A stretch of 64,000 bases of DNA from the NCBI RefSeq assembly GCF_014083985.1, contig NZ_CP046907.1, forward strand, positions 1,000,501-1,064,500, in the 5' to 3' direction. The position numbers were made by a program, and so were the translations under genes. The DNA comes from Streptomyces sp. SCUT-3. Lineage in GTDB: Bacteria; Actinomycetota; Actinomycetes; Streptomycetales; Streptomycetaceae. Each line of letters opens with the position of its first letter. The first letter of the stretch is position 1. The notes beneath the pieces were generated by a model. That model did no database searches. It was not told the origin of the DNA and saw only the letters and a program-made list of their open reading frames with translations. Positions 1-64,000 of this stretch are shown one piece after another.

Positions 1-71
1 GCCTCCTCGGTACGGGCGGCGAGGAGCATGGCCACACGCAGGGCCAGGTCGGTGAACTTCGTCAGGCGCAC
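1..71 (-). CDS. nsrR: Rrf2-family regulator (NsrR-like), N-terminal part only
   Basis: The minus strand from a GTG at 71 reads MRLTKFTDLALRVAMLLAAR and runs off the left edge, so only about 23 residues are visible. This opening is the typical start of Rrf2-family winged-helix regulators of the NsrR/IscR type, which sense nitric oxide or iron-sulfur status through an Fe-S cluster. The cluster cysteines would lie outside the window. A dyad at 86-110 sits directly upstream and fits an autoregulated promoter. Family membership is well supported by the start sequence. The NsrR assignment over other Rrf2 members is inference. Confidence 0.7.
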   Translation of the reverse strand, partial: MRLTKFTDLALRVAMLLAARTEE

Positions 72-85
72 ACCCAGAAATTATC

Positions 86-110
86 AAATAAGCATCTGGA
101 ATGAATATTT
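86..110. promoter_or_regulatory. AT-rich dyad, probable NsrR/Rrf2 operator
   Basis: AAATAAGCAT, a 5-nt spacer and ATGAATATTT form an imperfect inverted repeat (8 of 10 positions pair) just upstream of the Rrf2 start. It is strikingly AT-rich for this genome. Length and core resemble operators known for Streptomyces NsrR. It probably overlaps the promoter and mediates autoregulation. Confidence 0.55.
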
Positions 111-410
111 GGGAGGGGGTGACATCGAACACGTTCGAACCGGCCACACAGGGTGCACCCCGGCCGCGACGCCGGGCGACCGACCGCATCGACCACCGGG
201 CGACAGGGCCGCACCTCACGCCGGGGATACGAACCGCCGATAAGACTTTTCATGGCCATATGTCCCTGTTCTGTAACGTGACGCGTCCATCGGCGAATGA
301 ACGTTTCTTGCGTGCAAATCTGTGGATCCCGGCGCGATGCCGGGTTTGCACCATCGGAACGTCACGGGCCGCTCACCGGCCCGTTGCTGTACGGAAAGTG
401 AGGGACCGCC
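111..410. other. Intergenic region, no gene seen
   Basis: About 300 bases between the Rrf2 operator and the lamin-tail-like gene. No reading frame here has convincing codon bias or a ribosome binding site. It presumably holds the promoter of the gene at 411, but I cannot pick a clear -35/-10 pair. Confidence 0.4.
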
Positions 411-1034
411 ATGTCCCGTACCAGACGTCTGGCCGCTGCCGCCCTGGCAACCGGAGCGCTGCTGGGAGCCGCCGCGCTCCCGGCCTCCGCCTCCGACGGC
501 GGCCGCGACCGCGACCACCGCCACGAGCACCGCCACGACCGGGACCACGACGGCCGCGACCGCGACCGGGACCGTCACGACCGGGACCGGGACTGGGACC
601 GGGACTGGGACCGGGACTGGGATGACCGCGACCGCGACCGCGACCGGGACCGGGACCGCGGCCGCCACCGCGGCCACGGACTCGTCCTGCGGGCGGTCCA
701 GTACGACAGCCCCGGCCCCGACCTGCGCACCGACCGCAGCCTGAACGGCGAGTGGGTGCTGGTGAAGAACACCTCGCGCGAACGGGTCCGGCTCGGGGGC
801 TACACCCTCGACTGGGACGGCCGCTCCTACCGCTTCGGCCGCATGACCCTGCGCGGCGGTGAGGAGGTGAAGGTCCACACCGGCCACGGCCGCGACAACC
901 GCGATCACGTCTACCAGGACCGCGACCGCCACCAGTTCGACAACCGCAGCGGCCGGATCACCCTGCGCGACGACGACCGCTTCGTCGACCGGTGCAGCTG
1001 GGACCGCTGGGACGACGGCCGCGTGTCCTGCTGA
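411..1034 (+). CDS. Secreted lamin-tail-domain-like protein with Arg-Asp-rich linker
   Basis: 207 residues. A Sec signal peptide spans about residues 1-28, with an Ala-rich core ending PASAS. Residues 32-90 are an extreme low-complexity run of R, D and H with a DRDWDRDWDRDW section. The rest (residues 92-207: LRAVQYDSPGPD, GEWVLVKNTS, LGGYTLDWDG, YRFGRMTLRGGEEVKVHTG) has the pattern of a lamin-tail domain, a small immunoglobulin-like fold common in secreted Streptomyces proteins. Two Cys near the C-terminus could form a disulfide. The product is probably extracellular. The charged run is unusual and may bind cations or polyanions, but that is a guess. A strong hairpin follows. Confidence 0.75.
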   Translation: MSRTRRLAAAALATGALLGAAALPASASDGGRDRDHRHEHRHDRDHDGRDRDRDRHDRDRDWDRDWDRDWDDRDRDRDRDRDRGRHRGHGLVLRAVQYDSPGPDLRTDRSLNGEWVLVKNTSRERVRLGGYTLDWDGRSYRFGRMTLRGGEEVKVHTGHGRDNRDHVYQDRDRHQFDNRSGRITLRDDDRFVDRCSWDRWDDGRVSC

Positions 1035-1074
1035 CCTCCTCGGCCACCGGCCTTCCCGTCTGATCTCCCCGCCC

Positions 1075-1108
1075 GGCGCTGCCCCCACCCCGTGAAGGGG
1101 GCAGCGCC
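1075..1108. terminator. Hairpin terminator between convergent genes
   Basis: GGCGCTGCCCCC and GGGGGCAGCGCC form a perfect 12-bp stem around a 10-nt loop, 41 bases after the lamin-tail gene stop and before the convergent monooxygenase stop. It probably works in both directions. Confidence 0.75.
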
Positions 1109-1191
1109 GTCGGCGTGCCCGCCCGCCCGGCCGGAGCGGGACCGGCACGGGACGGGCCCTGACACGGGGCCCGGCACGCGGGGCGGCGGGG

Positions 1192-3525
1192 TCATCCGCC
1201 GTGGCGGCGGACCATGGGGGCGGCCATGGGGGCGTCGGCGAAGTCGCCGGCGGCGATCCGTGCGGCGACGGTGCGGCGCACCAGGCGGTCGGCCAGGCGC
1301 GGCGCGTGCCGGGCCAGCGCCGTCTCGACGCGCCCGCGGGCGGTGGTCGCCAGGTCCCTGGGGGCGCGGCGCGCGGTGGCCGCGGCGACGACCGCCGCGA
1401 CCACGCCCTCGACCGGCTCCGGCCGGGAGACGGCGTCCAGGGAGAGGCCGGCCCGCCGGGTGCTGTCGTGGATCGGGCTGCGCACCATGCTCGGGTACAC
1501 CGTCGTCACCCCGATGTGGGTGCCGACCTCGAGCCGGAGCGCGTCGGCGTAGGCGGCCAGGGCGCGTTTGGAGACGCCGTACGCGGCTGCCAATGGCAGG
1601 GGCAGGAGTGCCATCCGCGAGGCGATGAAGACCACCCGCCCGCGGGAGCGTTCCAGGTGCGGCACGGCGGCGGCCGTCGTGTGCCAGGCGCCGAGCAGGT
1701 TCAGCTCCAGTTGTGCCCGCACCTCCTCCCCCGGCGGGAGTTCGGCCGGGGCCGGTCCGCCGCGGCCGGCGTTGTTGACCAGCAGGTCGATGCCGCCGAG
1801 CAGGGCCGCCGCCTCGGCGACCGCCGCGTCGACGGCCTCCGGGGAGGTGAGGTCGCAGGGGACGAACCGGATGCCGGCGTCGTCGGGGCGCACCAGGTCC
1901 AGTCCGACCACGTGCGCGCCCAGTTCGGTGAAGCGCGCGCTCATGGCGCGGCCGAAGGTTCCGGCCGCCCCGGTGAGCACGATCCGGCGGCCGGACAGGG
2001 CGTGGGGGCCCGGCGTGGGGCCCGGCGTCCGGGGCGGGCGCAGTTCGCGCCGGACGGTGCGCAGGTACTGGTCGACGTCGATGCGCATGTGCGGGCGGCG
2101 GTCGCCCCAGCGGGCGCGGGCCGCCCCCAGCTCCTCGACGGCGGCCGCGCGCATGGCGTCGCGGCCGGGCAGCCGGTGGGCGCCGGAGCGCACGGCCGCC
2201 ACGAGCCGTGCCTGCGCCTCGACGACGGGCAGCGCGGACCCGGTGGACTGCATCAGCCCGACGTAGGAGAGCGCGTCGTCGTCGAGGGGGAAGACGTGGC
2301 GGTGGAGCAGCAGGCGCGACGGGTCGTCCGCCTCCCCGCCCTCCCCGCCCTCCAGGAACGGCACGGCGGCCCGGTACCCGGTGCACCAGACGACGTGGTC
2401 GACCTCGTCGGCCGTGCCGTCGGTGAAGTGCACCCGCCCCTCCTCGAAGCGGGAGATGCCCGGCCGGACGAGGATCCGGCCCTGCGCGACCAGGGCGGGG
2501 ACGGTGTCGCTCAGGGTCGGGTGGTCCTGGAGGACGCCCCGGCGGGGGGCGGGCAGGCGCGGGCCGGCCGGCAGCCGGGGGCCTGCCAGCCGCAGCACCG
2601 CCTGGGAGACCGCCTGTCGCACCCGCCACGGGAGGACGGCGGCCAGGGCGCCGTTGAGCTGGTCGGAGGGGCGGCCGAGGAGCCGCTTGGGCAGCACCCA
2701 CACCCCGCGGCGGGCCGACAGCAGCACGGTGTCCGCGTGGCCGGCGAGTTCGGTGGCGATGTCCATCGCGGAGTTCCCGGTGCCGACGACGAGCACCCGC
2801 CGGCCGGCGAACTCCTCCGGGGTGCGGTAGGTGTGCGCGTGCGACTCGGTGCCGGTGAAGCTGCCCGGGTAGGGCGGGTCGGGGTGGCGGGGGATGTGGT
2901 TGTGGCCGTTGGCCACCACCAGGTGCCCGGCGGTCTCGCGGCTGCGCCCGCCGGGGCCGTCGAGTTCGAGTTCCCACCCGTCGCCGGTGCGGCGGGCGGA
3001 GACCAGGGTGGTGCCCAGCCGGAACCTCTCCGTGACGCCGAAGCGGTCGGCGTAGCCCTGCAGGTACTCCAGCATCCGGGCACGGTCGGGGTAGTCCGGC
3101 CACTCCGGAGGCATGGGGTGGTCGGAGAACCGGGTGCGCGGCTTGCTGGTGTTGAGCCGCAGCCCTTCGTAGGCGGCGGTGTCGTCGTCCAGCCGCCACA
3201 GTCCGCCGAGGGCGGGCGCGCGCTCGACGCCGACGACGGGGACGCCCGCCTCGACCAGGGCCTTGACCGCGGCTATGCCCGCGGCGCCGCCGCCGACGAC
3301 GACCGTCGTCCCCGGGCCGAAGCCTCCCGGACCCGCCGGGGCGGGGTCGACGGGGCCCGTCGGCGCGGGGCCCGACGGCCCCGTCGGTTGCGGCCCTGGC
3401 GCACCGGGCCCTGCCGTACCGGACTCCGCCGCACCGGACTCCGCCGCACCGGGCTCCGCAGTGCCCTGCCCGGTGGTTTCCGGCCCGGTCGTTTCCGGCT
3501 CCGGGTTGCTCGCGCTCGTCCCCAT
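1192..3525 (-). CDS. Fused flavin-containing monooxygenase / short-chain dehydrogenase
   Basis: About 777 residues. An N-terminal Pro/Thr/Gly/Glu low-complexity stretch precedes an FAD Rossmann motif (VVVGGGAAGIAA). Next come the FMO/Baeyer-Villiger signature F-x-G-x3-H-x3-Y (FTGTESHAHTY) and an NADPH Rossmann motif (VVGTGNSAMD). The C-terminal 250 residues are a complete classical SDR: TGAAGTFG, NNAG, catalytic Ser in FIASR, and YGVSK. One chain therefore probably oxygenates a ketone or lipid-like substrate and oxidises or reduces a hydroxyl/carbonyl in the same pathway. It lies downstream of a same-strand TetR gene, with a palindrome between them. The start is uncertain: an ATG at 3555 lies inside that palindrome without a ribosome binding site. 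GAGAGG at 3541-3546 favours GTG 3528 or ATG 3525, though at long spacing. Confidence 0.85.
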   Translation of the reverse strand: MGTSASNPEPETTGPETTGQGTAEPGAAESGAAESGTAGPGAPGPQPTGPSGPAPTGPVDPAPAGPGGFGPGTTVVVGGGAAGIAAVKALVEAGVPVVGVERAPALGGLWRLDDDTAAYEGLRLNTSKPRTRFSDHPMPPEWPDYPDRARMLEYLQGYADRFGVTERFRLGTTLVSARRTGDGWELELDGPGGRSRETAGHLVVANGHNHIPRHPDPPYPGSFTGTESHAHTYRTPEEFAGRRVLVVGTGNSAMDIATELAGHADTVLLSARRGVWVLPKRLLGRPSDQLNGALAAVLPWRVRQAVSQAVLRLAGPRLPAGPRLPAPRRGVLQDHPTLSDTVPALVAQGRILVRPGISRFEEGRVHFTDGTADEVDHVVWCTGYRAAVPFLEGGEGGEADDPSRLLLHRHVFPLDDDALSYVGLMQSTGSALPVVEAQARLVAAVRSGAHRLPGRDAMRAAAVEELGAARARWGDRRPHMRIDVDQYLRTVRRELRPPRTPGPTPGPHALSGRRIVLTGAAGTFGRAMSARFTELGAHVVGLDLVRPDDAGIRFVPCDLTSPEAVDAAVAEAAALLGGIDLLVNNAGRGGPAPAELPPGEEVRAQLELNLLGAWHTTAAAVPHLERSRGRVVFIASRMALLPLPLAAAYGVSKRALAAYADALRLEVGTHIGVTTVYPSMVRSPIHDSTRRAGLSLDAVSRPEPVEGVVAAVVAAATARRAPRDLATTARGRVETALARHAPRLADRLVRRTVAARIAAGDFADAPMAAPMVRRHGG

Positions 3526-3543
3526 CACACCGTCACACAGCCT

Positions 3544-3573
3544 CTCATAATCCATCGGGTGATGGATTATGAG
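3544..3573. promoter_or_regulatory. Perfect palindrome, probable TetR operator
   Basis: CTCATAATCCATC, spacer GGGT and GATGGATTATGAG form a perfect 13-bp inverted repeat. It lies between the TetR gene and the monooxygenase gene, and the TetR stop codon (3567-3569) is inside the right arm. A partly similar half (GTGGATTTATGAG, 4391-4403) lies at the start of the MFS gene, suggesting the same repressor acts on both sides. Confidence 0.8.
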
Positions 3574-4343
3574 TCACGCTCGGCGTCCGCACCAGGGGGT
3601 GCGTAGAGGCGGCCGATCAAGCGGTGGGCGTAGGCGCGGAACTCGCGCTTCTCCCGGGCCGCTGCCACCGCGTCGCCGCCGGCCGCCGTCAGGGCGGCCA
3701 CGTGGCCGTGCGCCGCCCACACCAGGCTGCGGACGGTGACGTGCGGCGTCGGCTCCACGACGGCGCCGCGGCCGGCCGCGTCCAGCAGGGCCTGCTCGAT
3801 CTCGTGGTAGATCGGCAGTGCGTACGCCTCGTCCAGGGGCGAGTGACGGGTGGGGTCCAGCCAGCGCCGCAGCCACAGGAACGTGGTGTGGGGGTGGTCG
3901 TCGAGGAAGTCCACGAACGCGTCGACCAGGTCGCGCAGCGCCTCCACCACGCCGCTGCCGTCGGGGCCCGAGCGCACCGCCTCGGTCAGGCCCCGGACCG
4001 CGGGGGCCAGACCGGCCCGTTCGGCCTCGAAGACCCTGGCGAAGCAGGCGTCGTACAGCGACTCCTTGGTCGCGAAGTGGTGGTGGATGCTGGATACGTC
4101 GATCCCGACCCGGCCCGCGATGTCGCGCATGGACACCCCCTCCATGCCGTGCCGGGCGAACAGGGCGGTGGCCTCGGACAGGATCCGCTCGGAGGTGGGA
4201 GGCCCCGACCGGTCCCGGGGAGGCCGACCGCGCCGCCGGGCCCGCGGCGCGGCCTCCGCCCCGGCGGCCTCCCCCGCCCCGCCGGCGGCCGCGACCCGTT
4301 CCGTTCCCGCGTTCTTCCCGGTCTTCTCCGTGCTCTTCCTCAT
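3567..4343 (-). CDS. TetR/AcrR-family transcriptional regulator
   Basis: 258 residues. After an Ala/Arg-rich lead, residues about 50-95 form the TetR helix-turn-helix (ILSEATALFARHGMEGVSMR, then DIAGRVGIDVSSIHHHFATK). The C-terminal part is a helical ligand-binding domain with TetR_C-like spacing. The ATG at 4343 is preferred because the reading frame further upstream is weakly coding. The gene sits between a monooxygenase-SDR on the same strand and a divergent MFS transporter, so it most likely represses one or both in response to a lipophilic substrate. The palindrome at its 3' end is the obvious operator. The ligand is unknown. Confidence 0.85.
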   Translation of the reverse strand: MRKSTEKTGKNAGTERVAAAGGAGEAAGAEAAPRARRRGRPPRDRSGPPTSERILSEATALFARHGMEGVSMRDIAGRVGIDVSSIHHHFATKESLYDACFARVFEAERAGLAPAVRGLTEAVRSGPDGSGVVEALRDLVDAFVDFLDDHPHTTFLWLRRWLDPTRHSPLDEAYALPIYHEIEQALLDAAGRGAVVEPTPHVTVRSLVWAAHGHVAALTAAGGDAVAAAREKREFRAYAHRLIGRLYAPPGADAERDS

Positions 4344-4398
4344 TCCGCACAGTCTGGCTACGATCCCCCCACCCCGCAATCAAGCAGTGAGTGGATTT

Positions 4399-5886
4399 AT
4401 GAGCGCGCTCCCCCGCCCGAACCGCGGCACCGCACGGCCGACCGCCGCCGTTCCCCGGGCGGGCCTGGTGCAGTACGCCCTCGGCTCGGCCGGCATGGGC
4501 ATCTACGTCACGGTCCCGGGGCTGCTGCTGCTCTACTTCCTCACCGACACCCTCGGGGTCCCGCCGTGGCTGGCGGGCCTGGCGCTCCTGGTGCCGAAGG
4601 TCGTCGACGTGGTGCTGCACCCGTTCGTCGGATCCGTCTCCGACCGCGACCGGGCCCGCAACGGCAACCGCGTGCGGGTGCTGGCCGCCGGGTGCCTGCT
4701 GGCGGTCGCGTTCACGGCGACCTTCGCCGTCCCCGGGTCCGCCGCGGCGGACCCGTACCTGGCGGCCGGGTGGGTGGCGGTGTGGTTCGTCGTGGGCAAC
4801 ACGCTGTTCGCGGCCTACCAGGTGCCGTACCTGGCCACCCCCACCGATGTCGACGTGGGGTACGACGAGCGTACCCGGATCATGTCGTTCCGCATGGTGG
4901 TGCTGACCCTGGGCATCCTGGTCGGCGGCGCCCTCGCCCCGCTGCTGGTGGGGGACGGCTCAGGGGTTTCCGGATACGTCGTCATGGCGCTGTGCCTGGG
5001 GGCGTTCATGCTGGTCTTCCAGGCCGTGGGGGTCGGCGGTGTCCGCAGTCTGGCGCGCGCCGGAACGGCCCCGGGCGGGGCCGCGGAAGGCAGGGCGGCG
5101 GAAGGCAGGGCGGCGGAAGACGGGGCGGCGGCCGGCGCAGTGCCGCCCGCGCGCGCGGCGCTCGCACAGGCGTGGAGCGTGCTGCGGGCGAACCGGTCGT
5201 TCCGGGTGCTGGCCGGCTCCTACCTGCTGGTGTCGACCACCACGCACCTGGTCCTGGCGGGACTGCCCTACTTCGCGGAGTACGCGCTCGGCCGGCCCGG
5301 CCTCACCACGGTCCTCGTCGGGTCCTTCGTCGCCCCCGCCCTGGTCGCCACGCCCGTGTGGTTCAGGATCTCGCGGACCCTGGGCAAGCAGCGCTGCCTG
5401 CTGGCCGCGCAGTGGGCCTTCGTCCTCGGTTCCCTGGGCATGCTGGCGGGGGCGAGGACCGGCCTGGCCGTGGTCGTCCTCGCGACGCTGGTGCTGGGGG
5501 TGTCGTTCGCCGGGCTTCAGCTGTTCCCGTTCTCGATGGTCCCCGACACCGTGCGCGCGGCCGGCGCGGGCGAGGTGGACCGCGCCGGCGCCTACACCGG
5601 GGTGTGGACCGCGACGGAGGCCGTGGGGTCGGCCGCCGGGCCGTACCTGTACTCCGCGGCACTGGCCGCCGGCGGCTTCGCCGCCACCCGCGCCGGCGAG
5701 CAGGTCGCCCAGACCGCGGGCGCGCACACCGCGGTCCTGCTCGGCTTCACCGTGCTGCCGGCCGCGCTGATGGTCCTGTCCGTGCTCGCCCAGCGCCGCT
5801 ATCTCCTCGACTCCGACGCCCGCGGCCGCCCGGAGCACCCGGCGACCGACCCGGGAGCGGCACCGGGAACACCTCGGGAGGCATGA
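4399..5886 (+). CDS. MFS transporter of the GPH (MelB-like) type
   Basis: 495 residues with about 12 hydrophobic segments. The N-terminal half has the MFS/GPH pattern LVQYALGSAGMGIYVTVPG and the loop motif FVGSVSDRDRARNGNR, matching glycoside-pentoside-hexuronide:cation symporters. A hydrophilic Ala/Gly/Glu repeat (AAEGRAAEGRAAEDG) forms the central cytoplasmic loop. ATG 4399 is the first start after the divergent TetR gene, and GAGTGG precedes it at short distance. Its place next to TetR and the monooxygenase suggests transport of that enzyme's substrate or product. In actinobacteria, GPH-like carriers often move lipids or terpenoid-like compounds rather than sugars, so the substrate is open. 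Confidence 0.8.
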   Translation: MSALPRPNRGTARPTAAVPRAGLVQYALGSAGMGIYVTVPGLLLLYFLTDTLGVPPWLAGLALLVPKVVDVVLHPFVGSVSDRDRARNGNRVRVLAAGCLLAVAFTATFAVPGSAAADPYLAAGWVAVWFVVGNTLFAAYQVPYLATPTDVDVGYDERTRIMSFRMVVLTLGILVGGALAPLLVGDGSGVSGYVVMALCLGAFMLVFQAVGVGGVRSLARAGTAPGGAAEGRAAEGRAAEDGAAAGAVPPARAALAQAWSVLRANRSFRVLAGSYLLVSTTTHLVLAGLPYFAEYALGRPGLTTVLVGSFVAPALVATPVWFRISRTLGKQRCLLAAQWAFVLGSLGMLAGARTGLAVVVLATLVLGVSFAGLQLFPFSMVPDTVRAAGAGEVDRAGAYTGVWTATEAVGSAAGPYLYSAALAAGGFAATRAGEQVAQTAGAHTAVLLGFTVLPAALMVLSVLAQRRYLLDSDARGRPEHPATDPGAAPGTPREA

Positions 5887-5914
5887 CCTGCCCTCAGTCG
5901 TGTCGCACCGGGCG

Positions 5915-5947
5915 CGGACCGCGGGGCGGACTGCCGGGCGCGGTCCG
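5915..5947. terminator. Hairpin between convergent MFS and HxlR genes
   Basis: CGGACCGCG and CGCGGTCCG form a perfect 9-bp stem with a 15-nt loop, placed between the MFS stop (5886) and the HxlR stop (5948). It is probably bidirectional. Confidence 0.55.
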
Positions 5948-6319
5948 TCACGGACCCGCGGGCCCGGCCACGTCGACGGCCTCGAAGCCCTCGCGACGCA
6001 TCCGCTCGGCCCCCCAGAGACCGAGCGGCCCCAGCGCCTGATTGAGCGTACGCCCGTGCTCCGTCAGGGAGTACTCCACCCGCGGCGGCACCTCGGCGTA
6101 GACCTCCCGGTGCACGAGACCGTCCTGCTCCATCTCGCGCAGGTGCTGCGTCAGCATCTTCTCGCTCACTCCCGGCAGACCGCGGCGGAGTTCGGCGAAG
6201 CGACGCACGCGATGGGCGTCGAGTTCCCAGAGGATCAGCCCCTTCCACTTGCCGCTCACCACGTCGAGCGCGGCGTCGATGCCGCAGATGTAAGGCCCGC
6301 GTCTCGGCGCCCCGGCCAT
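5948..6319 (-). CDS. HxlR-family winged-helix regulator
   Basis: 123 residues, the usual size for the family. It has the HxlR pattern: C-x-I near the N-terminus (YICGIDAALDVVSGKWKGLI), the winged-helix core (FAELRRGLPGVSEKMLTQHL) and REMEQDGLVHREVYAEVPPR with EYSLTEHGRTL. Cys13 is at the position used as a redox or electrophile sensor in some members. The ATG at 6319 is spaced well from AGGGGG; an adjacent upstream GTG is the alternative. It is divergent from the NAD(P)-dependent oxidoreductase at 6404 and shares the dyad at 6345-6369, the standard layout for an HxlR regulator and its target. Confidence 0.85.
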   Translation of the reverse strand: MAGAPRRGPYICGIDAALDVVSGKWKGLILWELDAHRVRRFAELRRGLPGVSEKMLTQHLREMEQDGLVHREVYAEVPPRVEYSLTEHGRTLNQALGPLGLWGAERMRREGFEAVDVAGPAGP

Positions 6320-6344
6320 CACTGATCCCCCTTACCGAAAGGTG

Positions 6345-6369
6345 AGTACCGCAGAAAATAGTAGGTACT
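6345..6369. promoter_or_regulatory. AGTACC-N13-GGTACT dyad, probable HxlR operator
   Basis: AGTACC and GGTACT are perfect 6-bp inverted half-sites 13 bases apart in the divergent promoter region of the HxlR gene and the oxidoreductase. GTAC-centred half-sites are typical for HxlR proteins. Confidence 0.6.
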
Positions 6370-6403
6370 TCCGGGAATGGTGACGCTCTCCGAGCATGGA
6401 GGG

Positions 6404-7312
6404 GTGAACGAACAGCAGAACCACACCAGCAGCCAGAACAGCCCTGTCACCGTGATCGGGCTCGGCCCGATGGGCCGGGCGATGACACGCATCCTCCTCG
6501 CCGCCGGCCACCCGGTCACCGTATGGAACCGCACCGTCGGCCGGACCAACGGCGTCGTCGCCGACGGAGCGACGCTCGCGGCCACACCTGGCGAAGCGGT
6601 CGAAGCGAGTGACCTCGTGATCCTCAGCCTCACCGACTACCGGGCGATGTACGACATCCTCGGCAGCGCCGCCGAATCGCTCGCCGGCCGGACGCTGGCC
6701 AACCTGAGCTCCGACACTCCGGACCGCTCACGCGAGGCGGCGGCCTGGGCGGCGGGCCACGGCGCGACCTTCCTCACCGGAGGTGTCATGGTCCCCGCGC
6801 CGATGGTCGGCACGGAGGCGGCCCACGTCTACTACAGCGGCCCCGACGAGGCGATGCGCAGCCACCTGACGACGTTGAAACTTCTCGGGGCACCCAAGTA
6901 CCTGGGTGAGGACCCGGGGCTCGCCCAGATGATGTACCAAGCCCAACTCGCACTGTTCCTCACCACCTTGTCCGGGCTGATGCACGCCACCGCGATGCTG
7001 GAGACCGCAGGCCTGAAGGCGAGGGAGGCGCTGCCGGAGCTGCTCTCCTCCGCCGACTCGCTCGGCGACATCCTGAGGGCCGGTGAGGAGATCCCCGGCA
7101 CCGCGCTCGATGCCGGAGAGCATCCCGGCGACCTCAGCACGGTCACCATGATGGGCGCGACGTCCGACCACATCGTGGAGACCAGCACGTCGCTCGGCCT
7201 CGACCTCGCACTCCCGCTGGCCGTGCAGGCCCACTACCGGCGCGCGATCGAGAACGGACACGGCGGCGACAACTGGACCCGCATCATCGACAGCATCCGG
7301 GGACCGCGCTGA
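6404..7312 (+). CDS. NAD(P)-dependent oxidoreductase, imine-reductase-like
   Basis: About 302 residues. The N-terminus is a Rossmann fold with VIGLGPMGRAM and the NADPH-type NRT after beta-2 (VTVWNRTVGR). It continues with the 6-phosphogluconate-dehydrogenase-like pattern LVILSLTDYRAM and TGGVMVPAPMVGT. The long helical C-terminus matches beta-hydroxyacid dehydrogenase/imine reductase dimers. Imine reductases reduce cyclic imines with NADPH. The physiological substrate here cannot be read. An ATG at 6377 is in frame, but GTG 6404 directly follows GGAGG and is also plausible; spacing is imperfect for both. It is probably controlled by the divergent HxlR protein, which could sense a reactive carbonyl or quinone. 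Confidence 0.8.
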   Translation: MNEQQNHTSSQNSPVTVIGLGPMGRAMTRILLAAGHPVTVWNRTVGRTNGVVADGATLAATPGEAVEASDLVILSLTDYRAMYDILGSAAESLAGRTLANLSSDTPDRSREAAAWAAGHGATFLTGGVMVPAPMVGTEAAHVYYSGPDEAMRSHLTTLKLLGAPKYLGEDPGLAQMMYQAQLALFLTTLSGLMHATAMLETAGLKAREALPELLSSADSLGDILRAGEEIPGTALDAGEHPGDLSTVTMMGATSDHIVETSTSLGLDLALPLAVQAHYRRAIENGHGGDNWTRIIDSIRGPR

Positions 7313-7400
7313 CCGGACACAGGACCGGTGAACACGCTCCCGGCCGGCCCGTACCGAGGACGTACCGAGGAGTTCGCCTCCGGACTGCCGTTACGGCCCG

Positions 7401-7946
7401 TCACGGACCGGCGGTCCCGGCCCGGTCGGCAAGCTCGGCGAGCGCCTCGGCGAGCCACTCGCGCTCCGCGCGGCTCGTCGCGCGTGCGACCCGGAGCATG
7501 CCCCGGCGGAACAGGTCCTCGGTGTCCTTCGCCCGCACCGGCCTGCCCTTGTCGTAGAAGAAGCTCGCAGGGGCTTCCAGGAAGTCCAGCCGACGGCGGA
7601 GCACGGCTGCCTGGGCCACCGGGTCGTACAGGTGCCGCAGGAACGCCAGGAGCGTGAAGAACCGGGTGCTGTCGGTGATCTCGACCGGCTTCGGGTCGCG
7701 CAGCCGGCCCAGCAGCGCGGCCCGCCCGGCCGGGGTCAACGACAGGATGCGGCGGGGCGCGGCACCCGCCCCGGGCTCGGTGTGCTGCTCCAGCAGGCCC
7801 GTTTTGACCAGGCGGGTGATGGCCGGGTACAGCGCGCCGTCACTGACGGGGCGCACGTGCCCGCTCAGGGCCGTGATGCGCTCCTTCAACTCGTAGCCGT
7901 GCAGGGGCTCGTCGTGCAGGAATCCCAGGATCGCCAGCTCCAGCAC
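7401..7946 (-). CDS. PadR-family transcriptional regulator
   Basis: 181 residues. The N-terminal winged helix has the PadR signature: LAILGFLHDEPLHGYELKER, then SDGALYPAITRLVKTGLLEQ with RRILSLTPAGR. The C-terminal half (about 95-181) is helical, as in PadR subfamily 2 dimerisation domains. GTG 7946 follows GGAGG with 8-base spacing. It is divergent from a MATE exporter, and two overlapping dyads lie between them. PadR proteins usually repress a neighbouring multidrug exporter until a toxic ligand binds. Confidence 0.88.
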   Translation of the reverse strand: MLELAILGFLHDEPLHGYELKERITALSGHVRPVSDGALYPAITRLVKTGLLEQHTEPGAGAAPRRILSLTPAGRAALLGRLRDPKPVEITDSTRFFTLLAFLRHLYDPVAQAAVLRRRLDFLEAPASFFYDKGRPVRAKDTEDLFRRGMLRVARATSRAEREWLAEALAELADRAGTAGP

Positions 7947-7992
7947 CGTCCGGCCCTCCGTCCTGCCCTTGCCCGCTGGGCCGACTCTATGC

Positions 7993-8024
7993 TACCTCTG
8001 ATCGAGGTACCTCTAAACGAGGTA
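7993..8024. promoter_or_regulatory. Two overlapping TACCTC-N5-GAGGTA dyads, PadR operator
   Basis: TACCTC-TGATC-GAGGTA (7993-8009) is followed by TACCTC-TAAAC-GAGGTA (8008-8024). The two perfect dyads share the central TA, so they are offset by 15 bp. This lies between the PadR gene and the MATE gene. It would suit two PadR dimers binding side by side and repressing both directions. Confidence 0.8.
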
Positions 8025-8046
8025 TTGGTTCGCGAAGGGGGAAGGC

Positions 8047-9558
8047 GTGGGCGGAACGACGGCTGCCGGGTCCGAGGGGGCACCGCCCGGACCGCGGCCG
8101 GGACCACGCCCGGGACCAGGCTCGAAATTACGGCCGGTACCGCCGTCGGAGGCGTCGGAGGCGTCGGAGGCGTCGGAGGCGTCGGAGGCGTCGGAGGCGT
8201 CGGAGGCGTCGGAGGCAGGAGGATGTCCGAAGACCCGGCCGAGGGCCCACCGGCGCCGGATCGCGGCCCTCGCCGGGCCCGTCTACCTCGAACTGCTCGC
8301 CGGGGTGGTCACCGGGATCGTCGACATGCTGTGGGTGGCCCGCCTGGGCGGGGCCGCGGTCGCCGCGGTGACCGTCGCCACCAATGTCGAGAACGTGCTG
8401 CTGGGCGTGGTCCTCATGGCTTCGTCCGGCACCACCGTCCTGGTGGCGCGGGCCGCCGGGGCGGGCAGCCCCGGCGGGGTGCGCGCGGCCGTCCGCGGCG
8501 GCTGGGCGCTGTTCGCACTGGTCACCCCGGTCGTCGCGGTCGGCGGCTGGTGCGTCCGCGAACCGCTCGCCCGTCTCCTCCTGGGCGGTGCCGACGGGGG
8601 CGCGGCGGTGGAGTCCACCGCCGGGTTCCTCGCGGTCTCCCTGCCGGGCATCACGTTCCTGTACGCCCAGACCGTCCTCAACGGAATCCTCAAGGGCACG
8701 GGCGACACCCGCACTCCCATGCGTCTCGCGCTCCTCGCCAACGGCCTGAACCTCGCCCTGGACCCGCTGCTGATCCACGGGCTGCTCGGGATGCCGGAAC
8801 TCGGGGTCCGGGGTGCGGCCCTGGCCACCGTGGCCGGACGGTCCGCGGCACTCGCCGTCGGATTCGCGGTGCTCCGCGGCAACGGGCCGGTGCGCGAGGC
8901 GGCCCGGGCGCCGGGCACCGTGCCCGTCACGGCCGCGCTGCGCCGCACCGCCGCCGTCGGGCTGCCCCTGTCCGGCGACTTCCTGGTCCGGATGGCCGGC
9001 TCCCTCGCCCTGGTCGCGGTCGTCGCCCGGCTCGGCGTGACGCCGGTCGCCGCGTACGGCATCGCGACCAAGGCGATGTACGTGGTCACGATGGCCTTCT
9101 ACGCGGTGCGCCAGGCCACCGCGATCCACACCGCCCACCTGCTCGGGGCCGGCCACGACGAACGCTCCGCGATCGGCCGGCAGGCCGTGCTGACCGGAGG
9201 CGCGGTCGCGGTGCTCGCCTCGGTGCTCCTGCTCCCCACCGCGCCGTGGGCGATGCGGCTGTTCGGCGCGGAACCGGACGCGGCCGCCGCCGGCGCCCTC
9301 TTCCTGCAGTGCATCGGCCCGTACCTGGTCCTGCTCGGCTGCTTCATCCCCCTGGGCGGGGTGTTCGAGGGCAGCGGGGAGGGCTCACTGCTCCTGCGCG
9401 TGACCGCGCTGGGGACGGTGGCCCAACTGGCCCTGGCCCATGGCCTGTCGGGGCTCGGCCTGCCGGGCGTCTGCCTGGCGATGGCACTGAGCGCCGCCCT
9501 GCAGTGGGCCGCCGTCGCAGCCCTGTTCCGCCGCCTCGGGGCCGGCGCGGCACGCTGA
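8047..9558 (+). CDS. MATE-family efflux transporter with SEA tandem repeat
   Basis: 503 residues. After a variable cytoplasmic N-terminus come about 12 hydrophobic helices in two MATE repeats: RRRIAALAGPVYLELLAGVV, DMLWVARLGGAAVAAVTVAT, and KGTGDTRTPM after helix 5-6. These are MATE hallmarks for cation-coupled export of drugs or metabolites. Residues about 34-57 are eight copies of Ser-Glu-Ala, encoded by a 9-bp tandem repeat. GTG 8047 is preceded by GAAGGGGGAAGG, and an internal start after the repeat cannot be excluded. The divergent PadR gene and paired dyads suggest ligand-induced expression. A perfect hairpin follows. Confidence 0.87.
   Translation: MGGTTAAGSEGAPPGPRPGPRPGPGSKLRPVPPSEASEASEASEASEASEASEASEAGGCPKTRPRAHRRRIAALAGPVYLELLAGVVTGIVDMLWVARLGGAAVAAVTVATNVENVLLGVVLMASSGTTVLVARAAGAGSPGGVRAAVRGGWALFALVTPVVAVGGWCVREPLARLLLGGADGGAAVESTAGFLAVSLPGITFLYAQTVLNGILKGTGDTRTPMRLALLANGLNLALDPLLIHGLLGMPELGVRGAALATVAGRSAALAVGFAVLRGNGPVREAARAPGTVPVTAALRRTAAVGLPLSGDFLVRMAGSLALVAVVARLGVTPVAAYGIATKAMYVVTMAFYAVRQATAIHTAHLLGAGHDERSAIGRQAVLTGGAVAVLASVLLLPTAPWAMRLFGAEPDAAAAGALFLQCIGPYLVLLGCFIPLGGVFEGSGEGSLLLRVTALGTVAQLALAHGLSGLGLPGVCLAMALSAALQWAAVAALFRRLGAGAAR
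8146..8217. repeat. 9-bp tandem repeat encoding Ser-Glu-Ala units
   Basis: Seven perfect copies of tcggaggcg and one variant copy lie inside the 5' end of the MATE gene. The 9-bp unit keeps the frame, so copy-number changes alter only the length of the cytoplasmic tail. Confidence 0.9.
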
Positions 9559-9602
9559 GTGCGGTCCCGGCTGCCCCTCCCCCGGAACCGCAGGCGCCCG
9601 AC

Positions 9603-9630
9603 GGCTCCTGCCGGTGTTCCGGCAGGAGCC
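9603..9630 (+). terminator. Hairpin terminator after MATE gene
   Basis: GGCTCCTGCCGG, loop TGTT and CCGGCAGGAGCC give a perfect 12-bp stem 45 bases after the MATE stop. Confidence 0.8.
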
Positions 9631-9706
9631 GGCCGGCCCGCTCCCACCGGCCTGCGGCGCGCCCGCAGGACGAACGCCGGACCGGCTCCGGACGCGCCCG
9701 GGCGAA

Positions 9707-10150
9707 TCACAGGGAGTACAGGGCAGAGTGGCGATGGCGGGTCGGCGGGACGTCGATGCCGAGGTCGGTCTCCCACCACGGCCCGTCCGTGGCCGCCGCG
9801 CCCGCTCCGTACCGCGCTCGGATCGCGGCAAGGTCGTCACGGACGCCGCGGCGGGCCCGGCCCTCCTGCACGGCGGCGTCCCCGGAGACGCAGCCGCAGC
9901 GCATCAGATACACGGCCAGGCCCGTGAGCCGCCTGCGGTGCGTCAGCCGGGCCGGGCGCGGGCGCCGCCCCTCGGCCTCCGCCGCACGCAGTTCGGCCGC
10001 CGAGTACCGCAGGTCGGCGAGGACGTAGGGCGCGCAGCGGCCGAGGTGGGGACGCGCCTCGTACCAGCCGGCCAGGAAACCGTGCCGTCGGACGTGGTGA
10101 ACGGTGCGGGACACCGGTAACTCCCGGATGCGATCGGGTGCGTTCGGCAC
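9707..10150 (-). CDS. Hypothetical protein, 147 residues
   Basis: I do not recognise this protein. It is rich in Arg and Ala, contains RHGFLAGWYEARPHLGRC and a single short hydrophobic segment (LTGLAVYLMRCGC), and ends in a Trp/Tyr-containing tail. Codon bias is good over the whole frame, which supports a real gene. The GTG at 10150 has only a weak ribosome binding site, so the true start may be internal. It lies downstream of the DUF397 gene on the same strand, about 90 bases away, and may be co-transcribed with it. Confidence 0.5.
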   Translation of the reverse strand: MPNAPDRIRELPVSRTVHHVRRHGFLAGWYEARPHLGRCAPYVLADLRYSAAELRAAEAEGRRPRPARLTHRRRLTGLAVYLMRCGCVSGDAAVQEGRARRGVRDDLAAIRARYGAGAAATDGPWWETDLGIDVPPTRHRHSALYSL

Positions 10151-10243
10151 GGGCGGAACCCCGCACCGCCGGAAGTGCGGGCGCGGCCGAGGGCGCCCCG
10201 GGCCGAGATCGGGAGGCCGGGGCCACCGGGGCCGGGACAGGCT

Positions 10244-10456
10244 CTACGAGTCGACCGGAACGTCGGCGGGGCCCTGCCGGTCCGCCACGAAGGCGGTGAA
10301 CGCCGCCCAGGCGTCGGGCGCGAAGGTAAGCGACGGGCCACCCCGGTCCTTGGAGTCCCGCACGTGCACGGCGCCCGGAGCAGCCGCCACCTCGACGCAG
10401 TTGCCGCCCTCGTTGTCGCTGTAACTGCTCTTGAACCAGGCGAATCCGGAGTTCAC
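10244..10456 (-). CDS. DUF397 protein
   Basis: 70 residues. It has the DUF397 pattern: WFKSSYSDNEGGNCVEVA, VHVRDSKDR, and a hydrophobic F-x4-W-x2-F near the end. Start GTG 10456 overlaps the upstream XRE gene stop by 4 bases (GTGA) and is preceded by GGGGGAG. These small proteins are almost always encoded behind an XRE/DUF5753 regulator in Streptomyces and are thought to act with it, as in BldB/AbaA-type or Scr1-Scr2-type pairs. Confidence 0.9.
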   Translation of the reverse strand: MNSGFAWFKSSYSDNEGGNCVEVAAAPGAVHVRDSKDRGGPSLTFAPDAWAAFTAFVADRQGPADVPVDS

Positions 10457-11304
10457 AGCTCCCCCACCAACCGCTTGACCAGGGCCACAGACTCCCACGG
10501 AGTGAGCGCCTGAGAGCGCAGAATGCCATACCTCCGGCTCAAGACGCTCACCGATTCCGGCTTCGAAATCAAGGTGCTCTGCCCCTGCCCCTCCACATAG
10601 GCCAGGCTGCGGTGCTCTCCCGTCTCGATCAGGACCAGGGGGCCGGCCATACCCGCGTGCTCCTCACGCCGGGTCGGCATGACCTGGATCTTGACGTTGC
10701 GGAGTTCGGCGCACTCGACCAGCCGCTCCAACTGCCCCTTGAGAACCGCTGTTCCGCCCAAGGGACGACGGAGCACCGACTCCTCGATCACGAAGTTCAG
10801 CAACACCAGCGGTTCGCGCGTCAAGACCTCCCGCCGTTCGATCCGGGCCGCCACGAACCGCTCGATCGCCTCGTCCCCCAGTGGAGGGACGCGGACCCGG
10901 AACAGTGCTCTTGCGTACTCCTCGGTCTGCAGCAGGCCGGGGAACGTCTGGTTCTCGTACGAATAGAGGCTGACCGCGTCGGCCTCCAGCCTCGCGAAGT
11001 TCCGGAAGTGCGGCGGGTAGCGGGCCAGTTCAAGGAACTCCTTCCCGGCCCGGAGGACGCCTTCGGCGCGCAGCAGGTCGTCCACGCGGTCCACGAAGTC
11101 CGGCTGCGGGATGCGCCGGGCGTGCTCGAACGCCGCCACCGACGACTCCGAGTACCCGGTCATCCGACCCAGTTCCGTCTGCGTCAGTCCCGCCTTTGTA
11201 CGGAACAGCGCCAGTTGACGGCCGAAATAGCGCAACACCTCCGAAGCGGAACCGTCCTCCCCGTCCTGCACGCCCCGGGCGTCCGTCTCCCCCGCCTTAC
11301 GCAT
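10453..11304 (-). CDS. XRE-family regulator with DUF5753
   Basis: 283 residues. The helix-turn-helix is at about 30-75 (FRTKAGLTQTELGRMTGYSE, then SVAAFEHARRIPQ). The remaining 190 residues are the DUF5753 sensor-like domain (FPGLLQTEEYARAL, RIERREVLTREP, NVKIQVMPTR). ATG 11304 is chosen because GGGGGCAGG precedes it; the longer frame has no ribosome binding site. It is coupled to the DUF397 gene and divergent from the HATPase gene at 11449. A second copy of this three-gene layout occurs at 37-39 kb. Confidence 0.88.
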   Translation of the reverse strand: MRKAGETDARGVQDGEDGSASEVLRYFGRQLALFRTKAGLTQTELGRMTGYSESSVAAFEHARRIPQPDFVDRVDDLLRAEGVLRAGKEFLELARYPPHFRNFARLEADAVSLYSYENQTFPGLLQTEEYARALFRVRVPPLGDEAIERFVAARIERREVLTREPLVLLNFVIEESVLRRPLGGTAVLKGQLERLVECAELRNVKIQVMPTRREEHAGMAGPLVLIETGEHRSLAYVEGQGQSTLISKPESVSVLSRRYGILRSQALTPWESVALVKRLVGEL

Positions 11305-11448
11305 TACCTGCCCCCTGTTTCCGTTTCTGCCCCATCGGGCCGCATCGGCCTCCGCCGGCCTGCACGGTGGCCGACGACTGCTCACAGTCCCTCACCGTGA
11401 GGGTGTTTCCGCTGGTCAGGCTATGCGCGGAACGCAAAAGTCGGGGGC

Positions 11449-11889
11449 GTGAAAACCGAAATTACCTCTTCCGTGTTGTGCCGCCGGTTCCCCGCGACCG
11501 ACTACGGGGCGCACCTCGCCCGCCGTCGGGCGGTGTTCCACCTGACCGGTTGCGGGCACCCGCCGAAGAGCGACACCTCCACCGCCGTGGCGCTGATCGT
11601 CAGCGAACTCGCGGCCAACGCCGTGCGCCACGGCAGCGCGTCCGGGGAGGCGGCCGACGGTGGCTTCCGCCTGCGCGTCACGGCGGGCCCCGCGCCCTGC
11701 ACCGTCCGTGTCGAGGTCTCCGACGCCCTCGGCGGCGTACTGCCGTGGCTCACCCGGTGCGACGACGGCGAAGCGGAGTCCGGGCGCGGGCTGCTGCTGG
11801 TCGACTCGGTCGCCGCCCGATGGGGCGTCACCCCGCACGGCCCGGCCGGGAAGACCGTGTGGGCCGAGTACGACGCACCGCCGCCGTGA
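11449..11889 (+). CDS. HATPase_c-type ATP-binding protein (anti-sigma-factor kinase-like)
   Basis: 146 residues, a stand-alone GHKL ATPase domain of the RsbW/SpoIIAB-like group: N-box ALIVSELAANAVRHG, G1 box VSDALGG with the Asp, and G2 box SGRGLLLVDSVAARWG. Such proteins may phosphorylate anti-anti-sigma factors or bind sigma factors. Most Streptomyces copies beside XRE-DUF397 genes have no known target. GTG 11449 is the apparent start with a weak binding site. It is divergent from the XRE gene, with 144 bases between. Confidence 0.85.
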   Translation: MKTEITSSVLCRRFPATDYGAHLARRRAVFHLTGCGHPPKSDTSTAVALIVSELAANAVRHGSASGEAADGGFRLRVTAGPAPCTVRVEVSDALGGVLPWLTRCDDGEAESGRGLLLVDSVAARWGVTPHGPAGKTVWAEYDAPPP

Positions 11890-11996
11890 AGCGCCGGGCC
11901 GCGGCGAGCCGGGCCGTGGTGAGCCGGGCCGTGAAGTGCGGTTCCCCCGAAGGGTTTTCCCTCCCCCGCGCGGGCGGGGTGTGCCAGGGTGGGCGG

Positions 11997-12920
11997 GTGA
12001 CGCGCGACGAACTGCTGCACGCCCTGGCCAACCTGCGCCGCGCCCGGATCGGGGAAGTGCGGGCTCCGCACAAGCCCCTCCTGCTGCTGTGGCTGCTGGG
12101 CCGGTTCGCGGCCACCGGCAGCAGCGAGGTCGCCTACGGCGAGGCCGAGGGGCCCGTCAGCCGGATGATCAACGCGTACGGGCCGCCGGTGAAGAACGCG
12201 TCCGACGCGCGACGGCGGGCCGCCATGCCGTTCGTCCACCTGGAGCGCGAGCTGTGGGAGCTGCGCGACGCGCACGGCCGGCCGGTCGCGCACACCGTCG
12301 CCGAGAGCGGCCCGCGACTGCGCGAGCAGGGCGCGACGGGCCGCCTGGCCCCGGACGTCGAACGGCTGCTGGCCGATCCGGGAACGCTGGCCGCCGCGAC
12401 CCGCCTCCTCGTCGACCTGCACTTCACCCCCGCCCTGGAGCCCCTGATACTCGCCGACGCCCGCCTGGACCCGGCGGTGCTGGAGGAGACCGGGTACGTG
12501 CGGACGACGGTGCGGCGCCGCCCGCGCCGGGCCGGCTTCTCCGAGCAGGTGCTGGACGCGTACGGACGGGCGTGCGCGATGTGCGGCTACGACGGCGCGC
12601 TGGGCGGCCGGTCCGTCGGGCTGGAGGCCGCCCACGTGCGCTGGCACAGCCAGAACGGCCCGGACGAGCTCGGCAACGCACTGGCACTGTGCGAACTGCA
12701 CCACGCCCTGTTCGACCTCGGCGCCCTCGGCCTCACCGACGACCTTCGCGTGCGCGTCTCCCGCCACTACACCGCGCGCAGCACGGCGGGCCGGGCCGTG
12801 ACGGACCTCGATGGCCGCCCGCTGGCCGCGCCCCGGGACGGCGGCCCTTCGCCCGCCCCCGCCTTCGTCGCCTGGCACGGCCGGCAGGTCTTCAAGGACG
12901 GGCAGGTCCTGGCCGCGTAG
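11997..12920 (+). CDS. Type IV HNH endonuclease, phosphorothioate-DNA-dependent type
   Basis: 307 residues. The N-terminal two thirds (LLHALANLRRARIGEVRAPH, KPLLLLWLLGRFA, AAMPFVHLERELWELRD, LLVDLHFTPALEP) match the sulfur-binding domain of ScoMcrA-like enzymes, which recognise phosphorothioated DNA. The C-terminal part is an HNH nuclease: a Cys pair CAMC, EAAHVRWHSQ with the catalytic His, then GNALALCELHHALFD. Known relatives cut foreign DNA that carries a Dnd-type sulfur modification, so a genome with this gene should lack active DndACDE. GTG 11997 follows AGGGTGGGC. No Dnd modification genes are seen in the window, but a DndB-like gene lies at 57-58 kb. Confidence 0.85.
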   Translation: MTRDELLHALANLRRARIGEVRAPHKPLLLLWLLGRFAATGSSEVAYGEAEGPVSRMINAYGPPVKNASDARRRAAMPFVHLERELWELRDAHGRPVAHTVAESGPRLREQGATGRLAPDVERLLADPGTLAAATRLLVDLHFTPALEPLILADARLDPAVLEETGYVRTTVRRRPRRAGFSEQVLDAYGRACAMCGYDGALGGRSVGLEAAHVRWHSQNGPDELGNALALCELHHALFDLGALGLTDDLRVRVSRHYTARSTAGRAVTDLDGRPLAAPRDGGPSPAPAFVAWHGRQVFKDGQVLAA

Positions 12921-12923
12921 CGC

Positions 12924-12944
12924 CGGACGGCCGTGGGCCGTCCG
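12924..12944 (+). terminator. Hairpin after the HNH nuclease gene
   Basis: CGGACGGCC, GTG and GGCCGTCCG form a perfect 9-bp stem with a 3-nt loop immediately after the HNH stop codon. Confidence 0.7.
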
Positions 12945-13155
12945 TGCCCGCGAGCGTGGGTGCGGGCGCCGGAGCGCGGCCTCTCCCTCCGGGATCGCCG
13001 GGGCCGCGGAGTAAAAAGGCAGGATTGACTCGCCCTGCGAGGCCCCCGATGATCGCTCCGGACCAAGGACGGCAACCCGGTCCTCCCGCCGGGGCCGAAC
13101 CCGACCGCGGCGAGAAGGACAGGTGCCGGCCCGCGAACCGAGAGGATCCCCGACC

Positions 13156-14109
13156 GTGCACTCCGACGAACCGCGTACCAGCACCTCCGCCGCTCCCGTC
13201 CCGTCGTCCGCCCGGACCGTGGCCGTGCTCGGCCCCGGAGGGATCGGCGGCCTGCTCGCCGCGCTGCTCTCCCGCGCCGGACACCGCGTCATCTGCATCG
13301 CGGGCGAGGAGACCGCGGACGTCCTGCGCCGAAAGGGCGTCCACCTGGACAGCGGCCGGCACGGCTCCTTCACCGCCGAGGTCGAGGCGGACACAGCGCT
13401 GCGCGAGCCCGTCGGCCTGTGCCTGGTGGCGGTGAAGCACACCTCGCTGGACGCGGCGCTCGACCGCGTCCCGCCCCGGCACGTCGCAGACGGGCTGCTC
13501 GTGCCCCTGCTCAACGGCGTCGAGCACCCGGCCCTCCTGCGCGCACGCTACGGCGACCGGCAGGTGGCACCGGCCGTGATCCGCGCCGAGTCCACCCGCA
13601 CGGCCCCCGGCGTGATCGAACACGGCACCCCGTTCACCGAGATCGACCTGGCCGGACCGCAGGAACGCCTCGAACCGCTCGCCGCAATGCTCACGGCCGC
13701 CGGGGCGAACACCCGCGTCATGCCGGACGAGAACGCCGTCCTGTGGGCCAAGCTGACCCTCCTGGCCCCCTTCGCGCTGCTCACCACCCACCACCGGGCG
13801 CCCATCGGCAGCATCCGGACCGGGCGCCGGGAGGAACTGGAGGCCATGGTCGAGGAGGTCGCCGCGGTGAGCCGGGCCTGCGGCGGACCGGGAGACACCG
13901 CTCCGATCCTGGCCCGCTACGAGGCGTTCCCGGCCGCCACCAAGTCGTCCATGCTGCGCGACGCGGAGGCGGGGCGCCCGCTGGAACTCGACGCGATCGG
14001 AGGCGCCCTGCTGCGGGCCGCCGAGCGGCACGGCCTCCAAGTGCCGATCACGGCCCGTCTGGTGGCAGATCTCCAGCATGTCGCAGAGGGCTCCGGGCAG
14101 GCGGGCTGA
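13156..14109 (+). CDS. Ketopantoate reductase family protein (ApbA/PanE)
   Basis: About 317 residues. The N-terminal Rossmann domain has VAVLGPGGIGGLLAALLSRA. The middle shows CLVAVKHTSLDAAL and LLNGVEHPALL, and the C-terminal helical domain has WAKLTLLAPFALLTTHHRAP with the catalytic-type Lys. These features match 2-dehydropantoate 2-reductases, which reduce ketopantoate with NADPH for pantothenate and CoA synthesis. Many paralogues act on other 2-oxo acids, so panE is not claimed. GTG 13156 has GAGAGGA at good spacing. An in-frame GTG at 13123 with GAGAAGGA closer to it is the alternative. Confidence 0.82.
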   Translation: MHSDEPRTSTSAAPVPSSARTVAVLGPGGIGGLLAALLSRAGHRVICIAGEETADVLRRKGVHLDSGRHGSFTAEVEADTALREPVGLCLVAVKHTSLDAALDRVPPRHVADGLLVPLLNGVEHPALLRARYGDRQVAPAVIRAESTRTAPGVIEHGTPFTEIDLAGPQERLEPLAAMLTAAGANTRVMPDENAVLWAKLTLLAPFALLTTHHRAPIGSIRTGRREELEAMVEEVAAVSRACGGPGDTAPILARYEAFPAATKSSMLRDAEAGRPLELDAIGGALLRAAERHGLQVPITARLVADLQHVAEGSGQAG

Positions 14110-14311
14110 GCCGACGCGGGCACCGTCGCCCCGCCCGGTCGCCGGGGCGGGCCGCCGGGACCGGTCACGGGACCGGCCGCGTGACACGGGACCGGTGCGC
14201 CTCGTTGTCCTCTTGACCGCGCGGGAACCCCGGAGCACCCGGAACTCCGGGAACTCCGGGAGCTCCGGGGCCCTGCGCGCAGAGCGCGACGAGAAGAGAC
14301 GAGGACATGCG

Positions 14312-15214
14312 ATGCGCATCGGTTTCGCACTGCCGCAGTTCGGCGCACAGGCCCTGCAGGCCGGGCACGTCACCCGCTTCGCGCGGGAGGCCGAGGCGCT
14401 CGGCGCCGGCAGCCTGTGGGTCGCCGACCGCCTGTTCGCCGCCGTCGACCCCAGCGTCGGGTACGCCGGCACGGACACCGTCCCCGAGGAGTTCCGCACC
14501 GTCCTCGACCCCCTCGCCCTGCTCGCCGCGGCCGCCGCGGTCACCGACCGGGCCCTGCTGGGCAGCAGCGTCCTCAACGCCCCCTGGTACCCGCCGGCGC
14601 TGTTCGCCCGGCAGTTGACCACCATCGACCGGATCGGCGGTGGCCGGCTCCTGGTCGGCCTGGGCACCGGCTGGTCGCCCGAGGAGTACCGGGCCGCGGG
14701 CGTGCCGATGGACGAGCGCGGCGCCCGCCTCGACGAATGCCTCGACGTCCTCGACGCCTGGTGGACCACCGACCCCGTGGAACACCGCGGTGCGCACTGG
14801 GAGATCCCCGCCGCCCACGTCCGTCTCAAGCCGGCCCGCGCCCCGCGCCCCCCGCTCTACCTGGCGGGTTTCGCGCCCCGCGCGGTGGAGCGGATCGCCC
14901 GGCGGGCGGACGGCTGGCTGCCGATCGCCGCGGCGGGCGGGAAGTTCGACCCCGAGGCGGCGGTCACCGGACCGATGGCGCGGATCCGCGAGCAGGCCCG
15001 CCTCGCGGGGCGCGACCCGCAGGCGCTGGACGTGGTGCTGCGCGTCAACACCTCGTCCGGCACCACGGTGGAGGACATCGCCGGTGTCCTGCGGCGGGCC
15101 CGCGACAAGGCCGGTGTCGAGCACGCCTTCGTCGACCCCATGTACATGACTGACGACGTCGACCAGTGCCTGGAGCTGTGCGGCCGCGTCCTGGAGTCCG
15201 TCGGCCGGGGCTGA
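14312..15214 (+). CDS. LLM-class F420-dependent oxidoreductase
   Basis: 300 residues with the luciferase-like TIM-barrel pattern: MRIGFALPQFGAQAL, EAEALGAGSLWVADRLF, DPLALLAAAAAVTDRALLGS, FARQLTTIDRIGGGRLLVGL, GTGWSPEEYRAAGV and GFAPRAVERIARRADGWLP. These fit the F420-binding subgroup of actinobacteria. The reaction is probably hydride transfer to or from an unknown metabolite with coenzyme F420. ATG 14312 follows GACGAGGACATGCG. It may be co-transcribed with the preceding ketopantoate-reductase-like gene (202 bases away), but the gap argues for its own promoter. Confidence 0.85.
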   Translation: MRIGFALPQFGAQALQAGHVTRFAREAEALGAGSLWVADRLFAAVDPSVGYAGTDTVPEEFRTVLDPLALLAAAAAVTDRALLGSSVLNAPWYPPALFARQLTTIDRIGGGRLLVGLGTGWSPEEYRAAGVPMDERGARLDECLDVLDAWWTTDPVEHRGAHWEIPAAHVRLKPARAPRPPLYLAGFAPRAVERIARRADGWLPIAAAGGKFDPEAAVTGPMARIREQARLAGRDPQALDVVLRVNTSSGTTVEDIAGVLRRARDKAGVEHAFVDPMYMTDDVDQCLELCGRVLESVGRG

Positions 15215-15371
15215 CGGCGCGGACCTGCCCGAGTGCGGAGATCTCGTCCGGCAGTGGGGTGAGGCTGACGTTGCCCGGGTGGGTCTTGATGCCGGAGGGC
15301 ACCGACTCCACGTCTTCGTCGTCGTCCGCGGGCAGCCGACCTCGGAGGGAGAAGCGCCGGGTTCGGGACAG

Positions 15372-15992
15372 TTACCGCTCCCGGACGGCGTAGGTCACAT
15401 GCGTCACCCTCGGGGAGGGCTCCGCCCGGATCTGCTCCAGGGCCACGCGGCCGGCGTCCACTCCCTCGAACAGGCGGATTCCGGAGCCGAACAGCACGGG
15501 TGAGAGCGCGATCGAGAACTCGTCGACCAGGCCGGCGTTCACGTACTCCAGGATCGTTGCGCCGCCGCCCGCGATGCGGACGTCGCGATCGCCGGCGGCC
15601 TCGCGGGCCCGGTCGAGGGCGGACTCGATGCCGTCGTTGACGAAGTGGAACGTGGTCCCGCCCGGCCGCTCCCAGGGGTCACGCTCGGTGTGCGTCACGA
15701 CGAAGACCGGCGTGTGGAACGGCGCCTCCTCCGGCCACATCTGCTCGCCGGCGTCGAACATGCGCTTGCCCATCACGCTCGCGCCGGTGCGCTCGAACGT
15801 CTCCCTCGCGATGTCGTTGTCGCGCCCTTCCTCGCCGCCCTCGCCGAGCTTCAGGTTCTCCCGGAAGAACCGCTGCGGGAAGATCCACTGCTGGAGCTCC
15901 ATCCACTGCTGCCCCATCAAGTCCCCGGGGGAATCGGGCGCGATGAAACCGTCCAGCGACATCGACACGCTGAAGAACACCTTTCCGGCCAT
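15372..15992 (-). CDS. Dihydrofolate reductase family protein (RibD C-terminal-like)
   Basis: 206 residues: VFFSVSMSLDGFIAPD, GASVMGKRMFD, PVFVVTHTERDPW, IAGGGATILEYVNAGLVDEF and FGSGIRLFEG. This is the NADPH-binding fold of the YyaP/YwjB branch of the DHFR-like superfamily. These proteins are not folate enzymes in most cases and their substrates are unknown. The gene is the last of three translationally coupled genes (ArsR, SRPBCC, this), and its ATG overlaps the SRPBCC stop. The same trio recurs widely in Streptomyces. Confidence 0.85.
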   Translation of the reverse strand: MAGKVFFSVSMSLDGFIAPDSPGDLMGQQWMELQQWIFPQRFFRENLKLGEGGEEGRDNDIARETFERTGASVMGKRMFDAGEQMWPEEAPFHTPVFVVTHTERDPWERPGGTTFHFVNDGIESALDRAREAAGDRDVRIAGGGATILEYVNAGLVDEFSIALSPVLFGSGIRLFEGVDAGRVALEQIRAEPSPRVTHVTYAVRER

Positions 15993-16498
15993 CAGTCCTC
16001 AGCTCCCTTCGAGGCGATCTCGGTGACGTAGGCGGCCAGGTTGCCCAGGGTCTGCCGGCCGCTCTCGATCGCGTGGTACTTCTCGACCGCCTCGTCGCGC
16101 TGCTCCTTGGTGGGGAACACCGTGTGCATCCCGATCCGGGTCGCCGTGCCGTCGGGCTCGAACGTCAGGACCGACTCGAAGGCGTTCGGGTCGTCGCGGG
16201 TCTCACCGTGGAGCATCGCGATCCGTTCCGGCGGGGCGATCTCGGTCCAGGTGATCCACTCCTGGTAGTCCGTCCCGTCCGGTCCGTGCAGCACGAAGTC
16301 CCACTCTCCGCCGACGCGGAACTCGAACGCCCGCGTGGAGGTGGTGAACCCTTCCGGTCCCCACCACCGCGACAGGTGCCGGACGTCGGTGAACGCCTCG
16401 AACACCAGCTCCCGCGGGGCGTCGATGATCCGGGAGATGACGATCTCGCGGTCGGCCGTCGCCGACTGCGCCGGTGTTCCTTGTTCCGTCGTGCTCAT
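15992..16498 (-). CDS. SRPBCC/AHSA1-domain protein
   Basis: 168 residues forming one START-like helix-grip domain: REIVISRIIDAPRELVFEAF, HLSRWWGPEGFTTST, FRVGGEWDFVLHGPDGTDY and ERIAMLH, ending in the long C-terminal helix. Relatives are annotated as activator of Hsp90 ATPase homologues but more probably bind a hydrophobic ligand. It is coupled to the ArsR gene 3 bases upstream and the DHFR-like gene downstream. Confidence 0.85.
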   Translation of the reverse strand: MSTTEQGTPAQSATADREIVISRIIDAPRELVFEAFTDVRHLSRWWGPEGFTTSTRAFEFRVGGEWDFVLHGPDGTDYQEWITWTEIAPPERIAMLHGETRDDPNAFESVLTFEPDGTATRIGMHTVFPTKEQRDEAVEKYHAIESGRQTLGNLAAYVTEIASKGAED

Positions 16499-16501
16499 CG
16501 G

Positions 16502-16843
16502 CTACTCCGCTTTCCTTGTCTGCTTCAGGTCCTGCACGTAGGCGTCCAGTCGGTCGAAGCTCTCGTTCCAGAACTGCTCGAAACCGCCCGCCCACTCGTG
16601 GACGGGCCGCAGCCCGCCGGCGTCAAGGCCGTACAGGCGCTGCTTGCCTGCCTTGCGGTCGCGCACCAGCCCGACCTCCCGGAGCACCCGCAGGTGTTTG
16701 GACGCCCCCGGCTGGGTCATCCCCAACTCCTGGGCCAGCTCGGTCACCGACCGCTCACCCGCCCGCAGCAGCACCAGGATCTCCCGGCGCTGCGGCTCGG
16801 CGATCGCGTTGAAGACGTCCGACGTCGTCGCTGCTCGTGCCAT
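16502..16843 (-). CDS. ArsR-family winged-helix repressor
   Basis: 113 residues: IAEPQRREILVLLRAGERSV, TELAQELGMTQPGASKHLRV and LREVGLVRDRKAGKQRLYGL. No metal-binding Cys is present, so it belongs to the non-metal branch usually found with SRPBCC genes. It probably represses its own operon through the dyad just upstream of its ATG. Confidence 0.87.
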   Translation of the reverse strand: MARAATTSDVFNAIAEPQRREILVLLRAGERSVTELAQELGMTQPGASKHLRVLREVGLVRDRKAGKQRLYGLDAGGLRPVHEWAGGFEQFWNESFDRLDAYVQDLKQTRKAE

Positions 16844-16854
16844 GCGGCGATCAT

Positions 16855-16870
16855 ATTCCGATATGGGAAT
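16855..16870. promoter_or_regulatory. ATTCC-N6-GGAAT dyad, probable ArsR operator
   Basis: ATTCC and GGAAT are inverted half-sites 6 bases apart, 12 bases upstream of the ArsR start, in a locally AT-rich stretch. A second dyad, CATAT-N4-ATATG, overlaps it. Confidence 0.55.
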
Positions 16871-17135
16871 GCGTCAAGCCGGAAGGCATCGGCCGGTCAT
16901 GTGGGACGAAGATCGCGACGCTTGTCAGCGGCTGCGGGAACCGAGCGAGCAGGACACCTTCGGCCCGAAAGCCACTGGCGGGTTACTCGTCACCTGGTTC
17001 GCCGCCCGTCAACGGCACGCCGACGGGACCGACGCGGGACCGACGCGAGGCCGACGCGAGGCCGGTACGGAACCGTCGGAGCCGTGTGCGCGTCCCACCG
17101 CCGTCCCCGTCGCACCGCGCACGAAAGGCCCAGTC

Positions 17136-17552
17136 ATGAGAACGCGCCGTTCCCCGGCAGTCGCCCTCCCCCTCCTCGCCGCCCTGCTGCTCGCCGGGTG
17201 CTCCGTCCTGCCGAACGGCTCCTCGGACTCCCCCTCCCTGTCCGCCCCCGGGGACCCCGACCCGGACAACCCGCGCACGGGGCCGAAGCACCCGAAGACC
17301 GGGCAGTGGTACCGCTACGACATGTACACCCACTGCGGGATAGGGACCGTCCGGTTCGCCGACCGGTGGTGGAAGGTGAGCACGATCCACACCGACATCG
17401 ACTCCGACGTCGCAGGGGGCCGGGTCGACTGGAGCTACGACTACACCCCCGGCTACATGCAGCTGTCGTCGGACGGCACCGTCGTCTTCCAGACGGCCGG
17501 ACAGCCCCCGATCACCTTCGTGCCGGGTGACGAGCCGGCCGGGTGCGCCTGA
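17136..17552 (+). CDS. Small secreted lipoprotein
   Basis: 138 residues. The signal peptide ends in the lipobox LLAGC (Cys at about 21), so the protein should be lipid-anchored outside the membrane. The mature part has a Pro/Asp-rich linker and then a compact domain (WYRYDMYTHCGIGTVRFADR, WSYDYTPGYMQL) with two Cys, one at the very C-terminus. I do not know its function; similar short lipoproteins are common in Streptomyces. ATG 17136 follows GAAAGG. Confidence 0.75.
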   Translation: MRTRRSPAVALPLLAALLLAGCSVLPNGSSDSPSLSAPGDPDPDNPRTGPKHPKTGQWYRYDMYTHCGIGTVRFADRWWKVSTIHTDIDSDVAGGRVDWSYDYTPGYMQLSSDGTVVFQTAGQPPITFVPGDEPAGCA

Positions 17553-17582
17553 CCGGGACCGCCCCCGCCGGGGCTACCCCGT

Positions 17583-18626
17583 TCACGGGGCGAGGCGGGC
17601 CGCGACGGGGAGGTGGTCGCTTCCGGTGGCGGGCAGCGTCCAGGCCCGGACAGGAGTGAGGCCGCGGACCATGATTTGGTCGATACGGACGACGGGGAAA
17701 GCAGCGGGGAAGGTGAGGCCGAAACCCCGGCCCGCCGCTTCGTGGGCCGGGCGCAGCCGCGAGGTCAGCGGGGCCAGGGCACGGTCGCCCGCGACGCCAT
17801 TGAGGTCGCCCAGGAGGACCACCCGGTCCAGTTCCTCCGCGGCGACCGCGCGGCCGAGGGCGGCGGCGCTCTCGTCGCGCCGGTCGGAGGCGAAGCCGTC
17901 GGCGGGGGTGATCCGCACCGAGGGCAGGTGGGCGACGTACACCGCGACCGGGCCGTGCGGTGTCCGTGCGACGGTGCGCATACCGCGGTTCCAGTCGGCG
18001 CCGAGGCCCTCCGGCCTGATGTCGACCGGGCGGGTGCCGGACAGCGGGTGCTTCGACCACAGTCCGACGGTGCCCACGACCGCGTGGTGCGGGTAGTCAG
18101 CCGCCAGGGCACGGCGATAGGCGGGCAGGGCCCCGGGGAGGAGTTCCTGCAGGGCGATCAGGTCCGGCCCGGCCTCCGCCAGGGCGCGGGCGGTGCCCGC
18201 CGGGTCGGGGTTCTCGTCGCTCGCGTTGTGCTGGACGACGGTCAGTGCGCCGGGGCGGCCGTCGCCCCGTCCTTCCCCGCCGTTCCGGTCGCCGTCCCCG
18301 GCCCCGGCCAGGAGGGCGGGGCCGAAGAGGCCGAGCCAGACCGCCACAGGCAGCAGCGTTGCGGCTGCCGCGAGGCGCGAGCGGCGCAGCAGCGCGAGGA
18401 GGAGCAGGACGGGAACCGCCGAGCCGGTCCAAGGCCGGAAGGTCTCCAGCAGGCTGCCGGGATTGCCGGCCGTGTCGGGCACCAGCCCGGGAAAGGCCGT
18501 CAACAGGGCCGTCAGCACGGCGGCCACCGCCAGGACCTTCCCGCGGGTGCGGGTGCGGGTACGAGTGCGGGGCCTCTTCGGGGCGGGCTTCTCGTCGACT
18601 GTCCGACCGGTGTCCACACCGCACAT
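17583..18626 (-). CDS. Membrane-anchored endonuclease/exonuclease/phosphatase family protein
   Basis: About 347 residues. An Arg/Thr run (RTRTRTRTR) precedes three hydrophobic segments (VLAVAAVLTALLTAFPGLVP, VPVLLLLALL, LLPVAVWLGLFGPALL). The catalytic domain follows: VVQHNASDENPD, LIALQELL with the metal-binding Glu, VYVAHLPS, LLGDLNGV and TGSDHLPV. These are the EEP motifs for a metal-dependent phosphodiesterase or nuclease. The domain is predicted to face outside the cell. The start is uncertain: ATG 18626 or the nearby GTG codons fit, while the frame extends to 18785 through GT-rich repeats. Confidence 0.75.
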   Translation of the reverse strand: MCGVDTGRTVDEKPAPKRPRTRTRTRTRGKVLAVAAVLTALLTAFPGLVPDTAGNPGSLLETFRPWTGSAVPVLLLLALLRRSRLAAAATLLPVAVWLGLFGPALLAGAGDGDRNGGEGRGDGRPGALTVVQHNASDENPDPAGTARALAEAGPDLIALQELLPGALPAYRRALAADYPHHAVVGTVGLWSKHPLSGTRPVDIRPEGLGADWNRGMRTVARTPHGPVAVYVAHLPSVRITPADGFASDRRDESAAALGRAVAAEELDRVVLLGDLNGVAGDRALAPLTSRLRPAHEAAGRGFGLTFPAAFPVVRIDQIMVRGLTPVRAWTLPATGSDHLPVAARLAP

Positions 18627-18805
18627 GCAAACATCCGGCGGAACCCGGCGGAACCCGGGAGCCCGTGCACGGGTCCGGGTCCGCAGGCCGGGTCCGGGTC
18701 CGGGTCCGGCTCCGACTCCGGAGGCCGGGACGCGTCGCCGTCCTGTCGGCGCTGCCGCGTCCGGCTGCCTCAATTCCCTTGCCACGCCGCGCCACCCCCT
18801 TTATC

Positions 18806-18816
18806 GTCATTCTGAC
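18806..18816. promoter_or_regulatory. GTCA-TTC-TGAC palindrome upstream of pnuC
   Basis: A perfect 11-bp palindrome, 18 bases before the pnuC GTG, in a small AT-rich patch. Its position suggests an operator controlling the pnuC-nadR operon. The regulator is unknown; NrtR-type NAD regulators use GTC/GAC half-sites, but I cannot confirm a match. Confidence 0.4.
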
Positions 18817-18834
18817 ATTTAAGGAGGTCGCCGC

Positions 18835-19494
18835 GTGGACGTCGCGGACCTGCTCGCCCCTCTCCAACAACCCCTCGTCACGGTGCTGGACACCCCCGTC
18901 AGCTGGACGGAGGTCCTCGGCTTCGGCAGCGGCGCCCTGTGCGTGTGGCTCGTCGCCCGCCAGCACATCGCCAACTGGCCGATCGGCATCGCCAACAACC
19001 TCTTCTTCATCCTCCTGTTCACCGGCGCCGGGCTGTACGCGGACGCCGGCCTGCAGGTGGTCTACATCGCCCTGGCCGTGTACGGCTGGTGGTCCTGGGC
19101 CGCCGGCGGCCCGGACACCGGCCGACTGCCCGTCAGCCGCACGAGCGCCCGCGCCTGGTGGGTCCTGGCACCGGCCGCCCTGGCCGCCACCGCGCTGCTG
19201 ACCGTGCTGCTGGACCGGGCGACCGACTCCACCGTGCCCTTCTGGGACGCCCTGACCACCGCGCTGTCACTGGCCGCGACCTGGGGCCAGTGCCGGAAGA
19301 AGGTCGAGTCCTGGTACCTGTGGATCGCCGCCGACGTCGTCTACATCCCCCTCTACGCCCACAAGGGCCTGTACCTCACCTCGCTGCTCTACGTCGGCTT
19401 CATGGTGCTGTGCATAATCGGACTGCGCGACTGGCGGCGCGAGCCGACGGCCCGTACGGAGAAGGCGGCGGCACCCGCGGAGGCCGCCGCATGA
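18835..19494 (+). CDS. pnuC: Nicotinamide riboside transporter PnuC
   Basis: 219 residues with about seven membrane segments: SWTEVLGFGSGALCVWLVAR, NWPIGIANNLFFILLFTGAG, LYADAGLQVVYIALAVYGWW, and the PnuC-typical WGQCRKKVESWYLWIAADVV. PnuC moves nicotinamide riboside by facilitated diffusion, and trapping needs phosphorylation by the next gene product. GTG 18835 is preceded by AAGGAGG. It overlaps nadR by 4 bases (ATGA). Confidence 0.92.
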   Translation: MDVADLLAPLQQPLVTVLDTPVSWTEVLGFGSGALCVWLVARQHIANWPIGIANNLFFILLFTGAGLYADAGLQVVYIALAVYGWWSWAAGGPDTGRLPVSRTSARAWWVLAPAALAATALLTVLLDRATDSTVPFWDALTTALSLAATWGQCRKKVESWYLWIAADVVYIPLYAHKGLYLTSLLYVGFMVLCIIGLRDWRREPTARTEKAAAPAEAAA

Positions 19495-20576
19495 GCGAGT
19501 TCGGCCACGGGCTGGTGCTCGGCAAGTTCTACCCGCCGCACGCGGGCCACCACCACCTGGTCCGCACTGCGGCCGCGCGCTGCCGCCGGCTCACCGTGCT
19601 GGTGTGCGCCTCGAGCGTGGAGTCGATACCCCTCGCGGACCGGGTGGCCTGGATGCGGGAGGTCCACCCCGAACCGGGCATCGACGTCGTCGGCACGGTC
19701 GACGACGTGCCCGTCGACTACTCCGACCCCGACATCTGGGACGCCCACACGGCGGTCTTCCGCGCCGCCGTGCCCGACCCCGTCGACGCCGTCTTCACCT
19801 CCGAGGCGTACGGCGCGGAACTCGGCCGCCGCTTCGGCGCGACAGCCGTCACCGTGGACCCCGCCCGCGCGGCGCACCCGGTGTCCGGGACCGCCGTGCG
19901 CAAGGACCCCGTCGCCTGCTGGGGCCACCTGTCCGCACCCGTGCGGGCGGCCCTGGCCCACCGGGTGGTCGTGGTCGGCGCCGAGTCCACCGGCACCACC
20001 ACCATGGCCCGCGCCCTGGCCCGGCACTACCGCGCCCGCGGCGGCGTGTGGAAGGACACCCGCTGGGTGCCCGAGTACGGGCGCCGGTACAGCGAGGAGA
20101 AGTACGCGCGGCTGCAGGCGGACCGCCCCGGCGCACCGTTCGACGACGTCACCTGGGAGTCGTACGAGTTCGAGCTGATCGCAGAACGGCAGCTCGCCGA
20201 CGAGGACGCCGCCGCGCGGGCAGGGTCGCCCGTCCTGTTCTGCGACACCGACGCCCTGGCCACCACCGTCTGGCACGAGCGCTACACCGGCAGCCGCAGC
20301 CCCCGCGTGGAGGCCGTCGCCGCACGCGGCCGGCAGCACCTGTGGCTGCTCACCGACCACACCGGCGTGCCCTTCGAGGACGACGGCCTGCGCGACGGCG
20401 AACACCTGCGCCCCTGGATGACCGGCCGCTTCCGGACCGAACTGACCCGCCGGGGCCTGCCCCACGTGCTGCTCACCGGCCCCCACGAGGAACGGCTGCG
20501 CACCGCCGTGGCCGCCGTCGACGCCCTCCTCGCCCGCGGCCGGCACTTCGCCGACCCACTCCCGGAACGCGGCTGA
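19491..20576 (+). CDS. nadR: NadR-like NMN adenylyltransferase / nicotinamide riboside kinase
   Basis: 361 residues. The N-terminal nucleotidyltransferase domain has GKFYPPHAGHHHLVRTAA (HxGH motif) and VSGTAVRKDPVACW (the SGTxxR motif). The C-terminal kinase domain starts VVVVGAESTGTTTMARAL and continues with WVPEYGRRYSEEK and LFCDTDALATTVW. Together they phosphorylate imported nicotinamide riboside and adenylate it to NAD, fitting the coupled pnuC gene. There is no N-terminal helix-turn-helix, so unlike the enterobacterial NadR it is not a repressor. The P-loop has Thr where Lys is usual. Confidence 0.9.
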   Translation: MSEFGHGLVLGKFYPPHAGHHHLVRTAAARCRRLTVLVCASSVESIPLADRVAWMREVHPEPGIDVVGTVDDVPVDYSDPDIWDAHTAVFRAAVPDPVDAVFTSEAYGAELGRRFGATAVTVDPARAAHPVSGTAVRKDPVACWGHLSAPVRAALAHRVVVVGAESTGTTTMARALARHYRARGGVWKDTRWVPEYGRRYSEEKYARLQADRPGAPFDDVTWESYEFELIAERQLADEDAAARAGSPVLFCDTDALATTVWHERYTGSRSPRVEAVAARGRQHLWLLTDHTGVPFEDDGLRDGEHLRPWMTGRFRTELTRRGLPHVLLTGPHEERLRTAVAAVDALLARGRHFADPLPERG

Positions 20577-20700
20577 CCCCGGAACGGCCGCACCCCGGAA
20601 CGGCCGCACCCCGGAACGGCCGCACCCCGGAACGGCCGCACCCCGGAACGGCCGCACCCCGGAACGGCCGCACCCCGGAACGGCCGCACCCGGGGACGGC
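20577..20700. repeat. 16-bp tandem repeat, seven perfect units plus one partial
   Basis: Seven consecutive exact copies of ccccggaacggccgca (20577-20688) and a degraded eighth unit fill the space between the convergent nadR and 20722 genes, starting just after the nadR stop. Each unit carries CGGCCG. There are no spacers, so it is a minisatellite, not a CRISPR array. It may also act as a terminator for both genes. Confidence 0.92.
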
Positions 20701-20721
20701 ACCCTCGGCGGCCCGGTCCGG

Positions 20722-21291
20722 TCAGGGCTTCCCCGGCACGCCGCCGCCCGGCACCGCGGCGATCCCGCAGTCCCCGCCGACCGCGGCGGCCGGGCCGCGG
20801 GCCGGGGCGGCGGCCGCGACGAGTCCGGCGTTGAGCCGCCCGACGCGTTCGAAGAGCTCTCCGTCCCGCACGATCCGGTCGCCGAACCCCCGGCGCCACT
20901 CCTCGACGTCGATCACGGTCACGATCGTGTCGTGCAGGCCTACGACGACCCACCAGTGGCCGCCGCCGACCACGACCCGCCAGGTCGTGGACACGAACCG
21001 GCCGGTGTCGCGGCGCACCTCGGCCATGACGAGTTCCCACGCGCCGGGGTCGAACCGGTCGAGGCGCTCCAGGGGTGCGCCGCGCTCGGCCGCCCGCCTG
21101 CGCAGGTGCGGGGCGTGCACCTTGAGCTCCCGTGGCTCGTCCATCACCTGCCGGACCCGGGCGAACAGGGACTCCGGGCCGGAGGCCACGTGGAATCGCG
21201 CCGTGTCATGGACCGGCAAGGCTGTCCTGCTTTCTCTCCCGGGCCGCGTCCGAAAAGTGCACTGCGGCTCCCCGGGGCCCATCGTATGCAC
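20722..21291 (-). CDS. Conserved hypothetical protein, 189 residues
   Basis: I do not recognise a named family. The central part has a regular alpha/beta look: LFARVRQVMDEPRELKVHAP, GAWELVMAEVRRDTGRFVST, WRVVVGGGHWWVVVGLHDTI and DVEEWRRGFGDRIV. The C-terminus is Ala/Pro/Gly-rich. Codon bias is strong. There is no signal peptide or membrane segment. The ATG at 21291 is used; a second ATG lies three codons later. Confidence 0.6.
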   Translation of the reverse strand: MHTMGPGEPQCTFRTRPGRESRTALPVHDTARFHVASGPESLFARVRQVMDEPRELKVHAPHLRRRAAERGAPLERLDRFDPGAWELVMAEVRRDTGRFVSTTWRVVVGGGHWWVVVGLHDTIVTVIDVEEWRRGFGDRIVRDGELFERVGRLNAGLVAAAAPARGPAAAVGGDCGIAAVPGGGVPGKP

Positions 21292-21496
21292 GACGGCCGG
21301 CCCGTCACGCGGAGGGCTGCTCGGGTCAGCGGGGCACGGAACGGCTCAGCACCCGTGACTCCTCCCGCAACCGCAACCCCCGGGAGCCGCCTTCCGGGCA
21401 GGGACGGAACTCGATGACGCCGACCGGCGAAGGACAGGTGAACAACCCGAACAAGCCCAAGCCTTCGAGGCGTTCAGACGAACGAAAGGAGCCCCG

Positions 21497-22120
21497 ATGA
21501 CCGTCGAGCCCTCGGGCGTCCGCACCCGCGAGGAGGATCGCGAGGACAGCGACGCCCGCGTGATCGCGCGGTCCCGGGACGAGCCCGAGCTGTTCGCCGC
21601 TCTCTTCGACCGGTACGCCGAAGCCGTGCACCGTTACGCGGCGCGGCGGCTCGGTCCCGAGGCGGCGGAGGATCTGACGGCGGAGACGTTCACGACCGCC
21701 TTCCAACGACGCCACACGTACGACCTCGCGCGTGCCGACGCCCGTCCGTGGCTGTTCGGTATCGCGACCAACCTCGTGGGCCGGCACCGCAGGGCCGAGG
21801 CGCGCCGCTTCAAGGCGCTCGCAAAGGTCCCGGAGCCGGTGGAGCACGAGGAGCCGGTCGCCGACCGCGCGGTCGCCAGGGCCGGCGCCACGGGGGTGCG
21901 CCGGGAACTGGCGGCCGCGCTGGCCGGGCTGTCGGCCCGGCACCGCGATGTCGTACTGCTGGTGGCCTGGGCCGGCCTCGACTACGAGGAGGCGGCCCGG
22001 GCCCTCGGGGTGCCCGTCGGCACCGTCAGATCCCGGCTGCACCGGGCTCGCAGCAGATTGCGCGAAGCACTGGGCGGATCCGATCCGACAGCTTTCCGAG
22101 AGGCAGACGCCCATGCGTGA
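21497..22120 (+). CDS. ECF-type RNA polymerase sigma factor
   Basis: 207 residues. Region 2 is at about 30-95 (LFAALFDRYAEAVHRYAARR, LGPEAAEDLTAETFTTAFQR, PWLFGIATNLVGRHRRAEAR). Region 4 is at about 135-190 (ALAGLSARHRDVVLLVAWAG, LDYEEAARALGVPVGTVRSR, LHRARSRL). ATG 21497 follows GAAAGGAG. It overlaps the next gene, a membrane protein of the CU044_5270 family that often accompanies this sigma group and probably acts in its control. Confidence 0.92.
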   Translation: MTVEPSGVRTREEDREDSDARVIARSRDEPELFAALFDRYAEAVHRYAARRLGPEAAEDLTAETFTTAFQRRHTYDLARADARPWLFGIATNLVGRHRRAEARRFKALAKVPEPVEHEEPVADRAVARAGATGVRRELAAALAGLSARHRDVVLLVAWAGLDYEEAARALGVPVGTVRSRLHRARSRLREALGGSDPTAFREADAHA

Positions 22121-23135
22121 CATCGACGAACTGCGAGAACTGAGGGACTACGACGCGGGGGCTCCTCCGCTCGACGACGAGACCCGGCGACGCGTCCGGG
22201 CACGGCTGCTCGCCGCGATGACCGCGGCGAACGGCCCCGCCCCGGTCGTAGTGCGTCGCCGCCGCCCCGTCCTGCGCATCGCCCTGACCGGCGCGGTCGC
22301 CGCCGCGGTCGCCGCCGGCGTCCTGGTCGCCGTACCGGACGGCGACGGCGACGGCGGGGGGCGGACGGCGACACCGCCGGCCACCGGCTCCCCCGCCCTG
22401 CGGAGCGTGACCGCGCAGACCGTGCTCAACGGCGCGGCCGCGTACGAGCGGACGCACGAGCAGACGGTCACCCCGCGGGACGACCAGTTCATCTACACCA
22501 AGGAGATCATCAAGGAGACCGACCGGGAGACCGGCGTCACGAAGAGCTACGTCGACGAGAACTGGCACTCGGTGGACGGCTCGCAACCCTCCTGGGTCAT
22601 GGAGATCGGCAAGGGCTGGTGGTCACCGCCGCTCAAGGAGAACGAGAGCATGTGGCCGCCGCAGGACTGGGGCACGCTGGAGAAGCTCCCGACCGACCCC
22701 GAGAAGCTGATCCTCTCGCTCCTGGACAAGAGCGGCCCCGACGACAGGAACGACTCGCTCGACGAGATCACCGAGGAGGAGTGGTGGAGGATCCACTTCA
22801 GCCTCGCCGGGCTGCTCAAGCTGGTCCCGGTGACGCCGGAGGGGCTGCGCCCGGCGGCGTACGAGGCTCTCGGCATGGTGCCCGGGGTGAAGGTCGTGCC
22901 GAATCAGAAGGACGCCAAGGGCCGTACCGGAGTGGCCGTCACGTACGACGACCCGACGCTCCCGGAGGGCGCCACGGGCTTCGGCGGCCACTTCGTCTTC
23001 GACCCGGAGACGTACCGGTTCCTCGGCTCCCGTGACGAGCGCACCTCGGGCGACGGCAGGAACATGAAGACGTACACCCAGTTCTCCTACCTCGACAGCT
23101 GGGCCGTCGTCGACAGGGCCAAGCAGCGGCCGTAG
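22113..23135 (+). CDS. CU044_5270 family membrane protein, probable sigma-factor partner
   Basis: 340 residues. The N-terminal about 60 residues are cytoplasmic (LRELRDYDAGAPPLDDETRR, RVRARLLAAM), followed by one membrane helix (IALTGAVAAAVAAGVLVAVP) and a large extracytoplasmic domain with Trp-rich segments (WWSPPLKENESMWPPQDW, VPVTPEGLRPAAYEALGMVP). The layout is that of actinobacterial CU044_5270 proteins, which sit behind ECF sigma genes and resemble anti-sigma factors without a clear zinc motif. It overlaps the sigma gene by 8 bases, so the two are translationally coupled. A perfect hairpin follows. Confidence 0.85.
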   Translation: MRDIDELRELRDYDAGAPPLDDETRRRVRARLLAAMTAANGPAPVVVRRRRPVLRIALTGAVAAAVAAGVLVAVPDGDGDGGGRTATPPATGSPALRSVTAQTVLNGAAAYERTHEQTVTPRDDQFIYTKEIIKETDRETGVTKSYVDENWHSVDGSQPSWVMEIGKGWWSPPLKENESMWPPQDWGTLEKLPTDPEKLILSLLDKSGPDDRNDSLDEITEEEWWRIHFSLAGLLKLVPVTPEGLRPAAYEALGMVPGVKVVPNQKDAKGRTGVAVTYDDPTLPEGATGFGGHFVFDPETYRFLGSRDERTSGDGRNMKTYTQFSYLDSWAVVDRAKQRP

Positions 23136-23222
23136 CCGGGAAGCGGCGGTCCCCGGCCGTGAGGCGGCAGCCCCCGGCCGGGAGACGGCCACGGCCGGGA
23201 AGCGGCGGCAGGAGACCCGGCG

Positions 23223-23253
23223 GCGGCCAGGACCGGAGAGCGGTCCTGGCCGC
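23223..23253. terminator. Bidirectional hairpin terminator
   Basis: GCGGCCAGGACC and GGTCCTGGCCGC form a perfect 12-bp stem around a 7-nt loop, between the convergent sigma operon and the phosphatase gene. Confidence 0.85.
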
Positions 23254-23261
23254 CCCTGGCG

Positions 23262-23738
23262 TCAGCGGCCGTCGGCGAAACGGAGGACGTAGCGCTTCTG
23301 CCACAGGGTTTCGACGGCACGGCGGTCGTAGTTGCGGCGCACGAAGTCCACGGCCCGCTCCGGCGGCACCCCGTCGAGGACGGCCAGGCAGGCCAGGGCC
23401 GTGCCGGTGCGGCCCCGGCCGCCGCCGCAGGCGACCTCGACGCGTTCGTCGGCGGCGCGTGCCCACACCTCGCCGAGGACGGCCCGGGCCTCCTCGTGGC
23501 TGCTCGGCAGCCGGAAGTCCGGCCAGCGCAGCCATCTCGCCTCCCAGGGGACTTCGGGAGGCCGCTTGCCGAGCAGGTGGACGGCGAAGGCCGGCACCGG
23601 CCCTTCGGGCAGCGGCCGGCGGAGCCCGCGTCCCCGGACCAGGCGCCCGGAAGGAAGGCGCAGGACACCCGTGCCAGTGGGATCCCAGAGTCCGGCCACA
23701 CCATGCCCGTCAGTCGTCGGAACACCGACGACCATCAT
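23262..23738 (-). CDS. Dual-specificity-like protein tyrosine phosphatase
   Basis: 158 residues. The catalytic P-loop C-x5-R is VACGGGRGRTGTALACLA, preceded by an Asp-containing general-acid loop region (WLRWPDFRLPSSHEEA) and followed by ERAVDFVRRNYDRRAVET. This is the cysteine-dependent phosphatase fold of small cytosolic actinobacterial enzymes. The protein substrate is unknown. Two consecutive ATGs (23738 and 23735) are possible starts; the longer upstream frame is poor coding sequence. Confidence 0.82.
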   Translation of the reverse strand: MMVVGVPTTDGHGVAGLWDPTGTGVLRLPSGRLVRGRGLRRPLPEGPVPAFAVHLLGKRPPEVPWEARWLRWPDFRLPSSHEEARAVLGEVWARAADERVEVACGGGRGRTGTALACLAVLDGVPPERAVDFVRRNYDRRAVETLWQKRYVLRFADGR

Positions 23739-24034
23739 CGCCCCGCCGGGTGCTGGCCGTCCCCGGTTCCGTCGCAGTACACATGCCGGGCGTCCCCGGG
23801 CGTCCCCGGGCGGGCTCCTCGGGCGGGCTTCTCGGAGGGGCTTCTCGGAGGGGCTCATCTGGCGGGCTCCTCCGGCGGAGAAACCCGCGGCCCGTGCCGC
23901 CCGACCCCCGGGCAGATGCCCGGCAGTCCCTCCCCCTGCACCACGCGCGATCGTACGGATGATCAATTCCCTTGCGGGCGGAACGGTCATTCCCGGATGC
24001 TTGTGCCGATCATGTACAGGTGGAGGTATGGACG
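23739..24034. repeat. Intergenic region with short GC-rich direct repeats
   Basis: No gene is seen here. Two copies of cgtccccggg (23791-23810), two copies of cttctcggagggg (23828-23853) and several ggcgggct motifs lie in the divergent promoter region of the phosphatase and the DIP1984 gene. Confidence 0.5.
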
Positions 24035-24505
24035 GTGAAGCTCGCCGAGGCCCTGGCCGAACGCGCTGACACGACGCGGCGCGTGGAACAGCTGCGTTCC
24101 CGCATCGTGGGCAACGCCCGGTTCCAGGAGGGCGAGACGCCCCCCGAGGACGCGGCACAGCTCCTGACCGAGGCCGGTGAGGCGCTGGACCGTCTGGAGA
24201 CACTGATCCGCCGTATCAACAGGACCAACTCCGCGGCCGTCATGGGGCCGGACGGCACCGTCACCGACGCGCTCGCGCGCAGGGACGTGCTGCGGCTGCG
24301 CCACGCGGTGGTCACCGCGGCCGCTGACGCCGCGGCCGGCAACGACCAGCGCGAGTACGGCCGGCAGCTGCGCTCGGAACTCGTGATACTTCCCGCGCTG
24401 CCCGTCGCGGAGCTGCGGGCGCAGGCGGACGTGCTCGCCCGCGAGATCCGCGAGCTCGACATGCGGATCCAGCGCACGAACTGGGAGGTCGACCTCCTGG
24501 ACTGA
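24035..24505 (+). CDS. DIP1984 family (septicolysin-like) protein
   Basis: 156 residues, almost fully helical: VKLAEALAERADTTRRVEQL, GNARFQEGETPPEDAAQLLT, LETLIRRINRTNSAAVMGPD and ALARRDVLRLRHAVVTAAAD, ending DMRIQRTNWEVDLLD. This matches the DIP1984 family of small cytosolic coiled-coil proteins. The septicolysin name comes from weak similarity and no haemolytic activity is implied. GTG 24035 follows GGAGG at good spacing; a longer frame upstream lacks coding bias. Confidence 0.82.
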   Translation: MKLAEALAERADTTRRVEQLRSRIVGNARFQEGETPPEDAAQLLTEAGEALDRLETLIRRINRTNSAAVMGPDGTVTDALARRDVLRLRHAVVTAAADAAAGNDQREYGRQLRSELVILPALPVAELRAQADVLAREIRELDMRIQRTNWEVDLLD

Positions 24506-25190
24506 GCAGGGCAAGGACGACGGGAGCAGGTAGTCGTCGCGGAGGCGTGCACACACCGCGGGCCGGCGGTTCATCCGGCCCACACCTGGCGCGTGGAGAG
24601 CAGCGCAGGGGTTCGATTCCCCGAAAACAATGCAGCTCAGCACAGCGCACAGGTGACCGTGCACAGCACACAGCACATCACCACGTGCAGATCCGCGACG
24701 GCGAGGGTGGGCTCGGGGCACCCCGTCGTCCAAGCGCGGGTTCCGCCCCTGCGCACGCTCGGCCGCGACGCTCTGCCGAAGCACTCCCCGACTTCCCCTG
24801 TTCCCCTCCGAAGGCTGAAGGACGAGGTCTTCGTGCGGGACCACGAGAACGACAGCAGGGTCCGGGCTCTCCCCGTCTCGAGGACTTCGTCACCAGGGCG
24901 CTGCGTCCCGACGGGAAGGAGTGGTACCGGCAGCCCCGAAGCCGCCGGGAGCGCATCCCCACCCGCTCCGAGGCATCCGGGAGCACCGGTCAAATCACTT
25001 GCCGCGGGGGGCAGTTGGGGGCTCTCATGGGAATGTCATCGGTGCGTCACAGCTGCCGCTCTCCTGTTGGGGGTGCGGGTGGGTGTGGCTAGAGTAAGGA
25101 GCGGCATCGGCAGGTGGTGCCGACCGGGCGCCCGGAGCGATCCGGGCGGGCGGAGCCAAGTTTTCTACGTCTCATGGGGGACAAGCGAGC
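24506..25190. other. Long intergenic region upstream of the WXG100 genes
   Basis: 685 bases with no convincing gene on either strand. GGGG-TTCGATT-CCCC at 24608-24622 looks like a tRNA T-arm, but no acceptor or anticodon arms fit around it. The 3' end carries the probable promoter of the WXG100 gene. Confidence 0.5.
25067..25095 (+). promoter_or_regulatory. Candidate promoter of the WXG100 operon
   Basis: TTGGGG, a 17-base spacer and TAGAGT lie about 95 bases before the first WXG100 gene. The -10 box is good and the -35 box weak. Confidence 0.4.
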
Positions 25191-25511
25191 ATGGCCGGAC
25201 AGCAGTTCACGATGACCGAGGAGGAGATGGTTGCTTTCAGCAACCGGATCCAGTCGGTCAACTCCTCGATCCAGGGTCAGATCAAGCGCCTGCAGACGGT
25301 GATCGACACGATCACCGGGGGCTGGAAGGGTTCGGCGGCCACCGCCTACAACAACCTTCAGAACCAGGTCAACCAGGACGCGAACAAGATCAACGACATC
25401 CTGCTGGACATCAAGGAAACGATCGACGCCACGACGAAGAACTACGCGGCGTCCGAGGCCGAGCAGCAGTCGGCGATCAACAACATCGCGGCGGCGTCGC
25501 CGTTCGGGTGA
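25191..25511 (+). CDS. esxA: WXG100 family type VII secretion protein (first)
   Basis: 106 residues, a helical hairpin with the WXG-equivalent turn GWKGSAATAY near the middle and helices rich in Gln/Asn/Ile (FSNRIQSVNSSIQGQIKRLQ, NLQNQVNQDANKINDILLDI). Size and pattern match Streptomyces EsxA/EsxB partners, which are exported as dimers by the type VII system. ATG 25191 follows GGGGGACAAG. The second WXG100 gene is 62 bases downstream. Confidence 0.88.
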   Translation: MAGQQFTMTEEEMVAFSNRIQSVNSSIQGQIKRLQTVIDTITGGWKGSAATAYNNLQNQVNQDANKINDILLDIKETIDATTKNYAASEAEQQSAINNIAAASPFG

Positions 25512-25573
25512 TCCGCCGCGCACGCGGTTGCGTGCGTCCGGGTCCATCCAGCGCAGATTTCTGAGGAGACATC

Positions 25574-25864
25574 ATGTCCGGGCAGATCCTCGTCAATTTC
25601 TCCACGATCTCCACTGCCGCCAACGACGTGCGGCAGACGGCGAGCAGCATCAAGAACCAGCTCGACGACCTCGAGGCCGGCGTCAAGAAGATCGCCACGA
25701 CCTGGGAGGGCTCCGCGCAGGAGAGCTACCGGGCCAAGCAGGCCGAGTGGGACAAGCGGGCGCTGTCGATGCAGCAGACCCTGGAGCAGATCGCCAAGGC
25801 GCTCGACCAGGCCGCGCAGAGCTACCAGGCCACCGAGTCGCGCAACAAGGCGATGTGGGGCTGA
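25574..25864 (+). CDS. esxB: WXG100 family type VII secretion protein (second)
   Basis: 96 residues. WEG motif in TTWEGSAQESYRAKQAEWDK, flanked by helices (FSTISTAANDVRQTASSIKN, LEQIAKALDQAAQSYQATES). It is probably the heterodimer partner of the preceding protein. ATG 25574 follows GAGGAG. Which one is the EsxA equivalent cannot be decided from sequence alone. Confidence 0.88.
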   Translation: MSGQILVNFSTISTAANDVRQTASSIKNQLDDLEAGVKKIATTWEGSAQESYRAKQAEWDKRALSMQQTLEQIAKALDQAAQSYQATESRNKAMWG

Positions 25865-26071
25865 ACCGGCCGGTCCGAGCAGTTCCGGTGCGATGAGGAG
25901 GGCGGGTGCGTGCACCCGCCCTCGTCGGCCGTTCCGGCCCCGTCCCACCGGCGCAGGCCGCCGCCGCACTCCACCACGTACCACACATACGCATCACACA
26001 TCACGTCCCGGGCGGTGGGTCCGGGGCGTTTTCTGGCACAACGCCCACTCCGTGGGGGAGGAGCGAATCCT

Positions 26072-27352
26072 GTGGGACCGCGCGTCGTGAGGTACACCGC
26101 CGGGCGTGCGGTGGCGGCCGGGCTGGCCGCTGCCGGCCTGCTCGCCGCCGCCGGGCCGGCCGCCGCGGCCGGGGCGGGGACAGTGCTGGCCGAGGACGGC
26201 GGGGGTGGTGGGGTGCGGATCGACAACACCCAGTGCACGTTCGGGTCCAAGCCGGTGGAGGGGACGCCCTGGTCGTTGCAGCGGATCCTGCTGGACCAGA
26301 TGTGGCAGCGGACCACCGGGCGCGGGGTGAAGGTAGCGGTGATCGACACCGGGGTGGACGACGACCATCCGCAGTTGGCCCAGGCGCTGGACCGGCGGGG
26401 CGGTGCGGACCTGATCAAGGGCGAGGGGGACGAGACCACCGATCCGGTGGGGCACGGGACGAAGGTGGCGGGCATCATCGCCGCGCGGCCGTCCGCGGCG
26501 ACGGGGTTCGTCGGGATCGCGCCCGGTGCCACGATCATCGCGATCCGGCAGAACGACAACCAGGGCAGCGGGACGGTCACCTCGATGGTGAAGGCGATCG
26601 ACCACGCGGTGGCGGCCGGGGCCCAGGTGATCAACATCTCCCAGGACTCCTCCGAGAGCCTGAGCGACGACTCGGTGCTGGCCCAGGCCGTGCGCCGGGC
26701 GCAGGCCCGGGACGTGCTGGTGGTCGCCTCGGCCGGCAACGACGGGGCCAGCCGCAAGGCCAAGCGGACCTATCCGGCGTCCTACGAGGGGGTGCTGGCG
26801 GTGGCCGCCTCGGACCGCAACAACGAGCGGGCCCCGTTCTCCCAGTTCGGTTCCTTCGTCGACGTGGCCGCACCGGGTGTGGACATGCTCTCCACGGTGC
26901 CCAAGGGCGGGCACTGCCTGGACAACGGCACCAGCTTCTCCGCCCCCTACGTGGCGGGGGTGGCGGCCCTGATCCGGGCCAAGCACCCGGAGTGGACCTA
27001 CCAGCAGGTCACCACCCAGATCCTGCAGACCGCCGAGCGCCCGCAGGCCGGCCGGGACGACTATGTCGGCTGGGGCGTGGTCGACCCGGTCGCCGCCCTC
27101 ACCCAGGACGACACCGAACCCGGCCCGGAACCGGTGGAGAAACCCGCCCCCGCCCCCGGCGCCGGCGCCGACATCCAGCCCGCCGCCGTCGTCCTGGGCG
27201 AAAGCCCCCAGGAGCGCACCGAACGCCTGGCCGTCTACGCCGTGGGCGGCGGCCTGGCCGCCGTCGCCCTCCTCGTCGGCGGATCCGTCGTGCTGCGCGA
27301 CTGGCGGCACAAGAACCGCACACGAACCAACGGGGAGAGCAGGCATGGCTGA
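26072..27352 (+). CDS. mycP: Type VII secretion mycosin (S8 serine protease)
   Basis: 426 residues. It has a signal peptide (AGLAAAGLLAAAGPAAAAGA) and a subtilisin-type triad: Asp in VAVIDTGVDDDHP, His in GHGTKVAGI and Ser in GTSFSAPYVAGVAALI, with the oxyanion Asn in SAGNDG. The Cys pair typical of mycosins is present (NTQCTF, GHCLDNG). After a Pro/Glu linker comes a membrane anchor (VYAVGGGLAAVALLVGG) and a basic tail. Mycosins stabilise the ESX membrane complex and cleave secreted substrates outside the membrane. GTG 26072 is preferred because GGAGGAG sits 8 bases upstream. The 3' end overlaps the next gene by 8 bases. Confidence 0.9.
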   Translation: MGPRVVRYTAGRAVAAGLAAAGLLAAAGPAAAAGAGTVLAEDGGGGGVRIDNTQCTFGSKPVEGTPWSLQRILLDQMWQRTTGRGVKVAVIDTGVDDDHPQLAQALDRRGGADLIKGEGDETTDPVGHGTKVAGIIAARPSAATGFVGIAPGATIIAIRQNDNQGSGTVTSMVKAIDHAVAAGAQVINISQDSSESLSDDSVLAQAVRRAQARDVLVVASAGNDGASRKAKRTYPASYEGVLAVAASDRNNERAPFSQFGSFVDVAAPGVDMLSTVPKGGHCLDNGTSFSAPYVAGVAALIRAKHPEWTYQQVTTQILQTAERPQAGRDDYVGWGVVDPVAALTQDDTEPGPEPVEKPAPAPGAGADIQPAAVVLGESPQERTERLAVYAVGGGLAAVALLVGGSVVLRDWRHKNRTRTNGESRHG

Positions 27353-27665
27353 TCAGTACCGTGTCGACCTGAGTGAGCTCGACAGCGTCGTCAAGAAACT
27401 GAACGGCGTTCTCAAGGAGGTGCAGGACACCAAGGGCAAGGCCAAGTCCGAGACGTACCTTCCCCCCGGCGCCCTGGGCACCGGCTTCGCCGAGGCGAGG
27501 AACCTGGAGACGGCCCACGTGTCGATGAAGGACCAGATCGAGGCGATCATCGACCACCTCGACGACGTCATGGACAAGTTCGGCCAGAAGACGGTCAGCA
27601 CCAAGAGCGCGTACGAGGAGAGCGACTACGAGATCCAGGCCGCGCTCTCGCAGAAGCAGAGCTGA
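27345..27665 (+). CDS. WXG100-like small protein, probable type VII substrate or chaperone
   Basis: 106 residues, two amphipathic helices joined by a turn (ETYLPPGALGTGFAEARNLE) in place of WXG: VDLSELDSVVKKLNGVLKEV and HVSMKDQIEAIIDHLDDVMD. It lies within the mycosin gene end and upstream of a larger WXG-like protein. Such short partners often bind the N-terminus of the next protein before secretion. That role is inference. Confidence 0.75.
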   Translation: MADQYRVDLSELDSVVKKLNGVLKEVQDTKGKAKSETYLPPGALGTGFAEARNLETAHVSMKDQIEAIIDHLDDVMDKFGQKTVSTKSAYEESDYEIQAALSQKQS

Positions 27666-27703
27666 CGTTTTCCGCCGGACAGGACAGAAGGGGGTTGTGG
27701 GCC

Positions 27704-29185
27704 GTGGGTGAGAAACGGACCGAGTACGAGTACCACGAACCGGGTGCGGCCTCGGGCTACCCGGAGAGCCACGAGACGAAGTTCGCCAACGAGACGCTGC
27801 CCGCCATGAAGAAGATGGTGGCCAACGCCAAGCCCGGCGAGGTCGAGCGGGTCTCCAAGGCGTGGAAGGACATCGAGACCAAGCTGGTCGGCGGCGGCGG
27901 TGTCAAGGAGACCTTCGACGCCGCGGTCGAAGCCGTCCTCAAGCACTGGGAGGGCGCGGCCGCGGACGCCTTCAGGGCCCACGCCAAGAAGATCAGCAAG
28001 AAGATCACCGACAGCGCGAAGTACGCCGAGAACACCTCAGTGGCGATGCAGGGCGCCGCGAAAGCACTCGCCGCCTACAAGCCGGTCATCGACAACATGG
28101 AGATGCCCGACACCCTGGACAGGGCCGGCGACTACCTCGGCGACCTCGGCGACCGCAGCGGCGACAAGGCCCTCGACGCCGACATCAAGGGCAACGTCAG
28201 CACTGAAGAGGCACTGAACAAGCACCACGGAAGCCTCTCCGCCGGCAAGGAACGCCAGCTCGAGGCCGCCATCGTCATGGAGCAACTGGGAGCCGCCTAC
28301 AACTCCCAGGCCAAGGCAATGGGCTCGTGGAAAACGAAGAAGAGCGACGACCAGGAGTTCCCCGGAGATCCCGGCGGAACTCCACCGGTCGCGGCCGTTG
28401 TTCCTGTCTCTCCAGCAGTCTCCCGACCCAAGCCGTCGACAGGGGGCGGGGGAAGAGTCAATCCGGGAGCAGGAAGCATCAGTCCGTCGAAGCCGGTTGC
28501 TCCTCCTCGTGATTCGGCAGTCATCGGCGGCGCGCAGAAGCCTGCTCCTGGAACCAAGCCTCAGGTGGGGACCGTGATCGACGGCATCTCCGGAGGAACC
28601 GGAGGAGGCTCTGTCGGCGGCGTTGCCACCGGGGGCGCAGGAGGCTCTGGAGCGGGCGGAATTTCCGGCGGGGGGATCGCCGGTGGCGGAGCTGCGGGCA
28701 TTGTGGGCGGGGCCCGCGGTGTCGGTGGCGTCGGTGGCCGTGGCACCGCTGGAGTCGGCGGCACGGCCGGCCAGGGTGCGGCAGCCGGCGGTGGAGCCGC
28801 CGGCCGCGGTGGCGCAGCCGGAGCCGGGCGTCCTGGCATGCCCGGTGCTGCTGGTGCGACTGCTGGAGGAAGAAGCGGCGCAGCATCCGGCCGTGCAGGA
28901 GCCCTGGCCCGCCAGAAGGGCGGAGTCGTCGGCGGCACCCCGGGAGCCGGTGGGGCCGGCAGGGGAACGGCCGGTGGTTCCAGCCTTCACCGGAGCCGAG
29001 GAGCCGCGCAGGCGGCGGGAGGTGGCGGCCGCCCCGGTGGTCCGATGGGCGCAGGCGTACCTCGCGGACGCAGCGACAGGGAAAGAGAGGAAAGCCGGCG
29101 GGAGGGAGAACGCCCGGACTACCTCGTGGAGGACGAGGAGACCTGGGCGACGCCGCGGAACGTGGCTCCCCGTGTGGTCGATTAA
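27704..29185 (+). CDS. WXG-like protein with glycine-rich tail, candidate T7SS substrate
   Basis: 493 residues. The N-terminal about 170 residues are helical with a WXG-type turn (LKHWEGAAADAFRAHAKKIS, AKYAENTSVAMQGAAKALAA). A Pro/Ser/Lys linker leads to about 170 residues of Gly/Ala-rich repeats (GGTGGGSVGGVATGGAGGSG). The C-terminus is a charged segment ending with YLVEDEETW, a motif I associate with actinobacterial WXG-like proteins beside mycosin genes. GTG 27704 is used because AAGGGGG is 9 bases upstream. Pairing with the preceding 106-residue protein is likely. GC content drops within the linker. Confidence 0.75.
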   Translation: MGEKRTEYEYHEPGAASGYPESHETKFANETLPAMKKMVANAKPGEVERVSKAWKDIETKLVGGGGVKETFDAAVEAVLKHWEGAAADAFRAHAKKISKKITDSAKYAENTSVAMQGAAKALAAYKPVIDNMEMPDTLDRAGDYLGDLGDRSGDKALDADIKGNVSTEEALNKHHGSLSAGKERQLEAAIVMEQLGAAYNSQAKAMGSWKTKKSDDQEFPGDPGGTPPVAAVVPVSPAVSRPKPSTGGGGRVNPGAGSISPSKPVAPPRDSAVIGGAQKPAPGTKPQVGTVIDGISGGTGGGSVGGVATGGAGGSGAGGISGGGIAGGGAAGIVGGARGVGGVGGRGTAGVGGTAGQGAAAGGGAAGRGGAAGAGRPGMPGAAGATAGGRSGAASGRAGALARQKGGVVGGTPGAGGAGRGTAGGSSLHRSRGAAQAAGGGGRPGGPMGAGVPRGRSDREREESRREGERPDYLVEDEETWATPRNVAPRVVD

Positions 29186-29263
29186 TTAAAGGCCGAGACG
29201 GCTTGAAGGGTGGGGGGTGTGGCTGATGTGCCGCACCCCCCTTCTGCCTGAAAGGTGAAAAGT

Positions 29264-30556
29264 ATGAGGATTAAGCAAGTACTGCACGTGGCAACAGTGG
29301 CAAGTTTGGCAAGTGCACTGACCCTTGTTCCCGCGGGAGCTGCTTCGGCGGATCAAGTCAGAGATGCGCAATGGCCCTTGGAATTTTTTGATGCAGATTC
29401 CGTCTGGGAGATTTCTGAAGGCAAAGGGGTAACCATTGCCGTTATCGATGACGGGTTCGAAACAGATCACCCCGACCTCAAAGAGAACCTTCTGGAAGGT
29501 AAGGATTTCATTGACGGCGGAGACGTGAACCCCTCAAGCGGCGAAAACCACGGCACTGCGATGGCGTCGATCATTGCCGCTCACGGCCATGGACCTGAAG
29601 GAAGCCAGGGCATGAAGGGACTGGCGCCTGAAGCAAAGATTCTGCCGATCAGATACTCACTCCAGGACAGCCTTGCCGATCCCATTCGGTATGCCGTGGA
29701 CCAGGGAGCCACGGTGATCAATATTTCACTGGGCAGCTCCGCGAGTGACAATGAAGAAAAAGAAGCAGTTGAGTATGCACTTGAAAATGATGTACTGATT
29801 GTTACAGCCAGCGGAAACGAAGGAGGCTCATCCATCGGATATCCCGGCGGGTATCCGGGAACCTTGACCGTCGGAGCGACCGGGAAGGACGGCGAGATTT
29901 GGGGCAACTCAAACCACGGACCCGAAGTCCTCCTGACCGCCCCGGGAGTCGAAGTCGTCACTGCTGGGAGTTCCACACCGTATCGAAAAGGAGACGGTAC
30001 TTCCGATTCTTCAGCGTATACTTCTGCCGCCGCCGGACTGATTCGATCCAAGTATCCTGATCTCACGGCAGGGCAGGTTGTGAACCGACTGGTGAAGACT
30101 GCCGGGCTTCCGGATTCGGCGAAGGGAATCTCGCTTCCCGACGAGAAGTACGGGTACGGCTACATCCGGCCGTTGGCTGCATTGACAGAGGATATTCCGA
30201 AAGGTTCGAAGTACGGGCCATTGAAGGTGCCGGAGTCACTGCAGTCACCTTCTCCGGGCTCCGGATCCGGGGGTGACAGTGGCTCTGATTCGGGGGCAGG
30301 CTCCAACAACATTTTGAAGCGACTCCTGGTCTTCGTTGCTGCTCCACTCTTCCTGCTGTTGGTCATCGGATTGGTGGTGTTCGCGACCGTCAAGGCTTCC
30401 CGCCGCAAGAGGAGGAGTGCCGCGGTGGAGGCCAACTGGGGAGAGGGCCAACGGTCGCCGTACGGTCAGCAGATGCCGCCCGGAGGTCTCAGCGGGTTCC
30501 CGCCTCGGCAACAGGGGACAGACCGGGACCAGCCGTCCGGCCCCTGGAGGCCGTAG
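29264..30556 (+). CDS. Second mycosin-like S8 serine protease, low-GC gene
   Basis: 430 residues. Signal peptide (VATVASLASALTLVPAGAAS), then a subtilisin fold with Asp in IAVIDDGFETDHPD, His in GENHGTAMASI, Ser in GTSDSSAYTSAAAGLI and the oxyanion Asn in TASGNEGG. So the triad is complete, although the Ser region is unusual (AY where SAP is normal). A Ser/Gly linker is followed by a membrane helix (LLVFVAAPLFLLLVIGLVVF) and a basic, Gln/Pro-rich tail. Unlike the first mycosin it has no Cys. Base composition is much lower in GC than its neighbours, with many AT-ending codons. ATG 29264 follows AAAGG. It may process the glycine-rich protein or the YD-repeat toxin next to it. Confidence 0.85.
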   Translation: MRIKQVLHVATVASLASALTLVPAGAASADQVRDAQWPLEFFDADSVWEISEGKGVTIAVIDDGFETDHPDLKENLLEGKDFIDGGDVNPSSGENHGTAMASIIAAHGHGPEGSQGMKGLAPEAKILPIRYSLQDSLADPIRYAVDQGATVINISLGSSASDNEEKEAVEYALENDVLIVTASGNEGGSSIGYPGGYPGTLTVGATGKDGEIWGNSNHGPEVLLTAPGVEVVTAGSSTPYRKGDGTSDSSAYTSAAAGLIRSKYPDLTAGQVVNRLVKTAGLPDSAKGISLPDEKYGYGYIRPLAALTEDIPKGSKYGPLKVPESLQSPSPGSGSGGDSGSDSGAGSNNILKRLLVFVAAPLFLLLVIGLVVFATVKASRRKRRSAAVEANWGEGQRSPYGQQMPPGGLSGFPPRQQGTDRDQPSGPWRP

Positions 30557-30763
30557 AAGCGGCGGAACGGGAAGAAACAGAGCGTTACGGGTCCGCGTGG
30601 TTGTCTTCCGCGCGGGCCCGTTCCTGTAGGACTTCGTCCCGGTTGCGAAAGCCTGCTTCGGGCGTTGAGGTCCTTCAGCGCTGAGCCGGAGGTGCGGGCC
30701 GCCCGCCGCGCCCCTTCCGGGAGCGGCGAGCGGCGGCGCACCTGCCGCGCAGGGCGTCAGGCC

Positions 30764-31030
30764 GGGGTTGTGGCCTTGCCCGATGCCTTGCCGCACCCCG
30801 GGGCCGCCTACACGTTCGCCAAGCGCGCCAACCACCTGCGCGTGCAGGCCGCCTCCCTCACCCGGGGAGCACGCGGGGCGCGCGTCAACACGATCAGCCT
30901 CGGCGTCGTCTCCACCCCGATGGGCCGCGCCGATCCGGCCGGCGAGTCCGGCGTCCCCATGCGCGCCCTGATCGAGAGCTCGGGCACCGGCCGCAACGGC
31001 GCCCCGAACGACATCGCCGAGGCCACCGCG
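30764..31030 (+). pseudogene. C-terminal fragment of a short-chain dehydrogenase
   Basis: The frame reads HPGAAYTFAKRANHLRVQAA, RVNTISLGVVSTPMGRADPA, GTGRNGAPNDIAEATA. This is the YxxxK active site and C-terminal half of a classical SDR. The Rossmann half is missing, and the sequence stops abruptly where the YD-repeat toxin frame begins. It is a gene remnant, probably left by recombination. Confidence 0.75.
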
Positions 31031-34000
31031 TGGCCGGTACCGCGGCCGTCACCGCCACCCGCTACGCGGTCAAACGCATCCTCAAGGAGGCCGCGCAGGC
31101 CGCCGTCGAACAGGTGCTGGCCATCGCCACCGCCCCTGCGGTCGCCGCCCTGGAGACCATGACCACCGACCTGGTCGTCCAACTCGGCTCCAACGCCCTC
31201 GGCTTGCAGGACGGCGTCGACCTGAACCAGACCGCCCAGGCCGGCAAGGACGGCTTCGGCCAGGGCGTCAACGACATCAAGAACGGCTTCAACCTCGCCT
31301 CCGCCGGAGGCGGCGGCGGAGGAGGAGGCGGAGGCGGAGGCGGCGGTGGCGGTGGCGGTGGCGGCGGTGGAGGGGCAAAGAAGATATCCGTCGACGCCGA
31401 CGCCTACGACGACATCGTCACCAAGCTCGACGGCATCGGCAGCGGCATGAAGGACAAGGCCTCCGCCAAGATGACCCGGGCCCGCACCGCCCAGGGCCGC
31501 ACCCGCGGCAAGGACGCCATCGCGGATGCCGCCAACAACATCGCCGACGGCCTCCTCGACGGCCTCAAGAAAGCCGCCGACACCGCCACCGGCCACATCA
31601 AGGGCGACATGCGCCGCGGCCTCAAACAAATGGCCGACAACCACCGCGACAACGACACCAAACTCAAGAACCACCTCGACAACATCACCAACGGCACCGG
31701 AAAAACCGACACCAAGAGCCCGAACAGCAGTACCTCCCTCAACTCCACCGGCAGCGGCCCCGGAACCGCTCCGAGCTCCAAGGCTCCCGGCACGAACAGC
31801 AAGTCCCGCGATCAGCTCGGCAAGGAACATCCCAACAACAGCACCCGCACCAATGGGGCGGTCAAGGGCTGCGGTGACCCGGTGGACGTCGCCACCGGCC
31901 GTGTCTTCCTCGATCAGGCCGACATCGCTCTCCCCGCCGCGCTCCCCCTCGTCTTCAAGCGCAGGTTCGAGTCGTCCTACCGTGCAGGCCACCGGGTAGG
32001 CCCTTCCTGGGCCTCCACGGCCGACCAGCGCTTGGAGATCGACGACCGCGGCATCGTCTTCGTCACCGAAGACGGCCTGCTGCTGACCTACGGGACCCCT
32101 CGGCCCGGCGAGCCCGTCCTGCCCGATCACGGTCCTCGCTGGCCGCTGCTGCGCACCCTCCGGGGCGACTGGGCCGTCCACGACCCCGACACCGGCCACA
32201 CCCGGTACTTCGCCGAAGCCGCCCACGCCCCCGGCCTGGCCCTCCTGGACGAGATGTCGGACCGGAACGGCAACCGGATCACCTTCGACTACGACCACGG
32301 GACCGGCGCACCGCTCGCCATCCGCCACTCCGCCGGCTACCACCTCAGGCTCACCACCGACGAGCACGGCCGGACAACCGCCCTCCACCTGGCAGGCGCC
32401 GCCGAGGACGGCTCCGACCTGCTGGTGGTGTCGTACGGTCACGACGAGGCGGGCAACCTCATCTCGGTCACCAAGTCCTCCGGCATCCCGACACGGTTCG
32501 AGTACGACGGCGACCACCGGATGACCGCCTGGGTCGACACCAACGGCAGCCGCTACGAGTACACCTACGACCACCACAGCCGCTGCGTGTCACAGGGCGG
32601 CGCCGAGGGCCACCTGCGCTACCGCTACGACTACGACCGGACCGACCCGGCCACCGGCCACCGCGTCACCACCGTGGTCGACTCCCTGGGCCACACGACC
32701 CGCTACCTGGTCAACGACCGCCTCCAGGTCGTCGCCGAGACCGACCCGAACGGTGCGACCACCCACACCGAGTACGACGAATTCGACCGGGTCCTGTCCG
32801 TCACCGACCCGCTGGCCCGCACCGTACGCATTGAATACGACGAAGCCGGCCGACCGGTCACCGTCACCCGCGCCGACGGGCACCGGTCATCGGTCACCTA
32901 CAACGACCGGGGGCAGCCTCTCACCCTCACCGAGCCCGACGGTGCGGTCTGGCGGCACGGATACGACGACCGGGGAAACCGCACCTCGCTCACCGACCCG
33001 GCCGGAGCCACCACCCACTACGCCTACGATCCTCGCGGCCGTGTCACCTCGATCACTGACGCGCTCGGCCACACCGTCCACATCACCAACAACGAAGCCG
33101 GCCTGCCCCTCACCGTCACCGATCCGGCCGGAGCGGTCACCCGCCACGCTTACGACAGCTTCGGCCGCCTCACCTCCATCACCAACCCTCTCGGCGGAGT
33201 CACCCGGCTGTCATGGACCGTTGAGGGCCGGCTCGCGGCGCGCACCGACCCCGCCGGTGCGCGGGAGGCGTGGACCTACGACGGTGAGGGGAACTGCGTC
33301 ACCCACACAGACCCGCTGGGCCGGACCTCGCACTTCGAGTACACCCATTTCGACCTGCCGGCCGCGCACACCACCCCCGACGGCGTGCGCCACACCTTCA
33401 CCCACGACAGCGAACTGCGCCTCGTCCAGGTCACGAACCCCCACGGCCTGACCTGGAACTACCACTACGACGCAGCCGGCCGGCTGGTCTCGGAGACCGA
33501 CTTCGACGGCCACACCCCGACCTACACCTACGACTCCGCCGGGCAGCTCACCACGCGCACCAATGCCGCCGGGCAGGTGACCGGCTACGTCTACGACGCC
33601 GTCGGCAACCTCGTCGAGAAGACGGTCGACGGCCGCACGATCACCTACGAGCACGATCCCTGCGGGCGTCTCCTCCACGCCACCGGACTCGACGCCACCC
33701 TCAGCTACCGGTACGACCCTCTCGGCCGCGTCATCGGCGAAACCACCGACGGCCGCACGCTCGCCACCGCATGCGACCCCATCGGCCGCCGCACCCACCG
33801 CACCACCCCCGTCGGTGCCACCACCACCTACACCTACGACACGTCCGGCCACCTCGCCACCCTCACGACCGCCGGCCGCACTCTCACGTTCGACCACAAC
33901 GCCATCGGCCAGGAGACCACCCGCAGGCTCGGCGACGCCCTCACCCTCAACCGCACCTGGGACCCCGTGGGGCGCCTCACCGAGCAGGTCCTGACCGCGC

Positions 34001-35453
34001 CCCGCTCCCCCGGCCCCTTCAGCACCGCACTTACACCTACCGGCCCGACGGCCACCTGACCGCCGTCGGCGACCAGCACACCGGGCAGCGCACCTTCGAC
34101 CTCGACCCGGCCGGTCGCGTCACCGCCGTCCACGCACACGACTGGACCGAGACCTACGCCTACGACCGGAGCGGCAACCAGACCCACGCGTCCTGGCCCG
34201 ACCGGCATCCCGCCTCGGACGCCCGCGGCGACCGCGCGTACACCGGAACGCGCATCACCCGCGCCGGAAACATCCGCTACGAATACGACGCACAGGGCCG
34301 CGTCACCCTGCGCCAGAGGATCCGCCTCTCCCGCAAACCCGACACCTGGCGCTACACCTGGGACGCCGAGGACCGCCTCACCCGCGTCACCACCCCCGAC
34401 GGCACCGTCTGGCGCTACCTCTACGACCCCCTCGGCCGCCGCATCGCCAAGCAACGCCTCGCCCCCGACCGGAACACCGTCGTGGAGGAGACACGCTTCG
34501 CGTGGGACGGCAGCACCCTCGTCGAGCAGACCACCCACGTCCACGGCTCACCGCAGGTCCTGACCCTCACCTGGGAGCACGACGGATTCACGCCCCTGGC
34601 GCAGACCGAGAGCAAAACGCCGGCCGACGCCCACCAGGACGTCGTCGACCAGCGCTTCTTCGCCATCGTCACCGACCAGATCGGCACCCCCAGCGAACTC
34701 GTCGACGAAGCGGGCAACATCGCCTGGCGCACCCGCGCCACCCTGTGGGGGACCACCGGTTGGAACCAGGACGCCGACGCCTACACCCCACTGCGCTTCC
34801 CCGGCCAGTACTTCGACCCCGAAACCCGACTCCACCACAACTACTTCCGGCATTACGACCCCGAAACCGGCCGCTACCTCACCCTCGACCCCCTCGGTCT
34901 CGCCCCCGCCCCCAATCCGGCAACCTACGTCGACAACCCGCTCTCCCTGACCGACCCCCTCGGTCTCACGCCCTGCGACGAGAACGACGTCACCTGGGGC
35001 GGCCGAGTCCGGTACGGGGCGCCGGGCCCTGGTGGCAGGGCAACTTCCATGCACGCCACCATCGAGCCCGGCATGACGGGGGGAAGCACAAATCCGTCAG
35101 TGAACGTGCCGGGATACCAAAAGTACAAGAATCTCAACAAAACCCATCTTCTCGGTGCACAGATCGGAGGGTCGAACAAGGACCCAAGGAATTTTGTGAC
35201 CATGCACCGGTTCGCGAACTCCCCGGTCATGCGCGCAATCGAGGACCAGATCAGGAAGGCGGTGGACGCCGGCGAGACGATCGAGTACAGCGTCATACCG
35301 ATCTACGCGTCGAACAGGAGCAATGACGTGATCCCGCTCGGCCTCACCATCGAGGCCCACGGCAACAAGGGATTCCAATTCGTCCCGTACAAATCCGACG
35401 GCGGAGGCACCAACAGTGTCACCGTTCTGAACGTCCCCAAGAGAGTTCCATGA
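31030..35453 (+). pseudogene. YD-repeat/Rhs polymorphic toxin, N-terminally cut and frameshifted
   Basis: Frame 1 (31030-34059) encodes about 100 helical residues, 23 consecutive Gly, a DUF6531-type domain (CGDPVDVATGRVFLDQADIA, LPLVFKRRFESSYRAGHRVG) and many YD repeats (YEYTYDHHSRCV, YAYDPRGRVTSITDALG). The same protein then continues in another frame (about 34020-35453): RTYTYRPDGHLTAVGDQ, the RHS core FPGQYFDPETRLHHNYFRHY with two DPLGL cleavage-type motifs, and an endonuclease tip (NKTHLLGAQIGGSNKDPRNF). One base appears to be missing in the C-rich tract at 34005-34019. The N-terminus lacks the expected secretion domain and abuts an SDR remnant. The tip resembles DNA/RNA non-specific nucleases (Endonuclea_NS_2). 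As read, no full toxin is made; a sequencing error could explain the shift but not the truncated N-terminus. Confidence 0.85.
31306..31374 (+). repeat. Poly-glycine tract (23 codons)
   Basis: An uninterrupted GGN run inside the YD-repeat protein gene, mostly GGC/GGA/GGT codons in varied order. It separates the N-terminal helical segment from the next helical domain. Confidence 0.9.
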
Positions 35454-35538
35454 CGGCGCGGCAACGGCACCGCACCGTCTTCGAAAAGATACACTTCCTC
35501 AGGATCTACTGAGCACCGATCCCGCAAAGGAACCTTTC

Positions 35539-36078
35539 ATGAACGCTTCGGTGGCCCGACTGACCGAGATCCTTCCACCCCCCGCGACGCCGCAGCCCAA
35601 GGACTGGGAAGCCGTCGAAAGGGAACTCGGCACACCGCTGCCCTCCGACTACAAGCAACTTGTCGACACCTACGGCGGTGGAGTGTTCGACGAGACCATC
35701 TGGCTGCTCGAACCGGGATGCCCCGACGAGAACTACGACCTGCTGGCAGCCTCCAAAGAACGCGAGGAAGTCCTTGGAGAACTCTGGGGAACTGGAGAAC
35801 CAAAGCCGGTCGAACTCCAGGAGGAAGGAGCCCGAGCACTTCCCTGGGGATACGGAGAGGGTGGCGGAGAATTTCTCTACTGGCTTGTCCGCCCCGGACA
35901 GGATCCTGACTCCTGGACCGTAATGATCAATGAAGGGCGCGGCCCGGAATGGGAACGCCACCCCATGTCGTGCACTCAGTTCCTGGTGTCCGTCCTGACC
36001 GGGGAGACAGACTCCGGAATCTTTTGCGAACTTCCCGTCGAAACCCATGGTTTCGACCGGAACGCCGACATCCTGTAG
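35539..36078 (+). CDS. SMI1/KNR4 (SUKH) family immunity protein
   Basis: 179 residues. The SUKH pattern is clear: WEAVERELGTPLPSDYKQLV, DTYGGGVFDETIWLLEPG, LPWGYGEGGGEFLYWLVRPG and TVMINEGRGPEWERHPMS. SUKH proteins neutralise nuclease tips of polymorphic toxins, so this is the expected antidote for the endonuclease domain that ends 85 bases upstream. ATG 35539 follows AAAGGA. The gene shares the lower GC of the toxin tip, fitting joint transfer. The frame is intact although the toxin is broken. Confidence 0.88.
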   Translation: MNASVARLTEILPPPATPQPKDWEAVERELGTPLPSDYKQLVDTYGGGVFDETIWLLEPGCPDENYDLLAASKEREEVLGELWGTGEPKPVELQEEGARALPWGYGEGGGEFLYWLVRPGQDPDSWTVMINEGRGPEWERHPMSCTQFLVSVLTGETDSGIFCELPVETHGFDRNADIL

Positions 36079-36400
36079 CTCCCGGCAACCTCGCGTCTTC
36101 AAACTCCCCCTGCCTCCGGCGCCGTCAACGGCTCTCGCCTCCGGGTCGACGGCGGCCGGCCGCAGGGCCCCTCCGGTCACGACCACTGACAGTTCCTGGC
36201 CCCGAGTCCGTGAAACCCGGCGGACGGCAAGCCGACCGGCGAAGTCCTCCTGCCGACGACGGGCCTCGGGAACGGCGTCGCCGGGCCGGCAACGCAAGAC
36301 CGAACGGCACCACGGCCTCGTCCGTCCTCACCGGACCCGGCTCAACTCCTGCGGACCTCGCACGCCATGCAGTCGGTGGGCACGCCCCCTGTCACCGACA
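36079..36400. other. Intergenic region, no gene assigned
   Basis: About 320 bases between two probable immunity genes. Possible coding remnants occur on both strands without start or stop signals that make sense. I see no clear repeat or hairpin. Confidence 0.35.
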
Positions 36401-36904
36401 ATGGTCACCGTGGACATCGAACTCGACCCGCCGAACGGCATCACTGGGTTCCCGCTGGGCATGCCGGCCGAAGCAGTCAAGGCATCAGCCGGACGACTGG
36501 GCGAACTCCGAGTCCACGACGAGGGTTCGGCCGACCAGTTCCGTTACATGAAAGTGACAGCCCTCCACAGCCAGTTCGAAATCGTCTTCCATCTGGAAGA
36601 CGGCAAGACCCTCACCTCCGCCGAGGTGTGGATTCCCCGTCCTGGTCCTGAGGAGATCACCGTCCGCTTCCGCGGCATCGATGTCTTCCGCACACCCGCC
36701 CGGCAACTACTCGAACAACTGCGGGCAATGGGACTGACCGTCCTGGACGAGACCTACTACGCCTACGTGCCCAGGCTTTCCCTCGGCTTCACTCGCGTCG
36801 CAGGCCACGAGGTTCCACTGGACACCGACGGCGAACCCCTGTACTTCCAAGCCGTCCTGACCGGCCCGACCGGCTACTACGACTACAAGCTCACAGAGGA
36901 CTGA
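36401..36904 (+). CDS. Hypothetical protein, possibly a second immunity protein
   Basis: 167 residues, not recognised. It looks like a compact alpha/beta protein: GITGFPLGMPAEAVKASAGR, ALHSQFEIVFHLEDGKTLTS, VWIPRPGPEEITVRFRGIDV and LGFTRVAGHEVPLDTDGEPL. It resembles small cytosolic proteins often found behind polymorphic toxins, and its place after the SMI1 gene suggests an orphan immunity gene. No good ribosome binding site is visible before ATG 36401 or the in-frame GTG 36410, so the start is uncertain. Confidence 0.6.
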   Translation: MVTVDIELDPPNGITGFPLGMPAEAVKASAGRLGELRVHDEGSADQFRYMKVTALHSQFEIVFHLEDGKTLTSAEVWIPRPGPEEITVRFRGIDVFRTPARQLLEQLRAMGLTVLDETYYAYVPRLSLGFTRVAGHEVPLDTDGEPLYFQAVLTGPTGYYDYKLTED

Positions 36905-37040
36905 GGTGACCGTTGAAGTCGCCCACACCCCGGCCAGCGGTTCCACTGATTCCAATGGTGGTTGCCGAGTCCGGTGATCGGACATGACAGGACGAGCCAG
37001 ACCGCCGAGAGGCTGCGCCGGGGCGGCCGGGTACTGAGCC

Positions 37041-37652
37041 CTACGAGTGAAGACTCCCTTCGGAGCGCGAAGCTTCGGGTTCTCCCGGACGCGGGGGTGC
37101 AGTGTCCACCTCGGCCCAGACGGTCTTGTCCCAGGCGGGGCCGTGGTGCCAGCTCCAGCGGTCGGCGAGGGCCGCGACCAGGAGCAGGCCGCGGCCGGAG
37201 GTGGTCTCGGGGTCGGGTGGCTGCGGGGCGATCAGAGGGAGGCGGTCGGGGCGGGAGTCGGTCACCTCGACGCGGACCGTGCGGGGCGTGCGGACCAGAC
37301 GCAGCCGGAAGTCCCGGTCGTGCATCCGGCCGTGGGTGACGGCGTTGGCGGCAAGTTCGGCGGTGATCGCGGCGACGGAGACGGAGGCCGGGGCGGTGTA
37401 CGGCACGCCCCACCGTTCGAGCTGCTGCACGGCAAGGTAGCGGGCCAGGCGGGCCCCGCGGCGCGTCGAGCTCAGCCGGACTGCCGACTCCAGGACCGGC
37501 CCGGCCGCGTCGGGAGGGGCGGGTACAACGGGATGTGCAGGCACGGCGAAAGGCGCGTCCGAGGCAGCATCCGCCTGCTGGGCGGGGCCGTCGGGGGCCA
37601 CAGGCACGGCGAGTGCGGATGTTTCCTCGGGGGCGGAGAGTTCCTGGTTCAC
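37041..37652 (-). CDS. HATPase_c-type ATP-binding protein (second module)
   Basis: 203 residues. The N-terminal 60 residues are Pro/Ala-rich. The GHKL domain follows: N-box AAITAELAANAVTHGRMHDR, G1 box VEVTDSRPDRLP and G2 box SGRGLLLVAALADRW, ending DKTVWAEVDT. It is divergent from the XRE/DUF397 genes at 37809-38863, the same layout as the module at 10.2-11.9 kb. The biochemical partner is unknown. Confidence 0.85.
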   Translation of the reverse strand: MNQELSAPEETSALAVPVAPDGPAQQADAASDAPFAVPAHPVVPAPPDAAGPVLESAVRLSSTRRGARLARYLAVQQLERWGVPYTAPASVSVAAITAELAANAVTHGRMHDRDFRLRLVRTPRTVRVEVTDSRPDRLPLIAPQPPDPETTSGRGLLLVAALADRWSWHHGPAWDKTVWAEVDTAPPRPGEPEASRSEGSLHS

Positions 37653-37808
37653 ACGGTGACCGTCTCGTCACGCACCGCTTCCGATCCAGGTCGCGCGGTC
37701 GTACGCGGGCGCGGTGTACGGGTGCGGTACGAGTGGCGGGCCGTGCTGGTACGGGCGGGTGCCTCGTTGGTCCCGGCGCAGAGACCGAACGGGGAAGGAG
37801 ACGGGCCC

Positions 37809-38645
37809 ATGGGGAACAGCCGCCCGAGGAAACGGGGCGCGGACGGGGAGTGGCCGGGCATCTGGTCCGGCTACGGCAAGCTGCTCAAACTCTCCCGGGA
37901 GCGTGCCGGGCTGACGCAGCAGGAGCTGGCGGAGGCGCTGGGCTACTCCTGCGAGCAGGTGGCCTCCGTGGAGCAGGGCCGCCGCCCGGCGAAGTCGGCG
38001 CTCACCGAGGCCGCCGAACGCGTCCTGGACGCCGGCGGGGCGCTGCGGGTCCTCCAGGACGAGGTGGACCTGGCCAAACTGCCCTCGTTCTTCCAGGACT
38101 TCGCCCTGATCGAGACCGAGGCCGTCAGCCGGTTCTCCTACGACCCGCTGCTCGTCCCCGGGCTGCTGCAGACCGAGGAGTACGCGCGGGCCCTGTTCGC
38201 GGGGCACTGCCCGCCCCTCGACGAGGAAGTCCTGGACCAGCACGTCGAGGCGAGGCTCCACCGGCAGAAGCTGCTGACGAGGACCCCGATCGCCGAACTG
38301 TGCTTCATCGTCGGCGAGTCGGCCCTGCTCAACCCGGTGGGCGGCGACGAGATCATGCGGGGCCAGCTCCGCCGGCTCCTCGACCGCGCCGCACAGCGCA
38401 ACGTCGAGATCCAGGTCATGCCGGCCAACCGCGGCTTCCACCCCGGCCTGAACGGCCCGTTCGTCCTGTTGGAGACGTGGGAGCACCAGCACGTCGGGTA
38501 CGTCGAGTCGCAGGAAGTCGGCGTTGTGGTCACCGATGCAGCACAGGTCAGTGCCTTCGGGCTCAGGTATGGGAAGCTGCGCTCGCAGGCTTTGAACGTC
38601 GAGGAGTCTGCGCGTCTCATCGAGCGTCTGGCGGGAGAAGCATGA
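37809..38645 (+). CDS. XRE-family regulator with DUF5753 (second module)
   Basis: 278 residues. The helix-turn-helix is at about 25-70 (LLKLSRERAGLTQQELAEAL, GYSCEQVASVEQGRRP), followed by DUF5753 (VPGLLQTEEYARALFAGHCP, EARLHRQKLLTRTPIAELCF, RNVEIQVMPANRGFHPGLNG). ATG 37809 is preceded by GGAAGGAGACGG. The stop overlaps the DUF397 start (ATGA). It is a paralogue of the protein at 10453-11304. Confidence 0.9.
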   Translation: MGNSRPRKRGADGEWPGIWSGYGKLLKLSRERAGLTQQELAEALGYSCEQVASVEQGRRPAKSALTEAAERVLDAGGALRVLQDEVDLAKLPSFFQDFALIETEAVSRFSYDPLLVPGLLQTEEYARALFAGHCPPLDEEVLDQHVEARLHRQKLLTRTPIAELCFIVGESALLNPVGGDEIMRGQLRRLLDRAAQRNVEIQVMPANRGFHPGLNGPFVLLETWEHQHVGYVESQEVGVVVTDAAQVSAFGLRYGKLRSQALNVEESARLIERLAGEA

Positions 38646-38863
38646 GCACTGAGCAGGCTCTTGGGGAGCCCGGTGACCTGATCTGGTTCAAGAGCAGCCA
38701 CAGCGGGTCGGGGGGCGGCGACTGCGTCGAGGTGGCTGTGGCGCCCGGCGCCGTCCACGTGCGCGACTCGAAGGACCGGCAGGGCCCGGCCCTGCGGTTC
38801 GGCGCCGACGAGTGGGCGGCGTTCGTCGCGTTCGCGAGGACGCGGCTCGACACGGAGGCGTGA
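38642..38863 (+). CDS. DUF397 protein (second module)
   Basis: 73 residues: IWFKSSHSGSGGGDCVEVAV, VHVRDSKDRQGPALRF and DEWAAFVAFAR. It has the DUF397 fingerprint and is coupled to the XRE gene by a 4-base overlap. A perfect 12-bp hairpin follows. Confidence 0.92.
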   Translation: MSTEQALGEPGDLIWFKSSHSGSGGGDCVEVAVAPGAVHVRDSKDRQGPALRFGADEWAAFVAFARTRLDTEA

Positions 38864-38886
38864 CGGGCGACGGCCGCGGGAAACCT

Positions 38887-38927
38887 GTTGTGCCGTGCCG
38901 CTTCCGACGGCAGCAGCACGGCACAAC
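38887..38927 (+). terminator. Hairpin terminator after XRE-DUF397
   Basis: GTTGTGCCGTGC and GCACGGCACAAC form a perfect 12-bp stem with a 17-nt loop, 23 bases after the DUF397 stop. Confidence 0.8.
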
Positions 38928-38989
38928 GTCCGCTCCGGGTCGATACAACCCAAGCCCCAGACAATCGAGTTGAACACTACGCTGGGGCG

Positions 38990-39388
38990 GTGACGAACAA
39001 GAGAACAGGTGGACGGTGGCTCGTCGCCGCCCTGGCCGCTTCCGCGGTACTCATTTCAGGGTGCACGGCCCCGGTCGACCCTGACGAGCTGCCCGGCGTG
39101 TACCGCAACGACGCGACCGGCAGCGAGATCCTGCTCGATTCCGACGGTACGTTCTCCGCCACCGACATATCGACGGACGAGTCCCCCGACCCCGTCGACT
39201 TCAGCGGCCGGTGGGAGTTCGTCGACAGCGAGACGTCCAGCGACTTCGTCCACCTGTCGGTCGATGACGGTGGACTCGGCAGTACCGTCGGCGTCCAGCT
39301 CTACCCGAACGGCCGGACGACGGTGGAGTTCCATTTCGATCCGGACGGGCCGCCGTCACTGGTTCTCACCAGGGTGGCCGCGCCGTAG
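38990..39388 (+). CDS. Small lipoprotein
   Basis: 132 residues with a signal peptide ending in the lipobox LISGC (WLVAALAASAVLISGC). The mature domain (DELPGVYRNDATGSEILLDS, GTFSATDIS, FSGRWEFVDSE, VGVQLYPNGRTTVEFHF) is all beta and looks like a small lipocalin/META-type fold found in Streptomyces lipoproteins. Function unknown. GTG 38990 has only GGGGC as a weak binding site. It converges with the M23 peptidase gene. Confidence 0.72.
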   Translation: MTNKRTGGRWLVAALAASAVLISGCTAPVDPDELPGVYRNDATGSEILLDSDGTFSATDISTDESPDPVDFSGRWEFVDSETSSDFVHLSVDDGGLGSTVGVQLYPNGRTTVEFHFDPDGPPSLVLTRVAAP

Positions 39389-39419
39389 ACCCTGCGTTCC
39401 GGGGCCGTCCGCCCGGCCG

Positions 39420-39992
39420 TCAGCATCCCTTCCAGGCCGTTGCGTGGTCGTGCGGGTACGTGCGGCCGCAGAAGGACGGCGGGTGGGAGACCCAGGTGCT
39501 CCCGGACCAGTGCTGGGTGGAGATGTGCAGGTGGCAGCCGGACGACTGGCCCTTGTTGCCGGTGTATCCGACCAGCGTCGTCGTGCCGACCGTCTGCCCG
39601 ACGTTCACGTTGATCGAGTCCATGTGCATGTACTTGAGGCGCCACTGCACACCGTTGACGTACTTGGTCATGGTGAGGCGGCCGATCGTGCGGTCGACGG
39701 TGGCGACCGTCATGCCGTCCCAGACGGGGTAGAGCCGCTTGTAGCACGGCGACCCCTTCAGGCCGAAGTCCAACCCGTAGTAGTCGCTGTAGTGCTCACC
39801 GTTGTGGTAGTCGACGTGCAGGCCCTCTCCGTACCACGAGCCGATGAGGGTCCACGATTCCGAGTAGTGCCACGGCGAGACACCGTTCGGGGACGGGGTG
39901 GAGCTGGAGTGCGCGGCGGCCGGAGAGCCCATGACGATGCACAGGACGAGGCCGGCGAGTGCACCTACGAGACGTAAGGCGGATCTTTTCAC
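39420..39992 (-). CDS. Secreted M23 family metallopeptidase
   Basis: 190 residues. Signal peptide (LRLVGALAGLVLCIVMGSPA), then a LytM/M23 domain with the zinc-ligand pattern GLHVDYHNGEHYSDYYGLDF and SGCHLHIS (HxH). Beta strands include KYMHMDSINVNVGQTVGTTT. Such enzymes cut peptide crosslinks in peptidoglycan or act as extracellular lysins. GTG 39992 follows GGAGCGAA. No extra cell-wall-binding domain is present. Confidence 0.82.
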   Translation of the reverse strand: MKRSALRLVGALAGLVLCIVMGSPAAAHSSSTPSPNGVSPWHYSESWTLIGSWYGEGLHVDYHNGEHYSDYYGLDFGLKGSPCYKRLYPVWDGMTVATVDRTIGRLTMTKYVNGVQWRLKYMHMDSINVNVGQTVGTTTLVGYTGNKGQSSGCHLHISTQHWSGSTWVSHPPSFCGRTYPHDHATAWKGC

Positions 39993-40189
39993 CGATTCGC
40001 TCCGTTTGTTTGCGTGAGCGACCTCCGGTCGGCCGCTTACGGGCGGCCGAAAGTAGCAGCCGGGCCGATGGCGCTCAATGATGTCGGCAGGGACCTGCCA
40101 CAGCCGCACGGCGCCCTTGAGGTGGGACGCGCCGACGTGCGGGCCGGAACGCCGTCGAGCGCCCTCGCAGCACGCCCGGTCCGGCCCGG

Positions 40190-40594
40190 GAGCGGTGGAG
40201 GGGGCCAGTACAGGCCGCGAAGCAGTGCGATCTCGGTCATGTGGTGAATGACCCCGAGGTCGTCCCCCGTCGGCACGCTGACGAACGGATGGCTGGGACC
40301 GGGTCCGTAGAGGTACTGCGAGAAGGCGATCGTATCGAGTTGCTCGCCGGTGGCAACCTCTGCATACTAGCTCGCCGGGATCTCCGGGGCGCCTTGGTAG
40401 AGCCCTCGGCCACCCGGCTCGAACATCCTGGGTGTCGACACCTCGCCCCGGCACCGGATCGGCCAGCAGCCGGGTACTGACTCCCGCAGGTACTCCTCGC
40501 CGCTGAGCCCCACCGGCCGTATCCGGGCCATCCCCCTGGCGCAGTCGAGCTGGTCGAGCAGCCGGCCCGAACGGCCGGTCCACGCCTGCGGCAC
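40190..40594 (-). pseudogene. Broken DinB-like protein gene
   Basis: From GTG 40594 the frame reads TGRSGRLLDQLDCARGMARI, RPVGLSGEEYLRESVPGCWP, then hits TAG at 40367-40369. The same frame continues with TGEQLDTIAFSQYLYGPGPS and VIHHMTEIALLRGLYW, which resemble the start and end of DinB-like (DUF664-type) four-helix proteins. The middle section is missing. I read it as a decayed gene. Confidence 0.5.
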
Positions 40595-40702
40595 AGTTGA
40601 GCAGCGGCCGTTTCCGCTGGAATTCCCCAGCCGCCGGCGGAAAGTCCTATCGTCGGCGGTGCATGCCGTGAACGGACGGGACGTCAGGAGAGGGATTTCC
40701 GC

Positions 40703-43279
40703 ATGGAGGCCAAAGAGACCCTGTTCGCCGACCTCGTGCAGGGACGGGCCCAGCAGTTTCAAGTACCCCTCTACCAGAGGACGTACTCCTGGACGGATAA
40801 GCAACTGGCCCAGTTGTGGGGCGACATCCTCGAGCAGGCCGAGCTCCTGGAGGCCGGGGACAGGGACAGCACACACTTCCTCGGCTCGGTCGTGCTGGCC
40901 CCCTCCCCGCAGAACGAGGTGACGTTCCCGCGGTGGCTCGTCGTCGACGGTCAGCAACGGCTGACCACGCTCTCCCTCGCCCTGGCCGCGATCCGCGACC
41001 ACATCACCGACGGTCAGCCGGACGAGGCCGAGCGGATCAACGAGGAATATCTGATCAACAAGCGCAAGAACGGCAACGACCACTTCCGGCTGCTCCCGAC
41101 CCAGGCCGACCGGGCCCAGTTCGCCGCGCACGTCCGCGGCACTCACGCGGAGCACGCCGCCGGGGGCGCCGTCTCCGCCGCCTACCGCTTCTTCCGGCGC
41201 AAGCTCGTCGAGGCCGCCGACCCGGCCGCTCCGCAGGACGTGTTCCGCATCGAGCAGGCGATCACCTCACGGCTCACGCTGGTGGCGGTCACCGCCAAGC
41301 GCGGCGACAACGTGCACCGCATCTTCGAGTCGCTGAACAACACCGGGCTCAAGCTCAGCCAGGCGGACCTACTGCGCAACTACCTGTTCATGCGGCTGGA
41401 GACCCGCAGTGAGCACGTCTACGAGACCTACTGGCTGCCCCTGCAGGACAGTCTGAGCAATGACGAGCTCGAACAGCTCATGTGGTTGCAGCTGGTGCTC
41501 GACGGGGACGACCGGGTCCGCCGCCAGGACCTCTACACCGCCCAGCAGCAGCGCTTCGAGCGCCGGGGGACGGGCGAGGCGGAGATCGAGGCGTACGTCA
41601 GGGAACTGCACCGCCGGTGCGCCCACTTCCGCAGGCTGATCCACCCCGGGTAGGAACCCGATCCGTCGGTCCGCGCCCACCTGCAGCGCCTGAACGGCTG
41701 GCAGGCCACGGTGACCCACCCCGCGCTGATGCTGCTGCTCGACCGGCGGGACCGCGGGGAGATCGACTCCTCCGACACGGCCCGCGCGATGTCGTACATC
41801 GAGAGCTTCCTGGTGCGCCGGACGATCTGCCGGATCCCGACGAACAACCTGAACCGGATCTTCCAGTCCGTGCCGGCGCAGCTCCCGGTCGGGGTGCCCG
41901 TCGCCGACGGCCTGCACCAACTCCTCTCCGCCGAGAACCGGTTCTGGCCCGACGACGACGAACTGCGCGAGAAGATCCGCACCGCCCCCTTTTACCACTA
42001 CGGGCGCTGGGACCAGCGCAAACTGGTACTGCAACGGCTGGAGGAGAGCTACAGCCACCCTGAGCCGGTGGACTTCGCCGCCGCACGGCTGACCATCGAG
42101 CACGTGATGCCGCAGGCGGCCGGTGAGGAATGGCTGCGGATACTGGCCGAGGACGCAGCTGAAGGAGAGAGTGCGGAGGAACTGCACGCCCGGCTGCAGC
42201 ACACCCTCGGGAACCTGACGCTCACCGCGGTGAACTCCGAACTGTCCAACCACCCGTTCGAGCGCAAGCAGGACCTGCTGCGCGGCAGCCGCCTGGAGAT
42301 GAACCGCCGCATCGCCGCCGCCGAGCGCTGGGGCGCCAAGGAGATACTGGCCCGCGCGGACGAGCTCGCCGACCGGGCCGTCGAGCTGTGGCCGGCCCCG
42401 CTGCGCGGCGTCGGCCGCGCGGAGCGCAGCCGGGACTGGCACCTCGCCCACCAGGTCCTCGCCGCACTCCCCCACGGCACCTGGACGTCCTACGGCGACC
42501 TCGCCGCGTTCATCGGCTCCGGCGCCCAGGCCGTGGGCAACCACCTGGCCGGCACTCCCGGCGTGGTCAACGCGTACCGGGTACTCAACGCCGGCGGCCA
42601 AGTGTCCGACAAGTTCCGCTGGGCCTCCCCGGAGGAGGAGGGAGACGTCAAGGACCGTCTGGCCGCCGACGGGATCCGCTTCACCGACGGCGGGACAGCC
42701 GACCCCGCGCAGCGCCTCACCAGCGACGACCTCGTCCTCCTCCTCTCCGGCGCCGACGGGGCGGGTGAACAGCAGGGCGAGGACACCGGCCAGAACCTCG
42801 CAGAGGGCAAGGAGGAGGAGACGCGCGCCGAACGGTTCTTCCGGCAGCTCGCGGCGAACGACACCCCCGAGACCGTGGCCGCCGTGCGCTCACTCTTCGC
42901 CCACTGGGAGGAACTCGGCGGCTGGATCGGGCACGGAGCAGGCCGTGTCATCACCAGCGCGTTCCTCATGCTGGGGAACCAGGGCGGCCCGGGGAACGGC
43001 ATCTGGCCGCTGACCCTCTACCCGGGCAGCGGACGCGGCGGCACGGCAGAAGTGGTGTTCCAGTACCTCGCCGCACGCGAGCCGTTCACCGACCGCGCGC
43101 TGCGCGCCGAACTCCTCGACCGCCTCAACCGGCTGGACGGCGTCGACATCCCGGAGGGCAAGCTGGAACTGCGCCCCAACATCCGGTTGTCGCTGCTGGA
43201 GCAGGGCCACAACCGCGAACTCCTGGCCGAGACGCTGGCCTGGTTCCGGGACCGATGGGAGAACCGGAACGCCTCCTGA
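40703..43279 (+). pseudogene. GmrSD-type DUF262/DUF1524 restriction gene fused to an alkyltransferase-like domain, with amber stop
   Basis: The frame from ATG 40703 encodes DUF262 (VPLYQRTYSWTDKQLAQLWG, LVVDGQQRLTTLSLALAAIR). A TAG at 41651-41653 (codon 317) interrupts it. The same frame then continues without further damage: THPALMLLLDRRDRGEIDSS, the DUF1524 nuclease-like motifs (RLTIEHVMPQ, LGNLTLTAVNSELSNHPFER), an alkyltransferase-like DNA-binding domain (LPHGTWTSYGDLAAFIGSGA) without the PCHR active Cys, and a C-terminal region I cannot name. Full length would be 858 residues. GmrSD proteins cut modified phage DNA using nucleotide hydrolysis by the DUF262 part. A single C-to-T change (CAG to TAG) would explain the stop. 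ATG 40703 is preceded by GGAGAGGG. Confidence 0.85.
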
Positions 43280-43282
43280 CAC

Positions 43283-43570
43283 GCCGGTCCCGCCCCCCGC
43301 GTTCACGCGGGGCGCGAGGCGCTGGCTCAGGAACTGTGGAGCGGCCCCCCGGCCAGGCGGTGGATCCGGCACGGTCCGGTATTCACCACCAAATCCACAA
43401 GCCTCAGCCATGCGGTCGTAGACGTCGAGGATGAGGTCGGGACCTGTCCACCACTCGGGGGGGGCAGGTCCCAGCTTCCTCTGCTGCACTACTCGCGCCA
43501 ACTGCACAACTGGAGTGGACGGTACCCATTGGCCGTCCTTCTGCAGCAGCAGTGGAGCGAGCTGTGGCAC
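43283..43570 (-). pseudogene. Possible gene remnant downstream of the Hsp70 gene
   Basis: The minus frame from GTG 43570 reads PQLAPLLLQKDGQWVPSTPV, KLGPAPPEWWTGPDLILDVY and DRMAEACGFGGEYRTVPDPP with sensible codon bias. It then runs without a stop into the antisense of the GmrSD gene. It lacks a ribosome binding site. It may be the 5' part of a truncated gene once at the end of the chaperone operon. Confidence 0.3.
43295..43312. terminator. Hairpin after the GmrSD gene
   Basis: CCCCGCG, loop TTCA and CGCGGGG form a 7-bp stem 15 bases after the GmrSD stop, possibly serving both converging transcription units. Confidence 0.5.
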
Positions 43571-43604
43571 ATCCGGAAATCGCGTGACAGAGTCCGGAAG
43601 CCGG

Positions 43605-45365
43605 TCAGAGTCCCCTCGTCACCACTCTCTGCGGCTCGCCGTTGACCGTTACCGCGGAGTCGGCCTTCATCACGCGCACGGACATGTCGATCGGTGCGGG
43701 GCGGGCGTTGGCCGTTTCGGCCGCCGAGAGGTGCCGGACGTTGGAGGAGCCGTCGGCGAACGGGCGGACGGTGTGCGCCAGAAGGCGGGTCAGCTCATCG
43801 TCGAGGCCGCGCTGCAGTGGGGTGCCGTCAGGGCCGAAGGAGTCGATCTCGCGCTCGGCAAGTACCACGCCGGTCTCCGCGTGGGTGGCGGTGAAGCGCA
43901 GGATGCCGCTCTCGTTGTAGCGGAACTTGATCTCGATCTTGTTCCGGCGGATGTCCTGCTCGCGGGTCGGGAGATTCACCTCGATGTTGGCCAGGGGGAA
44001 GGCACGGTCGCTGTCGGCCGGGTAGCCGACCTCGCCCTCGATCACTGGCACGCGCACGAGGGAAGCGCCCGGCGTGTCCGGGTAGAAGTTGGCCGAACCC
44101 TCCGCGGGGAGCGTGGCGTTGCGTCGGATGATGGCACGGAAGCCCTTCTGCCCGCCCGCGCTCACAGCCGTGCCCAGGTCATAGCTGGTCACCAGGGAGA
44201 AGTCGCTGTCGTCGCCGAGTTCGCCGTCGAGGGACGCCGCATAGATGGCCGCGCCTCGGGCGACGGCGGTCATGGGCCGGCACAGGCCGCTGTCGACAAT
44301 GCGGTCGTGGCCGATGAGCTCGCCCAGGGCATGACGTACCTGGGGGATCTGCGAGGTGCCGCCGATCATCAGGACGGAGTCGATGGCGTCCGCGGTGATG
44401 GCCAGATCTTCCAGGGCCTGCTGGACCGGCTCCAGGGCGCGGGTGATGAGCGGGGTAATCGCCTCGGTGTACTCGGCCGCGGTGATCCTGACCTCACGCC
44501 TCGAAATCGAGGGGGCAAGGCCGACCGGGAGGTCGAAGAAGAGCGCGCCGTCCTTCGGCACGGAGGACAGGGCGATCTTCGTCAGCTCGACCGCCCGGCG
44601 CCACCGGCGTCGTTCAGCCTTGGTGAGCCGGTCCGGGGCCAAGCCGATCTTCTGCTGGATCAGCTGGGCCAGCGCATTGTCGAATTCCAGGCCCCCGAGA
44701 GTGGTGATACCGCGCGAGGTCTGCTCCTCGAAGAGGCCGTCGTCGTATTCGAGGACGGTGACGTCGATGGTGCCGCCGCCCCAGTCGAAGACGAGGAAAC
44801 GACCGGGGATCGGGACGTCGTGGGCGTACGAGATCGCAGCCGCAGTGGGCTCGTTGAGCAGGGCCCGGACCCTCACTCCGCCGAGCATTGCCGCGGCACG
44901 GGTGCGGTAGCGGGCACCGCCCGTGGCCTTGGCGGGGACGGTGACGACCGCGTCGGAGAGGTCGAGCAGCTGAGCGGAGACGCCTTCCTTCATCCTGCTG
45001 AAGAGGGAGGCGGCCGCGACCGTGCTGTGGAATTTCTCCGAACCGACCCAGACGTGATGTTCCTCGAGCTGTGCTGCGATCTCGAGGCCGTCGATGTCAC
45101 CGTCCTTCTCGGCACCGGAGCGGGTGCCGAGCATGCGCTTCACGGCGTCGAGCGGCTCACTGGTGCCGGTCTTCGCCTCCCAGCCGAAGCAGAGGGTGCG
45201 CTGGAGGTCGCGGACGGACAACACGGAGGGGAAGAGTTGATCGAACTCCGACATCTGCCACTGGGCGGGCACGTTGTCACCGTCGACTGGCAGCACTTCG
45301 GTGGTGTGCCCGTTCCAGTGGGCCACCACGGAGTTGCTGGTGCCGAAGTCGATACCGAAAGTCAC
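43605..45365 (-). CDS. Hsp70/DnaK-family chaperone in defence operon
   Basis: 586 residues. The nucleotide-binding domain is complete: phosphate-1 loop FGIDFGTSNSVVAHW, connect-1 LLNEPTAAAISYAHD, phosphate-2 loop LVFDWGGGTIDVTVLEYDDG and adenosine motif SVLMIGGTSQIPQVRHAL. A beta-sandwich substrate-binding domain follows (NIEVNLPTREQDIRR, IEIKFRYNESGILRFTATHA), but the helical lid is short and there is no acidic tail. It differs clearly from housekeeping DnaK (about 620 residues with a full lid). It is the last gene of a six-gene operon, and its start overlaps the GrpE-like gene by 4 bases. It probably remodels or holds a partner in that operon. Confidence 0.88.
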   Translation of the reverse strand: MTFGIDFGTSNSVVAHWNGHTTEVLPVDGDNVPAQWQMSEFDQLFPSVLSVRDLQRTLCFGWEAKTGTSEPLDAVKRMLGTRSGAEKDGDIDGLEIAAQLEEHHVWVGSEKFHSTVAAASLFSRMKEGVSAQLLDLSDAVVTVPAKATGGARYRTRAAAMLGGVRVRALLNEPTAAAISYAHDVPIPGRFLVFDWGGGTIDVTVLEYDDGLFEEQTSRGITTLGGLEFDNALAQLIQQKIGLAPDRLTKAERRRWRRAVELTKIALSSVPKDGALFFDLPVGLAPSISRREVRITAAEYTEAITPLITRALEPVQQALEDLAITADAIDSVLMIGGTSQIPQVRHALGELIGHDRIVDSGLCRPMTAVARGAAIYAASLDGELGDDSDFSLVTSYDLGTAVSAGGQKGFRAIIRRNATLPAEGSANFYPDTPGASLVRVPVIEGEVGYPADSDRAFPLANIEVNLPTREQDIRRNKIEIKFRYNESGILRFTATHAETGVVLAEREIDSFGPDGTPLQRGLDDELTRLLAHTVRPFADGSSNVRHLSAAETANARPAPIDMSVRVMKADSAVTVNGEPQRVVTRGL

Positions 45366-46261
45366 CGCGTTTTCCTTCCCGCCATCCGACGGTCCCCGTT
45401 GCCTTCGAAGCGGGGATGCGCCCCGTCGTCTCGCCGCCCGTCGTCTCTGTGCTGCTGCTTCTCGGGTTCCTGACCCCGGTGGTGCTTCTTCCTCTTCTGC
45501 TGCGCGGGAGCCTCCTTCTCCGGCTGCTTCCTCTCAGCTTCGGCATGTGTTGCTCTACGCCTCTGCTGGCGTGTCATTTCCTTGGGTGAAACCTTGGCAA
45601 CGGCCCGCAGCCATCCGCGTTCCACAAGCTTCCCGGACTCTGTGTCGACGTAGGCCGGCGCGACGATTTCATAGGTGACCGGACCTCTCTTCGTCACGCC
45701 GGGCTGGTCCTCCACGACGTTGAACAGCGACTGATCGCCGGCGTCGCCGACGATCTGCAGGCCGGCCTTCGCCGCCTCGTCGTCAAGGCGGGTCAGCACC
45801 ACCTTCAAGGTCTTCGCGTCCAGCGCCTGCCGGTGCAGAACGGCCAACTGGGCCAGGTGCATCTGGCGTGTGCGGATACTCTCCAGCACACCCTTGCGCA
45901 CTGCTTCGGTGAACTGGGGAAGCACTCGGCGCATCAGCTCGGTCCGGAAGGTGGAGACCAGATCGGTCTCGGTCTCCTTGTCGGCCAGAGCTGCGCCCAG
46001 TTTCTCCGTCGCCTCCTCCAACTCCTTCTCCACCACGGGCAGGAGCGTCTCGTTAACCGACTTCAGGATCGCGGCGGCGTCCAGAGTCCCCGGGGTGAAC
46101 TCGGGCACGTGGCTTTCGGTGAACCGCCAGGGAGCAGCCTTGGCCGCCCTGAGCTCACCACGATTCCGCACGCTCCCGTTGTTCGGCCCACGTCCCCGGT
46201 TCCGCCGGGATCCGTCACGGGGTCCAGAACTATTGTCACCTTTACCGGCTCCGTTGCTCAC
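45362..46261 (-). CDS. GrpE-like protein in defence operon
   Basis: 299 residues. The N-terminus is basic and Gly/Asn-rich. A long helical section (LLPVVEKELEEATEKLGAAL, FTEAVRKGVLESIRTRQMHL) is followed by AAKAGLQIVGDAGDQSLFNV, VTYEIVAPAYVD and GWLRAVAKVS. This order of coiled coil, then a small beta domain ending in an x-x-R/L-x-A-x-V-x-V strand, matches GrpE, the Hsp70 nucleotide exchange factor. A highly basic Gln/Arg/Lys tail extends beyond it. Similarity is by pattern only, but the Hsp70 gene directly downstream (4-base overlap) strongly supports it. Confidence 0.62.
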   Translation of the reverse strand: MSNGAGKGDNSSGPRDGSRRNRGRGPNNGSVRNRGELRAAKAAPWRFTESHVPEFTPGTLDAAAILKSVNETLLPVVEKELEEATEKLGAALADKETETDLVSTFRTELMRRVLPQFTEAVRKGVLESIRTRQMHLAQLAVLHRQALDAKTLKVVLTRLDDEAAKAGLQIVGDAGDQSLFNVVEDQPGVTKRGPVTYEIVAPAYVDTESGKLVERGWLRAVAKVSPKEMTRQQRRRATHAEAERKQPEKEAPAQQKRKKHHRGQEPEKQQHRDDGRRDDGAHPRFEGNGDRRMAGRKTR

Positions 46262-48000
46262 GATGTGCTGCTCTCTGGGTATTCAAGGGCTGCGGTGTCT
46301 TCGGCAGCCGGGGAAAGGCGCTCTGACGCCCTGGTGATTATTTCTCGGGCCGCCTCGATGCGTGACCACTCGCGGTCACTGTCCGTGGGCGGCGCGGTGA
46401 GCCTCGGCAGGGGCTCGGGCGGGAGTTCCAGCCGGTGGCTCGTGCCGGTGGGGGCCTTCCAGCGGTGCGGGGCGAGCGGGACGGCGAACCGGAATACTTC
46501 CTGCTGTTCCCGATCGGCCTTCTCGATCATGTCCTTGGCGCGGTTTATCCGGACGCGACCGCTGTCGTCGAGCTCCTTCCTCAGCGCCCGCCAGGCCTTC
46601 TTCCAGTCGTCCGCCCCGTCGGGCGCGCCGAGCACCATGTACGGGTTGAGCGGCTGGTCGCGTTCCCCGAGAGGTCGGTCCTCCAGGAAGCTCCGATTAT
46701 TCCGCAGCGTGGCCACGGCGCCTCCACCGAGCTGGTCCGGCACCGGGGGGCGGCCTTCGGCGTCCTGCTCCAAGAGTCTGAGGGCCTCCGTGATCTCCTG
46801 GCCGGCGCGCAGGTATGCCTGGATGTTTTGGGCCTCCCAGCGCACCGGCTGCGGGTGGTGCCGGAGCCTCGCGGCCATGTTGAGCGCAGCTCTTCTCCGC
46901 TGTTCCGCCGCCTCGTCGTCCCCGTGGAGGAGGGCGCGGTGCATCTGCCGCACGGCCCTGATCAGGGTCCGCACGCCGATCCAGCCGTTGAACTTCTTGT
47001 TGGTCGCGCTGCGCACGCGAAGGTCGATCCGCTCCAGGAGAACCCACAGTCGCTCGTCGGCGACGAGGGCGTCCGGGGCCTCTCCGGTCCGCCGCACCTC
47101 GCGCAGGGCGTCCAGGAGCTTCTGCGTCGGTGGCAGGAGGTCGGTCCACTCCTCGGTGATGGCCTCGGCGTCGTTGGCCTGCAGCCTCACCAGCAGGCGC
47201 CAGTCCTGCGGCCAGCTGCGACCGGGTTCCGTTCCCGGGCCTGCCTCCCGACGCTCCCGTTCCAGTGGCCAGGCCAGCAGGTCCATCTCCTCGTCGGTGA
47301 GGGACGCCGGGTCCAGGCGAGCACGGAAGTAGGCGGCACGGGATGTGCCGTCGCGCTCGGGGACCGCGCCGATCCACTCCTCGTCGATGTAGTCGTCGAG
47401 GAGTGGCCGGGGGAGCTTCGCCAGGAGCGCCCTCTGCCGAGGGGCCGGCACGTTGACCTCCATCAGGCGACGGTCGTCCTGGTAGATCTGCCACATGCTG
47501 CCCGGCTCCCCCAGGAGCGGCAGCGGCTTGTCCTCCAGCAGGGCGCGGGCGCGGTCGCCGAGTAGGCGGTTGAAGACGTCCAACCCGTGGTTCTGTGCCG
47601 TGACGAGCAAGGAGACGCCCTCGACCGGGTCGTCCTGCCGGGATGCCGTATCGGCCGCGGCCCGTGCCAGTTTCTGCGCGGAGAGCGTCCCGGTCTCCGC
47701 CTTCAGCGCGTCAGGCAGCATGGTTTCGGCGAAGGAGCGGGCACGCTCCCAGGCCTGCCGGTCGGTGAATCCCTCGGGGACCGGCTGGGGCACGGCCGGT
47801 TCCGGTTCCGGCTGCTTCTGCGGCGGAACGACCGGAGGAGGGCTGTCGGCGGCTTCCGCGCCCTGCGGAGCTTTCCCGACGGTCCGGTCCCGGGCGCGGG
47901 CCTGGTGGAGGGCGAGACGGCGGGCGATCTCGCGCTGCCGCAGCTCCTCCAGGCGGGCCTGCTCGTCCTGGCCCGCTCCCAGCGGGTTTCCTGCCGTCAT
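46258..48000 (-). CDS. Protein with degenerate J-like domain in defence operon
   Basis: 580 residues, mostly helical. The N-terminus is a charged coiled coil (ARLEELRQREIARRLALHQA) and a Pro-rich linker. The middle is not recognised (FNRLLGDRARALLEDKPLPL, LLPPTQKLLDALREVRRTGE). Near residues 452-500 there is a J-domain-like stretch: NPYMVLGAPDGADDWKKAWR, ALRKELDDSG, RVRINRAKDMIEKADREQ. This keeps helices II and III, but the HPD tripeptide is replaced by DDS. With Hsp70 and GrpE-like genes directly downstream, it is plausibly the Hsp70 co-chaperone or a client adaptor. ATG 48000 overlaps the helicase stop by one base. Confidence 0.6.
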   Translation of the reverse strand: MTAGNPLGAGQDEQARLEELRQREIARRLALHQARARDRTVGKAPQGAEAADSPPPVVPPQKQPEPEPAVPQPVPEGFTDRQAWERARSFAETMLPDALKAETGTLSAQKLARAAADTASRQDDPVEGVSLLVTAQNHGLDVFNRLLGDRARALLEDKPLPLLGEPGSMWQIYQDDRRLMEVNVPAPRQRALLAKLPRPLLDDYIDEEWIGAVPERDGTSRAAYFRARLDPASLTDEEMDLLAWPLERERREAGPGTEPGRSWPQDWRLLVRLQANDAEAITEEWTDLLPPTQKLLDALREVRRTGEAPDALVADERLWVLLERIDLRVRSATNKKFNGWIGVRTLIRAVRQMHRALLHGDDEAAEQRRRAALNMAARLRHHPQPVRWEAQNIQAYLRAGQEITEALRLLEQDAEGRPPVPDQLGGGAVATLRNNRSFLEDRPLGERDQPLNPYMVLGAPDGADDWKKAWRALRKELDDSGRVRINRAKDMIEKADREQQEVFRFAVPLAPHRWKAPTGTSHRLELPPEPLPRLTAPPTDSDREWSRIEAAREIITRASERLSPAAEDTAALEYPESSTS

Positions 48001-51000
48001 CAGAGCTCCTCCGCGAAGGTGTGCACCTGCTCGATCACCGCGGCAGGAGTCCGGTCCAGGCTGTAGGAGTCGGCGAAGGCGATCCTCGGGGCGAGGCCAC
48101 CAGCGCGGACCTCGTGGCGCAGAGCCCGGAGCCGTTCGTTTCCGCACTCCTCGGTGGCGGACTCCAGCGGATGCTTGACGGCGACTGCGACGGGCTCGCC
48201 GGTGAAGTCCGAGGTGAAGAGCGCCACCGGTCCGGCGGCGGTCTCCTTGAGGCTGACGGTGGGCTCCTCGTCCGCCCAGCCCTTCAGCAGGACGGCGTGC
48301 TCGTCCGGGTCGATCTGCAGTTTCCGGCCGCGCAGGGCGTCGGTCAGGTCGCGGGCGAGCCGCCAGTCGTACAGCGGGTGGAGGCGCATGTTGGAGTAGT
48401 CGCGCAGGCAGGCGTAGCAGGAGCTGCGGCAGTTCTGCGCATGGTGGTCGACCTCCAGGTCCTGTACGTACCGGTCGACCGCCCGGAGGAACTCGTCGAT
48501 GTGTTCCTCCGAACCGAGGTAGGTGCTGAAGCCCGCGCCGTTGTCGAGGCTGTCCGCCAGGTAGGCCATGACGGGAGCGGCCACCGGGGCGTCCGAGCCG
48601 TGGATGCCGCTGAGGAGTTCCTCCGGCTGCACGTCCAGGTGCGGGGCGGCGGCACGGCGCAGCAGGGCCGCCAGCGAGTACCAGGCGGCGCGCCGGCCGT
48701 GGTAGGCCTCGGGGAAGCCGTCGATCTGCTGGGACTTCGAGATGTCGAAGCGGAGGCCTCGGCTGGTGTCGAGGGCGCCCTTGGCCCCGACGAAGAGCAT
48801 GTCGGTGTGCTGGGTGGCGCCGAGGGCGATCTCCAGGTCGGCTTCCGCCTTGGGGTGGTCCAGAGCGAGGTATCCGCGCCACGGGCCGGTGTTCTTGACG
48901 AACCGGAAGAGCTTTCCGGCGTTGGTGTTGACGATGTAGCGGTCGCCGCTGCCGGTGTGGACGACCATCCAGTCGTCGGCGGCGCGGTGAATGCGCGGGG
49001 CGGTCTTCTCCAGGTCGGTGGCGGTCCGTGCGCTGGTGGCGTTGGAGCCGAGCTCCCGGTAGCCGTCGTAGTCCCGTGCTTCGCGGGCGGCCCGGAAGCC
49101 TGCGGGTTCCCGGAAGGGGACGGCCCTGTAGTACTTGCTCTCCGCGCCGCAGGCGGGGCAGGTGCCGGCGCTCCCGGTCTCCGGGTCGACGACGGCCTGC
49201 GGGTCCACGTGGGAGCAGATCCGGCACATGGCGACCAGCTGTTCCGGTCCGAACGGGTCCTCGGCGGCCTGCACTCCGCGGCCGCTCGGGACGAGGGAGA
49301 CCACTCCCACGGAGCGGAGCAGACGGCCGTCCTGCGGGGTTTCGCTGCCCGGTGCGAACTTGCTGAGGGCGACGGCCAGGTCGCGGTTGACGGAGTCGGC
49401 CGGCGGCCAGGGGAAGGTCTTCTGCGGGATGCTCCGGTAGAGGAGGCGGGAGCGGGTCGGGAAGCCGAACATGGGCAGGAGGCCGGCCTCCGCCAGACGC
49501 TGGCTGAGGTCGGGGTGGCCGACCGTCCGGGCCGCCACCTCGTCGACCTGGTCGAGGAGTTCGTCGACGGCGGCCACCGGGTCGATGGCGGCGATGCTCT
49601 CCGGTGTTCCGGCCTGGAAGGCGGCGGCAGCGGCTCTGATGCGGTCCGGGTGCTCGGCGGTCCAGCGGCGGACGGCACCGCGATGCATCGGCCAGTCGGC
49701 GGCGAGGCCGAACTGTCCGTGGACGTTGGTCGTCATGTCCGGCCCCTTCCGGCGGTCCTCCGGCTGCAGGGGTTCGAAGGCCTGGCGCAGGACCTCTCCC
49801 AGCAGGACCCGCCGGAAGACGGAGACCATGCCGAGGACCAGGTAGGGCGGCGGAGTCGGATCGTTGGTGATGGCTTCCGGGCGGGCGAAGTAGTGCTCGT
49901 CGTGACTGCGGCCGCGGCAGACGGTGAGGGCTACGGCGACCGGGCTGTTGCGTCGGCCGGCGCGCCCCACCCGCTGCTGGTAGTTGAAGCGGGTGGGCGG
50001 CATGTTGGCCATGATCACGGTGTTGAGGGGGCCGATGTCGACACCGGCCTCCATGGTCGTGGTCACGGAGAGCAGTTCCAGGCCGTCCGCCTGCGGGACG
50101 TCGTCGTCGCCGAGGAAGACGTCCTGGAAGAGGCTCTGCCGGCGCTGGGCCTCCAGCCGGTCCGTCTGGCCGGTCAGCTCCGCGGTGCGCAGGGGGAAGT
50201 CACCGGTGCGGTGGGCGGCCTTCCACGCGTAGTAGTCGTCTTCGAGGACTCCGCTGTACTGCTGGGGCACAGCGGGCAGCGGGGTCAGGCACTTGGTGCA
50301 CAGCCCCGCACCCGGGTGAAGGTGCGGCCGGTGGCAGGAACGGCACGTCCAAGTCTTGTTCTCGCCGGGGCGGAGCGCCACCTTCTCCGGCTTGATGACG
50401 TAATCGACCACGGCGTCCTTCCAGACACCGAGCACCCGGTCCTCGACCGTCTGCACATCGGTGCCTTGGCGTTCGGCGATCTGCTTCCAGAAACGCTTCA
50501 GAGGCGCGGGCGGCCCCTGCAGGGAGGCACGTATCCGGGTGAAGCGCCGCATCAGGCCGAGGATCCGCAGGCTGGCCCGCGCCACGGCCTGGTCGCTCTC
50601 CGGGCCGGTCTCCAGAGGCGAGCGGTCGTCGCGCAGGCAGAGCCAGCCGAGCCCGAGCGATTCGAAGTCACGGCCGCCGCCGGAGAAGAGGCTGCCGATG
50701 GTCTCGAGGCGGAGGCGGGAGCGGATGCGGTTGAGGAGTTCCTCCTGTGCCTGGGTGTCCACCACCGCTTCCCCGTCCCGTTGCCAGTTGTAGAGCGCGG
50801 TCCAGGGCTGTCCGGCCGAGGTCTGCTGGAGCGAGGCCGCGGGGCCGGCGGGGTTGGTGCCGTACTTCAGCAGCATGCCTTCGAGGTCGGAGGCGAGGTC
50901 GTCCAGGGAGGGCAGTTCGGAGAACTTGCGTTCCAGGTCGGGGAGGAGTTCCGGTTCCGCGTCGAGGTCGTCGGCAAGGATCGCCTTCAGGCGCCCCCAG

Positions 51001-53465
51001 TCCGCCGGGTTGCGGTCCCGCAGCCGTGCCGCGGCGGCACGGGCACTCACCCGATCGACCGGCTCCCCGGCGTAGTGAGTCTTCACCAACTGGAGGTCTC
51101 CGAACGGATCCCCCTGGTTCTCGACGGCCCGGGCGCTGAGCAGGCGGAGGAGGTCCTGGTGGTGGCGGAGGGCGAGACCGCTGGCGAGCTCGGAGGCGTC
51201 GTCACGGCTGTCGGAGAAGGCGATCGCCTTGCGTCGGCCGTCGGGAAGGTGGCCGAGGGCTTCGGTCACCAGCACCTGGTTGATCTTGTAGAAACCGGTG
51301 CGCATCCGCCGGACCGGCGCGCTGCGCAGCCGGTCGGGGGATTCCAGCGGAATGAAACGGCCGTCCCTGTCGTGCTTGATCTCCCAGTCGTCGCCGCAGG
51401 CGGGGCAGCGGGTGGGGAAGGCCTGCAGCCGGGCCGGGTCGTAGGCCGGCTTCTTTCCCTCCTTGTCCAGGGGTACGGAGATGTGGAACGACCATCCGGT
51501 GTGCTGGACGTCCCGGTTCTCCAGGCGGCCGGTGGCCGGCTGGTAGGCGCTGCGGCGGAATGCGAACTCGACCAGCGGCCCACCGTCGGACAGGCCCGCG
51601 TGCCAGTCGGGGTCGTCGAGGCCAAGGCCCTTGGTGCGCGGCCAGTACACGACGTAGTTCGCCGCCGTGGGCGCACCGCTGGCCTCGTCGGGGAGCAGGT
51701 CCAGGTCCGGGAAGTCGGTGTGGAGGGCACCGACGAACTTGCGCTGCCGGGTGTCCTTGGGGCTGGCGTACCCACCGAGCATGAGGTCGCCGCAGGCCTG
51801 GCAGGAGAGGAGCTCCAGTACGCGGGCGCCACAGGTACAGCGGGAAGTGGGTTCGGCGAAGAGCCGTCCGACCCGGCGTTCGGGGCCTTGCTCCACGGGG
51901 ACGTCGGGGCAGTTCGGGTCGGAGCAGGCCCAGATGCCCTCGATGTTCCGGAAGAAGAAGTGGGCGCGGAGCTGGGGAAGTCCGGGGTCCTGTGCGGAGC
52001 CGAGTACGCGCAGAACGCCGTGGAGGGCGTCCTGTCGCTGTTCCTCGAGGGCGTCCGGGAAGAGATTCTTCGCCAGTTCGGGGGCGGGCAGGGCACGAGG
52101 CCTGCCGCCGGGAGTGAGCGCGTGCTGGAGCGCCGGGCCGAGGCCAGCCTCCCGGGCCAGGGCGACGGCTTCGTGCCGGGTGACGGGGGCCTTCGCGGCC
52201 TGCGCGAGGCGTTCGGTGTGGGCGGCCAAGTCGCCCCCGCCGCGGATCTCCTTCACCTGTCCGGGAATGATCACGCGCCGGGAGCCGGGCAGGGCGAAGA
52301 ACCCGTCGAGGAACTCGTCGTCCCGGCCGGCCTCCAGGGAGGCGGAGGCGGCGAGCACGCGCAGCTTCTCGGGGTTTTTGTCCAGACCGAGGCGGTGGCG
52401 GAGGTTGCGCAGCAGGTAGGCCACCTCGGTGCCGGCCGTACCGCGGTACATGTGGAGCTCGTCGAGGATCAGGGTGAAGCGGGCGCCGGGGGTCTCCTCC
52501 AGCCACTTCCTCGTGGCGTTGAAGATGTGCTCCTCCTGCTTGCGGAGCAGCATGATGTTCAGCATCGAGTAGTTGGTGACCATGATGTCCGGCGGCGCGG
52601 CCTGCATGTCCCAGCGGGCGTGCATCTCCGCTCCGCCGAGGCGCGGGATGAAGGGCCGCAGCTCCTCGCCGAGCTTCTCGTCGGCCTTGCGCTGCCGTTC
52701 CTGGACCTCCCGCAGGTACTGTCGGAGACGGAAGGTCGCCGGTCCGGAGTCGCGGCTGCCGGAGACGGGGGTGGCTCCGGTGTAGCGGCCGAAGTAGAAG
52801 CGGTGTCCGTTGCGCTTCCGGTCCAGCCATGCGTGGGCCTCGCGGCTGTCCAGTGACTTCCGGAGCCGGACCAGCTGGTCGTCGGCGAGGGCGTTGGTGG
52901 GGTAGAGGATCAGCACGCGCACGGCGGCGGGGTGCCCGTGCTCGCCCTGTCGGCCGGGCACGTGGTCGCCGTCCGTCCGCCACCATTCCCGCTGCGCCGC
53001 ACGGGTGCCCTGCCAGTGGGCGGACTCGGCGACCAGGTCGGCGAGGACAGGCAGCAGGAAGGACTCCGTCTTGCCGGAACCGGTGCCTGCGGTGACCACG
53101 AAGTCCTTGCCCTTGCAGGCGGCGACCAGGGCGTCGTGCTGATGCCGGTAGAGGCTGGTCACGCCGTCAGGGAGCGTGAAGCGGGCGAACTCGGCCGCGT
53201 CGGGGTGCGCCCCTGCTTCGGCGAAGGACTCCGCGATGCCGACGCCCCGGGACGCGTACTGCGGGCGCAGCTCGATCAGCGGGTCGCGCCAGGCCCCGTT
53301 GTCCCGGTCCAGGAGGTTGCGCCGTTCCTCCATGACGGAACGGTCGTCGACGCCGAACGGGGTGTCGTAGTAGCGGAAGAGCGCGCTGCGCAGATCGTCG
53401 AAAGTGCCCATGACGTCCTGGACATCGGTGTTCATCACCGCCGCTGTCTGCTGTTCCACGCTCAC
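48000..53465 (-). CDS. Large SF2 helicase with DUF1998-type zinc domain, core of the defence operon
   Basis: 1821 residues. SF2 motifs: I VTAGTGSGKTESF (about 124-136), Ia ILYPTNALADDQ, II ILDELHMYRGTAGTE (about 333-347), III AASASLEAG, and VI FNYQQRVGRAGRRNSPVAV. Several Cys clusters lie between and after the RecA domains (CTCGARVLELLSCQACGD, CPACGDDW, CRSCHRPHLHPGAGLCTKC, CRICSHVDP, CPACGAESKYY). The C-terminus has the DUF1998/MZB signature CRSSCYACLRDYSNMRLHPL. This is the architecture of MrfA-like helicases and of the large helicases in DISARM and Druantia. GTG 53465 overlaps the upstream stop (GTGA). No methylase or phospholipase-D partner is in the operon, so it is not standard DISARM. 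Confidence 0.9.
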   Translation of the reverse strand: MSVEQQTAAVMNTDVQDVMGTFDDLRSALFRYYDTPFGVDDRSVMEERRNLLDRDNGAWRDPLIELRPQYASRGVGIAESFAEAGAHPDAAEFARFTLPDGVTSLYRHQHDALVAACKGKDFVVTAGTGSGKTESFLLPVLADLVAESAHWQGTRAAQREWWRTDGDHVPGRQGEHGHPAAVRVLILYPTNALADDQLVRLRKSLDSREAHAWLDRKRNGHRFYFGRYTGATPVSGSRDSGPATFRLRQYLREVQERQRKADEKLGEELRPFIPRLGGAEMHARWDMQAAPPDIMVTNYSMLNIMLLRKQEEHIFNATRKWLEETPGARFTLILDELHMYRGTAGTEVAYLLRNLRHRLGLDKNPEKLRVLAASASLEAGRDDEFLDGFFALPGSRRVIIPGQVKEIRGGGDLAAHTERLAQAAKAPVTRHEAVALAREAGLGPALQHALTPGGRPRALPAPELAKNLFPDALEEQRQDALHGVLRVLGSAQDPGLPQLRAHFFFRNIEGIWACSDPNCPDVPVEQGPERRVGRLFAEPTSRCTCGARVLELLSCQACGDLMLGGYASPKDTRQRKFVGALHTDFPDLDLLPDEASGAPTAANYVVYWPRTKGLGLDDPDWHAGLSDGGPLVEFAFRRSAYQPATGRLENRDVQHTGWSFHISVPLDKEGKKPAYDPARLQAFPTRCPACGDDWEIKHDRDGRFIPLESPDRLRSAPVRRMRTGFYKINQVLVTEALGHLPDGRRKAIAFSDSRDDASELASGLALRHHQDLLRLLSARAVENQGDPFGDLQLVKTHYAGEPVDRVSARAAAARLRDRNPADWGRLKAILADDLDAEPELLPDLERKFSELPSLDDLASDLEGMLLKYGTNPAGPAASLQQTSAGQPWTALYNWQRDGEAVVDTQAQEELLNRIRSRLRLETIGSLFSGGGRDFESLGLGWLCLRDDRSPLETGPESDQAVARASLRILGLMRRFTRIRASLQGPPAPLKRFWKQIAERQGTDVQTVEDRVLGVWKDAVVDYVIKPEKVALRPGENKTWTCRSCHRPHLHPGAGLCTKCLTPLPAVPQQYSGVLEDDYYAWKAAHRTGDFPLRTAELTGQTDRLEAQRRQSLFQDVFLGDDDVPQADGLELLSVTTTMEAGVDIGPLNTVIMANMPPTRFNYQQRVGRAGRRNSPVAVALTVCRGRSHDEHYFARPEAITNDPTPPPYLVLGMVSVFRRVLLGEVLRQAFEPLQPEDRRKGPDMTTNVHGQFGLAADWPMHRGAVRRWTAEHPDRIRAAAAAFQAGTPESIAAIDPVAAVDELLDQVDEVAARTVGHPDLSQRLAEAGLLPMFGFPTRSRLLYRSIPQKTFPWPPADSVNRDLAVALSKFAPGSETPQDGRLLRSVGVVSLVPSGRGVQAAEDPFGPEQLVAMCRICSHVDPQAVVDPETGSAGTCPACGAESKYYRAVPFREPAGFRAAREARDYDGYRELGSNATSARTATDLEKTAPRIHRAADDWMVVHTGSGDRYIVNTNAGKLFRFVKNTGPWRGYLALDHPKAEADLEIALGATQHTDMLFVGAKGALDTSRGLRFDISKSQQIDGFPEAYHGRRAAWYSLAALLRRAAAPHLDVQPEELLSGIHGSDAPVAAPVMAYLADSLDNGAGFSTYLGSEEHIDEFLRAVDRYVQDLEVDHHAQNCRSSCYACLRDYSNMRLHPLYDWRLARDLTDALRGRKLQIDPDEHAVLLKGWADEEPTVSLKETAAGPVALFTSDFTGEPVAVAVKHPLESATEECGNERLRALRHEVRAGGLAPRIAFADSYSLDRTPAAVIEQVHTFAEEL

Positions 53466-54454
53466 TCGGTCCTCCCGCCGGTGGCCGCCACCGGGCGCGG
53501 CACGGTCTCCAGGTTCTGCTGCAGCGAGGCCGCGATCATCTCGGCGAACGCCCTCGGCACGTTGTCGTACACGCGGGCCTGCGTCTGTTTGTCCGCCGGG
53601 GGCGGGAAGCCGCTGCACAGGACGGCCGCGCGCTCGTGCAGGGCGGGCAGGGGCGCGTACCGGTCGACGAAGAGTCGACCGATGCCGGCACGGCCCTTGC
53701 CGGGTTCCGGCTGCCAGTGCATCGCACCGGTGCGGTGGCGGGCGAGCTCCAGATAGATGCCCGTATCGCGTTCCACCGCGTGGAAGACGCCGTTGCGGCG
53801 GACGCGGGTCAGGCGCGCGTAGTCGGCTCCGCGCCACCGGTACAAGCCGTCCTCGCCGTCCCTCGCCACGGGGACGAATCGCCGGAGGCGCAGCTCGTAC
53901 TTCTCCAGCGTGCTGGCGGTGCTCCCACCGGGCGGTGCGGACTCGGGGCCCGGCACCGCCTGTGGAAGCAGCTCCGTCAACTGCGTCGCGGCGCAGGGAA
54001 CGTAGCGGACCCCGAGGAGCTCTGCGGCTTCCCGCAGGCTCCGCAGGTCCTCGTACTGGAACAGGAGGGTGTCGGGTAGTGGGGCCTCACCGGCCTCCGG
54101 CCGGTGCGGGACGGTGATCAGCTCCATCCACTCCTGTGCTGCTTCCTCGACGCGCGCGCTGATCCGCGCGGTGCGCGCGCCGGTCAGCAGTGCGAGGCCG
54201 TCCGCGTGGGGCAGCCGGGTCAGCACCGGCGGTGCCACCGACCAGCGGTCGGCGCGCAGGTCCACGTCGACGAAGCCGAGGGCGGTGGCCTTGCGCATCC
54301 AGTCCCAGTCGGCGTACTCCTTCAGCTCCAGGCCCCATGCCCGGGCCTGGTTGCGGACACCGTCGCGCAGTGCGGACGCCCTGCCGCTGCGGCTCTCGCT
54401 CAGCCAGCGCAGGAGGGTCCCACCGAACTCGGTGCTGCTCATCGGTCCCGTCAT
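53462..54454 (-). CDS. Unassigned operon protein B, possible winged-helix N-terminus
   Basis: 330 residues, not recognised. The N-terminal 100 residues look like a winged-helix DNA-binding region (FGGTLLRWLSESRSGRASAL, DWDWMRKATALGFVDVDLRA, RWSVAPPVLTRLPHADGLAL). The rest alternates helices with an antiparallel section (YELRLRRFVPVARDGEDGLY, GVFHAVERDTGIYLELARHR). ATG 54454 overlaps the upstream gene stop (ATGA), and the stop overlaps the helicase start. Its fixed place before the helicase suggests a specificity or recruitment subunit. Confidence 0.65.
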   Translation of the reverse strand: MTGPMSSTEFGGTLLRWLSESRSGRASALRDGVRNQARAWGLELKEYADWDWMRKATALGFVDVDLRADRWSVAPPVLTRLPHADGLALLTGARTARISARVEEAAQEWMELITVPHRPEAGEAPLPDTLLFQYEDLRSLREAAELLGVRYVPCAATQLTELLPQAVPGPESAPPGGSTASTLEKYELRLRRFVPVARDGEDGLYRWRGADYARLTRVRRNGVFHAVERDTGIYLELARHRTGAMHWQPEPGKGRAGIGRLFVDRYAPLPALHERAAVLCSGFPPPADKQTQARVYDNVPRAFAEMIAASLQQNLETVPRPVAATGGRTE

Positions 54455-56511
54455 CGGTCCAGCTCCTTCGCTGCCTGCACATACACGGCCCACGAGGGCT
54501 CGCCGGACGCCTGCTGGGCATTGAGGACGGCGCGGGCCCAGGCCCGCGGGTTGCCGGCGCTCTTCGGCTTCGGCGTTCCGGGGTTCACCGGGCTGCCCTT
54601 CCAGCGTCCGCTCCGGCGTTCCAGGAGCCAGCCGCCGATGCCGTGGAAGTCGGCCTCGAAGCGGAGCGGGGCGGGGGTGTCGGGGAGACGTTCCGTCCAC
54701 CAGTCCGGTTGCTCCGGGGCCTCCAAGGTCCACAGCCGTCCGTCGGCCGCCGCGAACAGCACCTCGTCCGCGTCCCGGCGGCACAGCTCCATGGCGGCTG
54801 CCGCATCCTGGGTGGTGGCGCCCGTGCAGTCGGCACCGGTGACGCCGGTCGGCAGGGTCTGCTCGTCGAGGAGGGAGGGCGACGCCGAGGCCTTGCCGTC
54901 GACGACGGTGAAGCCGCAGACCTTGGTCGTCTTCGGCTCGACGACGGCTTGGTCCGCGGTGGCGAAGCCGATCTCCACGCCTGCACAGCTCACCGTGTGG
55001 CGGCCGGGCTCCAGCCGGAGCACAGCCAGGGGGACGGGGCGGCCCGCGGCGATCACCTTCCTGAGCTCGGGCCGCTCCTTCCCGTCGACCAGGAGGGTGA
55101 CCGTGCCCTCCGCTGCGTCCGGGAGGACCACCTGGGGCTCGCCTCCCCGCAGGTACAGGTGGGGATCGAGCGAGGGTGCGAGCTTCAGTCCGCCCTCGAG
55201 GCGGAGCTTGAACTGGGCCGGGGGCTGCAGGAGGCCGACTGCGCCCTGGACGTCCTGGAGCGCCCGGCGGAGGGTGACCGCGTCGTCGAAGGTGACGGGC
55301 TTGTGCAGGGACCAGCCCTGCGGCACCCAGGCAAGCTTGCCGGTGTCGACGCTCCGGCCCGTGGCTGCGGCCTTGTCTAGCAGTCGCTGCACGTCCCGCT
55401 GCGCGGTCGGGGCGGCGAGCACCACGTGTGCCTCTCCCGGGCGGAAACCGTCGGTGCCGGTCCAGACACCGAGCACGTCGTCCCGTGCAAGCACCAGGAC
55501 GGAGCAGGAGGGGCGGCTGAGCACCAGGGTGTCCCCGTCGCGGCGAATGCCCCTGGTGAGGGTGTCCGCACTCGGGGCGGGCAGGCCCGTCACCTCGTAG
55601 TAGGCGGTGTCGCCGAGCTGTTCGAGGACGACGCCGCCCTCGAGCTCGATGTGCTTCTTCTGTTCTGCGGACCGCAGGCGCGCCACCCAGCCGAGACGCC
55701 CCGCGTCCAGTCGCACCAGGAGTTCGGCCCGGGTGACACCGGCCGGCACCAGCTCGTCCGAACCGTCCCAGGAAGCGGCGTAGTTGCCGATCAGTCCGGC
55801 GAGGAAGGGGCGGAACTCATCCTCCTGCAGAGCGTTGCGGAAGCCCTTGGAGAAGTGCCGCTCCATGCCACGGATCTCGATCTGGGCCAGTAGCGTCTCC
55901 CCTGGCAGGGGCCAGGTCGTGCCGTGCTCCCGCAACGACCGGAAGAACTTCGGCATGAAGGACCGGTCCGCGCCGCTGAGGAGCGCCTGGGACAGGGCGA
56001 ACCCGATCAAGCTGCGGTTGGAGGGGAGGTCGGCGGGGGTGGGAATGGTGCACAGGCCCCGCGCGCCCTTCTGGCTGTGCTGCCAGGAGGCCAGCACCTG
56101 CCACATGCGGGATATGGGTTCGTAGTGGTGGCTGCCCAGTTGCTTCTCGTCGCCGGTCAGCAGCTCGGAGAAGCGGGCGTGGTAGGCGGTGGCCCGGTGG
56201 TTCTGGTCGTTCACCATCCGGGATGCGGCCATCACCGAGCAGGCCAGCAGCGGCAGGAAGGCGGGCACGCCGTCCTTGTCCTGCTGCCGCATGCGCCAGC
56301 GGTAGTCCTCCAGCGCGCTGTACGGTTCCGCGGTCCCCAGCCGCAGGAATCTGCCCACACACTGGGCGAGGGGCTCCTCCAAGCCGTATCCGTGCCTGAG
56401 CTCCTGCTCCACGTCGTCGTCGACGTAGAACAGCGTCGGGTGGCCGGCGTGCTGCCGTCCGAAGAACTCCTCGGCCAGCACTTCCTGCCACACCTGGTAA
56501 GAATGGTCCAC
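54451..56511 (-). CDS. Unassigned operon protein A, first gene of the helicase-chaperone operon
   Basis: 686 residues, not recognised. The N-terminal third is helical (YQVWQEVLAEEFFGRQHAGH, ALEDYRWRMRQQDKDGVPAF, FARFSELLT-type region). The middle has beta-rich segments (LPAPSADTLTRGIRRDGDTL, SVLVLARDDVLGVWTGTDGF), and the C-terminus includes WWTERLPDTPAPLRFEADFH and GIGGWLLERRSGRWKGSPVN. No catalytic motif, signal peptide or membrane segment is visible. GTG 56511 follows GGGGACAGA. It heads the operon, so it may be the sensor or a structural platform. Confidence 0.65.
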   Translation of the reverse strand: MDHSYQVWQEVLAEEFFGRQHAGHPTLFYVDDDVEQELRHGYGLEEPLAQCVGRFLRLGTAEPYSALEDYRWRMRQQDKDGVPAFLPLLACSVMAASRMVNDQNHRATAYHARFSELLTGDEKQLGSHHYEPISRMWQVLASWQHSQKGARGLCTIPTPADLPSNRSLIGFALSQALLSGADRSFMPKFFRSLREHGTTWPLPGETLLAQIEIRGMERHFSKGFRNALQEDEFRPFLAGLIGNYAASWDGSDELVPAGVTRAELLVRLDAGRLGWVARLRSAEQKKHIELEGGVVLEQLGDTAYYEVTGLPAPSADTLTRGIRRDGDTLVLSRPSCSVLVLARDDVLGVWTGTDGFRPGEAHVVLAAPTAQRDVQRLLDKAAATGRSVDTGKLAWVPQGWSLHKPVTFDDAVTLRRALQDVQGAVGLLQPPAQFKLRLEGGLKLAPSLDPHLYLRGGEPQVVLPDAAEGTVTLLVDGKERPELRKVIAAGRPVPLAVLRLEPGRHTVSCAGVEIGFATADQAVVEPKTTKVCGFTVVDGKASASPSLLDEQTLPTGVTGADCTGATTQDAAAAMELCRRDADEVLFAAADGRLWTLEAPEQPDWWTERLPDTPAPLRFEADFHGIGGWLLERRSGRWKGSPVNPGTPKPKSAGNPRAWARAVLNAQQASGEPSWAVYVQAAKELDR

Positions 56512-56935
56512 TCTGTCCCCAAAAGAGATGCCCCGATGCCCTGTTCGTGAAATTCCCCGGCATGGAGCGGTATTCCGCGTCACCTTAAACCCGCCGCTGA
56601 CGACGGGCCACTGTCGAACGCCCTTTCAGGCTCAGCCCTCGGCTGCCACTACCCGACGCACCCCCACGGCACGCAACTCGCAGAGACGCCCCGCTCACCC
56701 CCCACCGTTTCCACAAGCATCCATGACAGTGCTCGCACAATCACCCGGAAGGTGCGGCCAGGACTTCACCAAGAGCGACGCCCTCTACGCCGTCTCCTCC
56801 GACGCGGCGGCCCCCGTCTTCATCCGCGGCTCCCTGCCGAAGAACACGCGGTACTTCCCCACTCCCCCTGCGGCTGTCCGTGAGGGCGTCGGCCGAGCAG
56901 GTCCTGGCGTCAAGGAACCGACACCACAAGCCTGT
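56512..56935. other. Intergenic region upstream of the helicase-chaperone operon
   Basis: 424 bases. It must hold the operon promoter; TAAGGT on the minus strand near 56582-56587 is a possible -10 box without a good -35. A plus-strand ORF around 56723 (MTVLAQSPGRCGQDFTKSDA) has no ribosome binding site and is probably spurious or a remnant. Confidence 0.35.
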
Positions 56936-58168
56936 TCACCTCCGCAGGCCCCGGATCTTCCGGCCGAGCTCGCTGTGCGGGTCGAGGAGCGCGCCCGCGA
57001 CACGGCCGGTGGAGTCCTTCACGCCGCCGCTGAAGTTGAGCCGGCCGGTGGAGCCGACGCTGGCGCAGACGCCGTCCCAGTAAGCGGGTTCGCGTTCCCA
57101 GCGGACGTCGGCGAGCAGGCGCTCGACCGTCTCGTGGCCCAGGGCGGCCCCGGGGTCGCACCAGGGGGTGGTGCGGTGCAGCAGGACGCCGAGGCCCGCC
57201 ATCACGGCCGGGGCGGTGATCGCGCTGCGCCGGGCGAAGTCCGGGAAGCGGTCCCCGATCAGCCGGGACACCAGGCGGACGACGACCGTCTCCACCTCGT
57301 CGGCGTCGGTGCCGGGCGGCAGGTCGTCCTCATGGACGGTGGCCGCCGAGTACTGCACGCCCTTGCTGCCGAAGACGGTGGTGACGATCAGCGTCCGCAG
57401 CGCGGACAGCGTCACGACCTCCTTGTCGGTCCTGGTGAGCTGCCGCTTGCCGGCATTGACCAGCGCGCCGAACGGCATCCGCCGGCCGTCCGACTCGACC
57501 TCGAGCCTCTCGCCGACGGCGTGGGCGAGGCGGGTGGCGAGGTCGCGCTGGTCCATGGACATGGCCAGGTTCTTGGCGACGTCGATGCCCTTGACGTTGC
57601 GGTCGTAGAAGATCTGCCGCGCGTCCGCCGGGGAGATCCCCAGGTAGAGCTCGAAGGGGATGCGGACCCGCCGGCCGAGCTCGGTGTAGGTGAGGCCGAA
57701 GGACTCCGGGTCCTGGTAGATGTCGTGCCAGGCGGTGGTCTGGGTCTCGCCGTCGATGGCGATCACCATGGCGTCCGGGGCGACGGTCAGCGTCCGCAGG
57801 CCCGAGCCGGGGAGCAGTTCGTCGCTCATCGCGGCGATCTCGCCCGCGTGCCAGAGCGTGATCGGGGGCGTGGACCAGGCGGAGCCGTGCTTGCCGAGGA
57901 TGCCGGCGGCGATGTACTCGGCGTAGTCCGGGATGTTCCTGCCCTTCTGGGACTTCAGCGTCCGCTGCACGGTCGCGCGCAGCTCGGCGCGGCGCCGGTC
58001 GTGCCCGGACGCGGCCTTGAGGGCGCGCGGGTCCTCCTCCTGGCGCGGCGACGGCACGAGGCGCACCAGCGTCGCGAGGGACATGGTGCCGATGACCGCG
58101 TCCTCGCGGAACGGCATGACGGTGAGCGGGATTCCTTCCGGGGTGCCGCTCGGCATGGTCAGGCGCAT
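56936..58168 (-). CDS. DndB-like DGQHR-domain protein
   Basis: 410 residues. The DGQHR-type motif appears as VIAIDGETQTTAWHDIYQDP, followed by ISPADARQIFYDRNVKGIDV and AKNLAMSMDQRDLATRLAHA, which match DndB-like proteins (DNA sulfur modification regulator family). C-terminal helices include VERLLADVRWEREPAYWDG. DndB acts as a negative regulator of DNA phosphorothioation in known systems, but related proteins occur with other DNA-modification loci. There are no dndCDE genes here. It is divergent from an N6-methylase gene, so it may control that system. ATG 58168 follows AGGGGGAA. Confidence 0.75.
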   Translation of the reverse strand: MRLTMPSGTPEGIPLTVMPFREDAVIGTMSLATLVRLVPSPRQEEDPRALKAASGHDRRRAELRATVQRTLKSQKGRNIPDYAEYIAAGILGKHGSAWSTPPITLWHAGEIAAMSDELLPGSGLRTLTVAPDAMVIAIDGETQTTAWHDIYQDPESFGLTYTELGRRVRIPFELYLGISPADARQIFYDRNVKGIDVAKNLAMSMDQRDLATRLAHAVGERLEVESDGRRMPFGALVNAGKRQLTRTDKEVVTLSALRTLIVTTVFGSKGVQYSAATVHEDDLPPGTDADEVETVVVRLVSRLIGDRFPDFARRSAITAPAVMAGLGVLLHRTTPWCDPGAALGHETVERLLADVRWEREPAYWDGVCASVGSTGRLNFSGGVKDSTGRVAGALLDPHSELGRKIRGLRR

Positions 58169-58382
58169 GGGTTCCCCCTGGGTGGTGGACGGTCGGCCGT
58201 CGCCCGGCCCCGAGGCGCCGCACGTCCCCCGGCGCCCCGCCGGAAGGGGCGGAGCAGGACGAGGGGCGGGGCGCTCCAGGACATGGCTGCGGCAAGGGAA
58301 GTGACGCTTTCCGCCGGGGAGTCCCACTCGCCGGCGGAAGCGACCACATGAAAGCATGACCGTGAAAGCGCTGTCCAACGAC

Positions 58383-58410
58383 TTGTCAGAGTTGACGCGT
58401 GCTGTAAGGT
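58383..58410 (+). promoter_or_regulatory. Promoter of the methylase/type I RM operon
   Basis: TTGTCA, a 16-base spacer and TAAGGT. The expected transcript start lies just before 58420, giving a leader of about 30 bases before ATG 58447. TTGTCA is followed by GAG and TTGAC, forming a direct repeat that overlaps the -35 box and might bind a regulator. Confidence 0.55.
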
Positions 58411-58446
58411 GTGAGCACGCCGACCATCGGAGCCAGGACCTCACCC

Positions 58447-60690
58447 ATGCCGCAGCCACTCGCACCATCCGCCCAGGTGACAGCCGCCGAGATCTCCCGC
58501 ATCGCGGGCGTCACGCGCGCCACCGTCAGCAACTGGCGCCGCCGGCACGACGACTTCCCCGCGCCCTCGGGCGGCACGGACAGCAGCCCGCTGTACGACC
58601 TGGAGGAGGTCCGCGCCTGGCTCGCCTCCCGCGGACAGCACACGGCGGCCACTCCCAGCGGCGAACTGCGCACCACCCTGCGCCTCCGCGAACCGGCCGG
58701 CGTCGGCACGTCCGACCTGCTCCTGCTGGTCCTGGCCGCCGCCCGCCGCCCCGCCGAAGGCCTCACCGACCTGCTCGCGCTGCCCGACGCCGACCTGGTG
58801 AAGCGGGCGAACGACGCGGCGGCCGAGGCGTCGGACGTGGTGCCGGACACCGAACCCGTCCGGTTCACCGCCGCCGACACCGCGGTCCTGCGCGCCCTGC
58901 TGCTCTGCGTCCGCGACGAGGGCGCGCAGACGGCGCTGGGCGTCCTGGCGGAGAGGGAGCTGGAGGACAGCGCCGCCAGCGGCGCCTACCGCACCCCGGC
59001 CCCGCTCGCCGACCTCCTGGCCCGCCTGGTCCCAGGCCCCCCGGCCCGCGTCCTCGACCCCGCCTGCGGCAGCGGCACCCTGCTGACGGCCGCAGCGGCG
59101 CGCGGCGCGCGCGAGCTGTACGGGCAGGACAGCCTTCCCGTCCAGGCGCGGCGCACCGCCGTCGGCCTGACCCTGACGGCCGAGGAGGGCGCGGACGTCA
59201 CCGTGCGCACCGGCGACAGCCTGCGCGCCGACGCCTTCCCCGACCTCACCGTCGACGCCGTGCTGTGCAACCCGCCCTACGGCGACCGGGACTGGGGCCA
59301 CGACGAACTCGCCTACGACCCGCGCTGGGCGTACGGCCTCCCGCCCCGCGCCGAGTCCGAACTGGCCTGGGCCCAGCACGCGCTCGCCCACCTCGAACCG
59401 GGCGGCCACGCCGTGCTGCTCCTCCCGCCGGCCACGGCGTCCCGCTCCTCCGGCCGCCGCATCCGCGCCGAGCTGGTCCGCAGCGGCGCGCTGCGGGCGG
59501 TGGCGGCCCTGCCGCCGGGGGCGGCGGTCCCGCTGCACATCGGCCTGCAGGTGTGGGTGCTGCAGCGCCCGGAGCCGACCCGGCCGGCGTACCAGACGAT
59601 CCTCTTCGTCGACACCGCGGGCGAGCCCACGGCCCCGGGGCGCGGCGGGAGCCGTTCCGGCGCGGTGGACTGGGCGCGGGTGACCGAGCGGATCGTCTCC
59701 GCGTGGACGGCGTACGCCGAGGACCCGGACGGGTTCGAGGCGCAGGCCGGGGTGGCGCGGGCGGTGAGCGTGGTCGACCTGCTCGACGAGGTCGTCGACG
59801 TGACCCCGGCCCGGCAGGTGCGTGCCTCGCAGGCGGACGTCGACCCGCAGGAACTGGCCCGCGAGGCCGCGGCGTCCCGCGCAGGGCTGGCGGCGGCAGT
59901 GCGGACGGTGGCCGAGCTGGCCGACACGGTGTCGTGGGACGCCGCGGGGGCTTCGGCCCGCGCGTGGCGCACGGCCACGGTGTCGGACCTGGCCCGGGGC
60001 GGGGCGCTGAAGGTTCTGCGTGCGGTTCCGGTCTCGCCACGTGCGACGGCCGCCGAGCCGGAGGGCGCGGATGCGGGCGCCGGCGGCGGGGAACGCCGGC
60101 CCGCCCTGACGGGCGAGGACATCGCCCGCGGGACCGGGCCGACGGGACACCCCCTGGACGCGCAGGCCGAGCAGATGCCGGAAATCGCCGCGGGCGACGT
60201 CCTGGTCCGCAACCTGGTCGGCGGCACCGGCCCCGTGGCCCGGGTCGCGGGCGAGGCGGAGGCCGGCGTCCTGCTGGGGGCCGGCGTCCACCTGTTCCGG
60301 CCGGACCCGGCGCGGCTGGACCCCTGGTTCCTCTTCGGCTTCCTCAGCTCCGAGGCCAACCTGGCCGGCGCCTCCACCGGCAGCTCCACGCTCCACCTCA
60401 GCCCTGGGCGGCTGCGCGTACCGCTGCTGCCGCTGGCCGAACAGCAACGGTACGGCGAGGCCTTCCGCCACGTCGAGGCGCTGCGCGAACAGGCCCGGCG
60501 CGCACGGGACTTGGCCGAGGAGACGGCACGGCTCGTGAGCGGGGGGCTCACGGGCGGGCAACTGGTGCCGGAGCCCACCGAGGCTCTGGAGCTGTCCCAC
60601 CTCTTGATGCGGACGGATGAGAAACCATCCCTCCCTCCGCGCTCACAGTCATCCGTACCAGCCCTGGAAGGGAAGCGGAAGAAGTCTTGA
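58447..60690 (+). CDS. HTH-N6-adenine DNA methylase with fused specificity-like C-terminus
   Basis: About 747 residues. The N-terminal helix-turn-helix is at about 12-55 (VTAAEISRIAGVTRATVSNW, LYDLEEVRAWLASRG). The gamma-class N6-methylase core has motif I VLDPACGSGTLL and motif IV VLCNPPYGD. The C-terminal region has specificity-subunit traits: GEDIARGTGPTGHPLD, GDVLVRNLVGGTG, PWFLFGFLSSEANLAGASTG and LPLAEQQRYGEAFRHVEAL. It thus combines DNA targeting and methylation in one chain. ATG 58447 has AGGA at 8-base spacing, while GTG 58411 overlaps the promoter. The stop overlaps the hsdM TTG (4 bases), so the two are translationally coupled. Confidence 0.82.
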   Translation: MPQPLAPSAQVTAAEISRIAGVTRATVSNWRRRHDDFPAPSGGTDSSPLYDLEEVRAWLASRGQHTAATPSGELRTTLRLREPAGVGTSDLLLLVLAAARRPAEGLTDLLALPDADLVKRANDAAAEASDVVPDTEPVRFTAADTAVLRALLLCVRDEGAQTALGVLAERELEDSAASGAYRTPAPLADLLARLVPGPPARVLDPACGSGTLLTAAAARGARELYGQDSLPVQARRTAVGLTLTAEEGADVTVRTGDSLRADAFPDLTVDAVLCNPPYGDRDWGHDELAYDPRWAYGLPPRAESELAWAQHALAHLEPGGHAVLLLPPATASRSSGRRIRAELVRSGALRAVAALPPGAAVPLHIGLQVWVLQRPEPTRPAYQTILFVDTAGEPTAPGRGGSRSGAVDWARVTERIVSAWTAYAEDPDGFEAQAGVARAVSVVDLLDEVVDVTPARQVRASQADVDPQELAREAAASRAGLAAAVRTVAELADTVSWDAAGASARAWRTATVSDLARGGALKVLRAVPVSPRATAAEPEGADAGAGGGERRPALTGEDIARGTGPTGHPLDAQAEQMPEIAAGDVLVRNLVGGTGPVARVAGEAEAGVLLGAGVHLFRPDPARLDPWFLFGFLSSEANLAGASTGSSTLHLSPGRLRVPLLPLAEQQRYGEAFRHVEALREQARRARDLAEETARLVSGGLTGGQLVPEPTEALELSHLLMRTDEKPSLPPRSQSSVPALEGKRKKS

Positions 60691-62684
60691 ACGGCAGCAA
60701 GCACACGGAGTTGGCGAACCACGCGTGGTCCGTCGCCGACCTCCTGCGGGGGGACTACAAGCAGTCCGACTACGGCAAGGTCATCCTGCCGTTCACGGTG
60801 CTGCGGCGACTGGAGTGCGTGCTGGAACCGACCCGCGAGAAGGTCGCCCAGCTCGCGGAGCAGTACAAGGACAGCGACATCGACCCGGACCGCTTCCTGC
60901 GCCGGGCCTCGGGCCACGCCTTCTACAACAGGTCTGGCCTGACCCTGAAGAAGATCGCTGCGGACCCGCAGAACGCGGCGAAGAACCTCGCGGTGTACGT
61001 CGGGGCGTTCTCCGACAACGCCCGCGGCGTGCTGGACCGCTTCGAGTTCGCCCAGCAGATCAAGCGGCTGGACAACGCGGGGCTGCTCTACCAGGTCATC
61101 GGCAAGTTCACCGACCTGGACCTGCGTCCCGAGGTCGTGCCCAACCACAACATGGGCTACATCTTCGAGGAGCTGATCCGCCGCTTCTCCGAGCAGTCCA
61201 ACGAGACGGCCGGTGAGCACTTCACGCCGCGTGAGGTCATCCAGCTCATGGTGCGGCTGCTCGTCGCCCCCGACGGCGACGCGCTCCAGCTCCCGGGCGC
61301 GGTGCGCACGGTCCTCGACCCGGCCTGCGGCACGGGCGGCATGCTCTCCGCGATGGACGACCTGATCACGGAGCTCAACCCGGACGCCACGGTGGAGGTG
61401 TACGGGCAGGAGCTCAACCCGGAGTCGTGGGCGATCTGCCGGTCCGACCTCATGATCAAGGGGCAGGACCCGGAGAACATCGCGTTCGGCAACTCCTTCT
61501 CCGACGACGGCCACGCGCGCAAGACCTTCGACTACATGCTGGCCAACCCGCCGTTCGGCGTGGAGTGGAAGAAGGTCAAGGACGAGGTCGAGGCCGAGCA
61601 CGAGAAGCTCGGCGAGGCCGGCCGCTTCGGCGCGGGCCTGCCGCGCATCAACGACGGCTCGCTGCTGTTCCTCCAGCACATGATCGACAAGATGAAGCCG
61701 GTCGGCGTGGACGGCGGGGGCGGCTCGCGCCTGGCGATCGTCTTCAACGGCTCGCCCCTCTTCACGGGCGCGGCCGGCTCGGGCGAGTCGGAGATCCGCC
61801 GCTGGATCCTGGAGAACGACTGGCTCGAGGGCATCGTCGCCCTGCCGGACCAGCTCTTCTACAACACCGGCATCTCGACCTACTTCTGGATCCTGACCAA
61901 CCGCAAGAGCCCCGACCACAAGGGCAAGGTCGTCCTGCTGGACGCCCGTGACCAGTGGCAGAAGATGCGCAAGTCCCTCGGCGACAAGCGCAAGCAGCTG
62001 GGCGCGGACCACATCGCCACGGTGGTCAAGCTGTACGGCGAGGCCCTGGCCGTGGCGAAGGACCCGGACCACCCGCTGCACGGCAAGGTGAAGGTCTTCC
62101 GCAACGAGGACTTCGGCTACCAGCGGATCACGGTGGAACGCCCGCTGAAACTGCGGTTCGAGATCACGGAGGAGACGCTGGCGGCGTTGGAGGCCTCCAA
62201 GGCCATCCAGAAACTTCCGCAGCGGCAGACCATGCTCATGTTCGACGCCTTCGACTCGATGGAGGTCAGGAGCTGGGCCACGAAGGAGGAGGCCTGGCTG
62301 GCGTTGAAGGATGCCATGGTGCAGGCTGGCGGGACGTGGCCTACCGGTGCGCCTTTCAACAAGGCGTTGCGTGACGCGATCGGAGTGCGTCACCCCGAAG
62401 GCGAGGTCCAGTTCGTGAAGGGACAGCCCGAGCCCGACCCGGAGCTTCGGGACTACGAGAACGTGCCCTTGGGCGAGGACATCGAGGAGTACCTGAAGCG
62501 GGAGGTCCACCCGCACGTGCCGGATGCATGGATCGACCGCAGCAAGACGAAGATCGGGTACGAGATTCCGTTCACGCGACACTTCTATGTGTACGAGCCG
62601 CCTCGGCCGCTGGCGGAGATCGACGCAGACCTGAGGGTACTGGAGGCTCGGATTCAGGAACTGCTGGCGGAGGTGACGGAATGA
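60687..62684 (+). CDS. hsdM: Type I restriction-modification methylase subunit HsdM
   Basis: 665 residues. The N-terminal HsdM helical domain has WSVADLLRGDYKQSDYGKVI. The S-adenosylmethionine motif is VLDPACGTGGMLSAMDDLI and the catalytic motif LANPPFGVEWKK. EHFTPREVIQLMVRLL and NNTGISTYFWIL-type segments are typical of HsdM. A C-terminal helix-rich section of about 150 residues follows. The start is TTG 60687 preceded by GGAAGCGGAAGAAG, overlapping the upstream methylase stop. It methylates adenine in complex with HsdS. Confidence 0.92.
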   Translation: MNGSKHTELANHAWSVADLLRGDYKQSDYGKVILPFTVLRRLECVLEPTREKVAQLAEQYKDSDIDPDRFLRRASGHAFYNRSGLTLKKIAADPQNAAKNLAVYVGAFSDNARGVLDRFEFAQQIKRLDNAGLLYQVIGKFTDLDLRPEVVPNHNMGYIFEELIRRFSEQSNETAGEHFTPREVIQLMVRLLVAPDGDALQLPGAVRTVLDPACGTGGMLSAMDDLITELNPDATVEVYGQELNPESWAICRSDLMIKGQDPENIAFGNSFSDDGHARKTFDYMLANPPFGVEWKKVKDEVEAEHEKLGEAGRFGAGLPRINDGSLLFLQHMIDKMKPVGVDGGGGSRLAIVFNGSPLFTGAAGSGESEIRRWILENDWLEGIVALPDQLFYNTGISTYFWILTNRKSPDHKGKVVLLDARDQWQKMRKSLGDKRKQLGADHIATVVKLYGEALAVAKDPDHPLHGKVKVFRNEDFGYQRITVERPLKLRFEITEETLAALEASKAIQKLPQRQTMLMFDAFDSMEVRSWATKEEAWLALKDAMVQAGGTWPTGAPFNKALRDAIGVRHPEGEVQFVKGQPEPDPELRDYENVPLGEDIEEYLKREVHPHVPDAWIDRSKTKIGYEIPFTRHFYVYEPPRPLAEIDADLRVLEARIQELLAEVTE

Positions 62685-63901
62685 CCCGCAACATGATGCC
62701 CATTCGTCGCGTCTTTCGCGTGGTGAACGGCGGGACACCCTCCTCCGAGCCAGAGAACTGGGGAGGGGACATCCCATGGGCCACACCGGCGGATTTCACC
62801 GGCTGCCTAACCGAGATCACCACCACTCGTCGCACCCTGACCCCGGCAGGCGTTCGCTCCGGATCCGTCGTTGTGCCGCGGGGGTCACTCCTGGTGTCAA
62901 CCCGCGCTCCAATTGGTTATGTCGGCATCACAGGTTCTGACATGGCCTTCAACCAAGGTTGCAGGGCCCTCGTCCCGCGGATGGCCGCGGATGTCAGATT
63001 CTTCGGTTACCAACTGGAGGCGCAACGGCTCGACCTTCAGGCGCAAGGCCTCGGGACGACCTTCCTCGAGCTGTCTTCGGACAAGTTGTCGTCCTTCACC
63101 GTTGTCACGCCCTCGCTGGACGATCAACACCGGATCGCGGACTTTCTTGACGCTGAAACGGCGCGCATCGACCAACTGATCGAACTCTACGGCCAACTTT
63201 CTCGATTGGCTGCCGAAAGATCACAGAGAGTAGTCGACAAAGCGGTGGAGGCGTGCACGGACATCGTTCCGCTCCGCTACATCGTCCGCTTCCGTGAAGG
63301 CCCAGGCATCATGGCCGTGGATTTTCACACCGCTGGAGTCCCGCTCATCCGTATCGCCGGTCTGAAGAAGGGCGAGGTCACCCTCAACGGATGCAATTTC
63401 CTAGACCCAGACAAGGTCGCTAGCCAGTGGTCCCAGTTCCGGCTCCGTCTCGACGACCGGCTGATCAGCGGAAGCGCCACAATGGGTGAGGTGTCGGTGG
63501 TACGGGACCCCGATGTCGTGGGCTCCGTGCCCTACACCGGCCTGATCATCCTGCGGCCGGCACAGGCGAACGTCGACATGAAGTACGTGGAGGCCTTCCT
63601 TAGGTCGTCCTTGTTCTCACGCCAAATCAACCTGCTCAAGACGGGGGCAACCATGCAGCACTTCGGACCTACTCACCTGTCCCAGGTGCGTGCACCGTTG
63701 CCGTCACCGGACCAGCAGCGCCGAGTTGCCGCAATCGCTCACGAGGCGCAGCGTCACGCCATGACGTGCGAAGAGTTGGCCACCCGGCAGGTCGCTTTGC
63801 TCAGCGAACGCCGTCACGCCCTGATTCACGCCGCCGTAACCGGCCAGTTCGACATCTCCAGTGCCAGCGGGCGCAACGTGACCGAAGGAGTCTCCGCATG
63901 A
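62681..63901 (+). CDS. hsdS: Type I restriction-modification specificity subunit HsdS
   Basis: 406 residues with two target-recognition domains. TRD1 (VNGGTPSSEPENWGGDIPWA, RGSLLVSTRAPIGYVGITGS) ends in the conserved coiled coil LDDQHRIADFLDAETARIDQ. TRD2 (VPLIRIAGLKKGEVTLNGCN, DRLISGSATMGEVSVVRDPD) ends in PDQQRRVAAIAHEAQRH. HsdS fixes the bipartite recognition site of the complex. GC is lower than in hsdM, as is common for exchanged TRDs. ATG 62681 overlaps the hsdM stop. Confidence 0.9.
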   Translation: MTRNMMPIRRVFRVVNGGTPSSEPENWGGDIPWATPADFTGCLTEITTTRRTLTPAGVRSGSVVVPRGSLLVSTRAPIGYVGITGSDMAFNQGCRALVPRMAADVRFFGYQLEAQRLDLQAQGLGTTFLELSSDKLSSFTVVTPSLDDQHRIADFLDAETARIDQLIELYGQLSRLAAERSQRVVDKAVEACTDIVPLRYIVRFREGPGIMAVDFHTAGVPLIRIAGLKKGEVTLNGCNFLDPDKVASQWSQFRLRLDDRLISGSATMGEVSVVRDPDVVGSVPYTGLIILRPAQANVDMKYVEAFLRSSLFSRQINLLKTGATMQHFGPTHLSQVRAPLPSPDQQRRVAAIAHEAQRHAMTCEELATRQVALLSERRHALIHAAVTGQFDISSASGRNVTEGVSA

Positions 63902-64000
63902 GCCCCGTGCACGACGAGTCGTCCTTCGGCTCCGCCATCGTCGCCGCCCTCTGCGACCGCGGCTGGCGGGAGGCGAACCCGGAGGACTACCAAGCCGACC
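63898..64000 (+). CDS. hsdR: Type I restriction subunit HsdR, N-terminal fragment
   Basis: ATG 63898 overlaps the hsdS stop (ATGA) and the frame reads DESSFGSAIVAALCDRGWRE up to the window edge. The short sequence and the position behind hsdM-hsdS match the start of HsdR, the ATP-dependent translocase and nuclease subunit. Only about 34 residues are visible. Confidence 0.7.
   Translation, partial: MSPVHDESSFGSAIVAALCDRGWREANPEDYQAD

What the first reader, a model, noticed from the sequence alone, without database searches (positions are those of the whole stretch)
40703..43279. In-frame amber codon splitting a GmrSD-type restriction gene
TAG at 41651-41653 follows a run of 316 sense codons and the same frame continues for 541 more with no other defect. 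Protein homology is continuous on both sides. A single CAG-to-TAG change is the simplest cause. The nuclease half may be switched off, or two separate DUF262 and DUF1524 proteins may be made.
Basis: seen in the sequence. Interest (0 to 1): 0.6.

Follow-up and report, generated by a model that had tools for sequence, protein, structure and literature searches.

The report
Restriction gene interrupted by stop codon
A bacterial anti-phage restriction gene carries one stop codon in its middle where its intact relatives have none; most likely it is a recent knock-out mutation or a sequencing error, an ordinary kind of finding.

Summary
TAG 41651-41653 is codon 317 of the frame from ATG 40703, and the frame then stays open for 541 codons. 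Both halves align to one single-chain GmrSD-family protein (DUF262, helical linker, DUF1524, alkyltransferase-type DNA-binding domain), an architecture already reported from Streptomyces (PMC4619093). None of 47 other full-length matches in 394 family genomes has a stop inside. TAG should act as a stop: RF1 is present and no CUA anticodon was called among 66 tRNA genes, one anticodon being unclear. The second half is not clearly decayed. My best reading is a young nonsense allele of a defence-island gene. An assembly error is the main rival: 6 of 44 AMP-binding domains in this genome are frame-broken, against 1 of 146 in three control genomes, though no clean in-frame stop was seen there. An active two-chain enzyme is possible: the founding E. 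coli GmrSD was split by a stop during cloning and stayed active (PMC4437046).

The parts
40703..41650 (+). N-terminal half, 316 codons: DUF262 (GmrSD_N, residues 9-229) and the first part of the helical linker
   Evidence: translation; Pfam; model of an intact relative
41651..41653 (+). in-frame TAG, codon 317, in the turn between two helices of the linker
   Evidence: position in the model between helices 292-313 and 321-333
41654..43279 (+). C-terminal half, 541 codons and TGA: rest of the linker, DUF1524 HNH nuclease (residues 98-240 of this half), DNA_binding_1 (267-323), C-terminal region without Pfam match
41711..41713 (+). first in-frame GTG after the stop (codon 337), possible but poorly supported restart
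   Evidence: GTG in 7 of 46 close relatives; SD energy -5.7, reached by 44% of 123 internal starts
41729..41731 (+). first in-frame ATG after the stop (codon 343), possible restart; ATG in 46 of 46 close relatives
   Evidence: SD energy -7.4, reached by 22% of 123 internal starts; the native start ATG 40703 scores -9.9 (7%)

Best explanation
The locus is a single-chain GmrSD-type restriction gene (DUF262 NTPase-like domain, helical linker, DUF1524 HNH nuclease, alkyltransferase-type DNA-binding domain) at the edge of a defence island in a Streptomycetaceae genome. One nonsense substitution in the linker has interrupted it recently. The ribosome should stop after 316 residues and release an N-terminal fragment without nuclease, so the restriction function is lost or strongly reduced. 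Shown: the stop, the intact frames, the intact relatives, a standard amber stop with RF1 present, no clear decay downstream. Inferred: that the base is real, that the N-terminal fragment is inactive, and that the second half is not made in useful amount.
For: One stop and no other lesion in 859 codons. 47 of 47 other full-length family matches lack a stop; 69 of 69 distinct intact relatives have a sense codon there (stop-containing copies had been left out of that set beforehand). RF1 present over its curated cut-off; none of 67 ARAGORN calls has anticodon CUA, two calls having an unclear 4-base anticodon. The family breaks often: 8 of 64 loci are not full length. The second half, with the HNH motif, is beyond the stop, and HNH point mutants of Eco94GmrSD and BrxU lose activity (PMC4437046 abstract and passages, PMC8565348 passages). 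Pairwise dN/dS against four close relatives is 0.11-0.17 in the first half and 0.22-0.28 in the second, C/N ratio rank 9 of 47, so no strong relaxation.
Against: No reads or second strain were available, so the base may be an assembly error; broken frames are frequent in this genome. In E. coli a stop-split GmrSD stayed active (PMC4437046), so loss of function does not follow automatically. A conserved in-frame ATG lies 75 bases after the stop. No strong decay is seen in the second half, which would also fit continued use.
Confidence: 0.55

Rival explanations
1. Assembly or sequencing error: the real gene is intact and makes one 858-residue protein.
For: Frame-broken domains are unusually many in this genome: AMP-binding 6 of 44 instances against 1 of 146 in three control genomes (Fisher p 7e-4), ABC_tran 3 frame-changed pairs among 123 listed matches (150 of 221 candidates were scored), adh_short one instance in three frames among 51 matches. 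The RHS gene in the window is frame-broken too. PMC4619093 section 12 warns that close GmrS/GmrD pairs may be sequencing errors. The second half is not clearly decayed.
Against: All those breaks are frame changes, not substitutions. Among 225 domain matches in this genome one lists a stop, a TGA in an already frame-shifted AMP-binding domain. The three 16S copies have the same score. G/C runs of 4 or more lie in 8 of 9 break intervals, but such runs occur about every 85 bases, so this does not show the cause; true pseudogenes are not excluded.
Confidence: 0.28
2. Active two-chain enzyme: translation stops at 317, restarts at GTG 41711 or ATG 41729, and the two fragments reassemble through the helical bundle, giving a weaker, less toxic restriction enzyme.
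For: Precedent: the two-chain EcoCT596 GmrS/GmrD arose when a stop codon gave a truncated GmrS and a re-initiated GmrD that kept activity, in a gene toxic at higher copy (PMC4437046, passages and section 3 part 1). The stop lies in a turn between helices in a confidently modelled bundle (mean pLDDT 95 for residues 311-320). The second half stays under constraint. ATG 41729 is conserved in 46 of 46 close relatives. Relative L092 has a frame change at about the same linker position.
Against: No strong ribosome-binding site: GTG 41711 at -5.7 (44% of 123 internal starts as good), ATG 41729 at -7.4 (22%), native start -9.9 (7%). GTG 41711 is GTC in 34 of 46 relatives. Met 343 is explained as a structural residue, since intact relatives have it without any split. 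In the close clade no second split copy was seen. Five of 138 otherwise invariant columns in residues 318-700 are changed in this copy against 0 of 144 before the stop (other relatives at most 3; Fisher p 0.06), which hints, weakly, at relaxation.
Confidence: 0.12
3. Programmed or suppressed read-through of TAG gives some full-length protein.
For: Open frame and constrained second half.
Against: The stop is not conserved: 69 of 69 distinct intact relatives have a sense codon. No CUA anticodon called among the tRNA genes, RF1 present, no Rfam match in 36000-48000.
Confidence: 0.03

Closest known systems
Single-chain GmrSD (DUF262-linker-DUF1524) with DNA_binding_1 (PF01035), reported mainly from Streptomyces (PMC4619093)
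   Same: Same three Pfam domains in the same order, helical linker, Streptomycetaceae relatives at 71-82% identity over the full length
   Different: A stop codon in the linker; the relatives are open
EcoCT596 GmrS/GmrD two-chain clone (PMC4437046)
   Same: A stop codon between the DUF262 and DUF1524 parts of a single-chain gene
   Different: There a cloning artefact with a small deletion, re-initiation and shown activity; here a chromosomal sequence without a deletion and with no shown re-initiation
BrxU (7p9k) and Eco94GmrSD
   Same: DUF262 plus DUF1524, DGQQR motif and HNH nuclease region
   Different: No alkyltransferase-type domain among the matches recalled for them; Foldseek match of our model to 7p9k is weak (E 0.2)
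DndI (9jfl) and SspE (6jiv, 7drr, 7drs), phosphorothioation-sensing DUF262 proteins
   Same: Best structural matches of the model of an intact relative (9jfl E 1.6e-10, 7drr E 3.6e-8); 9jfl is also the best sequence match among solved structures (E 1.1e-12, residues 16-117)
   Different: About 15% identity and TM-score below 0.5; different C-terminal parts; sensing of phosphorothioate DNA not testable here

Membership tests
GmrSD-type (DUF262/DUF1524) restriction genes | DUF262 (PF03235) domain with DGQQR motif | tested here: met
   GmrSD_N E 2.8e-36; DGQQR in the translation
GmrSD-type (DUF262/DUF1524) restriction genes | DUF1524 (PF07510) domain with HNH region | tested here: met
   GmrSD_C E 3.3e-27; IEHVMP here where BrxU has DHIYP; E466-H467 invariant in 31 aligned relatives
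GmrSD-type (DUF262/DUF1524) restriction genes | single chain carrying both domains (the predominant form, PMC4619093) | tested here: not met
   TAG at codon 317; intact in 56 of 64 loci and 29 of 29 relatives' loci
GmrSD-type (DUF262/DUF1524) restriction genes | cleavage of modified phage DNA | not testable with these tools
   no assay
Two-chain GmrS/GmrD | second half with its own start and ribosome-binding site | tested here: inconclusive
   in-frame GTG 41711 and ATG 41729 exist, SD scores average to slightly better than average
Recoded or suppressed amber codon | stop conserved in relatives | tested here: not met
   sense codon in 69 of 69 distinct intact relatives, 0 stops in 47 of 47 full-length matches
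Recoded or suppressed amber codon | tRNA with CUA anticodon | tested here: not met
   66 RF00005 matches; 67 ARAGORN calls, none CUA, two with unclear 4-base anticodons; a very divergent tRNA could be missed

The most novel reading that the evidence does not exclude
A naturally stop-split GmrSD: the amber codon in the linker turns a single-chain, potentially self-toxic restriction enzyme into an attenuated but working two-chain enzyme by restart at 41711 or 41729, the chromosomal counterpart of the EcoCT596 cloning artefact; the frame change of relative L092 at the same linker position would be a second case.
Probability: 0.1. Interest if true: 0.45.

Novelty: new member of a known kind. Interest (0 to 1): 0.15.

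Why it matters
If real, it is one more example of how readily anti-phage genes are switched off within defence islands. It would matter more if the two fragments still work together, because then splitting in the linker would be a natural way to tame a GmrSD enzyme, testable directly by co-expressing the two halves. The check also shows that this genome record needs care: broken reading frames are frequent in it.

Tried and rejected
CAG origin of the TAG: not favoured, Glu in 41 of 46 close relatives. Re-assigned amber codon: rejected, RF1 present and no CUA anticodon called. Structured RNA around the stop: no Rfam match at gathering score in 36000-48000. Second intact copy in the same genome: none with the second half as query; two other DUF262 genes are more distant. 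Shared genomic neighbourhood: the M23 and HSP70 neighbours were found beside the gene only in the window's own loci, but the flanks of many loci are short (about 1.5 kb for L003-L031). Other genomes of the same genus: none held. NCBIfam gave no useful match for either half. Literature: search for GmrSD with alkyltransferase-like gave no paper; five terms on nanopore indels in Streptomyces gave none. Indels at G/C runs as a signature of sequencing error: not shown, because such runs are too common. Frame-break counts were joined by eye from the match lists, and single partial matches were not counted as broken; the control genomes were searched with AMP-binding only.

Rows dropped: 16 identical proteins were dropped before codon counts (85 to 69); copies that were not full length or had a stop were left out of that set (8 of 64 loci, none of 29).

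Full report
Observation. The frame from ATG 40703 has 316 sense codons, TAG at 41651-41653, 541 more sense codons and TGA at 43277-43279. A DUF262 domain (GmrSD_N) lies before the stop; a DUF1524 domain (GmrSD_C) and a 6-O-methylguanine methyltransferase-type DNA-binding domain lie after it. One PADLOC profile continues across the stop at positions 298 and 302. G+C at codon position 3 stays at 0.93 and 0.92.

Relatives. The own genome (6,075,149 bases, one contig, 99% complete) holds one copy and no other genome of its genus was held. In a family sample of 394 genomes, 125 have some match. Besides the window copy there are 47 full-length matches (query 1 or 2 to 848 or beyond), all without a stop inside (the match list is cut at its weak end). 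The scan of genome contigs gave 64 loci, of which 56 hold a full-length open copy and 8 do not: L069, L070, L074, L076, L080, L092, L093, L095. L069 and L080 differ at the C-terminal end and may be truncated or of another architecture; L092 has a frame change at about the same linker position as our stop. From 85 full-length proteins, 69 distinct ones remained. At the aligned codon 46 close relatives have Glu 41, Val 2, Asn, Lys and Leu 1 each; 23 distant ones are mostly Arg; over all 69: Glu 41, Arg 19, Leu 2, Val 2, Asn, Lys, Gln, His and Ser 1 each. So a Glu codon is the likely ancestor and Gln is not.

Is TAG a stop here? RF1 (TIGR00019) is present over its cut-off. Infernal found 66 tRNA genes; ARAGORN on those stretches made 67 calls, none with anticodon CUA, two with an unclear 4-base anticodon, of which one corresponds to an Infernal match. 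No Rfam family matched 36000-48000. Ordinary termination is therefore expected.

Age and decay. Pairwise Nei-Gojobori dN/dS against the four relatives L003, L034, L045 and L042 is 0.11-0.17 for codons 1-316 and 0.22-0.28 for codons 318-858. The ratio of nonsynonymous difference between the halves ranks 9 of 47 (whole second half) or 4 of 47 (codons 318-700) among the close clade. Against this, 5 of 138 otherwise invariant columns in 318-700 are changed in the window copy, more than in any of the 46 others (at most 3), and 0 of 144 before the stop (Fisher p 0.06). The second half is thus still constrained or only just beginning to drift: the stop is young, absent, or tolerated. The nearest relative is L034 (support 0.82) and the terminal branch is 0.12 substitutions per site, so a young change cannot be dated closely.

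Quality of the genome record. Frame changes inside conserved domains are frequent: 6 of 44 AMP-binding instances (51 matches), 3 pairs among 123 ABC_tran matches (150 of 221 candidates scored), one adh_short instance spread over three frames (51 matches). In three one-contig control genomes of the family the count is 1 of 146 AMP-binding instances (149 matches), Fisher p 7e-4. The RHS gene of the window, 31030-34059 and 33771-35453, is broken in the same way. These are indels, either in the assembly or in the chromosome. Only one in-frame stop is listed in the 225 domain matches of this genome, a TGA in an AMP-binding domain that is already frame-shifted. A substitution that makes a clean stop is therefore of another class than the breaks seen, and I give the assembly-error reading 0.28, not more.

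Can the second half be made? After the stop the first in-frame starts are GTG 41711 and ATG 41729. The GTG is conserved as GTG in 7 of 46 close relatives and its Shine-Dalgarno score (-5.7) is matched by 44% of 123 internal starts. ATG 41729 is conserved in 46 of 46, as a residue of intact proteins, and its score (-7.4) is matched by 22%; the gene's own start scores -9.9 (7%). This leaves re-initiation possible but unsupported. In the AlphaFold model of the intact relative L034 (31 sequences, mean pLDDT 73.9, pTM 0.55) the position falls between helices 292-313 and 321-333 of a bundle modelled with high confidence (block 311-320 at 95). The closest solved structures are DndI (9jfl) and SspE; BrxU (7p9k) comes lower at E 0.2.

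Precedent. Machnicka and others (PMC4619093; abstract, passages and section 12 seen) describe single-chain GmrSD as the main form, list DNA_binding_1 in homologues mainly from Streptomyces, and warn that neighbouring GmrS and GmrD genes may be sequencing errors. He and others (PMC4437046; passages and part 1 of section 3 seen) report that the two-chain EcoCT596 enzyme arose from a stop codon with re-initiation and a small deletion during cloning of a toxic gene, and kept activity. HNH mutants lose activity in Eco94GmrSD and BrxU (PMC4437046, PMC8565348 passages). So the architecture is known, the type of break is known, and only the case is new.

Surroundings. The gene sits beside an HSP70-like gene and a Druantia type IV-like set (DruE4, DruL4, DruF4), a DndB-like gene and a type I restriction-modification set. 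It fits the picture of a defence island with turnover of its genes.

Verdict. Best reading: young nonsense allele, restriction lost or reduced (0.55). Rivals: assembly error (0.28), active two-chain enzyme (0.12), read-through (0.03). Interest is low, 0.15, because interrupted defence genes are common and the base itself is not yet verified.

Noticed in passing
window 31030-35453 (+): RHS-repeat gene with a C-terminal DNA/RNA non-specific endonuclease domain, broken by a frame change between about 33771 and 34059; the two frames carry the two parts of the protein.
   Followed up: partly
window 48000-56583 (-): Druantia type IV-like set: DruE4 (48000-53837), DruL4 (53462-54784), DruF4 (54451-56583), with a DndB-like gene at 56936-58468.
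   Followed up: partly
window 58411-63901 (+): Type I restriction-modification set: two N6-DNA-methylase genes and a specificity subunit.
   Followed up: no
own genome C1: 73880, 1161114, 2427544, 2770853, 2786941, 3072533, 3618321, 5463565, 5829205, 828209: Conserved domains spread over two or three frames (AMP-binding, ABC_tran, adh_short); suggests assembly indels or many pseudogenes.
   Followed up: partly
own genome C1:1072877-1073476 (-), L138: Another DUF262 protein with an open frame about 8.4 kb beyond the window end, with a DUF1524-like HNH region by eye.
   Followed up: no
L092:5986 region: Relative with a frame change at about the same linker position as the stop in the window.
   Followed up: partly
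L101:66-140 (own genome C1:779265): tRNA gene for which ARAGORN calls a 4-base anticodon (cttt).
   Followed up: no
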